Positions 1 through 64,000 of a DNA stretch of 64,000 nt are shown piece by piece. Both the position numbers and the translations under genes were made by a program. Source of the stretch: Kofleriaceae bacterium (lineage in GTDB: Bacteria > Myxococcota_A > Polyangia > Haliangiales > Haliangiaceae); NCBI GenBank assembly GCA_018057825.1, contig JAGPCY010000021.1, forward strand, positions 1 through 64,000. Reading direction: 5' to 3'. Within the stretch, counting starts at the first letter, position 1. Every line of letters begins with the position of its first letter. A model generated the notes under the pieces. The model worked only from the letters and a program-made list of their open reading frames with translations, ran no database searches and was not told the DNA's origin.

Positions 1-123
1 CTCTGGCTTGAAGGTTCGCCGCCGACGCGGCAGCTTGGAAGGAGACGAAGTGCTCATGGATGCCTCGCTCATCTTGACGGTGGTCGGATGGCGGGTGTCC
101 AGAAAATCGGGGCAGGCTCAAAC

Positions 124-205
124 CCGATCCCGAACCCGAACCCGAACCCGAACCCGAACCCGAGACCGAGACCGAGGCCGAGACCGAGACCGAGGCCGAG
201 ACCGG
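124..205. repeat. CCCGAA/CCGAGA hexanucleotide array (array a)
   Basis: A tandem run of six-base units begins with about six CCCGAA units and passes into CCGAGA and CCGAGG units. It ends about 30 bases before the first gene. The same unit family recurs at 49659-49834 in this orientation, and at 56460-56598 and 56878-57150 in the opposite one. No frame of such an array contains a stop, so it creates long false ORFs on both strands. In the 120 bases before it I recognise nothing. Confidence 0.9.
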
Positions 206-233
206 ATGAGTCGAGTCCGACTAGGCTTGCGCC

Positions 234-1292
234 GTGATCACCACCGCCCGCTTCGGCACCCAGTTCGAGGACCATGACCGTCCGTGGCGACGGCACGACC
301 GCGCGGGTGGGCGCCAGGCCGAGCTGACCTGGGACGGCGCCACCCTGGTCGAGCTGGTGGTGGTCGGCTACCGCGGGGAGACGCTGTCGGTGGCGACCGC
401 GACCCGCGCGCCCCATCCCGTGCTCGGCCCGAGCCACCCGCTCGTGCTCGGCGGCCGCGCGGTGGCCTGGCTGTCGGCCGTCGACTGGTCGGCGCCGACC
501 GCGATCCCGGCGATCGATCGCCCGGCGGCGCTGCCGGCCGGATGCGGGACGATGCTGCTCGACACGATCGCGCGACTGGCGGCGGCGGCCGGCGTCCGCG
601 CGCTGCGCTACGCCGGGCCCTACCCGACCGCGGCGCTGTGGCAGGCCCTGGGGGCATCGTTCGCGACCGCGGGCGACGAGGCGAGCTTCACCGCCGCCGC
701 CCACCTCCGCTGGGGTGGCGGCCCGCTGCCGGCGATCCCGATCGACTTCGCGCCGGCGCCCCACGAGCGCCTCGCCGCCGACCAGGGGGTGACCTGCCTG
801 GCGCGCAGCGCCATCGAGCGAGTGATCGTGGACGGCCTGGCCTTCGCGCCCGGGACCGGCGTGCGCCGGATGGTCGAGCGCGAGGACGGCTACGCCGCGG
901 CGCTGTGCTTCGGCGATCGCGCGTGGACCGAGCTGGCGCGGGTCGATCGCGACGGCAACCTCGTCGTGCGTCACCCCGTGCGACTGGCCGAGGGCGACCC
1001 AGCCGGGCAGGTGCTGCCTCCGGCGCTCGTCGAGCCTCTCCTGGCGGTGGTCGCCGAGGCCCTGCCGCCGCCCCTGACCGTCGACGCGGTAGGCGCCACG
1101 CCGATCGTCTGGGGCGACCCCGGCCTGACCGCGGCCGCCGATCGCGGCGACCGGATCGTGCTCCACGTCGGGCTGTGGCACCACCTGGCGCCGCGCGGCA
1201 TGGCGGCGGTGGCGCTGGCGATCGCCGAGGCGCTGGTCCCGATCGCGCGCGACCGCGCGATCGCGGCGCTGGCGCGGGCCGCCGACGCGTAG
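234..1292 (+). CDS. Hypothetical protein, 352 aa
   Basis: I do not recognise this protein. It reads from a GTG start, has no signal peptide or membrane segment, and is rich in Ala, Arg and Gly with codon use like its neighbours, so it is probably expressed. It is mixed alpha/beta in character and contains a Gly-Pro-Tyr-Pro-Thr stretch near residue 125. The GTG at 234 follows the hexamer array directly; a later in-frame start is possible because the first 25 residues are rich in charged and polar residues. The alpha-2-macroglobulin pair starts 86 bases downstream, so the genes may be co-transcribed, but nothing in the sequence ties the functions together. Confidence 0.6.
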   Translation: MITTARFGTQFEDHDRPWRRHDRAGGRQAELTWDGATLVELVVVGYRGETLSVATATRAPHPVLGPSHPLVLGGRAVAWLSAVDWSAPTAIPAIDRPAALPAGCGTMLLDTIARLAAAAGVRALRYAGPYPTAALWQALGASFATAGDEASFTAAAHLRWGGGPLPAIPIDFAPAPHERLAADQGVTCLARSAIERVIVDGLAFAPGTGVRRMVEREDGYAAALCFGDRAWTELARVDRDGNLVVRHPVRLAEGDPAGQVLPPALVEPLLAVVAEALPPPLTVDAVGATPIVWGDPGLTAAADRGDRIVLHVGLWHHLAPRGMAAVALAIAEALVPIARDRAIAALARAADA

Positions 1293-1378
1293 CCTCGGGC
1301 GCGACGGGAGATACGACCGCCGACGGGGGCAAAACCTTGGGTTAGATCCATCGGATCGGCGGCGCGTACTGCCGCCCC

Positions 1379-3090
<1,712 letters not shown>

Positions 3091-3094
<4 letters not shown>

Positions 3095-5814
3095 CCACCC
3101 GCTTCCTCCATCGCGCGCTCCTGGCCGCCGCCGCCCTGACCGCGGCCCCGCTCACCGCCGTCGCCGGCACCGGCACGATCGAGGGCGTGGTCGTCGACAC
3201 CCGCGGCGCGCCCCTGGCCGGCGCCCGCGTCACGATCACCTGCGGCGCGGTCGTCCGTCGGGTCGCCCTCGATCGCGGCGGCGGCTTCAGCGTCGCCGGG
3301 CTGCCCAGCGGCGCGTGCACGGTCACCGCCGACGGCGGCGGCCTGACCGCCGCGGTCGCGGTCGCGGTCGGCGACGGCGCCACCGCCTCGGTGCTCTTGA
3401 CCCTGCGCCCGCCGGCGCCGCCGCCGGCGATCCTGCCGGAGGAGCCCGCGGTCGCCATGGCCGCGCCAGCCGCCGAGCCGATGCCCGCCCCGCGCCCCGC
3501 GAACCGCCGGGCCCTGCCCGCCGCTCCGGCCGGCCCGATCGGCGGCGGGGCCATGCGACCGCCGCCGCCGCCGCGGATCGTCCGCCTCGATGACGACGGC
3601 AAGTTCAAGCGGGACCGGCTGCGCGCCGACGACAAGGCCGAGGCGATCGCCGGCGAGCGGATCGACGACCGCCCGGGCGACGGCGGCTTCGCGCCGGTGC
3701 GGGTGTTCCCGGTGCCGCTCTACACCGCCGGCTACGACGGCCCGCGCACCGATTTCCGCGAGACGATCTACTGGAACCCGACGGTCGTGACCGACGCCCG
3801 CGGCCAGGCCTCCGTGAGCTTCCCGACCTCCGACGCGATCACCGCGTTTCGGGTCACCGCCGAGGGCTTCGGCGCCGACGGCAGCCCGGGCGCGGGCGCG
3901 GTCGCGGTGACCTCGAAGCGCCCGCTCACCCTCGACGCGCAGCTCCCGGTGGCCGTCACCGCGGGCGATCGGATCGAGCTGCCGATCACGGTGGCCAACC
4001 AGACCGAGCAGGCGCTCGACGCCGAGCTGACCGCGAGCTTCGGCCCGGCCTTCCGGGTCGACGGCGCGCCGCCGACCAAGGTGCGCCTGAAGGCGGGCGG
4101 CAAGCACACCGTGATCGTGCCGCTCGAGGTGGTCGCCACCGACGGCGACGCCACGGTCGCGCTGGCGGTGAAGGGCCGGGGCCTGACCGACGAGGTCACC
4201 CGCGCGATCCGCGTCGTGCCGCGCGGCTTCCCGTTCGAGCGCTCGGCGGCGGGGACCGCGAAGGCCGGTCAGGTCGTGCGCGAGGAGCTCGATCTCACCG
4301 GCGCCGAGGCCAGCTCGATCGCCGCGACCGTGACGATGTACCCGTCGGCCTTGGCGTCGATGACCCAGGGCCTCGAGGGCATGATCCGCGAACCCGGCGG
4401 CTGCTTCGAGCAGACCTCGTCGACCAACTATCCCAACGTCATGGTGCTGGCGTACCTGGCGCAGTCCGACGACGCCGACCCGGCCCTGGTCGAGCGCTCG
4501 CGCGACGTCCTCGACAAGGGCTACCGGCTCCTGACCGGCTACGAGACCAAGGAGCGGGGCTACGAGTGGTTCGGTCAGACGCCCGGACACGAGGCGCTCA
4601 CCGCCTACGGCCTGATGGAGTTCGCCGACATGGCCAAGGTCTACGACGTCGATCGCGACATGGTCGAGCGGACCGCGACCTGGCTCATGAGCCGGCGCGA
4701 CGGCCAGGGCGGGTTCCGTCGCTCGACCACCGCCCTCGACTCCTTCGGGCGCGCCTCGCCGGCGACCACCGACGCGTACATCGTCTGGGCCCTGGCCGAG
4801 GCCGGGCGCACCGGGGACCTCGGTCCCGAGCTCGCGGCGCTGGGGCGGCTGGCGACCACGACCCGGGATCCGTACCTCCTGGCCCTGGCGACCAACGCGA
4901 TGTTCCTGGCCGGCGCGCCGACCGCGCCCGGCCTGGCGACCCGGCTGGCGGCGATGCAGGCCGCCGACGGCGGGTTCCCTGGCGCCGCCGAGTCGATCAC
5001 CAAGTCGGGCGGCGAGTCGTTGACGATCGAGACCACCGCGCTGGCGACGCTGGCGCTCCTCAAGGCCGGCGGCGCCCACGCGGCCGCGGTCCGGAGCGCG
5101 GTCGACTACCTGAACGATCATCGCGGCGGCTACGGCGAATGGAGCAACACCCAGGCGACCGTCTTGGGCCTCAAGGCCCTGACCGCCTACGCCGAGGCCT
5201 CGAAGCAGATCGCGACCGCCGGGAGCGCGACCGTGACGATCAACGGCCGCGCGGTCGGGACGATCGAGTTCGCGGCCGGACATCAGGCGGCGCTGGTGTG
5301 GGACGATCTGGCCGGCGCGCTCCGCCCCGGCAAGAACGTCGTCGAGCTCGCGCTCACTGGACCGGCGACCCTGCCGTACTCGATCGCGGTCGACTACCGC
5401 GCGGCCCAGCCGCAGTCGTCGCCGGCGGCCAAGGTCGCGGTGACCACCGAGCTGACCGCGTCGCGGGTCGCGGTCGGCGAGGGCGTGACCCTGCGCGCCA
5501 CCGTCGAGAACCGCACCGGCGACGGCGTGCCGATGACCCTGGCGCGGATCGGCCTGCCGGGCGGACTGGTGGCCCAGACCTGGCAGCTCAAGGAGCTGCG
5601 CGAGCGGGGCACGATCGACTTCTACGAGACCCGCCCGCGCGAGGTGATCGTGTACTGGCGGGCGCTGGCGCCCTCGGCCAAGCACACCCTCGACCTCAAG
5701 CTCCTGGCCGCGGTGCCCGGCCGCTACGAAGCGCCAGCGTCGAGCGCGTATCTCTACTACACCGACGAGGACAAGCAGTGGGCGCCGGCGCTGGCGGTCG
5801 AGGTCACGCGGTGA
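3091..5814 (+). CDS. Alpha-2-macroglobulin-like protein, thioester-bearing C-terminal half
   Basis: The ATG at 3091 overlaps the preceding stop (ATGA) and gives 907 residues with a Sec signal peptide (residues 1 to about 25). Next come a carboxypeptidase-regulatory-like beta domain (about 27-110), a Pro-rich linker, and the A2M-family domain with YWNPTVVTDARGQASVSFPTSD around residue 230. The thioester motif is Gly-Gly-Cys438-Phe-Glu-Gln441, within an alpha-alpha toroid of about 300 residues. C-terminal MG and receptor-binding-like domains follow. Cys and Gln of the internal thioester are both present, so covalent capture of a protease is plausible. With the previous gene it makes up a whole macroglobulin, about 1,480 residues in two chains. 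Confidence 0.88.
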
Positions 5815-5870
5815 CGATTTTTCGTTAACGGTCCCGGCGCGGCGGCGTCCTGGTCGCAAAGGAGCCGCTC

Positions 5871-6302
5871 ATGACCAAGCCCACCCTCATCGCCGCCGCC
5901 GTCGCCGCCCTGGCCTCCACCGCCCACGCCGCCCCGCCGCGCCCGCAGGCGCCCACGCCGCGCCCGCTGCTCCGCCCGGTGGCGTCGCCGTCGGTGCCGG
6001 TGGCCACACCGTTCACCAACCGCGAAGGCCGCCCGGTGTGCGGCAACATCGCCAACAAGGGCAAGAAGCTGCGCGAGTGCATCGACACGGTCGGCCGCAA
6101 CTTCCAGGAGCAGCGCCGGGACTCGGCGGCCGGCCCGACCTGGATCACCCTCGAGCGCAACTGCACGATCGCCGACGCCCAGGTCAAGCTGACGCCGGCC
6201 ACCGGCCGGGCCGAGGTGGTCCGCGCGGGCAAGGTGTCGACGACGGCGTTCGCGACCTCGACCGACCCGGCGGTGATCGCGTGCCGCGCGGGGCTGTCGT
6301 GA
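5871..6302 (+). CDS. Small secreted protein of unknown function
   Basis: This 143-aa protein has a clear signal peptide ending AHA (about residues 1-20), then a Pro-rich stretch, then a compact domain with four cysteines (PVCGN, RECID, ERNCT, IACRA) that may form two disulfides. A GGAG-type ribosome site lies just before the ATG. I know no family match. It follows the macroglobulin genes by 56 bases, and its stop overlaps the GTG of the ferritin-like gene, so the two are translationally coupled. Confidence 0.7.
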   Translation: MTKPTLIAAAVAALASTAHAAPPRPQAPTPRPLLRPVASPSVPVATPFTNREGRPVCGNIANKGKKLRECIDTVGRNFQEQRRDSAAGPTWITLERNCTIADAQVKLTPATGRAEVVRAGKVSTTAFATSTDPAVIACRAGLS

Positions 6303-7117
6303 CCGCGGCCTTCAGCCTCGACTGGCTGGGCGGCTGGTCGGAGCGCCGGCTGCGTCGGCGGCGGCCCGGGATCGACGACCTGCCGTGGGGCAGCCTCGAC
6401 CTGACCGCCCACGCGCCGGCCGCGATCGACGAGGCCCGTCGGGTGTGGACCCAGGGCACGTTCAGCGAGTACGCCAGCGCGGCCGCGTTCGCCAACCTCA
6501 CCACCGCGCTCCTCGAGAGCGGCGCCCCAGTCGACCTGACCGCGGTCGCGGCCGACATCGTGGTCGACGAGCTCGACCACGTCGAGCTGGTGGCGCGGCT
6601 GGTCGGCGAGCTGGGCGGCGCGGTCGAGCTGGCCTTCGACCTGGCCAAGGTGTCGCAAGCTCCCGACGCCTCCGCGCGGCCGCTGATGCGCGCGGTCGAG
6701 CTGGCGCTGTCGGTGTCGTGCGTCGGCGAGGCCCTGTCGGTGCCGACCCTGGCGTGCTCGCGCGAGCTGGCCACGACGCCGCTGGTCGCCGCGGTCCTGG
6801 ATCGGCTCCTGGCCGACGAGGGGCCCCACGCCGAGCTCGGCTATCGGGTGCTGGGCTGGGCCATGCCGCTCCTCGACGACGGCGAGCGCGCCCGGGTGGC
6901 CGAGCTGGCGCTCGGGGCGATCGCCGCCTTCGCGCCGCTGTGGCAGGGGCCGGCCTGCGACGCCTGTCAGGCACCGGCGCTGGGCGTGGCGGCCCCCGCC
7001 GACTACCGCCGGACCCTGCGGCGGACCATCGACGCCAAGATCCTTCCGCGCCTGGCGTCCCACGGGGTCGTCGTCGCGCCCGGCGCCCTCGACCGGGTCC
7101 TGGCCGACCTGCTGTAA
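6299..7117 (+). CDS. Ferritin-like di-iron domain protein
   Basis: The GTG at 6299 overlaps the preceding stop (GTGA) and yields 272 residues. Two ExxH motifs, in DELDHVELV and DEGPHAELG, sit in predicted long helices. With further acidic residues this is the pattern of a four-helix ferritin-like fold that binds two iron atoms. There is no signal peptide, so it is probably cytoplasmic. The rest is Ala- and Leu-rich helix, with a CDAC pair near residue 220. Whether it oxidises iron, stores it or acts on an organic substrate cannot be told. Coupling to a secreted four-cysteine protein suggests a shared, unknown task. The fold is fairly sure; the function is open. Confidence 0.7.
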   Translation: MTAAFSLDWLGGWSERRLRRRRPGIDDLPWGSLDLTAHAPAAIDEARRVWTQGTFSEYASAAAFANLTTALLESGAPVDLTAVAADIVVDELDHVELVARLVGELGGAVELAFDLAKVSQAPDASARPLMRAVELALSVSCVGEALSVPTLACSRELATTPLVAAVLDRLLADEGPHAELGYRVLGWAMPLLDDGERARVAELALGAIAAFAPLWQGPACDACQAPALGVAAPADYRRTLRRTIDAKILPRLASHGVVVAPGALDRVLADLL

Positions 7118-7148
7118 CCGCGGCCCTCGGCCGGCGTAGCATCGCGAC

Positions 7149-7538
7149 ATGCGAGCCCTCGCCTTGGCCGTGGTGTGCGCGACCGCGTGCGCCGACGTCG
7201 ACGATCGCCCGACCGACTGGCGGTACCTCCACGCGGCGATCGTCGCGCCGGCCTGCGCCACCGCCGGGTGTCACTCGGCGGCCGCCGCCACCGCCGGCCT
7301 CGATCTGTCGACCGCGACCGGGGCCTACACCTACCTGACCGGCCGGATCTGCGGCGAGCCGGTCACGCCGGGTGCGCCGCCGCGCAACTACGTCACGCCC
7401 GGCAGCCCGGAGTTCTCGCAGCTCGTCTATCAGCTCCGCGGCGCCGGCCGCGATCGCATGCCGCCCGACGGGGCGCTGCCCGAGGTCGAGATCGCGCTGA
7501 TCGAGCGGTGGATCCTGGAGGGCGCGCCGTGCGAGTGA
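7149..7538 (+). CDS. Exported c-type cytochrome-like protein with CX4CH motif
   Basis: This 129-aa protein has a short signal sequence; Cys14 may be lipidated, although the lipobox is weak. The motif Cys36-ATAG-Cys41-His42 is a CX4CH variant of the haem c attachment site. Near the C-terminus, DRMPPDGALP and an IxRWIxxGAPC stretch are typical of small membrane-associated cytochromes of myxobacteria and planctomycetes, where the Met of RMPP can serve as the sixth haem ligand. It is the first of four exported cytochrome-like genes and overlaps the next by ten bases. Confidence 0.75.
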   Translation: MRALALAVVCATACADVDDRPTDWRYLHAAIVAPACATAGCHSAAAATAGLDLSTATGAYTYLTGRICGEPVTPGAPPRNYVTPGSPEFSQLVYQLRGAGRDRMPPDGALPEVEIALIERWILEGAPCE

Positions 7539-8638
7539 TCCTCCTCGCGGTCGCCGCGCTCGTCGCTGCGGCCGCGCCCGCCGCCGCGTACCCGCGCTTC
7601 GTCGAGGCCACCGGCGCCACGACCTGCGGCGAGTGCCACCAGAGCCCGACCGGGGGCGGCCTCCTCACCGACTACGGTCGCCTCGAGGCCGGTGACACGA
7701 TCAGCCGCGGCGGCGACGGCGCCCTGCTCCACGGCGCGTGGTCACCGCCGTCGTGGCTGGCGCTGGGCGGCGATCTGCGCCTGGCCGGGCTGGCCAAGGC
7801 CGACGACGCCGACCGCACGCTCGCGGCCTTCCCGATGCAGGCCGACGTCGCCGCCGCGGTCGTGGGCAAGGGCTTCGGCTTCCACCTGATCGTCGGGCTG
7901 CGCGGCTCGGCGCGGACGCCGCGACCGCCGCTGGTCGAGCGCCTGAACTCGCGCGAGCACTTCCTGTCGTATCAGCGCGGCGACGTCTACCTGCGCGCCG
8001 GCCGGTTCTTCTCGACGCTGGGCTTGCGACTCCACGATCACACCGCCGCGGTCCGCCGCTACCTCGGGTTCGGCCTGCAGGAGGAGCCCTACGGCGTGGC
8101 CGGCGGCGTCGTGCGCGGCGACTGGGAGGCCCACGTCCACGCCTTCGTGCCGCAGCCGGTGCCGCTCCTGGGCGCGGGGCCGCGGGCGTACGGGCTCGCC
8201 GCCAGCTACCAGCGTCGGATCATGGACGGCCTGGCCACCGTCGGCGTCAACGCGCGCTACGCCCACGGCGCCGAGGATCGGCGGGCGCTGGTCGGCGCCT
8301 TCGGTCGACGCTGGTTCGAGCGCGCCCAGGTGCTGTTCCTCGGCGAGCTCGACCTGCAGCGCCAGAGCTTCGCCGCGGTCGACGCGCCGCGCTGGCAACT
8401 CGCGAGCTACCTCGGCGCCGCCAAGCCGTTGACCCGCGGCGTCTGGCTCGGCCTGGCGCTCCACCGCTGGCAACCCGACCTCGGGCTGCGCACCGCGCGC
8501 GACGCCGTCGAGCTCGATCTCCAGCTCTTCCCCTGGGCCCACGCCGAGCTGCACTGGTCGACCAAGGCCGGCGCGGTCGGTGGCGATCTCGATCGCCCCG
8601 GCGTGACCTCGATCCTGCAGCTCCACTACTACCTGTGA
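7529..8638 (+). CDS. Mono-haem cytochrome fused to outer-membrane barrel-like domain
   Basis: From the GTG at 7529 the 369-aa product begins with a signal peptide (MRVILLAVAALVAAAAPAAA), then a canonical haem site, Cys33-GE-Cys36-His37. About 300 residues of alternating beta strands follow, rich in Tyr, Arg and aromatic girdle residues, and it ends in LQLHYYL, with an aromatic near the C-terminus as in outer-membrane porins. The GTG at 7535 (GTGA overlap) is an alternative start; 7529 keeps a basic residue before the hydrophobic core. The architecture suggests a haem held at the periplasmic mouth of an outer-membrane barrel, perhaps for electron exchange across the membrane. That role is inferred. 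Confidence 0.72.
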   Translation: MRVILLAVAALVAAAAPAAAYPRFVEATGATTCGECHQSPTGGGLLTDYGRLEAGDTISRGGDGALLHGAWSPPSWLALGGDLRLAGLAKADDADRTLAAFPMQADVAAAVVGKGFGFHLIVGLRGSARTPRPPLVERLNSREHFLSYQRGDVYLRAGRFFSTLGLRLHDHTAAVRRYLGFGLQEEPYGVAGGVVRGDWEAHVHAFVPQPVPLLGAGPRAYGLAASYQRRIMDGLATVGVNARYAHGAEDRRALVGAFGRRWFERAQVLFLGELDLQRQSFAAVDAPRWQLASYLGAAKPLTRGVWLGLALHRWQPDLGLRTARDAVELDLQLFPWAHAELHWSTKAGAVGGDLDRPGVTSILQLHYYL

Positions 8639-8645
8639 GGCCGTG

Positions 8646-9353
8646 ATGCTCGCCCGCGCAACCCTCACCTACGCCATCGTCGTCGCCGCGGTCGTCGCCG
8701 GCTGCGCCGAAGACGCGCCGACCTCGCCCAACTTCCAGACCGACGTCGTGCCGATCCTCGCCGCCAACTGCGTGCGCTGCCACGGCGTGCCGACGATCGG
8801 CGGCGCCCCGAGCGACTGCATCGACAGCCCGAGCGGGCCGCGGCGCTGCGGCTTCCGCCTCGACAGCTACGACGACACGATCATCGACGAGGGCGACCCG
8901 ACGAGCGCGACCGACGATCGCTTGGTCCTCGGGTTGGCCTCGGTCGCGCTCGCCATCCCCGAGCGCGTCGACAGCCCGACCGAGCCGATGCCGCCGCGCT
9001 TCCCGCTCGGCGACCGCGAGCGCGCGATCCTCGCGGCGTGGGCCACCGGCGATCCGCCGGTCCGCTCGGCCCGCCCCGACAACGTCCCACCGAGCGCGAC
9101 CGCGGCGCTGACCGACGGCGCGACCGTCGCCTTCGCGGTCGAGGTCGCCGACGACGATCGCGATCCGGTGGTCGGCGAGCTGCGGGCCCGGGGGCCGGCG
9201 GGCGATCGCCTGATCGCGCCGCTCCGCTCGGGGCGGGCGAGCGTGAGCTGGCCGCGGCCGACCGCCGCGGGCCGCTACGAGGTGGTCGCCCGGCTCGATG
9301 ACGGCGCGGGCTGGATCGAGATCCCGGTGGCCAGCCTCGAGGTGGCGCCGTGA
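8646..9353 (+). CDS. Cytochrome c-like lipoprotein with C-terminal beta domain
   Basis: This 235-aa protein has a lipoprotein signal with Cys20 (VVAGC) and a haem c site at Cys42-VR-Cys45-His46. A C-rich loop (Cys58, Cys68), MPPRFPLGDRER, which resembles the distal Met region of planctomycete/myxobacterial cytochromes, and a C-terminal immunoglobulin-like beta domain of about 80 residues follow. The ATG at 8646 is preferred over the GTG directly before it. The gene starts seven bases after the barrel gene, and its stop overlaps the next ATG, so the cassette is translated as a unit. Confidence 0.75.
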   Translation: MLARATLTYAIVVAAVVAGCAEDAPTSPNFQTDVVPILAANCVRCHGVPTIGGAPSDCIDSPSGPRRCGFRLDSYDDTIIDEGDPTSATDDRLVLGLASVALAIPERVDSPTEPMPPRFPLGDRERAILAAWATGDPPVRSARPDNVPPSATAALTDGATVAFAVEVADDDRDPVVGELRARGPAGDRLIAPLRSGRASVSWPRPTAAGRYEVVARLDDGAGWIEIPVASLEVAP

Positions 9354-9781
9354 GGGCCGCGGCGCTCCTCCTCGCGGCGACCGCGTGCGCCGTCCCGGTC
9401 GACCCCGAGCCGCTGGGCGACTACACGACCTGGAAGCGCCTCGACGTCCGCGGGCCGGCCCCGGGCCACGGCGACACCTACCGCGTCATCTACGTGAACC
9501 CGATCGCCGCCGATCCCGCGGCGTCGCTCACCGGCGGTTATCCCGACGGCGCGATCGTCGTGAAGGAGATCCGCGACGACGTGGCCGGCGCGCCCGGCGA
9601 TCTCCGCTACCTCGCGATCATGCGCCAGCTCCAGAGCGACCCCGAGCACGCCGACGAGGGCGGCTGGCTGTTCACCCAGGCCACGAGCCCCGGCGCCGAC
9701 GAGTCCTATCGCTCGTTGTGCTGGGCGCGCTGCCACGTCGCCGCGCCGTACCGCGGCGCCTGGTACGACTACCGACAGTAG
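9350..9781 (+). CDS. Cytochrome P460-like lipoprotein with CX3CH motif
   Basis: This 143-aa protein starts at an ATG-type overlap with the previous stop. It has a short lipoprotein-like signal (Cys13), then a P460-type core: TYRVIYVNP, GGYPDGAIVVKEIRD and GGWLFTQ, ending in SLCWARCHVAAPYRGAWYDYR. The haem attachment site reads Cys124-WAR-Cys128-His129, one residue longer than CXXCH. In P460 proteins a lysine is cross-linked to the haem; Lys72 in VVKE lies in the expected region, but I cannot verify the equivalence. P460 proteins oxidise hydroxylamine or bind NO. The substrate here is unknown. It is the last gene of the cytochrome cassette. Confidence 0.72.
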   Translation: MRAAALLLAATACAVPVDPEPLGDYTTWKRLDVRGPAPGHGDTYRVIYVNPIAADPAASLTGGYPDGAIVVKEIRDDVAGAPGDLRYLAIMRQLQSDPEHADEGGWLFTQATSPGADESYRSLCWARCHVAAPYRGAWYDYRQ

Positions 9782-9907
9782 CGCGCCGACTGGTTCGACC
9801 GACCGACGACGAGGTCGGCGCCGACGCGCCAGTCCGGGGAGGACTGCTGGGCCGGCCCACGCTGGGTACTTGACAAATTCGGGACACCGGGGTGAGCATC
9901 GCGGGCG

Positions 9908-12900
9908 ATGGCAGTGGTGGCGGAAGAGCTGCTCGCAGGGCCGATCGTCCGGCGGGTGACGACGCGCGAGGTCGCGGTCTGGGTCGTTCTTCGACGAGCC
10001 GCCACCTGCGCGCTCCGGCTCTACGCCGCGCCGACCGGCGGCGCGCCGCTGGCGTCGGTCGAGGTGGCGACGGTGGCGATCGGCGAGGCGCTCCATCTCG
10101 GGCTCCTGTGGCTGCGTCTCGGCCCCTCGGAGCTGCTCCAGCCCAACCGGGTCTACGCCTACGACGTCACCTTCGACGGCGACGGGCTCGGCGCCCTCGG
10201 CCTCCTCGAGGACGGCGTGATCGGCGGCCATGCCCACAAGGCCCTGGGCTACGTCGCCGGCCACCGCCCGACCTTCGTGACCCCACCGCTGGCCGCCCAC
10301 GAGCTGGTCTTGACCCACGGCTCGTGCCGGCGTCCGTACGCCCCCGGGCGCGACGGCCTGGTGGCCCTCGATCAGCTCCTCGAGCGCGGGCGGATCCCGA
10401 GCGCCGAGCACCCGCGGCCGCACTACCTGTTCCTCACCGGCGACCAGATCTACGCCGACGACGTCTCGCCCGAGCTCCTCGAGGTGCTGTCGCGCACCGG
10501 CGCCGACCTGATCGGGCGCGACGAGCTGGGCCGCCCCATCGAGCGGGTCCGGGTCGACGTCGGCGACGGCGCGAGCGCGCGGACGATCGCCGTGCCGGTC
10601 GACGAGCTGCACCTGCCGCCCGGGCGCCGGGCGCGCCTGATGACGCGGGCCGCTGGGTTCACCTCGAGCGACAGCCAGTCTCACGCCGTCGGCGTCGGCG
10701 AGCTCGTCGCGCACTACCTCCTGTCGTGGAGCAACGTCCTGTGGCCGACCTGGCGCGACACCGGGGACGGCAGCGACTGGAAGCGCCGCTTCGCCGAGCG
10801 CAAGGCCGACGTCCTGGCGTACCTGGAGGCCTGGCGCGACCGGGCGCGCGAGGTCGACCGCCGCGGCCCCGGCTCGACCTTCCGCACCAACCTCGCCGAT
10901 CGCGTGCGCCGCCTCGACGGCGCCGCCCTGATCCCGAGCCGCCTGCGGCTCATCGAGGCCTGGGCGCGGCGCCCGGCCGCCGAGTGGGCCCAGCCGCCGC
11001 CGCTGCCAGCGTCGGACACCGAGGCCCAGACGCGCCTCGCGGACTGGTGGTCGTTCTGGGGCGCCGCGGCGCCCACGCCGACGCTCGCGCCCGTGGACGA
11101 GGCCCGCCACGCCCGCGAGCTGACCCAGCTCCGGGCCTCCCCGGCGGCCGATCTCGAGGCCCTCGCCAACCTCCTCACCCCGGCATGGTTCGCCGGCTGC
11201 GAGCACTACAAGCTGGCCTTCGATCACGGGCTCCCCGCGGGGGGCCCACCCGAGCTCGCGGCGATCGAGCTCGAGAGCGACTCGGTCGTCGGCCGACTCC
11301 GCCAGCTCCGCCGCTTCTACGAGGGTCTCCCCTACGTGCGCCGGGCGCTGGCCAACGTGTCGTGCTTGATGATGTTCGACGACCACGAGGTCACCGACGA
11401 CTGGAACATCAGCATGGCGTGGGTCGCGCACACCGGCGCCAAGGCCCTGGGGCGCGACACGATCGCCAACGCGCTCGTGGCCTACGGCCTGTGCCAGGAC
11501 TGGGGCAACCTGCCGGCGCGCTACGCCCCGGCGGAACCGCCCGCGGGCGAGCCGCGACGAGAGCAGCCCCACGAACGGCTCCTCCGCCTGGCGCAGGCCT
11601 TGTTCCGCGACGGCGATCGACCGCGCCCGGCCGGCCCCACCATCGACGCCCGCAGCCAGCTCGAGGCGCTGTTCGGGCTCGGCGCCCATGAAGCGCCGCA
11701 GCTCGACTGGCACTGGTCGCTCACCGATCCGAGCGCCGCGCCCTACGAGATCCTCTCGATCGACAACCGCACCCGCCGCGGCTACGAGACCCGCGAGGGC
11801 TCGCCGTCCGCCGTGTCCCGCGAGTCGCTGCCGGCGCAGCTCCCGACGACGGGCCCGGCGGGCTCCGAGCTGACGATCGTGATCGCGCCGCTACCGCCCA
11901 TCGGCTTCGCGCCGATCGAGGAGCTGATCCAGCCCATCGTCAACCTGATCGAGGAGTACCGCGCGGATCCGCGGTTCGCCGAGTGGCGGCCCCGCCAGGA
12001 CTTCCCCGACGTGCAGGTCGACTACGCCTACGGTCGCCTGGGCCGCGACCCGGAGCCGTGGTCCTTCGTGCCGCGCTCCTTCGAGGCGCTCCTCGCCCGC
12101 TTGTCGTCGCGCCGCGCGGTCGTGTTCCTGTCGGGCGACGTCCACTACGCGTTCTCGGCGCAGCTCACCTACTGGAAGGGCGCCGCCGGTGGGCTGGTGG
12201 CGAGCACGCGCTTCGCGCAGCTCACCTCGAGCGCCCTCCAGAACCAGCCCGGCGAACGCGAGACGTTGCTCATCCACATGGCCGGCGCGCAGCAGTTCGG
12301 ATCCATCTTCACCGGCCCCTACGACCGCCTCGGGTGGGCGCGCGCCGACGCGAGCGGCCCGCCGTTCGACCGCGCCCGGGTGTCGCCGCGAGTGCGCCAG
12401 CTCCTCGAGCGCGAGCCGGTCCTGGTCCCGTCGCGGGCCCTGCCCGACGACGTCCTCGAGGATCTCTACCAGCGCCGGTGGCCGCGCGCGCCGGAGTGGG
12501 CGTGGCGCCTCACCCTCGCGAAGGACCTGCGGCCCGACGAGGTGCGCTACCGGGAGCTCCCGTCGGAGCGCCACCGCTGGGAGCTGCCGACCGCCGACGA
12601 GCTGGCGCGCGACCTGCCGCTCGGGATGCGCCGGATCCTCGACCACCACGCCTGGCACGCGACCCACGGCACGCCCCGCCGCGTGTTGTTCCTGTCGAAC
12701 CTCGGCGTCGTGCGGTTCGCCGCGGCGCCGCAGCTCGCCGTGATCCACTCCCTCCATAGCTGGGATCGCGAAGGTGCCGGGCCGGGCGGCGGCCCCGCGA
12801 TCCCGAACCGGCCGTGGCCCGAGGCCCTCCTGCCCGCGCAGGCCTACACCGAACACGTCATCTCCCTCGTCCCGGGCGACGAGCGCGCGCCGGACCAGCG

Positions 12901-12919
12901 TGAGGTCGCGCGGTCCTGA
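9908..12919 (+). CDS. PhoD-like metallophosphoesterase, 1003 aa
   Basis: The calcineurin-like PhoD signature is complete: HGSCRRP at 137-143, TGDQIYADD from 177 (Asp179), FDDHEVTDDWN with Asp491, Asp492 and His493, and SGDVHYAF with Asp744 and His746. These residues bind the two metals in PhoD phosphodiesterases. The protein is about twice the usual length. It has an N-terminal beta domain of about 130 residues, a helical insertion between about 250 and 480, and a C-terminal extension after about 770. No signal peptide or twin-arginine motif is seen, unlike exported PhoD, so it may act in the cytoplasm. It lies 20 bases upstream of the lipoprotein genes and may head the operon with the giant proteins. 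Confidence 0.8.
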   Translation: MAVVAEELLAGPIVRRVTTREVAVWVVLRRAATCALRLYAAPTGGAPLASVEVATVAIGEALHLGLLWLRLGPSELLQPNRVYAYDVTFDGDGLGALGLLEDGVIGGHAHKALGYVAGHRPTFVTPPLAAHELVLTHGSCRRPYAPGRDGLVALDQLLERGRIPSAEHPRPHYLFLTGDQIYADDVSPELLEVLSRTGADLIGRDELGRPIERVRVDVGDGASARTIAVPVDELHLPPGRRARLMTRAAGFTSSDSQSHAVGVGELVAHYLLSWSNVLWPTWRDTGDGSDWKRRFAERKADVLAYLEAWRDRAREVDRRGPGSTFRTNLADRVRRLDGAALIPSRLRLIEAWARRPAAEWAQPPPLPASDTEAQTRLADWWSFWGAAAPTPTLAPVDEARHARELTQLRASPAADLEALANLLTPAWFAGCEHYKLAFDHGLPAGGPPELAAIELESDSVVGRLRQLRRFYEGLPYVRRALANVSCLMMFDDHEVTDDWNISMAWVAHTGAKALGRDTIANALVAYGLCQDWGNLPARYAPAEPPAGEPRREQPHERLLRLAQALFRDGDRPRPAGPTIDARSQLEALFGLGAHEAPQLDWHWSLTDPSAAPYEILSIDNRTRRGYETREGSPSAVSRESLPAQLPTTGPAGSELTIVIAPLPPIGFAPIEELIQPIVNLIEEYRADPRFAEWRPRQDFPDVQVDYAYGRLGRDPEPWSFVPRSFEALLARLSSRRAVVFLSGDVHYAFSAQLTYWKGAAGGLVASTRFAQLTSSALQNQPGERETLLIHMAGAQQFGSIFTGPYDRLGWARADASGPPFDRARVSPRVRQLLEREPVLVPSRALPDDVLEDLYQRRWPRAPEWAWRLTLAKDLRPDEVRYRELPSERHRWELPTADELARDLPLGMRRILDHHAWHATHGTPRRVLFLSNLGVVRFAAAPQLAVIHSLHSWDREGAGPGGGPAIPNRPWPEALLPAQAYTEHVISLVPGDERAPDQREVARS

Positions 12920-12939
12920 GGCGCCCCAAGGAGCCACCT

Positions 12940-13587
12940 ATGAGATCCCGATCGATTCTTGGTGTGATGCGCGCCGCGGGCGCTTCGTGGGCGGCCGTGT
13001 TCGTGCTCCTCCTCGGAGGCTGCTACACGAGCCTCGGCGCCGGCGTCGGCGGCGGTCGGCGAAACGGCGAGCACAGCGTACGCGGCACCGGCTCGGTGGC
13101 GATCGGCGGTGCGCTCGACATCGGCGGAGCGAGGTTCGGGCTTGGCGCGGTGCCAGTTGGCCAGAGTCTCTCTTATGGGGCAGAGGCGCGGACCGAGATC
13201 TGCCTTCGCTCCTCCCCGGAGCCTGTGAGGTATGGCAGGGCCGTGCCGAGCTGTAGCGCCGATCTGAAGCGGACCACTCTCAACCTCCGACTCCACTGGC
13301 TTCCCGGCATGTATCTCCAGGACAAGCCAGTCGAGTATCCCAGTATCGCCGCATACGACACGGGCTTCTTCGTCGCCGTAGGCATCGGCCGCGATGGGCG
13401 AGACGCCACGCCCAGCGAGGTCGCCCGCGTGATCGAGTACGGGAACATCGCGACGGGGCTCTTCTATTCACAACGCTGGTTCGACGATCGCGACAGCGAC
13501 TGGACCGCCGGGGTGTTTCTCGAGCTCTCCTTTCGGGGAGACATTCTGGCAGGCATCGCCGACGCAGCCATGCGCAAGCCGCACTAG
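12940..13587 (+). CDS. Barrel-like lipoprotein, paralogue 1 of 3
   Basis: An AAGGAG ribosome site precedes the ATG of this 215-aa protein. It has a signal peptide and lipobox (LLGGC, about residue 27) followed directly by YTSLGAGVGGGR. It shares the core pattern GGR, FGLGAVPVG, SYGAEARTEICLRS, TLNLRLHWLPGMY, YDTGFFVA and LFYSQRWFDDRDSDWTAGVFLE with the next two genes. Regular beta strands and aromatic turns suggest a small barrel or a surface lipoprotein. I do not know the family. Base composition is visibly less GC-rich than in the PhoD gene before it. It probably forms one transcript with the following genes. Confidence 0.75.
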   Translation: MRSRSILGVMRAAGASWAAVFVLLLGGCYTSLGAGVGGGRRNGEHSVRGTGSVAIGGALDIGGARFGLGAVPVGQSLSYGAEARTEICLRSSPEPVRYGRAVPSCSADLKRTTLNLRLHWLPGMYLQDKPVEYPSIAAYDTGFFVAVGIGRDGRDATPSEVARVIEYGNIATGLFYSQRWFDDRDSDWTAGVFLELSFRGDILAGIADAAMRKPH

Positions 13588-13591
13588 CACC

Positions 13592-13651
13592 ATGGCGAAG
13601 CTCACTGACCTGCCGAGAGCGCTAGCCCATGTGGCACGAGCCGTGCTCGGC
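13592..13651 (+). repeat. Leader repeat copy 1 (duplicated 5' end of gene at 15181)
   Basis: About 60 bases encode MAKLTDLPRALAHVARAVLG. This is close to the first 20 codons of the giant gene at 15181 (MAKLTDLPRALARVTRDVLG) and to a third copy at 14453-14512. It sits between lipoprotein paralogues 1 and 2. The frame stays open into paralogue 2, but a signal peptide start lies at 13781, so this copy is probably a relic of tandem duplication or a coupling leader. Confidence 0.85.
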
Positions 13652-13780
13652 CCGGTCCTACTGCACACGATCGCCCGGCAGAAACTGACCACCGCGCCAC
13701 GCGTCGACCAGGGGGCCACTGTGGACGACGAACGACCCGCCATGGCTACTCATTCTCACACCACCTTGGAGGCTGCCACA

Positions 13781-14440
13781 ATGACAACTGCATCCCGGCA
13801 CCTCCGATCCACCTTCACACTGATCCCGCTCGTATGCCTGGGCCTTGCTACTGTTGGATCGGGCGCCTGCTATCATGGAGTTGGCCTGGGGCTTGGGGGC
13901 GGCCGGGTCGACAACAAGCAAGGTGTACGGGCAGCCGGAGGATTCTCTCTTGGCGGCGCCTACGACTTCGGCGCTGCGCGCGTCGGGATTGGAGCGGTCC
14001 CGATCGGCAACGGCTTCACCTACGGCGCAGAGGTCCGGGCAGAGCTGTGCCTCCGGTCACGCAACCCGGAGAGAGACCCACGCACTGGCCGTGGGCTAGG
14101 TCGCTGTGCGACCGACCGAGAGAGGAACATGCTCAACCTACGGGCTCATTGGTTGCCCGGCATGTATTTCGACGACGACCCGACCGAATACCCCGAGCGC
14201 ATCGGCTATGACACCGGCCTCTTCGTGGCCCTCGGATACAGCATTGACCTAAGGGCCAGCCAGCCCTCTGATGACCTGCGCATCCGACAGTACGCGAATG
14301 CGGGCATAGGGCTGTTTTTCTCGCGCGACTGGTTCAACACTCGGAGCGGCGACTGGAGCGCGGGTGTCTACGCAGAGTGGTCAGCGCGATTCGATTTCGT
14401 TCAGGCCCTCGGCGATCTAGTCTCAAGGGGATCTCACTAG
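13781..14440 (+). CDS. Barrel-like lipoprotein, paralogue 2 of 3
   Basis: I place the start at the ATG at 13781: a GGAGG lies nine bases upstream and the signal peptide begins there (MTTASRHLRSTFTLIPLVCLG, lipobox SGAC). An earlier in-frame ATG at 13592 would bury the signal peptide 63 residues inside the protein. The 219-aa product matches paralogues 1 and 3 throughout: HGVGLGLGGGR, GIGAVPIGNGFTYGAEVRAE, LNLRAHWLPGMYF, YDTGLFVALG, LFFSRDWFNTRSGDWSAGVYAE. Function is unknown; export to the envelope as a lipoprotein is the only safe statement. Composition is less GC-rich than the window average. Confidence 0.72.
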   Translation: MTTASRHLRSTFTLIPLVCLGLATVGSGACYHGVGLGLGGGRVDNKQGVRAAGGFSLGGAYDFGAARVGIGAVPIGNGFTYGAEVRAELCLRSRNPERDPRTGRGLGRCATDRERNMLNLRAHWLPGMYFDDDPTEYPERIGYDTGLFVALGYSIDLRASQPSDDLRIRQYANAGIGLFFSRDWFNTRSGDWSAGVYAEWSARFDFVQALGDLVSRGSH

Positions 14441-14452
14441 ATTGGCAACATG

Positions 14453-14512
14453 ATGAAGGTGACTGACCTGCCGAGAGCGCTGGTCCGCGTGGCACGTGAC
14501 GTACAAGGAGCC
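14453..14512 (+). repeat. Leader repeat copy 2
   Basis: This second copy of the leader encodes MKVTDLPRALVRVARDVQG and runs into the AAGGAG site of lipoprotein paralogue 3. It shares the block actgacctgccgagagcgct with copy 1. The distance to copy 3 at 15181 is about 730 bases, one lipoprotein gene plus leader, as expected from unequal duplication of a [lipoprotein + leader] unit. Confidence 0.85.
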
Positions 14513-14515
14513 GCC

Positions 14516-15178
14516 ATGAACGACGAACCCATGACCGCACGCCCGACGCGACGACCGCTGCTCCGTGCGACCGCCTTCGTGGCATGCGCTGCGGCGCTCA
14601 GCGGGGGCTGCTACCAGAGCGTGAGCGCTGGGCTCGGCGGCGGCCGCATCAACAAGGAGCCAAGCCAGGGCAACGCCGGTGCCCTGGCGACCGGAGGTGC
14701 ATGGGACTTCGGCCCGGCCCGCATTGGCCTTGGGTTCGTTGCTCTGGGCCCGGGGTTTTCGTATGGGCCAGAGGTGCGGACGGAGATCTGCCTGCGGTCG
14801 AGGAGACCGGAGAAGACGATCACGGGGACCCTACTTCCGAACTGCGTCTCAGACCTGATACGGGACACCTTGAACCTCCGGATCGCCTGGCTACCGAACT
14901 CCTGGTTCGAGAACTCGCCTGAAGATGCCCCCGAACTCGCGGGCTATGACAACGGCTTCTCGATACACCTGGGTCTGGGCCGCGACTTCCGGACGCCATA
15001 TCCATCCAGCGTGGTCCGGACGGTCCAGTACTTCAACTTCAGCGCTGGGCTCTTCTACACCCAACGGTGGTTCGACGGCCGCAACAGCGACTGGATCGCA
15101 GGAGTATACGGCGAGGCCTCACTGCGTCTCGACTACCTGGAGCTATTCTCCGGCGCCGCGGCCCGGGGGCCGAACTGA
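14516..15178 (+). CDS. Barrel-like lipoprotein, paralogue 3 of 3
   Basis: An AAGGAG site six bases before the ATG at 14516 supports this start; the frame is open back to 14450 through leader copy 2. The 220-aa product has a signal peptide with lipobox (LSGGC) and the family core SAGLGGGR, GLGFVALGPGFSYGPEVRTE, LNLRIAWLPNSWF, YDNGFSIHLG and LFYTQRWFDGRNSDWIAGVYGE. It ends two bases before the ATG of the giant gene at 15181, so it belongs to the same transcript. The family is not known to me. Confidence 0.75.
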   Translation: MNDEPMTARPTRRPLLRATAFVACAAALSGGCYQSVSAGLGGGRINKEPSQGNAGALATGGAWDFGPARIGLGFVALGPGFSYGPEVRTEICLRSRRPEKTITGTLLPNCVSDLIRDTLNLRIAWLPNSWFENSPEDAPELAGYDNGFSIHLGLGRDFRTPYPSSVVRTVQYFNFSAGLFYTQRWFDGRNSDWIAGVYGEASLRLDYLELFSGAAARGPN

Positions 15179-15180
15179 TC

Positions 15181-18100
15181 ATGGCGAAGCTGACCGACCT
15201 ACCGAGAGCGCTGGCCCGCGTGACACGAGACGTGCTCGGCCAGGTCCGCAGCTTGAGCTTGCAGCCGTGGGAGCTAGAGAACTTTGCGCAAGGTGTGCCG
15301 GCACCCCCGCCGGAGTTCTTCGCGCAGGTCGATGAGCTCTTGGGTCTTGAAGCTGCGGGGCTCGATCTCGCCGACCTGCTCGAGATCCTCGACGGCCTAC
15401 GGGATGCGTACGGCGCCGTCAGCGACCACGATCCGGCTGACCTGTTCGCCCGACTCTTCGGACCACTCCTGCTCTGTACGATGCGGGCCGATCCATCGTG
15501 GCGTCCGTCCTACCCGTTCGTCGCGGCGGTCCTCGCTGCCGACGATGCGCTCGCCGAACACAGCGCCAGTCGAATGCTGCCCGACCGCTACACTGCGCTG
15601 GCGCTTCGACTCTGGCGCGAAGCCGCCGGACAGCGGAGCACCGACATCAACCATCTCGCGACCTGGCTCACCCTGTCCGCGGTGGCCACAGCGTATCCCG
15701 TGATTCAATGGGGATGGGCGAAGCTGTCGAAGCGATTCTGGGAGGAACAACGGCCAGCCGACCTGAGCCTCGCCCTCGGCTGGGAGAGCGACCTGCCGCA
15801 ACGGGACTCGGCGTTCGACGAGCCGGCGCGGCCGACGTCGACGTGGAGCGCGCAGCGAACCTTCTCCCTTCGCCGCGAAGGGAAGCCGGCGTTCGCGTTC
15901 GCCGACTACGACGAGGCCTCGACGGTCGACGCGCCGCGCGCAAGCGCCCGCCACTGGTCGATCGCCTGCGCGCCGTCGGCCGTCGAACACGCAGCCAATG
16001 CAGGAGAGCCACCAGGGCCGGCCCTCTGGTTCGCGTTTGATATCGCCGAGGGACTTGGCGATTGGCACTACGGCAACTGGTCGACTCGCCTACGAGGACA
16101 CGGCAATGGTGTGCGTAGTATCCCGTTCGGAGAAGCGCGTACGGCGACCGCCGCCGGGGCCGGTCTCGAGTTCGAGGCGGTGTGGGCGCCAACCGTCGAC
16201 GACGAGGTCGACCGCCAGCCTGACGCCGGCGACTGCTCGTTCACCGTCGGCGGCGTGGCGATCACGGCGTTTGGTGGCGGAGGGGTCGGGATCGGGGAGG
16301 CCGGGCCGGCGGTGGCGGCCGACGAAGCCGGGGTCGCGATCCGCCTGACCCGGGCCCGGCTGGCCCTGGCGCCGTCGAGCGCGCTGGCTCGCGCGATCCT
16401 GCGGGGCGGGCTCACGCTCGAGGCCGACCTCGGCCTGCGCCTCACGACCCACCGCGGCCTGGTGCTCGAGGGCTCCGGCGGGCTCGACCTGTACCTCGCC
16501 ATCGAGCGCGCGATCGGCAACCGCTGGCTGGGCGCGTCGATCTCGTACCTGCGGCTGCGCCTCATCGTCGACAGCGGGCCCGCGGGGGCCGGGGTCACCG
16601 TCGAGGCGACCGCCGGGGTCGCGATCTCGATCTTCCGGGTGACGCTCACCCTCGAGGGCCTCGGCGCGCGCCTCGCGGTGCGCACCCGCACGCCCCGCGG
16701 CAACCTGCTCGGCATCGCCGACGTCGCCGGCGAGGTGATCACGCCGCCGACGTTTGGCCTGGCGATCGATTGGGGGCCGATCCGCGGCGGCGGGGTGTTC
16801 GCCTACGAGGCCGACCAGGATCGCTACTGGGGCGCCCTCGAGCTGGCCTGGGGCAAGCGCTGGGCGCTGCGCGGCGTCGGGTTCTGCGAGGGCCGCACGA
16901 CCGGCGACGGCGCAACCGCGCGCACCCAGCACAGCCTGGTCGCGCTGGTCACCTGGGAGCGGACCTCAGTCTCGCCCGGGTTCGACCTGACCGGGGTCGG
17001 GGTGTTCGTCGGCACCCACCGGCGCGCCGACGGCGACGCCCTGCGCGAGGGCGTGGTCTCGGGCGCCCTCGACGCGCTCTTGTTCCCGCCCGACCCGGTC
17101 GGCCAGGCCCGGTCGCTGGTCGCCGCCCTCGAGCGGTTCTTCCCGGCGGCGGAGCCCGACGCCGACACCCACGTCGTCGGGGTGCTGCTCAAGCTGTCGT
17201 TCGCCGGCGGCCTGGCCAGCGCCCGCCTGGGCTTCCTCGTGCAGTTCGGCGCCGGCACCGTCAACCGCACCAAGCTGTTCGTCGCCTTCGCCGCCAAGCT
17301 GGCGCTGCGCGGCGCGCTGGCGCGGGTGGTCAAGCTGGAGATGGCCGGCGTCGGTGAGTACGAGGCCGCCACCGGCGACCTCGAGGTCCGCGCGCGACTC
17401 CGCAACTCGCGCCTGTGCGGCGCCAACCTGGACGGCGAGCTCCTGGTGTTCCGCGGCGACCCGCTCGGCGGCGCCGCCGCGCCGGCCGCGCGCACCGACC
17501 TCGAGGCCCTGGCCCGCCCCGGCACCGGCTGGTTCTTCAGCCTCGGCGGCTATCACCCGCGATGGTTCGACGGCAAGGGCCCGGGGCGAGCCCGGGTCGA
17601 CCAGCGCATCGCGGTCACCGTCCACAAGGGCGACGCCTTGACGATGGAGTGGAGCGGCTACCTGGCGCTCACGCCGTCGGCGATCCACCTCGGCGCCCGG
17701 GCCCGGGTCGCGCTGTCGGCCGGCGGCTTCGGCATCGAGGGCCTGTGCGGCTTCGACGGCATGGTGACCTACGACTGGGACTTCGTCCTCGACGTCTTCG
17801 GCCAGGTTCGCCTCATCCTGTTCTCGCGCACGCTGTGCGACCTCGGGCTCGAGGGCACGCTGCGCGGCACCAGCCCGTGGTCGATCGCCGGGCGGGTCAA
17901 ATACAAGATCCTGTGGTGGTCGGGCAGCAAGTGCTTCTCGCAGCAGCTCACCGACGACACCGAGCCGGCCCCGCCGCCGCCGTCGCTGGCCACCCAGGTG
18001 CGGACCGCCCTCGCCGAGCCGGCGGCCTACGCCGATGCGGCGCCCGGCGCGATCGCGTCGACCAAGCGCGAGCGGACCGGGCTGTGGGGCGCGCCGGAGC

Positions 18101-18630
18101 GCGGCCTGCGCGCGACCCAGACGATCGCGCCGCTCGGGGTCGCGGTGACCCGGCTGGGCGCGGTCCGCTTGCCGCGACCGACCGCCGCCGCGGTGACCTC
18201 GGTCGAGCTGGGCGGTGCGCCGTGGCCCCATCGCGCGGTGACCGCGGCCTTCGCGCCCGGCACGTTCTTCGACCTGACGACCGCCCAGGCCTTGACGGCG
18301 CCGGCCGCCGAGACGCTCGACGCCGGCTTCGAGGTCGCCCACGACGCGATCGCGGTCGGCGGCGAGCAAGAGGCGATCGCCCGCTACGACGCGATCACGA
18401 TCGACCGCGGCCAGACCGCGGCCGCGCCGCGGCCGCGCGAAGTGGTCGGGTTGCCCCCCGAGGTCCACCTCGCCGAGCTGGCCAGGCGGGCGCCGCCACC
18501 GCCGCCGCCGCGACAGGTCAGGGTCGCGCCGGCCGAGTACGCGCGCCCAGGCGTCCCTGCCCGCGGGCGCTTCGCCACCCTGGCGGCCACCGGGGCGCCG
18601 CTGCGCCGAGCCCGCGCGGGGGTCGCGTGA
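15181..18630 (+). CDS. Giant uncharacterised protein 1, 1149 aa (DUF6603-like)
   Basis: The ATG at 15181 begins MAKLTDLPRALARVTRDVLG, the sequence duplicated upstream. Residues of about 30-330 are mixed helical. From about 360 to 940 the chain is almost all amphipathic beta strands (GGGGVGIGEAG, LEADLGLRLTTHRGLVLEG, GGGVFAYEADQDRYWGALEL). A conserved SLGGYHP lies at 787-793, followed by LALTPSAIHLGARARV. This resembles what I recall of the DUF6603 family, large proteins of unknown function; the match is from memory. There is no signal peptide. The first 950 bases are less GC-rich than the remainder, as if the gene were of two origins. The stop overlaps the next GTG. Confidence 0.7.
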   Translation: MAKLTDLPRALARVTRDVLGQVRSLSLQPWELENFAQGVPAPPPEFFAQVDELLGLEAAGLDLADLLEILDGLRDAYGAVSDHDPADLFARLFGPLLLCTMRADPSWRPSYPFVAAVLAADDALAEHSASRMLPDRYTALALRLWREAAGQRSTDINHLATWLTLSAVATAYPVIQWGWAKLSKRFWEEQRPADLSLALGWESDLPQRDSAFDEPARPTSTWSAQRTFSLRREGKPAFAFADYDEASTVDAPRASARHWSIACAPSAVEHAANAGEPPGPALWFAFDIAEGLGDWHYGNWSTRLRGHGNGVRSIPFGEARTATAAGAGLEFEAVWAPTVDDEVDRQPDAGDCSFTVGGVAITAFGGGGVGIGEAGPAVAADEAGVAIRLTRARLALAPSSALARAILRGGLTLEADLGLRLTTHRGLVLEGSGGLDLYLAIERAIGNRWLGASISYLRLRLIVDSGPAGAGVTVEATAGVAISIFRVTLTLEGLGARLAVRTRTPRGNLLGIADVAGEVITPPTFGLAIDWGPIRGGGVFAYEADQDRYWGALELAWGKRWALRGVGFCEGRTTGDGATARTQHSLVALVTWERTSVSPGFDLTGVGVFVGTHRRADGDALREGVVSGALDALLFPPDPVGQARSLVAALERFFPAAEPDADTHVVGVLLKLSFAGGLASARLGFLVQFGAGTVNRTKLFVAFAAKLALRGALARVVKLEMAGVGEYEAATGDLEVRARLRNSRLCGANLDGELLVFRGDPLGGAAAPAARTDLEALARPGTGWFFSLGGYHPRWFDGKGPGRARVDQRIAVTVHKGDALTMEWSGYLALTPSAIHLGARARVALSAGGFGIEGLCGFDGMVTYDWDFVLDVFGQVRLILFSRTLCDLGLEGTLRGTSPWSIAGRVKYKILWWSGSKCFSQQLTDDTEPAPPPPSLATQVRTALAEPAAYADAAPGAIASTKRERTGLWGAPERGLRATQTIAPLGVAVTRLGAVRLPRPTAAAVTSVELGGAPWPHRAVTAAFAPGTFFDLTTAQALTAPAAETLDAGFEVAHDAIAVGGEQEAIARYDAITIDRGQTAAAPRPREVVGLPPEVHLAELARRAPPPPPPRQVRVAPAEYARPGVPARGRFATLAATGAPLRRARAGVA

Positions 18631-21155
18631 GCCACCGCTTCGTCTCCTGGCTACGGGTCGGCATCGGTGCGGTGCCTGGGCGCACCGTCGTCGGCGATCA
18701 CGCCGAGCTGCGCCTGCGGGTGTCGGTCGACGGCGTCGCTGGGCCGACCCGAGCCGTGACGCTCCACGGCCCCGGCGACTGCGCCGGCCTGGCCGGAGAC
18801 GCCATCCTCCGCCGCGAACCGCCCCCCAACGCGGTCGGGGTGTCGCCGACCGGCTTCGCCGCGCTCGAGTTCGTCGCCGCCGATCTGCCGTGGCGGCTGA
18901 CGCCGACCGAGCCGGCGACCGGGCAGCTCACGCCGTGGCTGGCGCTCGCGGTGGTCCCGGCGACCGCGCGCTTCGCCCGCGCCGATCCGCGGACGTTGCC
19001 GGTCTTGACCGTCGACGCCGTCGAGCTGCCGCCGATCGCGTCGATCGCGACCTGGGCCCACGTCCAGCTCGACGACGACGAGGTCGGCGCGCCGCTCGCC
19101 GAGGTCCTCCGGGCCAACCCGGAGCGCGCGCGTAGCCGGCTCCTCGCCGCCCGCCGCCTGACGCCGCGGACCCGGTACCGCGCGTGCCTGGTGCCGACCT
19201 TCGAGGCCGGACGCCGCGCCGGCCTGGGCCAGCCGATCGGCGACGCTGGCGTGGCGCCGGCGTGGACCGACGGCGCGGTCGCGGTCGAGCTGCCGGTCTA
19301 TGACACCTGGGAGTTCGAGACCGGCGAGGTCGCCGACTTCGAGACCCTGGCGCGCGGCGTGCGGCCCGTCGCGGCCGCGCGCTGGGCGACGCCGCGTCTC
19401 CTCGACACCAGCGCGGTCGGCGGCGTGACCCCGGCGACGCGCTACGGGTTCTTGCGGCCGCCGGGCGCCACCGACGCGCTCCCCGACGCGGCCGCCATCG
19501 GCGTGGCGCTCGAGGCGGCGATGACCGGGCCCGGCGCCGCGACCCCGCGCGTCGGGCCGCCGCGCTACGGCGCGATCACCACCGGCCACGAGCCGGTCGG
19601 CGACGAGCCGCCGGTCACCGCGCCGCGACCGAGCTGGTGCGATCAGCTCAACCGCGATCCGCGCCTGCGGCTGTTCGCGGCCGCGGGCGCCGAGTTGGTG
19701 CGCCGCGAACAGGACGCGCTGGTCGACGAGGTCCAGCGCCAGCTCGGCGACGCCACGCGCGCCGACGAGCTGCGCCGCGGCGCAGCGCTGGCCGAGGTCC
19801 TGGCCGAGCGGCTCCACGAGCGCCACGTCCGCTCACGACCGCCGGCCCAGGCGATCGCGGCCTTCGCCCGCGGCGTCGGCGCGTCGCGCCCGCTCGTCGA
19901 CGTGACCGCGCCGGCCTGGCGTCGGTTGCGGCGGCCCCTCGGTCCGCTGGCCCGTGGCCGCGCCACCGCCGGCCCGGCGATCGCCCGGATCGGCGCGGAT
20001 CTCGATCCGGAGCCGCCTGTCCCACGGGTCGTCGGGCTCACCACCGTGCGCTCGGCGGAGCTGGCGATCCGCCAGGTCGCGCCTCCGCCGCGCCCGCCGC
20101 GCCCACGCCCACCCCGCCCACCGCCCGGGGACGAGTCCGGCTGGCCGCCGTCCGACGAGCCACCGGTGGCGGAGCCGTCGCCGCTGTCCGACGCGCGGGT
20201 CGCGGAGCTCCGCCTGGCGCTGGCGGCCCGCGCCGCCCGACCGCCGGCCCTGTACGCCCGCCCGACCGTCGCGGTCCTCGACGTGGCGGCGGCGGCCGCG
20301 CCGCTGTTCGCCCGCGATCCGGCGGCGCCGATCCGCGCCCTGGCCGAGGCCCAGATCGTGACGGCCTCGCCCAGCCCCGGCCGCCCGGCGCCCACCCCGG
20401 CGGTGACGTCGTCGCTGGCCGTGGTCGAGGCCCTGGCGGCGCTCGATCGCGCGCGCTTCGCGCCCGGCGCCGACGCCATGCCGCCGTCGACGGTCTCGGT
20501 GCTCGAGCTCGATCGCGCCGCGGTCGCCGCCGCCGTCGTCGGCGCCAACCACGAGCTGGCCCGCGAGCTGGCGTGGCGACGGTTGCCCTTCGACCCGCGG
20601 GCCACCGCGATCCGAGGCCTGTGGCGCCGCGGCGACGGAGCGGCCCCGCCGATCACCTCCTGGACTGGACCGCTCGGCGCCAGCCTGCCGGCCACCGCCA
20701 CGGTGTTCGTGCTCCGCAGCGAGCTGGTCCGCCGGTTCCCCGACGCCATCTACGCGCTCGCACCGGCCGTCCCCGACCGCGAGCGTCATCGCGTCCCGGG
20801 GCCCACCCTGCGCCTGCCGGTCTTCCGCTTCGACCTCGGCGCCGACCTGGTCTGCGTCGGCTTCGCCGACGAGCTGGCGTCGCTGGGCCGCGACCTCGGC
20901 ACCTACCTCGTGATCCTCGAGGCGGTCGGCGCAGCCCGCTTCGGCCTCGACGCGGCGGCCAGCGACGGTCCGCCCGCCTGGGTCAACCTGTCGTGGGACG
21001 CGGTCAGCGCGGATCCGTACCTGCGGCTGGCGCCGCCGCCGAGCGGGACCTGGCCGAGCAAGCCGCGCTGGGCCGGTGGCGCCGCGGCGATGGCGGCGAT
21101 CACCGAGCGCCCGGCGGTCCGTCTGGCCCTTCACCTCGACGAGCTGGTGCCCTGA
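18627..21155 (+). CDS. Giant-operon protein 2, 842 aa, unknown function
   Basis: It starts at the GTG overlapping the previous stop (GTGA). The N-terminal 130 residues form a beta domain with DLPWRLTP and QLTPWLALAVVP, a pairing I recall from unannotated large proteins of actinobacteria and myxobacteria. A helical region with RREQDALVDEVQRQLGD lies near 355, a Pro/Arg-rich linker around 486-510, and a long C-terminal part ends in AVRLALHLDELVP. No catalytic motif, signal peptide or membrane segment is visible. Its ordered position between the other large genes suggests a subunit of one cytoplasmic assembly. Confidence 0.65.
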   Translation: MSHRFVSWLRVGIGAVPGRTVVGDHAELRLRVSVDGVAGPTRAVTLHGPGDCAGLAGDAILRREPPPNAVGVSPTGFAALEFVAADLPWRLTPTEPATGQLTPWLALAVVPATARFARADPRTLPVLTVDAVELPPIASIATWAHVQLDDDEVGAPLAEVLRANPERARSRLLAARRLTPRTRYRACLVPTFEAGRRAGLGQPIGDAGVAPAWTDGAVAVELPVYDTWEFETGEVADFETLARGVRPVAAARWATPRLLDTSAVGGVTPATRYGFLRPPGATDALPDAAAIGVALEAAMTGPGAATPRVGPPRYGAITTGHEPVGDEPPVTAPRPSWCDQLNRDPRLRLFAAAGAELVRREQDALVDEVQRQLGDATRADELRRGAALAEVLAERLHERHVRSRPPAQAIAAFARGVGASRPLVDVTAPAWRRLRRPLGPLARGRATAGPAIARIGADLDPEPPVPRVVGLTTVRSAELAIRQVAPPPRPPRPRPPRPPPGDESGWPPSDEPPVAEPSPLSDARVAELRLALAARAARPPALYARPTVAVLDVAAAAAPLFARDPAAPIRALAEAQIVTASPSPGRPAPTPAVTSSLAVVEALAALDRARFAPGADAMPPSTVSVLELDRAAVAAAVVGANHELARELAWRRLPFDPRATAIRGLWRRGDGAAPPITSWTGPLGASLPATATVFVLRSELVRRFPDAIYALAPAVPDRERHRVPGPTLRLPVFRFDLGADLVCVGFADELASLGRDLGTYLVILEAVGAARFGLDAAASDGPPAWVNLSWDAVSADPYLRLAPPPSGTWPSKPRWAGGAAAMAAITERPAVRLALHLDELVP

Positions 21156-24100
21156 TGGTGCGTCCGACCGATCACGCGATCCCCCCCGACGAGGTCGCCC
21201 CGGCGACCGCGGCGACCGCCGCGCCGCCCCTGGCCGACGGCGCCGCCCCGGCGATCCTCCTGCCGGTCCGGCTCGAGACCCGCTGGTTCGAGGTCGGCTC
21301 GCCGACCGAGCTCGAGCTGCGGGTGCGGATCTTCCCCGACGAGCTCCACGTCCCGGCCGACGATCACGACGCGCCCACCGCCCACGAGCGCGCCCTGGCG
21401 ATCGCGTGGTGGCAAGCCCGCGACGCGGCGCCCGACGGCGACGCGGTGGCCGCCGCCTGGCAGGCCTTGGTAACCGCGGCTCGCCCCGGTCGCGCCGCCT
21501 GGCTGACCCGCACCTTCGCGCCGCGCGCGACCACCCCGCCGACCCAGCCGCCCGACTTCCCGCCCCTGCCGCCCGCGTCGCCGCCCGCCGGCGTGAGGGC
21601 GCTGCCCGACCGCTGGCACGTCGTCGGTCGCCGCGCCGAGCAGACGGTGTTCACGGCGACCACCGCGCCGGTGCGGCCGGGCCTCCGCGCGACCCCCGAT
21701 CCCGCCGACCAGCCGAGCGCGAGCGATCGGCCCGCGGTCGGCGCGCAGCTCGACTGGCTGACCGCCTATCCCGACGCGGTCGCCGCCGGGATGGCGGTGT
21801 CGATCCGGGTCGCCCGCGTCGACGCCGAGGCCCTCGACGAGCTGATCGTCGTCGGGCTGGCCACCACCGCCGGCGCCGAGTCGACCGCGCTGGCCGAGCT
21901 CCTGGCCGCCCACGGCCGCGCCGGTGAGCTGGCGCTGGTCGCCGATGACGCCGCGACCAACCACACCGCCGAGGTCCGCGCCGCAGCGCCGGCGCTCGCC
22001 GCCGGGACGATCGCCGCCGCCGGCAGCGCCCTGGCCGAGCTGACCTCGGCGCTGGGCGTCCCCGCCGAGGCCACCCGCGACGCGGCCCGCGACGACCATG
22101 GGCGCGACGCGGTCGCCCGGGCCATGGCAACCCTGATCTGGCCGACGACCTGGGGCCACTTCCTCGCCGCGATGGTCGGCGCCCCGGCCACCGCGGTCGA
22201 AGCCGCTCGCCGCCTGGCCCTCGACCACCTCCGCCCCGACGGGCGCTGGCCGATCCTGCGGGTCCGCGATCAGCCCTACGGCGTCCTCGCGGCGACCGCG
22301 CCCAGCCGCTGGCCGGCGACCGCGCCGGGCGCCACCCTGGCCGGACTCCTCGACGAGCTACGCCGGCGCTGGCGGCCGCTCTTGGCGGGCGCGCCGCGCC
22401 TGGACGACGGCGGCGATCTCGATCGCGCCCTGGTCGAGGTCCTGCGCCGCGGGCCGCGCTCGGTCGGCTGGGCCGCGCGCCCCGCCTACGGCCAGGAACC
22501 GGCGGCCGTGCTCCTGGCCGATCGCACCGGGGCGTCGCTGGCCACCGTCTACCAGGGGCTCGACCGCGCCCGCGCCCGGCACCGCACCTCCCTCGATGCG
22601 ATCGCCGCCCGCACCCCGATGTCAGGTCCGCTGCCCGAGCTGGTCTTCGAGGCCGCGCCGCTGCGCGTGCGGGTGCCGCCGGTGGCGCCACCATCGGCCG
22701 ATCGCGACCGCCCGCTGACCGACAACTACCTGGCGGTCCTCGGCGACCCCGCGACCAGCGCCGCCACCCTGCGCGCGCACGCGATCGCCGGCGCGGGCCC
22801 GCGCCCGCTGCTGTACCTCCTGGCCCGCCACGCGGTCCTGTCGGCCTGGGCCGCCGGGGCCGATCGGATCCTCAAGACCCGCGGCCAGGCCACGGTCGGC
22901 AGCCTGTGGGATCGGGTCGCGAGCGCCGGGCTCGACGGCGCGCGCGGCGATGACCTGGACGGGCTGCGCGCCGCCGCGCGGACCCTGGCCGGCCGCCCCG
23001 TCGGCGAGCTCGAGCGCCTCCTGGCCGGCTACCTCGACGCGGCGTCGCATCGGCTCGACGCCTGGGTCGCCGCGCTGGCGACCGAGCGCTTGGCCGACCA
23101 GCGATCGGCTCGGCCGCGCGCCGCGTGGCTCGGCGGCTGGGCCTGGCTCGATCGGCCTCGCCCCGGACGATCCGCGCGGCCGTCGGCCGACGGCTACGTC
23201 CACGCCCCGAGCCTGGCGCAGGCGCGCAGCGCCGCGGTCCTTCGCGCCGCCTTCGACGCCCACCAGCACGATCGGATCGGCCCATCGCTGGCCCTCGACC
23301 TGACCGCCGAGCGGGTCCACGCCGCCCGCGCCCTCCTCGACGACCTGCGAGCCGGGCGGTCGCTGGCGCGGAGCCTCGGCCTGTGGATCGAGGCCTGGCT
23401 CACCGACCACGGCCAGGGCGGGCAGATCGGGCCGCTGCGGCTCGCGGTGGCCGAGGCCAGCCCCGGCGTCGACGCCCGCGCCCTGCCGCTCGACGGCGTG
23501 CGGGCCTTCCGGCGCTGGAACCGGCCGGCCCCGCTCGACGACGTCGATCCCCGCCTGGTGGCGGCGCTGCGCGACCGGCTCGACGCGGTCGCCGATCTAC
23601 TCCTCGCCGACGGCGTCCACCACGCGGTCCACGGCGACGGCGTGCGCGCTGGCCTGGCCCTCGACGCCCTCGAGCGCGGCGACGGGCCGATCCCTGAGCC
23701 GCAGCTCGACCGCGCCGTCGTCGACGGGCCGCATCGGCGGTGGCGGGTCGTGCTGGCCCTCGCGGCTGGGCCGAGCTGGCCCGGCACTGCGAGCTGCGCG
23801 CGCGCGATCGCCGCGCCGCGCCTCGACGCCTGGGCTGCGTCGGTCCTCGGCGCCCCGACGGCGCGGACCTTCCGCTTCACCGCCGGCGACGGTCCGCCGC
23901 GCGAGCTGACGCTGGCCGACCTCGGGCTGTGCGCCCTCGACGTCGCCCTGACCGTCGCCGCCGCAGGCCTCGACGGGCTGGCCGCGCTGGCCGCCGCGCG
24001 CCTGGGCGTGAACGCCGCGCCAGTCGCGGCGGTCGCGACCGAGGACGGCGACCTCCTGGCGCTGCTGGCCGCCGCGGTCGGCGCGGTGATCCGCGCGGCG

Positions 24101-24868
24101 CGCCCGCTGGCCGCCGGCGACCTCGGCGCGACCTCGACCGCCGCGCCGCCGCCCCCGGCGACCGGCGCGCTCCTGGCCGCCCTCGCCGACGACGATCCGG
24201 TCCGCGCCGCGGCGCTGGTCGGGCTGCCGCCGCTGGCCCACGACCCCGACGCGCTGGCCGGCGCCGTCGCCGCGCGGCGCGCCCTGGCCGCGACCGCGCC
24301 GTGGACCGCCGCCATGGGCGCGGAGGCCGCGCCGCCAGCGCGCGCCGCCGCCCACCAGACCACCGCGGTCGCCGACGCGCCGCCGCTCATCACGTGGCTC
24401 GCCGATCTGGCGCGGGTCCGGCCGCACCTCGATCCCGTCGAGCTGCTCGCGCTGCTCGCCCCCCACGCAGTCGCCAGCCAGCGCCGACGCACCGACGACG
24501 GCGTCGCGCTGGTGGTGGTCGGCACCGGCACGCTCGACGACGAGCTGGTCGTCCTCGACGACTGGACCGAGATCGCGCCGGCGCCGACGGCCACCACCGG
24601 CGTGGCCCTGCCGTTCGACGCGCCCCGCGCCCAGCCGCCCCAGACCATCTTGCTGGCGGTCGCGCCGCCCGAGCGATCGTGGACCGTCGAGCTCCTCGCC
24701 GCCACGATCGCCGAGACCGTCGAGGTCGCCCGGCTGCGCGCGGTCGAACCGGCGCGCTTCCACGATCAGGTCCTGCCGGCCATCTACCTGCCCGACGATC
24801 CCGCCGAGACCGTGGCCGCGGTCGACCTGCGCGCGGTCGCGGTCCAGCTCCCGGAGGTCGCGCCGTGA
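21155..24868 (+). CDS. Giant-operon protein 3, 1237 aa, unknown function
   Basis: The start overlaps the previous stop by one base (TGATG). Residues 36-88 hold the most conserved-looking segment: LLPVRLETRWFE, then LRVRIFPDELHV and AHERALAIAWWQA. I recall similar openings in very large unannotated proteins from diverse bacteria, next to DUF6603-like genes. The remainder is strongly helical and Ala/Leu-rich, with WPILRVRDQPYGVL near residue 366 and ARHAVLSAWAAG near 560. There is no signal peptide, ATP-binding motif or nuclease motif. I infer a structural or scaffolding role, but no function is shown by the sequence. Confidence 0.65.
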   Translation: MVRPTDHAIPPDEVAPATAATAAPPLADGAAPAILLPVRLETRWFEVGSPTELELRVRIFPDELHVPADDHDAPTAHERALAIAWWQARDAAPDGDAVAAAWQALVTAARPGRAAWLTRTFAPRATTPPTQPPDFPPLPPASPPAGVRALPDRWHVVGRRAEQTVFTATTAPVRPGLRATPDPADQPSASDRPAVGAQLDWLTAYPDAVAAGMAVSIRVARVDAEALDELIVVGLATTAGAESTALAELLAAHGRAGELALVADDAATNHTAEVRAAAPALAAGTIAAAGSALAELTSALGVPAEATRDAARDDHGRDAVARAMATLIWPTTWGHFLAAMVGAPATAVEAARRLALDHLRPDGRWPILRVRDQPYGVLAATAPSRWPATAPGATLAGLLDELRRRWRPLLAGAPRLDDGGDLDRALVEVLRRGPRSVGWAARPAYGQEPAAVLLADRTGASLATVYQGLDRARARHRTSLDAIAARTPMSGPLPELVFEAAPLRVRVPPVAPPSADRDRPLTDNYLAVLGDPATSAATLRAHAIAGAGPRPLLYLLARHAVLSAWAAGADRILKTRGQATVGSLWDRVASAGLDGARGDDLDGLRAAARTLAGRPVGELERLLAGYLDAASHRLDAWVAALATERLADQRSARPRAAWLGGWAWLDRPRPGRSARPSADGYVHAPSLAQARSAAVLRAAFDAHQHDRIGPSLALDLTAERVHAARALLDDLRAGRSLARSLGLWIEAWLTDHGQGGQIGPLRLAVAEASPGVDARALPLDGVRAFRRWNRPAPLDDVDPRLVAALRDRLDAVADLLLADGVHHAVHGDGVRAGLALDALERGDGPIPEPQLDRAVVDGPHRRWRVVLALAAGPSWPGTASCARAIAAPRLDAWAASVLGAPTARTFRFTAGDGPPRELTLADLGLCALDVALTVAAAGLDGLAALAAARLGVNAAPVAAVATEDGDLLALLAAAVGAVIRAARPLAAGDLGATSTAAPPPPATGALLAALADDDPVRAAALVGLPPLAHDPDALAGAVAARRALAATAPWTAAMGAEAAPPARAAAHQTTAVADAPPLITWLADLARVRPHLDPVELLALLAPHAVASQRRRTDDGVALVVVGTGTLDDELVVLDDWTEIAPAPTATTGVALPFDAPRAQPPQTILLAVAPPERSWTVELLAATIAETVEVARLRAVEPARFHDQVLPAIYLPDDPAETVAAVDLRAVAVQLPEVAP

Positions 24869-26421
24869 GGCTGCCGGTGTGGACCCGCCTCGAGCCCGAG
24901 GCCGCGGCCGACGACGTCGGCGCCGGCCTGGCCGCACCGGCCGCCGATCCGGCCTGGCTCCTGGCCCGGCAGTGGCAAGTCGGCGAGCTGACCGCCGAGG
25001 ACGCCGCGTCACCGGTCGCCGTCGAGGTCACCTGGACCCAGTTCCCGATCGACCAGATCGTGCTCGGCGGCGTCGCGCGCCGCTTCGAGGCGACGGTCCC
25101 GCTCGAGGCGATCCTCGAGCCGGAGCCGGCGGTCCAGCCGAGCTGGCGGACCCGCCTCACCGCCGGCGCCGCCCTGCGCGATCGCCTGAGCGCCGCCGGG
25201 GCATCCGTCGTGGTGCCGGCGAAGCTCGCGCCCGACGCCGTCGACGATCCCGTGGCGCGGGCCCTGGTCCGCGGGCTCGGCGGCCGCGCGCTCGACGGCG
25301 AGGCCGCCCTGACCGCCCTGACCCGCGACCCCACCGGCGCCACGCTCCTGACCGCCCTGGCCGCGCCGATCACCGCCGCGACCACCGCCGCGGTCACCGC
25401 GTGGGCGACCTGGTATCGCGCGCGCACGAGCCGCGCCGCGCCGAGCGCGTGGACCGCCGAGCGCGCCGCCTACCAGGCCCACCTCACCGTCACCACCGAC
25501 GCCGGCCGCTGGGCGCTGGTGGCGGACGCCTACCGCGGCGGGCGCTTCGACTGGGCCGAGCTGCGCGCCGAGCCGCGCCCGCTCGATCGACCGCCGACCC
25601 CCGTCCACGGTCAGGCCGCGCTCCTGCCGGCGCCGATCAGCTTCCGCGGCGGGCCGGCCCGGCGGTTCTTCGAGTTCGAGGACGCCGCGATCGACTTCGG
25701 CGGACTCGGCGAGAGCGTCGACGAGCTGGCGTCGCGCCTGCTGGTCGAGGTCGCGCTGGTCTACGGCGGCGACTGGTTCGTCGTGCCGGTCGAGCTGCCG
25801 GTCGGCGGGCTGTGCCGCCTCGATCGCGTCGCGGTCCGATCGACCTTCGGCGAGGTCACCGCGATCGCCGCGCCCCGCGCCGGCGAGCCGTGGCGCGCCT
25901 TCACCCTGGCCGCGCTGCCGGAGTTCTTGCCCATCCTGCCCACGGTGTCGCGGTCGCTCGAAGGGCCACTCCTCGAGCAGGTGGCGGTGGCCCGCGACGA
26001 GGGGGCCAACCTGGCGTGGCTGATCGAGCGCCGGGTCGCCGACGGTCTCGATCGTGGCCAGCCGCTGGCCGCGCCGCCCGCGCCCGCCGCGCCCGCCCCG
26101 CCCGCCCTCGATCGCTACCGACCCATCGCGCCCCCGCCCGCGGGCTGGCGACCGTGGGTCCAGCGCGGCGACGTGGTCGTGCCGGCGGGCCTGCCGACGC
26201 CGCTGCCGCCGCCGCGGACCGCGCTGGCCGCGACCTTCACCCGGATGCGCGCCGCCGACCTCGGCCGCGACGGCCTGATGCTCGAGCGCCGCTGGCAGGT
26301 CGCGATCGCCGGCGACGGCCAACCGCGAGCCTGGGTCGAGCGCCGGCAACGTCCGGGCGCCGGTGACCTGCCGAGCGGGCTCGGCTTCGACGTCGTCGAT
26401 CGCGCCGCCGACCCGCCGTGA
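24865..26421 (+). CDS. Giant-operon protein 4, 518 aa, unknown function
   Basis: The GTG at 24865 overlaps the previous stop (GTGA), closing the coupled run of four. Residues 28-57 read DPAWLLARQWQVGELTAEDA followed by SPVAVEVTW, a signature I recall from unannotated proteins next to large DUF6603-type genes. Other stretches that look constrained are FFEFEDAAIDFG near 270, YGGDWFVVPVELPVG near 300, and LERRWQVAIAGDGQPRAWVERRQ close to the C-terminus. A Pro/Ala linker lies at about 400-420. There is no signal peptide. It is the last gene before a palindrome and gyrA, so it probably ends the operon. Confidence 0.65.
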   Translation: MRLPVWTRLEPEAAADDVGAGLAAPAADPAWLLARQWQVGELTAEDAASPVAVEVTWTQFPIDQIVLGGVARRFEATVPLEAILEPEPAVQPSWRTRLTAGAALRDRLSAAGASVVVPAKLAPDAVDDPVARALVRGLGGRALDGEAALTALTRDPTGATLLTALAAPITAATTAAVTAWATWYRARTSRAAPSAWTAERAAYQAHLTVTTDAGRWALVADAYRGGRFDWAELRAEPRPLDRPPTPVHGQAALLPAPISFRGGPARRFFEFEDAAIDFGGLGESVDELASRLLVEVALVYGGDWFVVPVELPVGGLCRLDRVAVRSTFGEVTAIAAPRAGEPWRAFTLAALPEFLPILPTVSRSLEGPLLEQVAVARDEGANLAWLIERRVADGLDRGQPLAAPPAPAAPAPPALDRYRPIAPPPAGWRPWVQRGDVVVPAGLPTPLPPPRTALAATFTRMRAADLGRDGLMLERRWQVAIAGDGQPRAWVERRQRPGAGDLPSGLGFDVVDRAADPP

Positions 26422-26427
26422 CGATCG

Positions 26428-26442
26428 GCGACCGCGGGTCGC
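26428..26442 (+). terminator. Palindrome after giant operon, possible terminator
   Basis: The perfect inverted repeat GCGACC-GCG-GGTCGC lies six bases after the last giant gene and can be extended by GATC arms with one bulge. No T-run follows, so it is at most a factor-dependent stop or pause site. It separates the operon from gyrA, 115 bases on. Confidence 0.35.
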
Positions 26443-26556
26443 GATCTCGCCGCGAATGGCCGGCGCCGCGGCTTTCATCGCCGGCGTCCTCGGGCTAAAC
26501 ACGAGGGCCACGCGGCCGGCGTTCGTCGTCGGTCCCGGCTACCCCGAGAACCCGCG

Positions 26557-29226
<2,670 letters not shown>

Positions 29227-29456
29227 GACCTCGCCACAGAGGATCTGAACGGTTGGAGGCGGCGCTCCCTCGCCGAGGGCGGCGTTACACCTCCTCGAGG
29301 TCCGGTGCGTCGCCCGTCGTCGGTACGCCTTGCCCCTGGAGCGCCAGGACGCCGCGGACGGATCACCCGGTCGGCGCACTGGCACGGCCGCGTGCCCTGG
29401 TGGCGCCCCGCCGCTGACGCCGTGGCGCGCCCAGCCGCGGGGTCGCCCGGTGCGCG

Positions 29457-30062
29457 TCAGTGGTGATGGTGCGCTGGTCGCGGTGGGTGCGCGCCGCCGG
29501 CCTGGGCGAGGTCCCACGCCTCGGCCCACGCGACGATCGCGGCGAGGTCGTCGCCCTGGACCACCCCTGGTCGCCCCGCGGGCATCGTCGGCTTGCCGCC
29601 GCCGACGCCGAGCACCGCCCGGATGACGCGCCCGAGCTCGTCGGCGTGGTGACCACCGAACGGGTACGTGGTCATGTCGAAGTGACCGAGCTTCTTCGCC
29701 GTCGCCTGGCGGCCGCCGCGCTGGTGGCACCGGCCGCAGTGTCGTTCCAACACCGGCCGGGCCGACCGATAGGCCTCGGTCTCGGCGGCCAAGAGGTCGA
29801 CCCTGACCTGCGCGGCGTCGGTCGGCGGGGCGGGTGGCGGCGCGTCGGGTAGCGGCGCGTCGACGTGGGGCAGGTGGTCGCGGTCGGCCTCGGCGTCCGC
29901 CGGCGCGACCGCGCCGTGGTGATCGGGATCGTGGTCGTGGCCGTGCTGCGTGCCGTCGCCCGCGGCGACCGGCGGCGCGGCGGCCTTGCCGCCGCAGCCA
30001 GCGATCACGACGCTCGCCATCAGCGCACCCAGCGTGCGACCGGGCGCGCCAGGTCGGGTCAC
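29457..30062 (-). CDS. His-rich cytochrome c-like lipoprotein
   Basis: The GTG start overlaps the stop of the multicopper oxidase gene (GTGA). The 201-aa product has lipobox VIAGC (Cys23), a His-rich stretch [10 protein letters not shown] at 40-49, a Pro/Ala linker, then one haem c site, Cys109-GR-Cys112-His113, and Met160 in KPTMPAGRP as a likely distal ligand. Four histidines close the chain. The His clusters suggest metal binding; the position at the end of a copper/silver efflux operon suggests it takes electrons from, or gives them to, the multicopper oxidase. That pairing is inferred. Confidence 0.75.
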
Positions 30063-31447
30063 GGTGCGACCTCCAGCTCGCCCATCATCCCGCGCTCGGC
30101 GTGCTCGAGGATGTGGCAGTGGAACATCCAGCGCCCCGGGTGGTCCTCGAGGCGGGTCCGAATCGTCACGGTGCGCCCGGCCGGGATGTTGATCGTGTCG
30201 CGCCAGGCGACGTCGGCGACCGGCGCCAGCAACTGGAAGCGGAAGCCGTGGAGATGGAACGGATGATCCATCTCGGTGGCGTTGACGATCGACCAATCCT
30301 CGACGTCGCCCAACCGCCCGGCCAGCGGCGTGATCATCGGGAAGGTCTCGCCGTTGATCGAGAACGTCGGGGCGCTGTGGCTGCCGCGCTCGTCCAACCG
30401 CAGCTCGCGCCGCACCGTCGCCACCGGCAGCGCGGCGATGCTGGCCAGGGTCGCGGGCAACGGCGGGGTCGCGACCGGCGCCGCGTCGTCGTTCAGCTGC
30501 TGGAAGATCGTCGCCGCCGGCTTGCCCCCGGTCCCGTGGCCGCGGTCGTAGGGCAACGTCTGCCAGGCCAGGCCATCCCCGGCGGCGCCGCTCGCGGTCA
30601 CGAGCACGTCGGCGCGCTCGCCCGGCACGAGCAAGACCTCGTCGACCTCGCGCGGCGCTGGCAGTAGGCCGCCGTCACTCCCGATCAGGGTCAGGCGGTG
30701 GCCAGGCAGCGCCAGCCGAAAGTACCGCGCGTTGGCGGCGTTGATGAAGCGGAAGCGATGCCGCCCGCCGCGCGTGACCGAGGCGATCGGGTGGGCGCGC
30801 CCGTTGGCGAGCAGCAGGTTGCCCTGCCGGCCGACCATCGACTGCATCGGGTCGACGTCGGCGATCTCCCAGTCGTCGGTGATCAGCAGATCGTCGAGCA
30901 TGACCACCCGATCGGTGGTGGTGACGGGCTCGTCGGGGCCCCGCACGACGAGCGCGCCGTAGAGCCCACGCTCGACCTGGACGTCGGAGCGCACGTGCGG
31001 ATGAAACCAGAAGGTGCCCGCGTCCGGCACGACGAACTCGTAGATGAAGGTCGCCCCGGGGGCGATCGGGGCCTGGGTCGCCTCGACCCCGTCCATCGCC
31101 GACGGCACCCGCACGCCGTGCCAGTGGATGGTCGTCGCCTCGGGCAGCGCGTTGGTGAAGCGCACGCGCACCGTGTCGCCGACGTTCGCCTCGATGCGCG
31201 GGCCCGGGAGGCTCCCGTCGTAGGTCCACATCGACGTCACCCGGCCCGGCGCCAGCTCGATCGGCGCCACCCGGGCTTCGAGCACGACCTCGACGACGGT
31301 CGGCGCCGGATCGCGGTCGACCGCGGGCACGGTCTCGAACCGGCCGGCCGAGGGCGGCACGTCGATCACGTCGGGGATCGTGGCCTGGTGGCCCGCGCAC
31401 CCCACGAGGAACGCGGCCGAACACATGAAGACGCGTGAGTGGTACAT
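30059..31447 (-). CDS. Periplasmic multicopper oxidase (lipoprotein)
   Basis: The 462-aa protein has a lipoprotein signal (LVGC, Cys17) and three cupredoxin domains. Copper ligands are complete: HWH at 108-110, HPH at 149-151, HPFHLHG in the third domain, and His443-Cys444-His445 with His449 and axial Met454. Relatives such as CueO and CumA oxidise Cu(I) or other metals and phenols. The methionine-rich helix of CueO is absent. A GGAGG lies before the ATG at 31447; an ATG at 31462 overlapping the RND gene's stop (TGATG) is an alternative start. Location in the efflux operon indicates copper detoxification in the periplasm. Confidence 0.9.
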
Positions 31448-31461
31448 CGAACCTCCAGGCA

Positions 31462-34400
31462 TCACGGGAGAGCTTCCGGTTTCGGGGTCGCGAAGTCGAG
31501 AGAAGACGTCGGGGGCGCCGGGGTCGGCGGGCCGTCCGGCAGGCTCCGGCCCCGCCACAGGTAGTAGATCGGGGGGTAGACCAGCAGCTCGAGGACGAAG
31601 CTGGTGACCAAGCCACCGACCATCGGCGCGGCGACCCGCTTCATCAGGTCGGCGCCGGTCCCGATCGACCACATGATCGGCAGGAGGCCGAGCATGGCCG
31701 CACACACCGTCATGGCCTTGGGCCGGACCCGCTTGACCGCGCCATGGATGATCGCCTCGGTGAGGTCGCCCCGGGTCCGGAGCTGGCCGGCGCGCTGGCG
31801 CTCCTCGATCGACAGATCCAAGAACAGCAGCATGAACACGCCGGTCTCCGCGTCGAGGCCGAGCAGCGCGATCATCCCGACCCACACCGCGATCGACAGG
31901 TTGTAGTCGAGCAGGTACACCAGCCACAGGGCGCCGATCGCCGAGAACGGGACGGCCAGCATCACCAGGCCAGACTTGAAGACCGACTTGGTGTTCACGT
32001 ACAGGAGGAAGAAGATCAGGACCAGGGTCAGGGGCAGGACCAGCTTCAGGCGCTCCTTGACCCGCAGCATGTTCTCGTACTGGCCGCTCCACAGCATCGC
32101 GTACCCGGGCGGCAGCGTCACCGACGTCGCGACCGCCCGCTTGGCGCGCTGGACGTAGCTGCCGATGTCGACCTGGTCGGTGTCAAAGTCCACGTAGACG
32201 TAGCCGGCCAGCAGGCCGTTCTCGTCGCGGATCATCGCCGGCCCCTGGGTCAGGACGATGTCGGCGATCTCCTCCATCGGGATCTGGCCGCGCCCCCCCG
32301 GCAGCGGTAGCAAGACCCGCCGTAGCGCCGGCAGATCCTCGCGGTAGTCGCGCGCGTAGCGGACGTTGATGCCGTAGCGCTCCCGGCCCTCGATCGTCAC
32401 CGACTGGTTGTCGCCGCCGACCGCGGTCATGACCATCAGGTTGGCGTCGTCGATCGTGAGCCCGTAGCGCGCCAGGCGATCGCGCTTGAGCACGAAGTCG
32501 AGGAAGTAGCCGCCGGCGACGCGCTCGGCGAACGCGCCGCGGGTGCCCGGGACCTTGGCCAGGGTCGCCTCGACCTCCTTGGCGACCCGCTCGATCGTCG
32601 CCAGGTCAGCGCCGAGGATCTTGACCCCGACCGGCGTGCGGATGCCCGTCGACATCATGTCGAGCCGCCCCTTGATCGGCATGGTCCAGGCGTTCGAGAT
32701 GCCCGGGAGCTGCAGCGCCCGGTTCATCTCGTCCTCGAGCTGGCCGTGGCTGATGCGGTCATCCCAGAACGGCCGCAGCACCGACTTGACCCAGCCCGGC
32801 GCCCACGACGAGTACCAGCGCGGCCGGGTCCTCCACTGATCGCGTGGTCGTAGCACGATCGTGGTCTCCATCATCGTGAACGGCGCCGGATCGGTCGAGG
32901 TGGTGGCCCGGCCGGCCTTCCCGAAGACCCGCTCGACCTCGGGGAACGACCGCAGGATCTGGTCTTGCAACTGCAGCGCCCGCTGGGCCTCGGCCACGGA
33001 CATGCCCGGCTGCACCGCCGACGGCATGTACAGGATCGTCCCCTCGCGCAACGGCGGCATGAACTCGGAGCCGAGCCGCCGGTAGACCGGGATGGTCGAG
33101 GCCACCAGGCCGAGCGCGACCGCGATCGTCAGCCACGGGTGGCGCACCACGAACCGACACGGCCGCTCGTACAGCCAGTGCAGGACCCGGCTGATCGGGT
33201 GGCGCTCCTCGCTGCGGTAGCGCCCGACCACGATCGCCGTCGCCAGCCACGCCAGCCAACGTGGCCGGAAGCGATACGGATCGACCCGGGCGAACAGCAT
33301 CCGCAGCGCCGGGTCGAGGGTGATCGCCAAGACCGCGGCGATCGCCATCGTCAGGTTCTTGGAGAAGGCCAGCGGCTTGAACAGCCGGCCCTCCTGGTCG
33401 ACCAGCGTGAAGATCGGCAGGAACGCGGCGGCGATGACCAGGAGGGAGAAGAACACCCCCGGCCCGACCTCGGTGAGCGCGGCCAGCCGGACCTCGTGGA
33501 AGTCGCCGCGGCGGCCGCCGGCCTGCCAGTGGTAGATCTTGTTGTAGGCGTTCTCGACCTCGACGATCGCACCATCGACCAGCACCCCCGTCGAGATCGC
33601 GATGCCGGCCAGCGACATCAGGTTGGCGTTCATCCCCATGAGCTTCATCGGGATGAACGCGAGCCCGACGCTGATCGGGATCGTGATGATGGGCACCAGC
33701 GACGATGGGAAGTGCCAGAGGAACACCAGGATGATCATCGAGACGATCAACATCTCCTCGATCAACTTGGCCGTGACCGTATCGATCGCTTGCTCGATCA
33801 GCTCGGACCGATCGTAGGTCGTCACCACCTCGACCCCGGCGGGCAACGACGGCTGCAGCTCGGCCAGCCGGGCCTTGACCCGGGCGATCACCGCCAACGC
33901 GTTCTCGCCTTGCCGCATCACGACGATGCCGCCGACCACGTCGCCCTCGCCGTCGAGGTCCGCGATCCCGCGCCGCATCTCGGGGCCGAGCGCCACCTTG
34001 GCCACGTCCTTGATCTGCACCGGCGTGCCGCCCGCGGCGCGCAACGGCAGGGCCTCGATGTCGCGGATGGACTTGATGTAGCCCCGCCCGCGCACCATGT
34101 ACTCGCGGCCCGACAGCTCGATCAGCCGCCCCCCGACGTCGTCGTTGCCGGTGCGGACCGCGTCGACCACCGCGGCCAGCGGCAGGTTGTACGCCGCCAG
34201 GGCGTTGGGGTTGACCGTCACCTGGTACTGGCGCACCTGGCCACCAACGGTCGCGACCTCGGCGACGCCGGGCACCGCCTGGATCGCGTAGCGCAGGAAC
34301 CAGTCCTGGTACGAGCGCAGCTCGTCGGTGGCGTGGCGGCCGCTGCGGTCGACCAGCGCGTACTGGAACACCCACCCGACGCTGGTGGCGTCGGGCCCGA

Positions 34401-34782
34401 GCTCGACCTTGGCGCCAGCGGGCAGCTGCGGGGTGATCTTCGACAGGTACTCGAGGACCCGTGTCCGCGCCCAGTACGGCTCGGTGCCGTCGTCGAAGAT
34501 CACGTAGACGTAGCTGAACCCGAAGTCCGAGAACCCCCGCACGCTCTTGACCCGGGGCGCGCCGAGCAGCGCGGTGACGATCGGGTAGGTGACCTGATCC
34601 TCGATGATGTCGGGGCTGCGGTCCCAGCGAGCGTAGATGATGACCTGGGTGTCGGACAGGTCGGGCAAGGCGTCCTTGGGGATGGTCCGCATCGCCCACC
34701 ACGCGATCACCAGCCCGACCACCGCAGCCGCGATCACCAGGATGCGGTTGTGGGCCGACCAGCGGATGATCGACGTGATCAC
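31462..34782 (-). CDS. cusA: CusA/CzcA-family heavy-metal RND transporter
   Basis: This 1106-aa inner-membrane pump moves metal ions, probably Cu(I)/Ag(I), out through the CusBC channel using the proton gradient. Twelve membrane segments in two sets of six are visible, with large periplasmic loops. The proton-relay motif LVDGAIVEVEN places Asp403 and Glu410 where CusA has Asp405 and Glu412. RLDMMSTGIRTPVGV matches the methionine-containing segment of the Cu/Ag branch, favouring CusA over CzcA. The start overlaps the stop of cusB (ATGA). Sequence is intact and of usual length (about 1,050). Confidence 0.93.
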   Translation of the reverse strand: MITSIIRWSAHNRILVIAAAVVGLVIAWWAMRTIPKDALPDLSDTQVIIYARWDRSPDIIEDQVTYPIVTALLGAPRVKSVRGFSDFGFSYVYVIFDDGTEPYWARTRVLEYLSKITPQLPAGAKVELGPDATSVGWVFQYALVDRSGRHATDELRSYQDWFLRYAIQAVPGVAEVATVGGQVRQYQVTVNPNALAAYNLPLAAVVDAVRTGNDDVGGRLIELSGREYMVRGRGYIKSIRDIEALPLRAAGGTPVQIKDVAKVALGPEMRRGIADLDGEGDVVGGIVVMRQGENALAVIARVKARLAELQPSLPAGVEVVTTYDRSELIEQAIDTVTAKLIEEMLIVSMIILVFLWHFPSSLVPIITIPISVGLAFIPMKLMGMNANLMSLAGIAISTGVLVDGAIVEVENAYNKIYHWQAGGRRGDFHEVRLAALTEVGPGVFFSLLVIAAAFLPIFTLVDQEGRLFKPLAFSKNLTMAIAAVLAITLDPALRMLFARVDPYRFRPRWLAWLATAIVVGRYRSEERHPISRVLHWLYERPCRFVVRHPWLTIAVALGLVASTIPVYRRLGSEFMPPLREGTILYMPSAVQPGMSVAEAQRALQLQDQILRSFPEVERVFGKAGRATTSTDPAPFTMMETTIVLRPRDQWRTRPRWYSSWAPGWVKSVLRPFWDDRISHGQLEDEMNRALQLPGISNAWTMPIKGRLDMMSTGIRTPVGVKILGADLATIERVAKEVEATLAKVPGTRGAFAERVAGGYFLDFVLKRDRLARYGLTIDDANLMVMTAVGGDNQSVTIEGRERYGINVRYARDYREDLPALRRVLLPLPGGRGQIPMEEIADIVLTQGPAMIRDENGLLAGYVYVDFDTDQVDIGSYVQRAKRAVATSVTLPPGYAMLWSGQYENMLRVKERLKLVLPLTLVLIFFLLYVNTKSVFKSGLVMLAVPFSAIGALWLVYLLDYNLSIAVWVGMIALLGLDAETGVFMLLFLDLSIEERQRAGQLRTRGDLTEAIIHGAVKRVRPKAMTVCAAMLGLLPIMWSIGTGADLMKRVAAPMVGGLVTSFVLELLVYPPIYYLWRGRSLPDGPPTPAPPTSSLDFATPKPEALP

Positions 34783-36287
34783 GGCGCCGCCCCGGTCCCC
34801 GGCAGGACCTGGGCCCGCTCTGGGCCGGCGTCGGCGCCTGCCGCCAGGTCGGACAGCGACCCGCGCAGCCGCGACTCGGAGTCGATGAGGAAGTTGGCGC
34901 GCGTGACCACGCGCTCGTCGAGGCGGAGCCCGCGGGTGACCTCCACGATCGCGCCATCGCGCTGGCCGAGCTCGACCTGACGCGGCTCGAACCGGCCGCT
35001 GCCCTGGGCCACGAAGACGACCTGCGAGGTGCCCGAGTCGATGATGGCGTCGGCCGGCACGACCAGGGCGTCATGGGCCGCGGTCGACAAGACGACCTCG
35101 CCGAACATCTCGGGCCGCAGGTCGCCGCTCGGGTTGGCGAAGCTGAGGCGGACCTTGATCGTGCGGGTCTGGGGGTCGAGCATGGGGGCGAGGAAGGCGA
35201 CGGTGCCGGCGAAGCTCCGGCCGGGGTAGGCGGTCAGCGTCAGCGTCGCCGACACCCCGACCGCGACCTGGCGGAGCTCGGCCTCGTAGACGTCGGCGAT
35301 CACCCACACCGAGCTCAGGTCCACGATCTCGTAGGGCATGGCGCCGGCTTCGAGCTTCATGCCCTCGACGACGTCCTTCTTGGTGACGACGCCGCTGGCC
35401 GGCGAGTAAAAGGTCACGGCCCGGATCGGCCGGCCAGTGGTCTCGAGCTTTCGCAGCTCGCTGGCCGGGACGTCCCACAACGCCAGCCGGCGGCGGGCGG
35501 CGTCGATCAGGGCCTGCGCGGCGTCGTCGTTGCCGCCGCCGGCCAGGGCGCTCCGCGAGCGCAGCGCCAGCAGGTACTCCTCCTGGGCGGCCAGCAGGTC
35601 CGGACTGAACAGCGTGAACAGCGGATCGCCGCGCCGGACCCGCTGGCCGAGGTAGTTGACGAAGATCCGCTCGACGAACCCGGCGCTCTTGACGTTGACG
35701 TGACGGACCCGGGTCTCATCGATCGCGATCCGCCCGACCACGCGAAGCTGCCCGCCGATGCGCGCGCGCTCGACCGGCGCCGTCCGCAGGCCGATCAACT
35801 GCTGGCGCCCCGGATCGATGTCGATCGGCGCCAGGCCGGCGACGGGGGGCCCGGCCGCCAGCTCGTCCTGATACACCGGCAGGTAGTCCATCCCCATCTC
35901 GTCCTTGCGCGGCGTCGGCGAGATCACCGACGGATCCATCGGCGAGCGATACCCGACGACCTGCCGGGGCCCAGCCGGAGGCGCCGCGGCCGGGGCCGGC
36001 GCGGCCTCGACCTGCTCGAGGGCCATGCCACAGATCGGACAGTCGCCGGGATGGTCCTGGACGATCGTCGGGTGCATCGGGCACGAGTAGGTGGTCGGGT
36101 GCGCCCCGGCGTGTCCGCCGGGCGCGGCCGCGCCGCTCACCAGGCGCATCCCGACCGCGCCGACCACCATCCCGGCGAGGACGAGCGACACCGCGAGCCC
36201 AGCGCTGACCCGGCGACGTGGCGGCGACGGCGGCGGGGACGGCGACGGGGGCGTGGGCTCGAGCTCGGGCGGCGTCGCGGTGGTCAT
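34779..36287 (-). CDS. cusB: CusB-like membrane-fusion protein with heavy-metal-binding domains
   Basis: The 502-aa periplasmic adaptor links the RND pump to the outer-membrane channel. After one N-terminal membrane segment (about 27-50) comes a heavy-metal-binding motif, Tyr67-S-C-P-M-H-P to C83-PICGM88, then a second degenerate one (YRSPMDPS to KDEMGMDYLPVY, 113-139) without cysteines. Barrel-sandwich, alpha-hairpin and beta-barrel adaptor domains follow (SPASGVVTKKDVVEGMKLEAG near 290). Fused YSCPMHP modules are typical of Cu/Ag adaptors. It starts one base after the channel gene ends. Confidence 0.92.
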   Translation of the reverse strand: MTTATPPELEPTPPSPSPPPSPPRRRVSAGLAVSLVLAGMVVGAVGMRLVSGAAAPGGHAGAHPTTYSCPMHPTIVQDHPGDCPICGMALEQVEAAPAPAAAPPAGPRQVVGYRSPMDPSVISPTPRKDEMGMDYLPVYQDELAAGPPVAGLAPIDIDPGRQQLIGLRTAPVERARIGGQLRVVGRIAIDETRVRHVNVKSAGFVERIFVNYLGQRVRRGDPLFTLFSPDLLAAQEEYLLALRSRSALAGGGNDDAAQALIDAARRRLALWDVPASELRKLETTGRPIRAVTFYSPASGVVTKKDVVEGMKLEAGAMPYEIVDLSSVWVIADVYEAELRQVAVGVSATLTLTAYPGRSFAGTVAFLAPMLDPQTRTIKVRLSFANPSGDLRPEMFGEVVLSTAAHDALVVPADAIIDSGTSQVVFVAQGSGRFEPRQVELGQRDGAIVEVTRGLRLDERVVTRANFLIDSESRLRGSLSDLAAGADAGPERAQVLPGTGAAP

Positions 36288-36288
36288 G

Positions 36289-37728
36289 TCACATGCCTCC
36301 CATGCCCGCCGACGTCGCGGCGGGGGTGGACGGAGCGTCCCCGGCCCCGGGCGCGGCCGTGGCCCGCGGTCCCCCCGCGGTCGGCATCGCCGGGCTGGTC
36401 ATCGCCGGGCTGGTCATGGCCGCGGGCTCGACCGACGCGTCGTCGGTCAGGCTCAGCTCCCGCAGCGAGATGTCTAGGCGCGCGGCGGCGGCCAGCGCGC
36501 CCAGGTAGGCGTCGTGATCGCTCAGCGTCCCGGCCGACGCCTCGATCACCGTGACCAGTGAGGCCTTGCCGACCTGGTACTGCGCGAGCGCGCTGTCGGC
36601 CGCGGCCTGGGACAGCGCGAGCAGGCCGTCGCTGTAGGTCGCGAGGATCTCGGCGAGCGCGCGCCGGGCCGCCAGCCGGTCGAGGATCCGCTGGCGCAAG
36701 ACCGCGGTCACGGCCTCGGCCTCCAGCCGGGCCGCGACCTCGCGGGCCCGCGCCGCGACCACCGCCGGCCGTTGCTTGCGGGCCGCGAAGATCGGCAGGG
36801 GGCCCGCGACCGAGACCTGCCACATGGGCGGCAGGTCGAGACCGCGCACCATGACCCCCGCGCCGACCGTGAGATCGGGATAGCGGGCCTTGCCGGCCAG
36901 GGCCACCGCCCGAGCGGCGGTCGTGACGGCGGTGCGGGCCGCGGCCAGCTCGGGGCTGCGCGCCAGGGCATCGTCGATCACCTCGACGGGGTCGAGCGCC
37001 GGCAGCGCCGGCCCGTCGGCGAGGCGACCGGGCGTCGAGATCGGCTGCCCCAGCGGTCGCGCGCGGAGTCGGTTCAGCGCGTGCAGCGCCTGGGCGTCCT
37101 CGCTGGCCAGCGCCAGCCGCCGCTGGCCAAGGCGCTGCTCCTCGAGGCGCACCCGCAACACGTCGGCCTGGCTGCCCTGGCCGGCGGCGTAAGCCAGGCG
37201 GGCGATCTCCGACGCGCGCGCCCACAGCGACGCCTGCCGTTCGAGGAGCGCCTGGCGCTCGCGGACCACGCGCAGGCGCAGGTAGCCGCGCTCGACCTCG
37301 GCGATGGTCGAGAGCCGGAGGCGCTGCACCACGGTCGCGGCCTGGTCGACCTCGCCCTGGGCCAGCGCGGTCCGCAGCCCGCGCTTGCCGGGCCACGGCA
37401 GGGTCTGCGACACCGCGATCGACGCGTAGCTCCCCTCCATCGAGCCGATCTCGATCGACGTGAAGCCGTCGTTCTGCACCGCGAGCTGGAGCGTCGGATC
37501 GGGCAGCGCGCCGGCCACGGGGACCAGCGCCCGGGCGGCCTCGACGGCGGCGACGCTGGCACCGAGCTCCGGCCGCGCGGCCAGGCTCTCCGCGATCAGC
37601 CCGGCCAGCACCGGGTCGTCCGGCCGCGCCAGCGCCGCGACGTCGGCGTGCGCGCCGCGACCGGCTAACACCGCGGCGGCGGCGGTCAGGATCCCGAGGG
37701 AGGTGGCGCGACGCATGGCCCGGCTCAC
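36289..37728 (-). CDS. cusC: CusC/TolC-family outer-membrane efflux protein
   Basis: This 479-aa outer-membrane factor has a signal peptide ending AHA and the two repeated helical halves of the TolC family (VAVQNDGF, PWPGKRGL, then GPLPIFAARKQRPAVVAARA). The GTG at 37728 overlaps the upstream stop (GTGA); an ATG at 37716 is an alternative. The C-terminal 60 residues are unusually rich in methionine (repeats of AMTSPAM, ending GMGGM), a pattern found in copper-binding regions and not normal for TolC proteins. Confidence 0.9.
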   Translation of the reverse strand: MSRAMRRATSLGILTAAAAVLAGRGAHADVAALARPDDPVLAGLIAESLAARPELGASVAAVEAARALVPVAGALPDPTLQLAVQNDGFTSIEIGSMEGSYASIAVSQTLPWPGKRGLRTALAQGEVDQAATVVQRLRLSTIAEVERGYLRLRVVRERQALLERQASLWARASEIARLAYAAGQGSQADVLRVRLEEQRLGQRRLALASEDAQALHALNRLRARPLGQPISTPGRLADGPALPALDPVEVIDDALARSPELAAARTAVTTAARAVALAGKARYPDLTVGAGVMVRGLDLPPMWQVSVAGPLPIFAARKQRPAVVAARAREVAARLEAEAVTAVLRQRILDRLAARRALAEILATYSDGLLALSQAAADSALAQYQVGKASLVTVIEASAGTLSDHDAYLGALAAAARLDISLRELSLTDDASVEPAAMTSPAMTSPAMPTAGGPRATAAPGAGDAPSTPAATSAGMGGM

Positions 37729-38084
37729 CGCACCGCGATCTCGCCGGCGATCATGTCCATCGCGCACGCGAAGCGGATCGGCCCCGGCTTGCTCGGGGTC
37801 AGCTCGATGGTCACCGCTTGGCCGAGTGGCAGCGGCCGCTCGATGCCAAGGTCCTTGATGACGATCTCGGTCGCGCACGTGCGCTCGACCTTGCGCGTGA
37901 CGACCAGGGTCAAGGGCTTGCCGACCTGGGCCGGGATCGTCCGCGGCTCGAAGCCGCGGGCGGTGACCGCGATCGCGACCGGACCATCGGCGGGCGGCGA
38001 CGCCCCACTCGAGCAGGCCGCGGCCACCAGGGCCACGAGCGAGAGCAGACCAGGGCGCCACGGGTGCGCGAACATGACCGACAT
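37725..38084 (-). CDS. Cupredoxin-like lipoprotein of copper operon
   Basis: This 119-aa lipoprotein (lipobox AAAC, Cys24) has a single cupredoxin-type beta sandwich. Cys70 in RTCATEIVI and the C-terminal FACAMDMIAGEI, with Cys107, Met109 and Met111, are the likely Cu(I) ligands. Small proteins of this kind accompany Cus pumps and may hand copper to them or buffer it. ATG codons lie at 38084 and 38075. The predicted sigma-54 start point lies within two or three bases of the first, so the message would be nearly leaderless and the second may be used. Confidence 0.82.
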   Translation of the reverse strand: MSVMFAHPWRPGLLSLVALVAAACSSGASPPADGPVAIAVTARGFEPRTIPAQVGKPLTLVVTRKVERTCATEIVIKDLGIERPLPLGQAVTIELTPSKPGPIRFACAMDMIAGEIAVR

Positions 38085-38096
38085 GGCCCTCGGTTT

Positions 38097-38113
38097 TGCA
38101 TGCCTCGGGCCAA
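38097..38113 (-). promoter_or_regulatory. Sigma-54-type -24/-12 promoter of copper operon
   Basis: Read on the minus strand the site is TTGGCCCGAGGCATGCA. Against the sigma-54 consensus YTGGCACGRNNNTTGCW it matches 12 of 14 defined positions, including the GG at -24 and GC at -12 with correct spacing. It would start transcription near 38086, just before the cupredoxin gene. An NtrC-family activator is encoded 130 bases upstream. Confidence 0.65.
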
Positions 38114-38197
38114 CCGCTCGGCGGTCCCGGGCCGGCCGCGACTCGCGCGATCCCGCCCGAGGCCACCCGCCGGCGCGTCCGCGGTCGCTTGGCTGGA

Positions 38198-38208
38198 TCA
38201 CAGTGTGA
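38198..38208 (-). promoter_or_regulatory. Palindrome, candidate activator-binding site
   Basis: The 11-base perfect palindrome TCACAGTGTGA stands out in a GC-rich intergenic region. Its centre is about 117 bases upstream of the start point predicted for the copper operon, the normal distance for an NtrC-type upstream activating site. The assignment to the adjacent response regulator is inferred. Confidence 0.5.
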
Positions 38209-38244
38209 CCGTGGCGGTTACGGGCCCCGAGCGCAGAGGCTGGC

Positions 38245-39645
38245 TCACGGACGCGGCTTGAAGTCCTCCGACCGGACGCCATAGCGCTTGAGCAAGCGGT
38301 GCAGGCTCTCGCGCTCGACCCCGGCCCGCCGCGCCGCCTCGGTGACATTGCCGCCCAGCTCCTGCATGAGCGCGATCAGGTACTCGCGGGAGGCTCGGTC
38401 CCGCGCGAGGTCCACGACCTCGCGGTAGCTGAGCTGGGCCTCGGTCCCACGGGTCACCCGCGGCCGAAGCACGGCGCTGACCTCCTCGGGCAGGGCCTCG
38501 AGCTCGATGCGGGGACCGTCGGTCACCGCGATGGCTCGCTCGACGGCGTTCTCGAGCTCGCGGACGTTGCCCGGCCACGGGTAGCGGACCAGGGCGGTCA
38601 GCGCCTCCGGGGTGAAGCCCTGGGGGGCCGTGGCCAGGCGGGCACCGTGGCGCTCGAGCAGCACCGCCGCGAGCGCCGGGATGTCCTCCGGCCGTGCCCT
38701 CAGGGGCGGGAGCGGGAGGTGCAGGACGTTCAGCCGGTAGAAGAGATCCTCGCGAAACCGACCGGCGGCGACCGCGGCCCGCAACTCGACGTTGGTCGCC
38801 GCGATCACCCGGACATCGATCGCGCGCTCGGCGGTGGCGCCGACGCGCCGCACCCGCCGCTCCTGCAGGGCGCGGTTGAGCTTCACCTGCATCGCCAGCG
38901 GCAGCTCGGCGATCTCGTCGAGGAAGATCGAGCCGCCGTCGGCCTCCTCGAACAGGCCGCGGTGGTCGGTGGCGGCGCCGGTGAAGCTGCCGCGCACGTG
39001 GCCGAACAGCTCGCTCTCGAGCAGCGCCTCGGGGATCGCGCCGCAGTTGACGGCGACGAACCGGGCCGCGGCCCGCGCTCCCGAGGCGTGGACCGCGCGC
39101 GCCACCACCTCCTTGCCGGTGCCGCTCTCGCCGGTGATCAGCACGGTGGCGTCGCTGGTCGACGCGCGCTGCACCAGCCCGAGCACCGGGCCCATCGCCG
39201 GGCTGCGCGCGACCAGGTTGTCGATGCGGCGGATCCCGTCGAGGGCGCGCTTGAGATCGCGGGCCTGCTGGCGCAGCCGGCGCCGCTCGACGGCGCGCTC
39301 GATCACCAGCACCGCCTCGTCGGGTTCGAACGGCTTGGCCAGGTAGTCGTAGGCACCCTGGCGGATCGCGTCGACCGCCGCCGGCACGCTGGCGAACGCG
39401 GTCATCAGCACCACCTCGGCGTCGGGATCGTGGGCCCGGGCCGCGCGCAGGACCTCGAGGCCGTCGGCGCCCGGCATGCGGATGTCGGTCACCACGACGT
39501 CGAAGTCGCCGGCGGCGATCAGCGCCAGCGCCCGGGCGCCGTCGGCGGCGGTGGTGACGTCGAAGCGGTCGGCCGGCAGCAGCCGGCGGAACAGCTTGGT
39601 GAAGTTCTCCTTGTCGTCGACGACCAGGACCCGGGCGGTGGTCAT
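38245..39645 (-). CDS. NtrC-family sigma-54-activating response regulator
   Basis: The 466-aa protein has a receiver domain with phosphorylation site Asp54 (VVVTD), an AAA+ domain with Walker A GESGTGK at 172-178, Walker [10 protein letters not shown], and the sigma-54 contact loop as GSFTGA (219-224, usually GAFTGA). A Fis-type helix-turn-helix lies at about 425-460 ([20 protein letters not shown]). When phosphorylated it should open sigma-54 promoters from upstream sites. It overlaps the histidine kinase gene by four bases and lies directly upstream of the copper operon, whose promoter has sigma-54 form. Confidence 0.95.
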
Positions 39646-41111
39646 GACGCCCCCGGAGCCGCGCACGGCACGGTCATGCGGGCGACCATGCCGCCGCCGT
39701 CGCGCGGCCGCAGCGCGACGTCGCCGCCGTGGGCCCGGGCCAGCGAGCGGGCGATCGCCAGCCCCAGGCCGTGGCCGCGAGGCCGGGTGGTGAAGAACGG
39801 CTCGAACACCCGCGGCAACGCCTCGGCCGGGACCCCGGGGCCGCGGTCGGCGATCGTGACCGCGACGTCGGCGCCGTCGCGGAGCCAGGCGACCTCGACG
39901 GTCGCCGCCGCGGCGGCCGGTTCGCGCGCCGCCGCGACCGCGTTGCCGAGCAGGTTGTGCACCACCTGCCGCAGCTTGCGCTCGTCCCCGACGATGGTCA
40001 CCGGCGGCCCGCCGTGGACCGTGATCGCGACCCCCTCGGACTGGCCGCTGTCGGCGAGGCGCTCGACGGCGTCGGTCATCAGGCCGGCCAGCTCGACCTC
40101 GGCCCGCTCGACCACCACCGGGCGCGCCAGCTCGAGCAGCCCGGCGACGATCGCCTTGCACTGCCGGATCTCGTCCTCGATGATCCGCAGCTCCTCGCGG
40201 TCGCCGTCGGTGCGGCGCAGGAGCTGGACGTAGCCGAGCATGACACCGAGCGGGTTGTTGATCTCGTGCGCGACCCCCGACGCCACCTGACCGATCGACG
40301 CCAGCCGGCTGGCCTCGACCAGCGCCGCTTGCCGGGCCGCCAGATCGGCGGCCATGCGGTCGAACGCCTGCGACAGCCTGGCCAGCTCGTCGTTGCCGGC
40401 CAGCCCGATCCGGGCCTCGAGCTCGCCGGCGCCCAGCCGCTCGGCGCCGCGGGTCAGCGCCGCCACCGGCCGCGAGATCGAGCGCAACAGGTAGCCGCCG
40501 ACCGCGATCGCCAGCACGATCGCCAGCGCGAAGCAGGCGACGACCACGATCCGGGCCCGGGCCCGGATGCCCTCGGCGCGCGCGCCGGCCGCGTCGCTGG
40601 CGCGCTCCAGGGTCCGGTTCAGCTCGCCGTTGATCGCCACCACCCGCTCGACCGGCGCCTCGGTCCGCGCGTGCAGCTCGCGCATCCGGTCGCGGGCCCC
40701 GGCGTAGATGGCCGGCAGCACCTCGGCGCGGAACCGGCGATCACTCTCGGCGATCAGCACCTCGATCTCGTCGGCCTGGGCGATCGGCCCGGGCCCGGTC
40801 ACCATCGCGCGCAGGTGCCGGGTGGCGGCGCGCGCCTCGGCCGCGACCTCCTGGTAGTGGGCGACGTGGGAGTCGTTCCACTCGAGGAGGCTGTGGGCCT
40901 GGTGGATGTACTGCTCGCGCGCCATCGCCGCCGCGTGGTGCCCGGCGTGCTTGGCGTGGTCGAGCCGTGCCACCTCGCGCTCGGCGCGGCCGATCTCGGC
41001 CAGCGACACCAGCATCACCGCCAGCGCCAGCCCGAACAGCAGCAGCACCGCGGCGAACGCGACCACGATCCGCGTGGCGGTGGTGCGCGGACGGCGCGAG
41101 CTGGAGGTCAT
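39642..41111 (-). CDS. Sensor histidine kinase with His-rich periplasmic segment
   Basis: The 489-aa kinase has two membrane segments (about 14-38 and 188-208) around a helical periplasmic domain. It then has a HAMP domain, a HisKA domain with His282 in GVAHEINNPLGV, and an ATP-binding domain with N, G1 and G2 boxes (NLLGNAV, DRGPGVP, GHGLGLA). Residues 52-85 hold eight histidines and a methionine (HAKHAGHH, YIHQAH, NDSHVAH), consistent with metal sensing. Together with the coupled regulator and copper operon this makes a Cu/Ag sensor probable, by inference. Confidence 0.93.
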   Translation of the reverse strand: MTSSSRRPRTTATRIVVAFAAVLLLFGLALAVMLVSLAEIGRAEREVARLDHAKHAGHHAAAMAREQYIHQAHSLLEWNDSHVAHYQEVAAEARAATRHLRAMVTGPGPIAQADEIEVLIAESDRRFRAEVLPAIYAGARDRMRELHARTEAPVERVVAINGELNRTLERASDAAGARAEGIRARARIVVVACFALAIVLAIAVGGYLLRSISRPVAALTRGAERLGAGELEARIGLAGNDELARLSQAFDRMAADLAARQAALVEASRLASIGQVASGVAHEINNPLGVMLGYVQLLRRTDGDREELRIIEDEIRQCKAIVAGLLELARPVVVERAEVELAGLMTDAVERLADSGQSEGVAITVHGGPPVTIVGDERKLRQVVHNLLGNAVAAAREPAAAAATVEVAWLRDGADVAVTIADRGPGVPAEALPRVFEPFFTTRPRGHGLGLAIARSLARAHGGDVALRPRDGGGMVARMTVPCAAPGAS

Positions 41112-41127
41112 GGCTGGCCGGCCACGA

Positions 41128-41144
41128 TGCAACCGGTGGGCCGA
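41128..41144 (-). promoter_or_regulatory. Possible sigma-54-type promoter of the two-component genes
   Basis: The minus strand reads TCGGCCCACCGGTTGCA, matching 10 of 14 defined consensus positions, with an exact TTGCA at -12 and GG at -24. The implied start point, about 41116, is a few bases before the kinase ATG. It is weaker than the copper-operon site and could be chance in GC-rich DNA. Confidence 0.4.
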
Positions 41145-41186
41145 CGATAGCGCGCCCGCCGCGGCCGTTGTGGTAAGCCCGCGGCG

Positions 41187-42476
41187 ATGACGCTGCGCCC
41201 CGCTCCCCGCTCCGCCGAACTGTTCGCCCGCGCCCAGGCCGTGATCCCCGGCGGGGTGAACTCGCCGGTCCGCGCCTGCCGCCAGGTCGGCTGCGAGCCG
41301 CTGTTCATCGCCCGCGGCCAGGGCGGCCGGATCTACGACGTCGATGGCAACGAGTACCTCGACCTGGTCGGCTCGTGGGGGCCGATGATCCTCGGCCACG
41401 CCCATCCCGAGATCGCCGAGGCCATCACCCGGGCCCTGGCCGACGGCACCAGCTTCGGCGCCCCGTGCGCGCGCGAGGTCGAGTTCGCCGAGGCCGTGCG
41501 CGCCGCCATGCCATCGATGGAGAAGGTGCGGGCGGTGTCGTCCGGCACCGAGGCCACGATGAGCGCGCTGCGGCTGGCTCGCGGCTTCACCAAGCGCAAC
41601 CTGATCGTCAAGATCGACGGCGCGTACCACGGCCACTCCGACTCGCTCCTGGTCGCGGCCGGCTCGGGCGCGGCCACGCTCGGCATCCCCGGCTCGGCCG
41701 GCGTCACCGCCGGCGCCACCGCCGACACCTTGACCATCCCGCACAACGACCTCGGGGCCCTCGAGGCGATCTTCGCCGCCCGCCCCGGCGAGGTGGCGGC
41801 GGTGATCGTCGAGGCCATCCCGGGCAACATGGGCTGCGTCCCACCGGCCCCCGGCTACCTGGCCGGGCTCCGCGCGCTGACCGCCACCCACGGCGCGGTC
41901 TTCATCCTCGACGAGGTCATGACCGGCTTCCGGGTCGCCTACGGCGGCGCCCAGGCCCTCTACGGGATCACCCCCGACCTCACCTGCGTCGGCAAGATCG
42001 TCGGCGGCGGGTTGCCGGCCGCGGCCTTCGGCGGCCGGGCCGAGATCATGGATCAGCTCGCGCCGCTCGGCCCGGTCTACCAGGCCGGCACCCTGTCGGG
42101 GAACCCGATCGCGATGGCCGCCGGCTGCAAGATGCTCGAGCTCCTGCGCCAGCCCGGCACCTACGAGCGGCTGGAGTCGCTGTCGGCCCGCCTGGCCATG
42201 GGCCTCCTCGGCGCGGCCCGGGCCGCCGGGGTCCCGGCCACGGTCGAGCGGGTCGGCTCGATGTTGACCCTGTTCTTCACCGAGGGTCCGGTCACCGACT
42301 ACGCCTCGGCCAAGCGCTGCGACCTGACGCGCTTCGGCCAGTTCTTCCGCGGCATGCGCGATCGCGGGGTGTCGCTGCCGCCGTCCCAGTTCGAGGCGAT
42401 GTTCGTGTCCCTGGCCCACTCGGACGACGACATCGACGCGATCGTCACCGCGGCCGCCCAGACCCTGGCCGCCTGA
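41187..42476 (+). CDS. hemL: Glutamate-1-semialdehyde 2,1-aminomutase
   Basis: HemL converts glutamate-1-semialdehyde to 5-aminolevulinate in the C5 route of tetrapyrrole synthesis, using pyridoxal phosphate or pyridoxamine phosphate. The 429-aa length is usual. Cofactor lysine is Lys270 ([13 protein letters not shown]); [22 protein letters not shown] and LDEVMTGFR are the family motifs. It is transcribed away from the histidine kinase gene, with 75 bases between. It supplies haem for the many cytochrome-like proteins in the window; gltX, which makes the Glu-tRNA used by the pathway, lies near the other end. Confidence 0.97.
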
Positions 42477-42647
42477 CCGCGGGGGCCCGCGGCAATCCGC
42501 CGCAGGTGGCGGATCGTCTCGGCCGGCATCTCGGCAGACGTGGTGGTTGCGCGCGATCTCCCTCGACCCTCCCTAGGCTTTGCGCCGATGGCGATTGACC
42601 CGCACGGAGGGCCGTGTTACACGGCGCGCGCTCATACGCAGATTCCC

Positions 42648-43025
42648 ATGGGACTTCGCGAGGATAGCCTCACCATCCGCGACGATTTGCCGCAGGCGAC
42701 GCCTGAGGGCACGCGGAGGGCCGCGCCCTACGCCGCCCGCACCCGCGACTACTACCGGTCGCTGTCGGCCTCGACGGTCGGGCTGGAGATGGCGGTCTCC
42801 GTGCTGCTCGGGCTGTTCGCCGGTCGCTGGCTCGACGGCAAGGCCGGCACCGACCCGTGGCTCATGATCGTCGGCCTGGTCCTGGGCTTCACCGCCGGCC
42901 TGCGCTCGGTGATGCGGTTCGTCCGCCTGGCCGATCGCGACGCCGAGCGCGCCGAGGCCGAGGCCGCCCGGATGACCGCGGCCGCCGAGCGCGCGACCAG
43001 CGCCGCCGGGGAGCGCGCCCCATGA
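42648..43025 (+). CDS. atpZ: AtpZ-type F0F1 ATP synthase accessory protein
   Basis: This 125-aa protein has two membrane helices joined by GRWLDGKAGTDPWLM, the pattern of the AtpZ/ATPase gene 1 family that often opens atp operons. Its C-terminus is a charged, Ala-rich helix. I chose the ATG at 42648 because the product then has the family's usual length; an ATG at 42588 would add 20 residues that look untranslated. The stop overlaps the atpI start. Confidence 0.8.
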   Translation: MGLREDSLTIRDDLPQATPEGTRRAAPYAARTRDYYRSLSASTVGLEMAVSVLLGLFAGRWLDGKAGTDPWLMIVGLVLGFTAGLRSVMRFVRLADRDAERAEAEAARMTAAAERATSAAGERAP

Positions 43026-43450
43026 CCGCCGCTCACCTGCCGCGGATCGAGCGGCTGAACTACCTGATCGGCGGCGTGCTGGTGATCGTCTGCGCGCTGA
43101 CGGTGAACCGCGACCAGGCCCTGGGCGCCGCGGTCGGCGTGGCGCTGACCTGCCTCAACTTCGCGTTCATGTCGCGGCTCATCGGCCGCTGGCTCGAGGA
43201 CGCCAAGCGCGGCGACGGCGTCGGCTCGAGCCGGATCGCCCTCATCATGCCGAAGATGGCGCTGCTCATGGGGGCGGTGGTCGCGTGTTTGGCCTTCCTG
43301 CCCATCGATCCGATCTTCTTCGTGATCGGCTACTCGATCTTCATCGTCTCGATCGTCGTCGAAGGGGTCCTGTCCGTGGTACGTCCGGCCCCGCCTGCCC
43401 CTGACCCGTCCGCGGACGAGTCCCCCTCTACCCCTACGTCCTCGAGCTAG
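43022..43450 (+). CDS. atpI: ATP synthase subunit I
   Basis: The start overlaps the atpZ stop by four bases (ATGA). The 142-aa protein has four hydrophobic helices (about 13-28, 33-50, 75-92 and 95-118) and a Pro/Ser-rich tail. This fits the AtpI family, which helps assemble the c-ring in some bacteria. Identification rests on topology and position directly before atpB, as family sequences are poorly conserved. Confidence 0.75.
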   Translation: MTAAHLPRIERLNYLIGGVLVIVCALTVNRDQALGAAVGVALTCLNFAFMSRLIGRWLEDAKRGDGVGSSRIALIMPKMALLMGAVVACLAFLPIDPIFFVIGYSIFIVSIVVEGVLSVVRPAPPAPDPSADESPSTPTSSS

Positions 43451-43453
43451 CCC

Positions 43454-44233
43454 ATGGGTGAACACGGCACTTGGTTCGATTTCCTGAACCGCTTCTCCTT
43501 CTGGCAGACCCTGCAGGAGAAGGCGCAGAGCGCGCTCGGCCGCGAGAAGCCGATGCTCCTGGTGTTCGACAAGACCCACTTCACGCTGACCCACGTCCTG
43601 GTGACGATGGTCGTGCTGGGGTTCGTGATCTTCGGCGCGCTGCGGTTCAAGGCTGGGCTGGCCACCGCCGACAGCGGCCTGGTGCCGCCGCGCCGCATGA
43701 ACCTGCGCAACTTCTTCGAGGTCATGGCCGAGAGCGTGTACGGCATGGTCGAGGGCGCGATGGGCTCCCACAACGCCGCGCGGTTCTTCCCGCTGGTCGG
43801 CACGCTCTGGCTGTTCATCCTGTTCGGCAACCTGATCGGCCTGGTGCCGGGCTTCGTGTCGCCCAACGACACGATCAAGACCAACCTCGCCCTGGGCGCC
43901 TCGGTGTTCTTCCTGACCCACATCTACGGCGTCAAGGAGCACGGCCTGGCGTACTTCAAGCACTTCCTCGGCCCGTCGCCCGCCCTGGCGCCGCTGATGC
44001 TGCCCATCGAGATCGTCAGCCACATCGCTCGCCCGATCTCGCTGACCTTGCGCCTCATGGGCAACATGGTCGCCGACCACAAGGTGGTGTTCTCGTTCTT
44101 CATGCTGGTGCCGATCCTGGTGCCGCTGCCCTTCATGCTCCTCGGCCTCCTGGTCTGCCTGGTTCAGGCCATCGTGTTCTGCACGCTGACGATGGTCTAT
44201 CTGTCGATGGCGGTGGAGCACGAGGAGCACTGA
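43454..44233 (+). CDS. atpB: ATP synthase F0 subunit a
   Basis: Subunit a forms the half-channels for ions beside the c-ring. The 259-aa protein has the expected membrane helices, and the essential arginine is Arg200 in ISLTLRLMGNMVADHKV, corresponding to Arg210 of E. coli. FFEVMAESVYGMVE and GNLIGLVPGF are family segments. It starts three bases after atpI, 115 bases before atpE. Confidence 0.97.
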   Translation: MGEHGTWFDFLNRFSFWQTLQEKAQSALGREKPMLLVFDKTHFTLTHVLVTMVVLGFVIFGALRFKAGLATADSGLVPPRRMNLRNFFEVMAESVYGMVEGAMGSHNAARFFPLVGTLWLFILFGNLIGLVPGFVSPNDTIKTNLALGASVFFLTHIYGVKEHGLAYFKHFLGPSPALAPLMLPIEIVSHIARPISLTLRLMGNMVADHKVVFSFFMLVPILVPLPFMLLGLLVCLVQAIVFCTLTMVYLSMAVEHEEH

Positions 44234-44348
44234 CCGCCGGCGCCGACCGATCGCCGCCCTCTTTTGTCGACCGACCCTCTTCACCCGCCGCAAGAATCAC
44301 GCTAGGTATCCCGCGCTCCGCGCGTCTGGACACACAAGGAGAAAAGAC

Positions 44349-44687
44349 ATGAGCCACCGTTCGATCAAGAAGCTCACCTCGCTGTTCACCTTCTTCGCCG
44401 TGCTGTGCATCTCGGGCGTCGCGTTCGCCCAGGGCAGCGGCAAGGAGATGGCGGTCGCCGCCAACTCCGGTCTGATCGCAATCGGCGCGTCGTTCGGCCT
44501 CGGCATCGCCGCCCTCGGTGGCGCGCTCGCCCAGGGCCGCGCTGCCGCCACCGCCCTCGACGGCATCGCCCGCAACCCCGGCGCGGCCGACAAGATCCGC
44601 GGCCCGATGATTCTCGGCCTCGCCCTGATCGAGTCGCTGGTCATCTACGCGCTCATCGTGGCCTTCCTCCTCTTGGGCAAGATCTGA
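44349..44687 (+). CDS. atpE: ATP synthase F0 subunit c
   Basis: This is a 112-aa subunit with an N-terminal extension of about 28 residues that looks like a cleavable signal peptide (ISGVAFA), then the two-helix hairpin with ARNPGA in the loop. The ion-binding carboxylate is Glu95 (ALIESLVIY). Gln62, Ser96 and Tyr100 occupy positions that in sodium-binding c subunits help hold Na+, while the threonine of that set is a leucine. The genes for the F1 part do not follow; a terminator stands 29 bases downstream. Confidence 0.95.
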   Translation: MSHRSIKKLTSLFTFFAVLCISGVAFAQGSGKEMAVAANSGLIAIGASFGLGIAALGGALAQGRAAATALDGIARNPGAADKIRGPMILGLALIESLVIYALIVAFLLLGKI

Positions 44688-44715
44688 TCTAGGCCCGGAC
44701 GCGTCGGAGCGTGAG

Positions 44716-44746
44716 ACGCCGCCCTGACGGGCGGCGTTCGTTTTTT
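44716..44746 (+). terminator. Rho-independent terminator of atp operon
   Basis: A nine-base perfect stem (ACGCCGCCC / GGGCGGCGT) with loop TGAC is followed by TCGTTTTTT. It is placed 29 bases after the atpE stop and ends the F0 operon. Confidence 0.92.
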
Positions 44747-45069
44747 CGGTGACCCGGTGCGTGGGGCGCGAGGGTGGTGGTTTCTACCGGGCGGGTATCC
44801 GGAACCCCGCGCGCGAACCAGCGGTTCCGGAGGTGGGTGGGGAGGATGCGGATGCGCGCGAGCCGATGGGAGCGCGAGGGTGGTGGCGTGTGCCGGCGGG
44901 TATCCGGAACCCCGCGTGCCTTTTTCGGTGACCCGGTGCGTGGGGCGCGAGGGTGGTGGTTTCTACCGGGCGGGTATCCGGAACCCCGCGCGTACGTTTC
45001 TTTTCGGACCCGGTGCGTGGGGCGCGAGGGTGGTGGTTTCTACCGGGCGGGTGTCCGGAACCCCGCGCG
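44747..45069. repeat. Cluster of four intergenic repeats of about 67 bp
   Basis: Copies lie at 44747-44813, 44926-44992 and 45001-45069, with a shortened, diverged copy at 44865-44918. Shared text includes GCGTGGGGCGCGAGGGTGG, then TTTCTACCGGGCGGGT and TCCGGAACCCCGCG; the last part is an imperfect palindrome around TCCGGA. Copy 1 begins inside the tail of the atp terminator, and copies 3 and 4 also start after a T-run. Between copies, a GAACCAG(C/A)GGTTCCGGAGGT segment occurs twice. No ORF here looks coding. From 45070 to 45269 I see only GA-rich, non-coding DNA. Confidence 0.88.
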
Positions 45070-45269
45070 TGAACCAGAGGTTCCGGAGGTCGAGGGGGAG
45101 GACGCGGAGGAGCGCGGACGGATATGCGCGGGCGGATGGGCGCGGGCGGATTGGGCGCGGATCCGGAGGTCGGTGGGGAGGATGCGGAGGAGGGCGGAGG
45201 GGAGGCGCGGGTGGGTGTGATGGCGGGGTGGCTTGCGAGGGATGGCGGGCCGTGGGACGATCGGGGTCC

Positions 45270-45773
<504 letters not shown>

Positions 45774-45777
45774 GCCG

Positions 45778-46350
45778 GTGCCGAACCTGGTCCGAGCGCG
45801 AGGCGGGGCGATCGGCGCGGCGGCGGTGGCGGCCGCGCTCTCGGCCGGCGCGAGCGACGCCATCGGCGAGCCCCTGCCCCCGGCCCGCGTCTCGGCCATC
45901 GCCGGCGGCAAGCTCGGCACCGGGGCGCTCTTCGACCAGCTCGGCGCTGGCCTGGTGTGGGGCTTCGAGGGCGCCTACGCCCCGCTCCGGGCGCCGCAGA
46001 CGATCGGCCTGGGCGTGACCTGGTCGGTCCTGTGGAGCGACTTCTTCGGCGGCAGCGCCCGGGTGGCCGACGCGTGGAAGACCGTCGAGTTCGACCTGGG
46101 GTTGCGGCTGCGCCTCATGATCGGCGCGCGCCGCCGCGCGGTCGCGTACCTCGCCGGCGGCGCGGTCCTGACCCGGGCCAACGAGTCGCCCTTCGCCGAC
46201 GATGACCGGTCGTTCATCGGGCCGTGGGGCGGGTTCGGCCTCGAGGCCGGCATCCTCGGCCTGGTGGTCACCGGCGGCGCCCGCTTCGCCGTCCTCGACC
46301 AGAGCCAGGGGACCTTGGCGCTGACCCTGTCGGTCGGCCTGGGTCGCTGA
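45778..46350 (+). CDS. Exported barrel-like protein of unknown function
   Basis: The 190-aa product reads from a GTG five bases after the cNMP gene. It has a hydrophobic signal-like start (about 1-30) and then alternating short strands with Gly turns, ending LALTLSVGLGR, which suggests a small outer-membrane beta barrel. There are no cysteines and no enzyme motif. Tight spacing implies joint expression with the cNMP-binding protein. Identity is unknown. Confidence 0.6.
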   Translation: MPNLVRARGGAIGAAAVAAALSAGASDAIGEPLPPARVSAIAGGKLGTGALFDQLGAGLVWGFEGAYAPLRAPQTIGLGVTWSVLWSDFFGGSARVADAWKTVEFDLGLRLRLMIGARRRAVAYLAGGAVLTRANESPFADDDRSFIGPWGGFGLEAGILGLVVTGGARFAVLDQSQGTLALTLSVGLGR

Positions 46351-46410
46351 CCGCCTGCGAGGGCGCGGCGCTCGCGTCGGGTCTGGGCGCGCGCGTCGTC
46401 CGGCGCGGCG

Positions 46411-48024
46411 TCAGCGCGGCGCCTTGGCCAACGAGCGCACGAACAGCTCGATGTTGCGGCGGAGCTGCCGGTCCGGGCAGTACGGCAGCGCCCGACGCCA
46501 GGTCTCGACCGCGCGCCCGTGCTGCCCGCGCTCGTAGTAGAGGTACGCGAGCCGGGTCAGCGCCGGAAAGTAGTCGGGCTGCGCGGCGATCACCGCCTCG
46601 TACTCGCGGACCGCGTCGTCGCGCTGGCGTTCGCGCTGCAACAGGTTGGCGAGGGCGAAGCGAACCCGCGCCGCGCCCGGCCGCGCCGCCACCCGTTCGC
46701 GCAGCGCCGCGATCGCGCCGCCGCGATCCCCGGCCTCGTAGCGATCGAGGGCGCGCTTGAGCGCCGCCTCGTCGGCGGCCGCCCCCAGCGCCGCGCGCCG
46801 CTGTCCCAGGAGCTCGCGGACGATGCGCAGGAGCCGGGTGGTGTCGAGGGGCTTGGCGGCGTAGCCGTCGGCGCTGTAGCGGAGCAGGACCTCGGGCGTC
46901 ACGCGCCCCGACTCGATCACCGCCGACATCAGGATCACCGCGACGTCGCGCAGCCGCGGCGTCTGCTTGATCGCCCGGCACAGGCGGAAGCCGTCGACCC
47001 CGGGCAAGAGGATGTCGGCGATCACGACGTCGGGGGCGGCCCCGGCGATCGCGCGGATCGCGTCGTCACCACCCTCGGCGGTCGCGACCTCGTAGCCGCG
47101 CGGCGCCAGCTCCTTGACCAAGAGCTGACGGGTCGCGTAGTCGTCATCGACGACGAGGACCCGGGTCGCCTCCCCCAGGACGTGGGGCGGGCCGCCGGCC
47201 ATCGCCGCGACCAGCGCGCCGACGTCGCCGCCATCGCCGCCAGGCTCGCCCGGCTCGGCCTCGACCACCGAGCCGCCGCCGGGTCGCGACCACGGCCCGT
47301 CGGTCGGCCAGGCCGAGCCGCGCGGCGCCAGGATCGGGATCTGGCTCGGCAGCTCGTCGTCGAGCGCGGCCTCGGGCTCGCGCTCGATCAGGGCGCGGAC
47401 GTCGAGCTCCTTGGTGCTGTCGTCGCGGATCGCGCGCACGATCGCGGCGTCGTCGTCGTGGGCCAGCTCGGCCAGCGGCTCGTCCCCGACGAGCGCGCCG
47501 CCATCGATCGTCGCGTCCTCGTCGGCGCCGACCAGGACGACCCGCGGCGGCGTGCCAGCGTCGACCATCGCGCCCGGCCAGGTCGCCTCGCCGCGAGCCC
47601 GGGCCGCCAGCGCCGCGCGGATCGTGCGCGCCACGGTCACCGCCAGCGCCAGCGCGATCACCACCTGGCCGCGGCCGGCGAGGTGGACCAGCGCCGTCGC
47701 GTCGACCTGCTCGGGATGAGCCGACGCGACGTAGACGCGGCCGCCCTCGACGGCGATCGGCACGAGCTGCGCGCCCAGCCAGGTCTCGGCGCCGACGCCA
47801 TCGAGGAGCGCGAGCTCGACCACCGACTCGTCGAGCACCGCGGCCGCGCGACCGTTGGCGGCGGCCAGCACCCCGGCCAGGGTCCGCTCGTCGGCGTAGC
47901 CCAGGACGTAGGCCACCGAGGCGATCGGCAGGCGCTCCGACTGGCGCGCCAGCACGTCCTCGAGAGCACGCTCATCGGGCAGCGCGCCGAGCTCGAGCAG
48001 CCAGCGCCCGAATGCGGCGGACAC
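46411..48024 (-). CDS. MshEN-like / receiver / TPR regulatory protein
   Basis: The 537-aa protein combines three parts. Residues 1-140 resemble the N-terminal domain of GspE/PilB-type ATPases (LLELGALPDERALEDVLARQ, LDESVVELALLDGVGAETWLGAQLVPI), a fold that in MshE binds c-di-GMP. An acidic linker follows. Residues 286-400 are a receiver domain with acid pocket VVDDD and phospho-acceptor Asp337. Residues of about 415-530 are TPR-like repeats. It has no output domain for DNA, so it probably works through protein contacts, as in myxobacterial motility or polarity regulators. Function is inferred only. Confidence 0.78.
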   Translation of the reverse strand: MSAAFGRWLLELGALPDERALEDVLARQSERLPIASVAYVLGYADERTLAGVLAAANGRAAAVLDESVVELALLDGVGAETWLGAQLVPIAVEGGRVYVASAHPEQVDATALVHLAGRGQVVIALALAVTVARTIRAALAARARGEATWPGAMVDAGTPPRVVLVGADEDATIDGGALVGDEPLAELAHDDDAAIVRAIRDDSTKELDVRALIEREPEAALDDELPSQIPILAPRGSAWPTDGPWSRPGGGSVVEAEPGEPGGDGGDVGALVAAMAGGPPHVLGEATRVLVVDDDYATRQLLVKELAPRGYEVATAEGGDDAIRAIAGAAPDVVIADILLPGVDGFRLCRAIKQTPRLRDVAVILMSAVIESGRVTPEVLLRYSADGYAAKPLDTTRLLRIVRELLGQRRAALGAAADEAALKRALDRYEAGDRGGAIAALRERVAARPGAARVRFALANLLQRERQRDDAVREYEAVIAAQPDYFPALTRLAYLYYERGQHGRAVETWRRALPYCPDRQLRRNIELFVRSLAKAPR

Positions 48025-48401
48025 GCCTCACGCTACCACGCAGGGCGGTCGCGCCGGGGTCGCGCCGGGGTCACGCCGGGGTGAGGCGCACGGTCGCTCC
48101 TGCGCGACCTGTCCCACCTGCCACCACTGGCCACGGCGTCGGCCAGCGCGCCATGGTGTCACATCGCCCGCCCCCGGCGAGCCAGGAAGCCCCCGACCTG
48201 CTAGGGTGTGGTGCCCACGTCCCCAGGGCATCGGGCTTGCTAAATGGCTTGCTCGACGGCTTGCTGAACAAGCTCGGCAAACGGCTTGCTGAAGTATCGA
48301 CAGAATCGACTCGCTGACAGCCGGGTCTGCTGAAAGCCGAGCTTGCTCAAGGTCGCGTCGCTGCAGTGCGGGATTCGTCGTCCCAGGAGATCCAACCGCG
48401 C
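48025..48401 (+). other. Repeat-bearing leader region upstream of carD
   Basis: No convincing gene lies here. Three 12-base repeats of the form GTCGCGCCGGGG occupy 48048-48083. Four copies of GGCTTGCT stand at 48234, 48246, 48258 and 48283, the first three exactly 12 bases apart, with GCTTG-CTGAA-CAAGC able to form a hairpin. An AGGAG lies about 12 bases before the carD start. The segment probably contains the carD promoter and a structured leader, but I could not identify promoter elements with confidence. Confidence 0.55.
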
Positions 48402-48884
48402 ATGTCCTTCCAGATCGGCCAGATGGCAGTGTATCCCGCTCACGGTGTGGTGGAGGTGATCGGTGTGGACACCAAGCAGATCACGGGCAGCCCCTTCGTG
48501 TTCTACGTCCTGCGTGTCCTCGAGAACGGGATGCAGATCATGGTCCCCCGCGACAAGGCCGATCAGGTCGGCCTGCGGCCGTTGGCGACCGCCCGCGACG
48601 TCGACGAGATGTTCGTCGTGCTGCGCGACACCGAGTCGATCGTCGACAAGCAGACCTGGAACCGCCGGTACCGCGGCTTCATGGACAAGATCAAGACCGG
48701 CTCGCTGTTCGAGGTCGCCGAGGTGTTCCGCGATCTCATGCGGCTGCGGACCTCGAAGAACCTGTCGTTCGGCGAGCGTCGGATGCTCGAGACCGCCCGG
48801 ACCCTGATGGTGAAGGAGGTCGCCCTGGCCCGCCGCTGGTCGGACATGCGGGCCGGGGAAGAGCTCGATCGCGCCTGCGCCTGA
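48402..48884 (+). CDS. cdnL: CarD/CdnL-family RNA polymerase-binding regulator
   Basis: The 160-aa protein opens with FQIGQMAVYPAHGVVEVIGV, the RNA-polymerase-interacting domain of the CarD_CdnL_TRCF family that binds the beta subunit, and continues with the all-helical C-terminal domain (NRRYRGFMDKIKTG, LFEVAEVFRDLM, LSFGERRMLETARTLM). Length and layout match CdnL of Myxococcus, which is essential and stabilises open complexes at rRNA promoters. It lacks the AT-hook tail of CarD proper. Gene symbol is by this resemblance. Confidence 0.9.
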   Translation: MSFQIGQMAVYPAHGVVEVIGVDTKQITGSPFVFYVLRVLENGMQIMVPRDKADQVGLRPLATARDVDEMFVVLRDTESIVDKQTWNRRYRGFMDKIKTGSLFEVAEVFRDLMRLRTSKNLSFGERRMLETARTLMVKEVALARRWSDMRAGEELDRACA

Positions 48885-49034
48885 CGGGTCGGGTGTGAAC
48901 CGGGGTCGGGTTCGGGTACGGCCTCGGCCCTCCCCGACCCTAGCCTGAACCTACCGGCACGAGGCGGTCACGTGGTCACCCGACCCCCGCGCTGAAGCAC
49001 CGGCCGACCGGAGGGAGGCGTCTCGGAGGGGAGG

Positions 49035-49082
49035 CTCGTCGGGCTTCGCCCGACGAGGGGAGGTTTGGTGACAAACCTCCCC
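49035..49082. terminator. Twin perfect hairpins between convergent genes
   Basis: CTCGTCGGGC-TTC-GCCCGACGAG (49035-49057) is followed directly by GGGGAGGTTTG-GTGA-CAAACCTCCCC (49057-49082). Both stems are perfect. They lie between the convergent cdnL and macrodomain genes and end eight bases from the macrodomain stop, so they probably work as a bidirectional stop, although no long T-run follows on either strand. Confidence 0.6.
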
Positions 49083-49090
49083 AGAAAATA

Positions 49091-49600
49091 CTACAGGTTC
49101 TGCACCGCGTTGCGCAGCGCCTCTTCGAAGGTCTCGACCATCTCGGCGTCGGTGTCGACGAGGTAGATGGTCTCTGGGCACGCGCGTTTGTGGGCGCGGA
49201 TCTCTTCGACGATCGCCCGGGCGGCCTCGTCCATGGCGACCTCGCCGTGGTCGGTGCCCATGCCCGAGAACGCGATGATCTTGAACTGTTTGACGTCGGC
49301 GGCGATCAGGGCGGCGCGGGCGGCTCGGCGCACGTGCTCGGCGGTGATCTTCTGGCCGGGCTCGTCCATGATCGGCGCGTGGATCACGAACTTACATGGG
49401 AGGGCGCCAGCGCCGGTGATGATGGCCGCACCGACCGCGATCGGCGCCCGGGCCATGGCGTCCTGCTGGATGATGTCGCCGCCGATGCGCCGGATGTGGC
49501 CGCACGTGCGGCCCCCCATGATCCCAAGGGAATTCCCTGGGTTGACGATCGCGTCGACGGGTAGGGTGACGAGATCTGCGGTCGCGACGTGCACCTGCAT
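49091..49600 (-). CDS. Macrodomain protein (ADP-ribose-binding)
   Basis: This 169-aa single-domain protein has the macro fold signature VDAIVNPGNSLGIMGGRTCG followed by HIRRIGGDIIQQDA, then a ligand-loop region ALPCKFVIHAPIMD and IIAFSGMGTDHGEV. Macrodomains bind ADP-ribose, and many remove it from proteins or hydrolyse related metabolites. The usual catalytic Asn is represented by Asn of NPGN, but a Cys-Gly-His replaces the common Gly-rich VAG segment, so activity is uncertain. It is monocistronic and lies between the twin hairpins and array b. Confidence 0.83.
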   Translation of the reverse strand: MQVHVATADLVTLPVDAIVNPGNSLGIMGGRTCGHIRRIGGDIIQQDAMARAPIAVGAAIITGAGALPCKFVIHAPIMDEPGQKITAEHVRRAARAALIAADVKQFKIIAFSGMGTDHGEVAMDEAARAIVEEIRAHKRACPETIYLVDTDAEMVETFEEALRNAVQNL

Positions 49601-49658
49601 TTCGACCGGTCGGACCCTAGCACACCGCTCGCGACGATTTCAATCGAGGTAGAACGGG

Positions 49659-49835
<177 letters not shown>

Positions 49836-49962
49836 GCCGAGGGCCAAGATGGCCTCCAGACGGGACGGTTGTGACGGGCCGATCTACCGTCGCTGAGGTG
49901 CGGAGATCGAGCGGCCCGGGCGGGTTGACCTGTCCCCCGGCCGATGGTCTATTCGGGCCGCT

Positions 49963-50346
49963 TTGCAGCTCGCCGCATACACTCCCGCCGGTCTGGCGAT
50001 CCTGTGCACGCTCCTGTTCTGCGGGCTCTTCACGGCGCTCGCGGTCTTGATCGGGCCCAAATCCAGCAACCCCGAAAAGCTCAAGCCCTTCGAGTGCGGC
50101 TCCGAGCCCATCGGCAGCCCCCGTGGGCGCTACTCGGTGAAGTTCTACCAGGTGGCCATCCTGTTCCTGGTCTTCGACATCGAGGCCGCGTTCATGTACC
50201 CGTGGGCGCAGCTCTTCTCGCGCCTGTCGATCAGCGCCTCGGGCGGGATCAGCTTCTTCGGCTTCGGCGAGATGTTGGCCTTCGTCGGCATCCTGGTCGC
50301 GGCGCTGACCTACGTCTGGCGCAAGAAGGCGATCGGGTGGACTTGA
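49963..50346 (+). CDS. nuoA: NADH-quinone oxidoreductase subunit A
   Basis: NuoA is a three-helix membrane subunit near the quinone site. The 127-aa protein has helices at about 10-30, 60-80 and 95-117, the family motif PFECGSEPIG, and RYSVKFYQVAILFLVFDIEAAF with conserved acidic residues. The only suitable start is a TTG at 49963, without a good ribosome site. nuoB begins 75 bases later. Confidence 0.93.
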   Translation: MQLAAYTPAGLAILCTLLFCGLFTALAVLIGPKSSNPEKLKPFECGSEPIGSPRGRYSVKFYQVAILFLVFDIEAAFMYPWAQLFSRLSISASGGISFFGFGEMLAFVGILVAALTYVWRKKAIGWT

Positions 50347-50421
50347 TGCTGCCCGGCAGCATCCAAGCGGCCGGCGTGAGCATCGAAGCCGACGCGCCCA
50401 TCCGCGCCACGGAGATCCCCC

Positions 50422-50931
<510 letters not shown>

Positions 50932-50933
50932 CC

Positions 50934-51497
50934 ATGGCGAAGAAGGTCGTAGAGGCCGTCAAGGCCAAGTTCGGCGACGCGATCGTCGCCACCGACAGCC
51001 ACTGCGGCGACGAGACCATCACCGTCAAGCGCGAGAAGCTGGTGGCGGTCGCCACCTTCCTGCGCGACGACCCGGCGATGGCCTTCGACGTGCCGGTCTT
51101 CGTGACCTGCGTCGACCTGCTCGACTGGCAGCCCTTGGGTCGGCGCGGCGCGCCCGACGACGGCACCCGCCCGGCCTTCGACAGCGGCGCCGCCGACGCG
51201 GCCCGGTTCGAGGTCAACTTCCAGCTCCGGTCGTTGACCCACCGCCATCGCATCCGGCTCAAGGTCGCGGTCAAGGAGACCGACGCCAAGGTGCCGAGCC
51301 TCACCCCGCTGTGGGCCGGGTTCAACTGGCAGGAGCGCGAGACCTTCGACATGTACGGGATCCGGTTCGACGGCCACCCCGACCTGCGCCGGATCTACCT
51401 GTACGACGAGTTCGTCGGCTACCCGCTGCGCAAGGACTACCCGAAGGACAAGCGCCAGCCGCTGGTCCGCCGGCCCGATCTGGTCGGCGACCACTGA
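50934..51497 (+). CDS. nuoC: NADH-quinone oxidoreductase subunit C
   Basis: This is the 30-kDa-type subunit of the peripheral arm. The 187-aa protein carries the signature ERETFDMYGIRFDGHPDLRR followed by YPLRKDYP. It is a separate gene and not fused to nuoD, unlike in E. coli. The acidic/basic stretches and length are normal. Confidence 0.95.
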   Translation: MAKKVVEAVKAKFGDAIVATDSHCGDETITVKREKLVAVATFLRDDPAMAFDVPVFVTCVDLLDWQPLGRRGAPDDGTRPAFDSGAADAARFEVNFQLRSLTHRHRIRLKVAVKETDAKVPSLTPLWAGFNWQERETFDMYGIRFDGHPDLRRIYLYDEFVGYPLRKDYPKDKRQPLVRRPDLVGDH

Positions 51498-51567
51498 GCC
51501 GCCGCGCTTCGTCCGAACGTCGTCCCCCCGTGAGACCTGACCTCCTGTCCCCCCGCGAGTGAGCTCC

Positions 51568-54440
<2,873 letters not shown>

Positions 54441-54488
54441 TCCCCGCCTCTCGCTCCTCTCCCCGACGCCACCCCCGCAGGTACCTCG

Positions 54489-55715
<1,227 letters not shown>

Positions 55716-55734
55716 GCCGTCAGGACGGAAAACC

Positions 55735-56451
<717 letters not shown>

Positions 56452-56459
56452 GTTCCAGG

Positions 56460-57150
<691 letters not shown>

Positions 57151-57152
57151 CG

Positions 57153-57192
57153 ATCGCGCGCGATCTCTCTCTCGCGCGCGCGCGATTTTTTT
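57153..57192 (+). terminator. Hairpin with T-run after array d
   Basis: ATCGCGCGC (57153-57161) can pair with GCGCGCGAT (57178-57186), and seven T residues follow at 57186-57192. It has the form of a rho-independent terminator on the plus strand and would isolate the 6S-like RNA promoter at 57271 from upstream transcription. Confidence 0.6.
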
Positions 57193-57270
57193 CCTCGTCG
57201 GGAGTCGAGGCACTAGCGCGAGTTGCGCGCGCGCCGAGGACGATGCCGCCGCGCGTCGGAAGATTTTCGG

Positions 57271-57299
57271 TTGACGGTTGTGATCGCGATCGCTACGGT
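57271..57299 (+). promoter_or_regulatory. Sigma-70-type promoter of the 6S-like RNA
   Basis: TTGACG (57271-57276), a 17-base spacer and TACGGT (57294-57299) form a near-consensus housekeeping promoter. The expected start, 7 bases further at about 57306-57307, coincides with the first base of the long closing stem of the RNA. Confidence 0.75.
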
Positions 57300-57305
57300 G
57301 GTTCT

Positions 57306-57483
57306 CGAACCTGGCGGTTCGATACGACAAACGGGCAATACTGTCTCCTACACCTGCTATCCAGGGATCTGCCTCTGACTCGGGAGTGCATGCCCGCACG
57401 TCGGGAAGCCCGATGAGTCATGTGGAGCCCACCTACCGCACTGGTAGGGGATAGACTGCCCACGGTCGAGCCAGTCGGGTTCA
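57306..57483 (+). ncRNA. ssrS: 6S RNA-like regulatory RNA
   Basis: About 178 bases without coding character can fold into one long rod. Bases 57307-57323 pair with 57465-57482 over 17 base pairs with one bulge. Inside, GGGCA pairs with TGCCC, and TCTCCTAC with GTAGGGGA. The centre contains GCATGCCCG, then GTCGGGAAGCCC, then CCACCTACC with GGTAGGGG. E. coli 6S RNA has GCATGCTCG, GTCCGAGAAGCC and CACCTTGAACC/GGTTCAAGGG in the same order. 6S RNA binds the housekeeping RNA polymerase in stationary phase. Length fits (about 184 in E. coli). Bases 57484-57602 after it hold nothing I recognise. Confidence 0.82.
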
Positions 57484-57602
57484 TCTTTCACGGCGACGCG
57501 CGACGAGCGCTGGCGCCACGGGACGAGGGACGAGGGGCCGCGGACGACGGCGAAGGAAGGCTGGCGAGACGCCGCCATCGCCGCAAGGCTCGCCGCGCCG
57601 GC

Positions 57603-59030
57603 TCACGCCGCGACGCGACCGCGTAGCCCGCTGATCGCGATCGCCGCGACCCCGAGGGCTAGCCAGCCGGCGATGAGCGGCGCGACCACCGCCCCGCGGA
57701 CGAGGGCGAGGCTGCCGCAGCCCGCGAGGTAGAGCGCGAGGGCGGCCTCGAGGAGGCCGACGCCGGTCGACGCTGCGCGGTAGCGCCGCGGAGCGGACGC
57801 GCGGCCGATCGCGCCGTCCTTGGGCGTGCGCTCGAACGGCGTCACCCGGCCGATCGCCCCCAGGACGACGGCGCGGCTCTGCGACACCGCCATCCCCGCG
57901 GTCAACGCGATCAGCGCCGGGATCCGCGCCAGGGCCCCGAGGCGGGGCCGGTCGGAGGCCGCCACAAACACCGCGAGGACGAGCGCGGTCGTGGCCATCG
58001 AGGTCGCGTGGACCACCGGCGCCCAGGCCGGGCCACCGCCGGCCGCGATCGCCGCGCCGCCCGCGATCAGCGCGACCAGCGTGATCAGGTACGGCAGGTT
58101 GTGGGTCAGATGGAACAGCGCCTCGAGGCGCCGCCACCACGGCCACGTGGACGTCGCGATCGGACCGACCAGCTTCCGCGCGCACTCGATCGAGCCCTTG
58201 GCCCAGCGGAACTGCTGCGCCTTGAAGGCCGCCAGATCGGCCGGCAGCTCGGCCGGGGCCCGCACCGCGTCGGCGTAGACGAAGCGCCAGCCTGCGAGGG
58301 CCGCGCGGTACGACAGGTCGAGATCCTCGGTGAGGGTGTCGGCCTGCCAGCCGCCGGCGTCGGCGATCGCGGTCGCCCGCCACACCCCGGCGGTGCCGTT
58401 GAAGTTCCAGCACGCCCCGACCGCGGCGCGACCGGCCTGCTCGACCGCGAAGTGACCATCGAGCAAGAGCGCCTGCAGCCGGGTGAGCAGGCTGGCGTCG
58501 CGGTTGAGGTGGGCCCACCGGGCCTGCACCATCGCGACCCCCGGGTCGGCGAAGGCGCCGACGGTCTGGCGCAGGAAGTCGGGCGGCGGCACGAAGTCGG
58601 CGTCGAAGACCGCGTGGAGCTCGCCGCGCGCGACCGCGCGCCCGGCGTCGAGGGCGCCGGCCTTCCACCCGGTGCGGGTGGTGCGCCGCAGGTGGACCAC
58701 ATCGACGCCCCGGGCCCGCCAGGCCGCGACCTCGGCGGCGACGATCGCGGCGGTGTCGTCGGTCGAGTCGTCGAGGACCTGGACCTCGAGGCGATCGCGC
58801 GGCCAGTCGAGGCTAGCGGCGGCGGCGATGGCCCGGGCCGCGACCGCGCGCTCGTTGTAGAGCGGGAGCGCAACGGTGACGACCGGCGCGGCCGCCAGCT
58901 CGCACGGCGCGGCCGCCGGCCGACGCCGGCGCGCGCGGACCACCAGCGTCAGGCGATGGAGGCCGTAGAGCGCGAGCACGGCGAGCGCGGTCAGGTAGAC
59001 CGCCCACACCGCGCCGGTCGCTACCGACAC
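57603..59030 (-). CDS. Cellulose-synthase-like family 2 glycosyltransferase
   Basis: The 475-aa membrane enzyme has one N-terminal helix (about 7-28), a GT-A domain and C-terminal helices. Active-site motifs are [18 protein letters not shown] (metal-binding DxD-like), [10 protein letters not shown] (catalytic TED) and QQFRWAKG (QxxRW), the set of processive glycosyltransferases such as cellulose or mannan synthases. The N-terminus [12 protein letters not shown] from GTG 59030 overlaps the end of the protease gene by ten bases. No BcsB or PilZ partner is adjacent, so the polymer cannot be named. Confidence 0.9.
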
Positions 59031-59910
59031 GGCCGCCCGTTGGTCGGGCAGTGCTGGACCGCGAACAGATCCATGGTCCAGGCCACGCCGACGTGGATCA
59101 TCACGCCGCCCCAGATCGACCGGGTCCGCATCGCCACCGTGCCGAGCACCAGCCCGGCCAGGACCGCGCCCAGGGTCTCGGGCAGCGGCTTGCCGTAGTG
59201 GATCATGCAGTACGGCACCATCATCACGAAGATCGCGCCGGCGCCGAAGGCCCGCCGCAGGCCGTGGAGCATGAAGCCGCGGAAGAAGAACTCGAGGGCG
59301 AGGAACTGCACCGCGTACATCGCCTCCCAGGCCCACAGATCGAACGCCGAGCGGTTGGCGTAGCGATAGAACGGGTAGGTGTGGAGGAAGGTCTTGGTCC
59401 CCGACGCGATGTAGACCGCGGGCAGGATGAAGACGAACATCCCGACGTAGATCCACAGGTGGCGAAAGAAGCCGCGCGGCGACCAGTGGTAGTCGACGAC
59501 CCGCTCGCGCAGCGCGGCCAGGACCGCGATCGGCAGGAGCACGTAGCCGAACACGCGCCACGAGGTCCACCACACGAAGCCCTTCAGGTGCCAGTACGGA
59601 TCGGGGTCCTTGGGGTCGTAGGGGAACCAGCGCTCGTAGGTGTCGCGCTGACCGAAGTACTCCTGCACGGTCAAGGACACCGCGACCGTCATGAGGATCG
59701 CCAGCACCTTGGGATCGGTGCGGCGCGGACCGTCGGCGGCGCCCGGCCCGGGATCCTCATCGATCAGCTTCCACTGGTGGCCGGTGAAGTAATAGACGAA
59801 CCGCCACACCGGTCCGTTCCGGGCCCGGTCCAACAAGACCAGCGCGGCCAACGTGGCCGCCAGCGCCATCAGCGCACCGGTCGTGCGCACGACCTGCTCG
59901 AGGAACTCGT

Positions 59911-59914
<4 letters not shown>
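59021..59914 (-). CDS. CPBP-family intramembrane metalloprotease
   Basis: The 297-aa protein has about seven membrane helices. The CPBP (Abi/Rce1-like) motifs are [15 protein letters not shown], where the common EExxxR appears as ExxxR, the following histidine segment [11 protein letters not shown], and HVGVAWTMD. These residues build the active site of prenyl-protein-protease relatives. Its ATG overlaps the gltX stop (ATGA). Substrate unknown. Confidence 0.85.
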
Positions 59915-61365
<1,451 letters not shown>

Positions 61366-61426
61366 AGTGCCGTCTCATATCACGAGCCCTCGGGCCCGCG
61401 TCGACGGTCCGGCGCCCCGCGCCCCG

Positions 61427-61459
61427 AAAAGCCAGACGGCCCGCGCTGGGCGGGCCGTC
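61427..61459 (-). terminator. Rho-independent-like terminator of the dsbA-like group
   Basis: On the minus strand GACGGCCCGC / GCGGGCCGTC form a ten-base perfect stem with a five-base loop, followed by TGGCTTTTC. It stands 29 bases after the dsbA-like stop and separates that group from gltX. Confidence 0.75.
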
Positions 61460-61487
61460 GACGCAGGCGTCCCTCGCGGGACGCGGC

Positions 61488-62288
61488 TCACATCTTCTTC
61501 AGACCCTTGTCGACGATCTGGCTCTTGTAATACGAGGCGGCCGGCACGCCGGAGGCCTCGGCCTTCTTGAGCTCCTCGTCGATGAGGGTCTTGAAGTTGG
61601 GGAGCGGCTGGGCGCCCGACAGGAACCGGCCGTTGATGAAGAACGCCGGGGTCGCGGCGACGCCGAAGTTCGAGGCGATCGCCTGCTTCTGGTTGACCCA
61701 GGTGACGCAGTCGCCCTTCATGTCGGCGGCGTACTTCGCCATGTCGAGCCCGACCTCCTTGGCGATGTTCTCGAGGTTGGCGGCGTCGTACTGCCGGGTC
61801 TTGAACGACTTCTCCCACAGGGCGTCGTTCATCTCCTTGAACTTGCCCTGCTTGTAGCCGGCGCACGAGGCCTGCTGCGGAAGGGTCGCGACCTGCGGGT
61901 GGACCACGAAGGGCGCATAGACGATGCGGATCTTGTCGCCGTAGTCCTTGAAGAGCTGGTCCTCGGTCGGACGGACCTTCTCGCAGAACGGGCAGGCGTA
62001 CTCGTAGGCCTTGACCACCGTCACGAGGGCGTTGGGGTTGCCGATCGACGGCAGATCGTCGACCGGGTAGCCGTAGGTCTTGGCCGGATCCGGGCCCGGG
62101 CGCTGGGCCCGCGGCGCGCCAGCCGCCGGCGCCGCGCCACCGACGCCGCGCTTCTCGAGGGCGTCGAGGCGCTGCGCGATCTTGTCGAGCTTCTCGATGA
62201 CTTCCTTGTTGTCCTGCTGACAGCCGGCGAGCGCGACCGTGGCGAGCACGGCGGCGGCGAGAGCGGACGAGAGCATGCGGGTCTTCAT
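61488..62288 (-). CDS. DsbA-family thioredoxin-fold lipoprotein
   Basis: The 266-aa lipoprotein (lipobox LAGC, Cys23) has a short coiled coil (28-46), a Pro/Ala linker and a DsbA/DsbG-like domain. The active site is Cys99-PF-Cys102 and the cis-proline loop is AATPAFFING. Two further cysteines (QQASCAGY, KGDCVTW) lie in the helical insertion. It should form or rearrange disulfides in the periplasm, tethered to the membrane. Its ATG overlaps the M56 gene's stop. Confidence 0.9.
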   Translation of the reverse strand: MKTRMLSSALAAAVLATVALAGCQQDNKEVIEKLDKIAQRLDALEKRGVGGAAPAAGAPRAQRPGPDPAKTYGYPVDDLPSIGNPNALVTVVKAYEYACPFCEKVRPTEDQLFKDYGDKIRIVYAPFVVHPQVATLPQQASCAGYKQGKFKEMNDALWEKSFKTRQYDAANLENIAKEVGLDMAKYAADMKGDCVTWVNQKQAIASNFGVAATPAFFINGRFLSGAQPLPNFKTLIDEELKKAEASGVPAASYYKSQIVDKGLKKM

Positions 62289-63625
62289 GGGGCGACTCCT
62301 CTAGGACTAGTACAGGTGGCGATGGCGTGGTTGAACTCGGCCGGCTGGCCGGAAGGGGCGGAACAATCGCAGCACAGGTCATCGGAGGCAAGCGGCGAGG
62401 CCTCGACGCCGCCGACCACGCCCATCGGAAGGGCGTCGGCCAGGAGGTCGCGCGCGGCGGCGTCGACCGGGAGCTCGGCGGCGGCGGCGATGACGTAGCG
62501 CCGACGCAGCTCCTGCTGGAAGTCGCAGACCTCGGCGCGGGTCAGGGCGCCGTCGCCGTCGACGTCGGCCTCGGGGTAGCTCGCCATGATCTCGGCTGCG
62601 ACCTCGGGCGTGAAGTAGCACGGTCGCTCGGGCAGCGGCCCGGCGTCGGCGTTGGCCGCGGCGGCGCTGGTCAGCCCGATGGCGGCGAACCCGGCGACCG
62701 CGACGGCGCCCCCCAGGCCGAGGCCGGCGCGCCGCGGCTGGGTCAAGGCGCCGACCCGGCGGGCGAGCTGGCTGCCGCCCAGGCCCAGCGCCGCGGCCGG
62801 CACGCGCGATCGCGCGACCGCGATCAACATGCGCGCGTAGGCCGGGCCGTCGAGAGGGCCGACGGCGATCGCGTAGGCATCGCACGCCTGTTCGCGGGCC
62901 AGGTCGAGGCGACGGTTGACCCAGCGCACCACCGGCCAGAAGAAGAACAGCGTCGCCGCCAGGAGCTGCAGCACGCGGAGCGCGCCGTCGGCGCGGCGGA
63001 CGTGGGCCAGCTCGTGGGCCAAAGCCGCCGTGCGGCGCGCGCGATCGGCCAGGAGCCCCGCCGGCAGGACCAGGACCGGCGCGCGCATGCCGATCACGTA
63101 GGGCGCGCCGGTCGGCGCGAGGCGGGCGTCGACCGAGCGACGCACGCCGAGGCGATGAGCCAGGGCTGCGAGCTCGGCGCGCACCTCGGCCGGCGCGACG
63201 GGCAGCGCCAGGGCCGCGCGGCGGGCGCCACGGTACCGCCGGAGCTGCCGGAGGCCCAGGGCCAGGGCCGCCAGGAGCCAGAGACCGACCCCGGCGACCG
63301 CCACCGGATGGCGGGGCGCGGGGGCCGCGACCGCGGCGACCGGCGCGGCCGGGGCCTCGGAGAACACCATGACCACCTCGGGGGGCGGCTCCGCGGTGGC
63401 GCGGTCGACGAGCGAGGCCAGCGAGAACCGCGCGCCCGGACCGATCGGGACCACGAACTTGAGCAGCACCACCGCCCACAGCGCGGCGTGGACCGCCGGA
63501 CGGGCGCGGCGCAAGACGGTGGCAGCCAGGAGGGCGGCGGCCGCCGCCAGGAGCGTCCCGTGGACCAGCGCGACCCCGGCCAGCCCGACGACGGCGTCGG
63601 CGCCGCGATGGAGCGCGTCGATCAC
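62285..63625 (-). CDS. M56/BlaR1-type membrane metalloprotease with EF-hand
   Basis: The 446-aa protein has N-terminal membrane helices and a zinc-protease domain with His204-ELA-His208 and Glu245 in REQACD, as in BlaR1/MecR1. Instead of a penicillin-binding sensor, its outer part after about 325 carries one canonical EF-hand, Asp354-VDGDGALTRA-Glu365, and a CCDC cluster near the C-terminus. In the Bla/Mec systems the protease inactivates the paired repressor after a signal; here calcium or redox state may be the signal, by inference. It overlaps both neighbours by four bases. Confidence 0.87.
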   Translation of the reverse strand: MIDALHRGADAVVGLAGVALVHGTLLAAAAALLAATVLRRARPAVHAALWAVVLLKFVVPIGPGARFSLASLVDRATAEPPPEVVMVFSEAPAAPVAAVAAPAPRHPVAVAGVGLWLLAALALGLRQLRRYRGARRAALALPVAPAEVRAELAALAHRLGVRRSVDARLAPTGAPYVIGMRAPVLVLPAGLLADRARRTAALAHELAHVRRADGALRVLQLLAATLFFFWPVVRWVNRRLDLAREQACDAYAIAVGPLDGPAYARMLIAVARSRVPAAALGLGGSQLARRVGALTQPRRAGLGLGGAVAVAGFAAIGLTSAAAANADAGPLPERPCYFTPEVAAEIMASYPEADVDGDGALTRAEVCDFQQELRRRYVIAAAAELPVDAAARDLLADALPMGVVGGVEASPLASDDLCCDCSAPSGQPAEFNHAIATCTSPRGVAP

Positions 63626-64000
63626 GACCGTCGCTCCTTCTTCTTGCCGCGCGGCTCGTCCTCGAGATCGCGCTCGATCGCGCGCAGCTCGTCGAGCGAG
63701 AGCGACTCGTCAGCGACCAGCCCGAGCACCATGGCCTGCGAGTCGCCGTCGAAGACGTCGGACAGAAACGACCGCAGGCGCTCGCGCAGGACCGACTCGC
63801 GGCGAAACGCCGGGGCGTAGAGATACGGCTCGCGATCGCGATCGACCACCACCGCGCCCTTGGCCGCCAGCCGGCCGAGCAATGTCATGACCGTGGTGTA
63901 GGCCTGCTCGCTGCCACCCTTGGCCAGCTCCGCCCGGGTCTCGGCGACGTTGGCGCGCCCGAGGCGCCACAGCGCCTTCATGACGTTGAACTCGGCGGGC
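63622..64000 (-). CDS. BlaI/MecI-family repressor, cut by window end
   Basis: At least 126 codons are in the window; the frame stays open to base 64000 with PAEFNVMKALWRLGRANVAE, the usual middle of the BlaI winged-helix domain, so the true start lies outside. EQAYTTVMTLLGRLAAKGAV is the recognition-helix region, and YLYAPAFRRESVL leads into the dimerisation helices. It pairs with the M56 protease in the standard order and overlaps it by four bases (ATGA). Confidence 0.88.
   Translation of the reverse strand, partial: PAEFNVMKALWRLGRANVAETRAELAKGGSEQAYTTVMTLLGRLAAKGAVVVDRDREPYLYAPAFRRESVLRERLRSFLSDVFDGDSQAMVLGLVADESLSLDELRAIERDLEDEPRGKKKERRS

Follow-up and report, generated by a model that had tools for sequence, protein, structure and literature searches.

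A conserved operon of predicted exported haem proteins in a Kofleriaceae bacterium, combining a Cyc2-like cytochrome-porin with a P460-type protein that carries a CX3CH site

Four genes found in the DNA of a Kofleriaceae bacterium encode proteins with putative haem-binding sites of three different spacings, CX4CH, CX2CH (twice) and CX3CH. The locus raises the question of whether these genes make up a unit kept in evolution, and which electron path the encoded proteins could form. The sequence analysed, hereafter the window, corresponds to the first 64,000 nucleotides of contig JAGPCY010000021.1, and belongs to an assembly of 8.9 Mb in 84 contigs. Open reading frames and motifs were all located as described in the initial annotation. 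The genes, here called A to D, and two upstream genes are the following.

Gene U2, 5871-6302, + strand: small exported protein (open reading frame).
Gene U1, 6299-7117, + strand: possible accessory protein, ferritin-like by eye.
Gene A, 7149-7538, + strand: PSCyt1-type monohaem protein with the site CATAGCH (CX4CH), predicted small lipoprotein (open reading frame, Pfam).
Gene B, 7529-8638, + strand: Cyc2-like protein, in which an N-terminal haem segment with CX2CH (AYPRFVEATGATTCGECHQSPTGGG) is fused to a predicted outer-membrane barrel of 16 strands.
Gene C, 8646-9353, + strand: monohaem domain with the site CVRCH (CX2CH), predicted lipoprotein; C-terminal, possibly Ig-like domain (sub-threshold).
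Gene D, 9350-9781, + strand: P460/c'-beta fold with the site CWARCH (CX3CH), predicted lipoprotein; K72 and A89.

Operon layout and conservation of gene order

Gene B, whose likely start codon is the GTG at 7529, begins within the last 10 nt of A; a gap of 7 nt separates it from C, which starts with the ATG at 8646, and the last 4 nt of C are also the first of D. Because the four genes are packed end to end, translational coupling across them is likely. Scanning of the operon region revealed no RNA families and no promoter-like sites. No terminator-like sites were found within the operon, the only one being located at 5803-5815, upstream of U2; promoter and terminator scans are, however, of little weight in so GC-rich a genome. 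Elsewhere in the window, a 6S RNA is encoded at 57305-57485 on the + strand (RF00013, 57.3 bits).

Lipobox-like signals were read in 51 of 52 A, 29 of 33 C and 21 of 27 D rows of the alignments, the last figure being reduced because some rows are masked or have uncertain starts and two are outgroup proteins. The lipobox cysteine of D (Cys13) is one of nine invariant alignment columns. B features an N-terminal signal-like stretch, ending near AAA-YP. All these signals were read by eye from the sequence; A, C and D are accordingly three probable lipoproteins, alongside the predicted barrel B. The early view of exported haem proteins encoded by a single conserved operon is supported, the lipobox-like signals of A, C and D being an addition to it.

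Homologues were searched in 35 genomes of the order, and 60 neighbourhoods were fetched and gene-mapped. B homologues are found in 32 of the 35 genomes, D homologues in 19. Conservation of the four-gene order in other myxobacteria had been proposed as a check, and the complete A-B-C-D array was found at 17 loci, the window included; several further loci end at contig edges. A is located directly before B, on the same strand, at about 50 loci, many of which lack D. Motif spacings are similarly kept. CX4CH is found in 51 of 52 A rows. For CX2CH the figures are 56 of 59 rows in B and 32 of 33 in C, the remaining rows of both being truncated by a contig end or by masking. CX3CH is present in the window D and in all 23 other readable members of its family, a set of 24 sequences that comes from 18 genomes and extends to identities as low as 35%. 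As homologues keep both order and spacings, a chance origin of the motifs is ruled out. Lack of conservation of the motif cysteines had been named as one result that would speak against the cassette; these residues are conserved in homologues of all four proteins. At the 17 loci the distance matrices of A, B, C and D correlate with one another (Mantel r 0.73-0.82, none of 2000 permutations as high), but much of this may stem from the species history that the proteins share, which Mantel permutations leave in. Plasmid sequences searched with B gave no match, and the search of a genome-contig database with the same protein returned only two loci.

A second A-B-C-D copy is found in the same genome on contig C3, at about 16700-19300. 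The two D proteins are 59% identical, the two B proteins 50%. The barrel of the C3 copy falls in a clade with 100/98 support, the operons of which end at a convergent pair of DUF1552 and DUF1592/1588/1587/1595/1585 genes; the same convergent arrangement was found at nine other loci. Upstream of the window operon, U1 ends 31 nt before A and is overlapped by U2 by 4 nt. U1 has no Pfam match; inspected by eye, it contains two ExxH motifs (ELDH and EGPH), typical of ferritin-like proteins, and five of its closest homologues adjoin A-B pairs in other genomes. U2 has no family match, and its link to the module is uncertain. Downstream of the operon, a 1003-aa PhoD-like phosphatase (PF09423, 32.5 bits) is encoded at 9908-12919 (+); none was seen beside the operon at the other mapped loci. 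Two adjacent genes located further on (12940-13587 and 13592-14440, both +) encode clearly similar exported proteins, and are apparent tandem duplicates.

The Cyc2-like protein B and its partner A

The initial annotation suggested that the cassette could form a route from a periplasmic oxidation to the cell surface. Cyc2, the Fe(II) oxidase of Acidithiobacillus, Mariprofundus and Gallionellaceae, moves electrons inward from Fe(II), and is the closest characterised architecture to B. In B, which is 369 aa long, the CGECH site spans residues 33-37 and the barrel begins at residue 77. The AF2 model, built from 29 homologues, has exactly 16 strands over residues 77-368, with a mean pLDDT of 82.6 and a pTM of 0.80. 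The description of the second protein as a haem domain joined to an outer-membrane barrel therefore agrees with the prediction. Confidence is low for residues 11-60, where the haem site lies (pLDDT block means 36-69). The two cysteines and the histidine of the haem site, and the AYP preceding it, are invariant in the 29 sequences, the haem segment being among the most conserved parts of the protein. Foldseek searches returned general and sugar porins; general porins scored best, and OprP and OprO ranked lower.

In the literature Cyc2 is a 16-stranded porin that bears a CXXCH domain at its N-terminus, is structurally similar to OprO/OprP, and is recognised by the motifs AXPXFAR[QK][TY] upstream and PXL downstream of CXXCH (PMC8406198). 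B has the single N-terminal CXXCH fused to a barrel, 16 strands (a prediction) and a length above the 365 aa minimum, but neither motif: AXPXFAR[QK][TY] is replaced by AYPRFVEAT in the window and AYPQFQLST in relatives, and CXXCH is followed by CHQSPTGGG and CHxSPxGGG, respectively, in place of PXL. As both signatures are absent, the filing of B as Cyc2 was rejected. A pattern search of 189 genomes of the phylum identified full Cyc2 motifs in 10, and not in the window genome. Distant relatives of B occur in 51 of the 189.

Intermediate sequences bridge the distance to Cyc2. In hhalign comparisons the B family matches a group of barrels from three loci (L101, L119 and L120) with 99.9% probability (E 9.6e-32). 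This group, which features the motif AxPRFAARNG..CxxCHVxPSGGG, matches in turn the myxobacterial proteins with Cyc2 motifs (97.4%, E 1.1e-11) over both haem site and barrel. The direct match of B to Cyc2 is weaker (90%), and covers barrel columns only. Judging from these profiles, B is homologous to the proteins with Cyc2 motifs, chiefly by way of intermediates. We regard it as a fused cytochrome-porin that resembles Cyc2 in design but lies on a branch of its own, membership in Cyc2 not being claimed. The L101 barrel is encoded in the window genome (contig C61, 76500-84400), where it is preceded by a protein with five CX2CH sites and PSCyt1-type domains and followed by a frame with two CX2CH sites, an array that is a possible further conduit.

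Protein A matches PF07635 (PSCyt1) with 23.6 bits, a marginal pass of the curated cut-off of 22. The conserved MPPD found after its haem site could provide, by analogy with other monohaem cytochromes, a methionine as sixth haem ligand. Four PSCyt1-type proteins were found in the genome. The three small ones (A, its paralogue on contig C3 and a protein encoded on contig C51) carry CX4CH, and the multi-domain one, encoded on contig C61, carries CX2CH. The small protein on C51, at about 12574, adjoins a frame with five CX2CH sites. CX4CH is therefore the rule both in the A family and in the small PSCyt1-type proteins of this genome, and its interpretation as an oddity was ruled out. The rarity initially attributed to both noncanonical spacings holds for CX3CH, which is unusual, but not for CX4CH, which is fixed in its family; only the CX3CH P460-type protein is surprising. 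Haem attachment is probably by System I, since CcmF is encoded in the genome and the single ResB match is the same frame as CcmF.

The P460-type protein D and its CX3CH site

Protein D had been called P460-like, and profile and fold both bear this out. It matches PF16694 with 39.5 bits (curated cut-off 27), and its structure model (pLDDT 86.5) aligns to known P460/c'-beta structures with Z scores of 11.5-14.6, among which 14.6 to 7ead (rmsd 2.6, 122 residues aligned), 13.5 to 9hrk and 11.8 to 6amg; the next unrelated fold scores 4.6. A single-sequence phmmer search of the PDB gave noise only, the profile search recovering P460/c'-beta proteins.

The haem motif of the superfamily is CXXCH according to a 2025 review, which also names the residues that determine function (PMC11928373); D departs from this motif. 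CX2CH was found in 37 of the 38 other phylum proteins matching PF16694 that were read. An unrelated P460 protein with CX3CH (CGYECH) was identified at locus L136 (G167:C253); as it falls outside the D family, the longer motif probably arose at least twice, and was fixed in the D lineage. Both haem cysteines, His129, K72, M91 and W106 are invariant in D.

The lysine cross-linked to haem in P460 proteins (Lys70, Lys78 or Lys106) corresponds to Phe61 in McCP-beta (PMC11928373, Table 2). K72 of D aligns to this Phe61, and the column is confirmed by 7zqz, the F61V entry, in which K72 falls on the valine; the lysine expected of a P460 sensu stricto is therefore present, and invariant. The distal carboxylate is Glu96 in NeP460 and Asp102 in McP460, and is replaced by Gly82 in McCP-beta and by Ala131 (also printed Ala130) in NsP460, which is inactive on NH2OH; NsP460 oxidises hydroxylamine when Glu is restored, and not with Asp (PMC11928373). 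A89 of D falls in this column both in the McCP-beta alignment and in the NeP460 alignment obtained via the L114 protein (alignment A2). Alanine is found at position 89 in most D proteins, Glu in four (L071, L073, L077, L086) and Asp in one (L080). From these residues the window D is predicted to be cross-linked yet not hydroxylamine-oxidising, and some of its relatives could oxidise hydroxylamine. Of the hydroxylamine or NO chemistry envisaged in the initial annotation, hydroxylamine oxidation is disfavoured for the window protein, because the carboxylate needed by NeP460 and McP460 is replaced by Ala89, as in inactive NsP460.

Possible working of the module and comparison with known systems

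The reading that we favour, and hold to be fairly probable, is that A-B-C-D forms an outer-membrane electron-transfer module in which D is a ligand-binding haem accessory. B would be a 16-stranded outer-membrane barrel with one covalent c-type haem on its short N-terminal segment, placed in or at the pore, and would pass electrons across the membrane. On the periplasmic side A, a lipid-anchored monohaem cytochrome, would exchange electrons with the haem of B, and C would act as a second lipid-anchored monohaem carrier. D would be a lipid-anchored P460/c'-beta-type protein with an open coordination site, its haem attached at a CX3CH site one residue longer than the standard motif, with a probable cross-link to Lys72. 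The protein may bind or turn over a small ligand such as NO or peroxide, and perhaps hydroxylamine in the relatives with Glu or Asp at position 89, its electrons being handled by the same A-B-C chain. We infer that the sites are occupied by haem and that A and B exchange electrons, and likewise the membrane topology, the ligand of D and the direction of electron flow. Because many A-B loci lack D, it is taken as an accessory, with a putative electronic link to B suggested by synteny.

Cyc2-type iron oxidation is a narrower version of this explanation, possible but distinctly less probable. Here B would oxidise Fe(II) or Mn(II) at the cell surface and electrons would flow inward via A and C, for energy or metal detoxification, with U1 handling iron. 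The Cyc2-like architecture and transitive homology of B fit this scheme, as do the closeness of the ferritin-like U1 with its paired ExxH and the five other loci at which U1 homologues adjoin A-B. The lack in B of both motifs that mark Cyc2 (PMC8406198), and the presence of full-motif sequences elsewhere in the phylum but not, as far as the pattern search found, in this genome, argue against it. That B is an ordinary solute porin, with a haem segment of structural value only, is very improbable: its best fold matches are indeed porins, but Cyc2 itself yields such matches (PMC8406198, PMC10654088), the haem segment is among the best conserved tracts of B, and cytochrome A is nearly always adjacent.

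Other alternatives concern D. It is conceivable, if rather doubtful, that D is a gas or peroxide sensor or scavenger that merely shares the operon, the conduit working without it. The many A-B pairs lacking D fit this possibility, and Ala at position 89 recalls c'-beta proteins and NsP460; yet D is fourth in the operon at 17 loci, overlaps C by 4 nt, and diverges in step with A, B and C. A further view, that the operon is a nitrogen-oxide module, with hydroxylamine oxidation or NO detoxification carried out by D and the electrons taken outside by A-B-C, is unlikely. It would agree with the P460 fold, the invariant lysine at the cross-link position and the Glu or Asp of five relatives, but not with the alanine that the window D and most orthologues share with NsP460, which does not oxidise NH2OH (PMC11928373), nor with the absence of D from most A-B loci. 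Less likely still is that the CX3CH site holds no two-thioether haem, either because one cysteine alone binds haem or because no haem is bound. CXXCH is the motif described for the superfamily (PMC11928373), and nearly all other P460 matches read in the phylum have it; against this, both cysteines, together with His129, K72, M91 and W106, are invariant in the D family, and CX3CH motifs are also kept in further predicted cytochromes, ImcH among them (PMC6295460).

The four genes form a real and conserved module, made of known parts in a new combination. A search of a literature library found no papers on Kofleriaceae cytochromes, and its one match for extracellular electron transfer in myxobacteria was a general review. 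Cyc2-like conduits are among the simplest known electron routes through the outer membrane, and at about 50 loci such a barrel has, in A, a conserved candidate partner next to it. The P460 fold is a model of how the haem pocket sets reactivity, and the D lineage, with its fixed CX3CH and natural Ala/Glu/Asp variation, is ready test material, which could show that a P460 haem is attachable via a longer motif. It seems improbable, at present, that these operons represent a class of outer-membrane electron conduit in its own right, one that joins a Cyc2-like barrel and a CX4CH lipoprotein to a catalytic or sensing P460-type haem attached through CX3CH, and so wires ligand chemistry at the P460 haem directly to extracellular electron exchange. 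Were it so, the relatives that vary naturally between Ala, Glu and Asp would show how activity was gained or lost.

Compared with known systems, B shares with Cyc2 the single N-terminal CXXCH fused to a 16-stranded barrel, the AxPxF preceding the haem site and a length above 365 aa. It differs from Cyc2 in lacking AR[QK][TY] and PXL, in the SPxGGGLLNxYGR that follows the haem site, and in coming with a fixed PSCyt1-type lipoprotein partner. A resembles planctomycete-type PSCyt1 cytochromes (PF07635) by a score just over the curated cut-off, but forms a small, independent lipoprotein, carries CX4CH and has a barrel as its partner. D has the fold, the profile score, the cross-link-position lysine and the haem-motif histidine of the P460/c'-beta superfamily (PF16694), and is set apart by CX3CH in place of CXXCH, by its probable lipid anchor, by the C-terminus CHVAAPYxGxWxDY and, in the window copy, by Ala at the distal carboxylate position. 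An outer-membrane barrel combined with a haem path is also found in the MtrAB, MtoAB and PCC3 porin-cytochrome conduits; in these, multihaem cytochromes are associated with a separate barrel, whereas here a single haem site is fused to the barrel itself.
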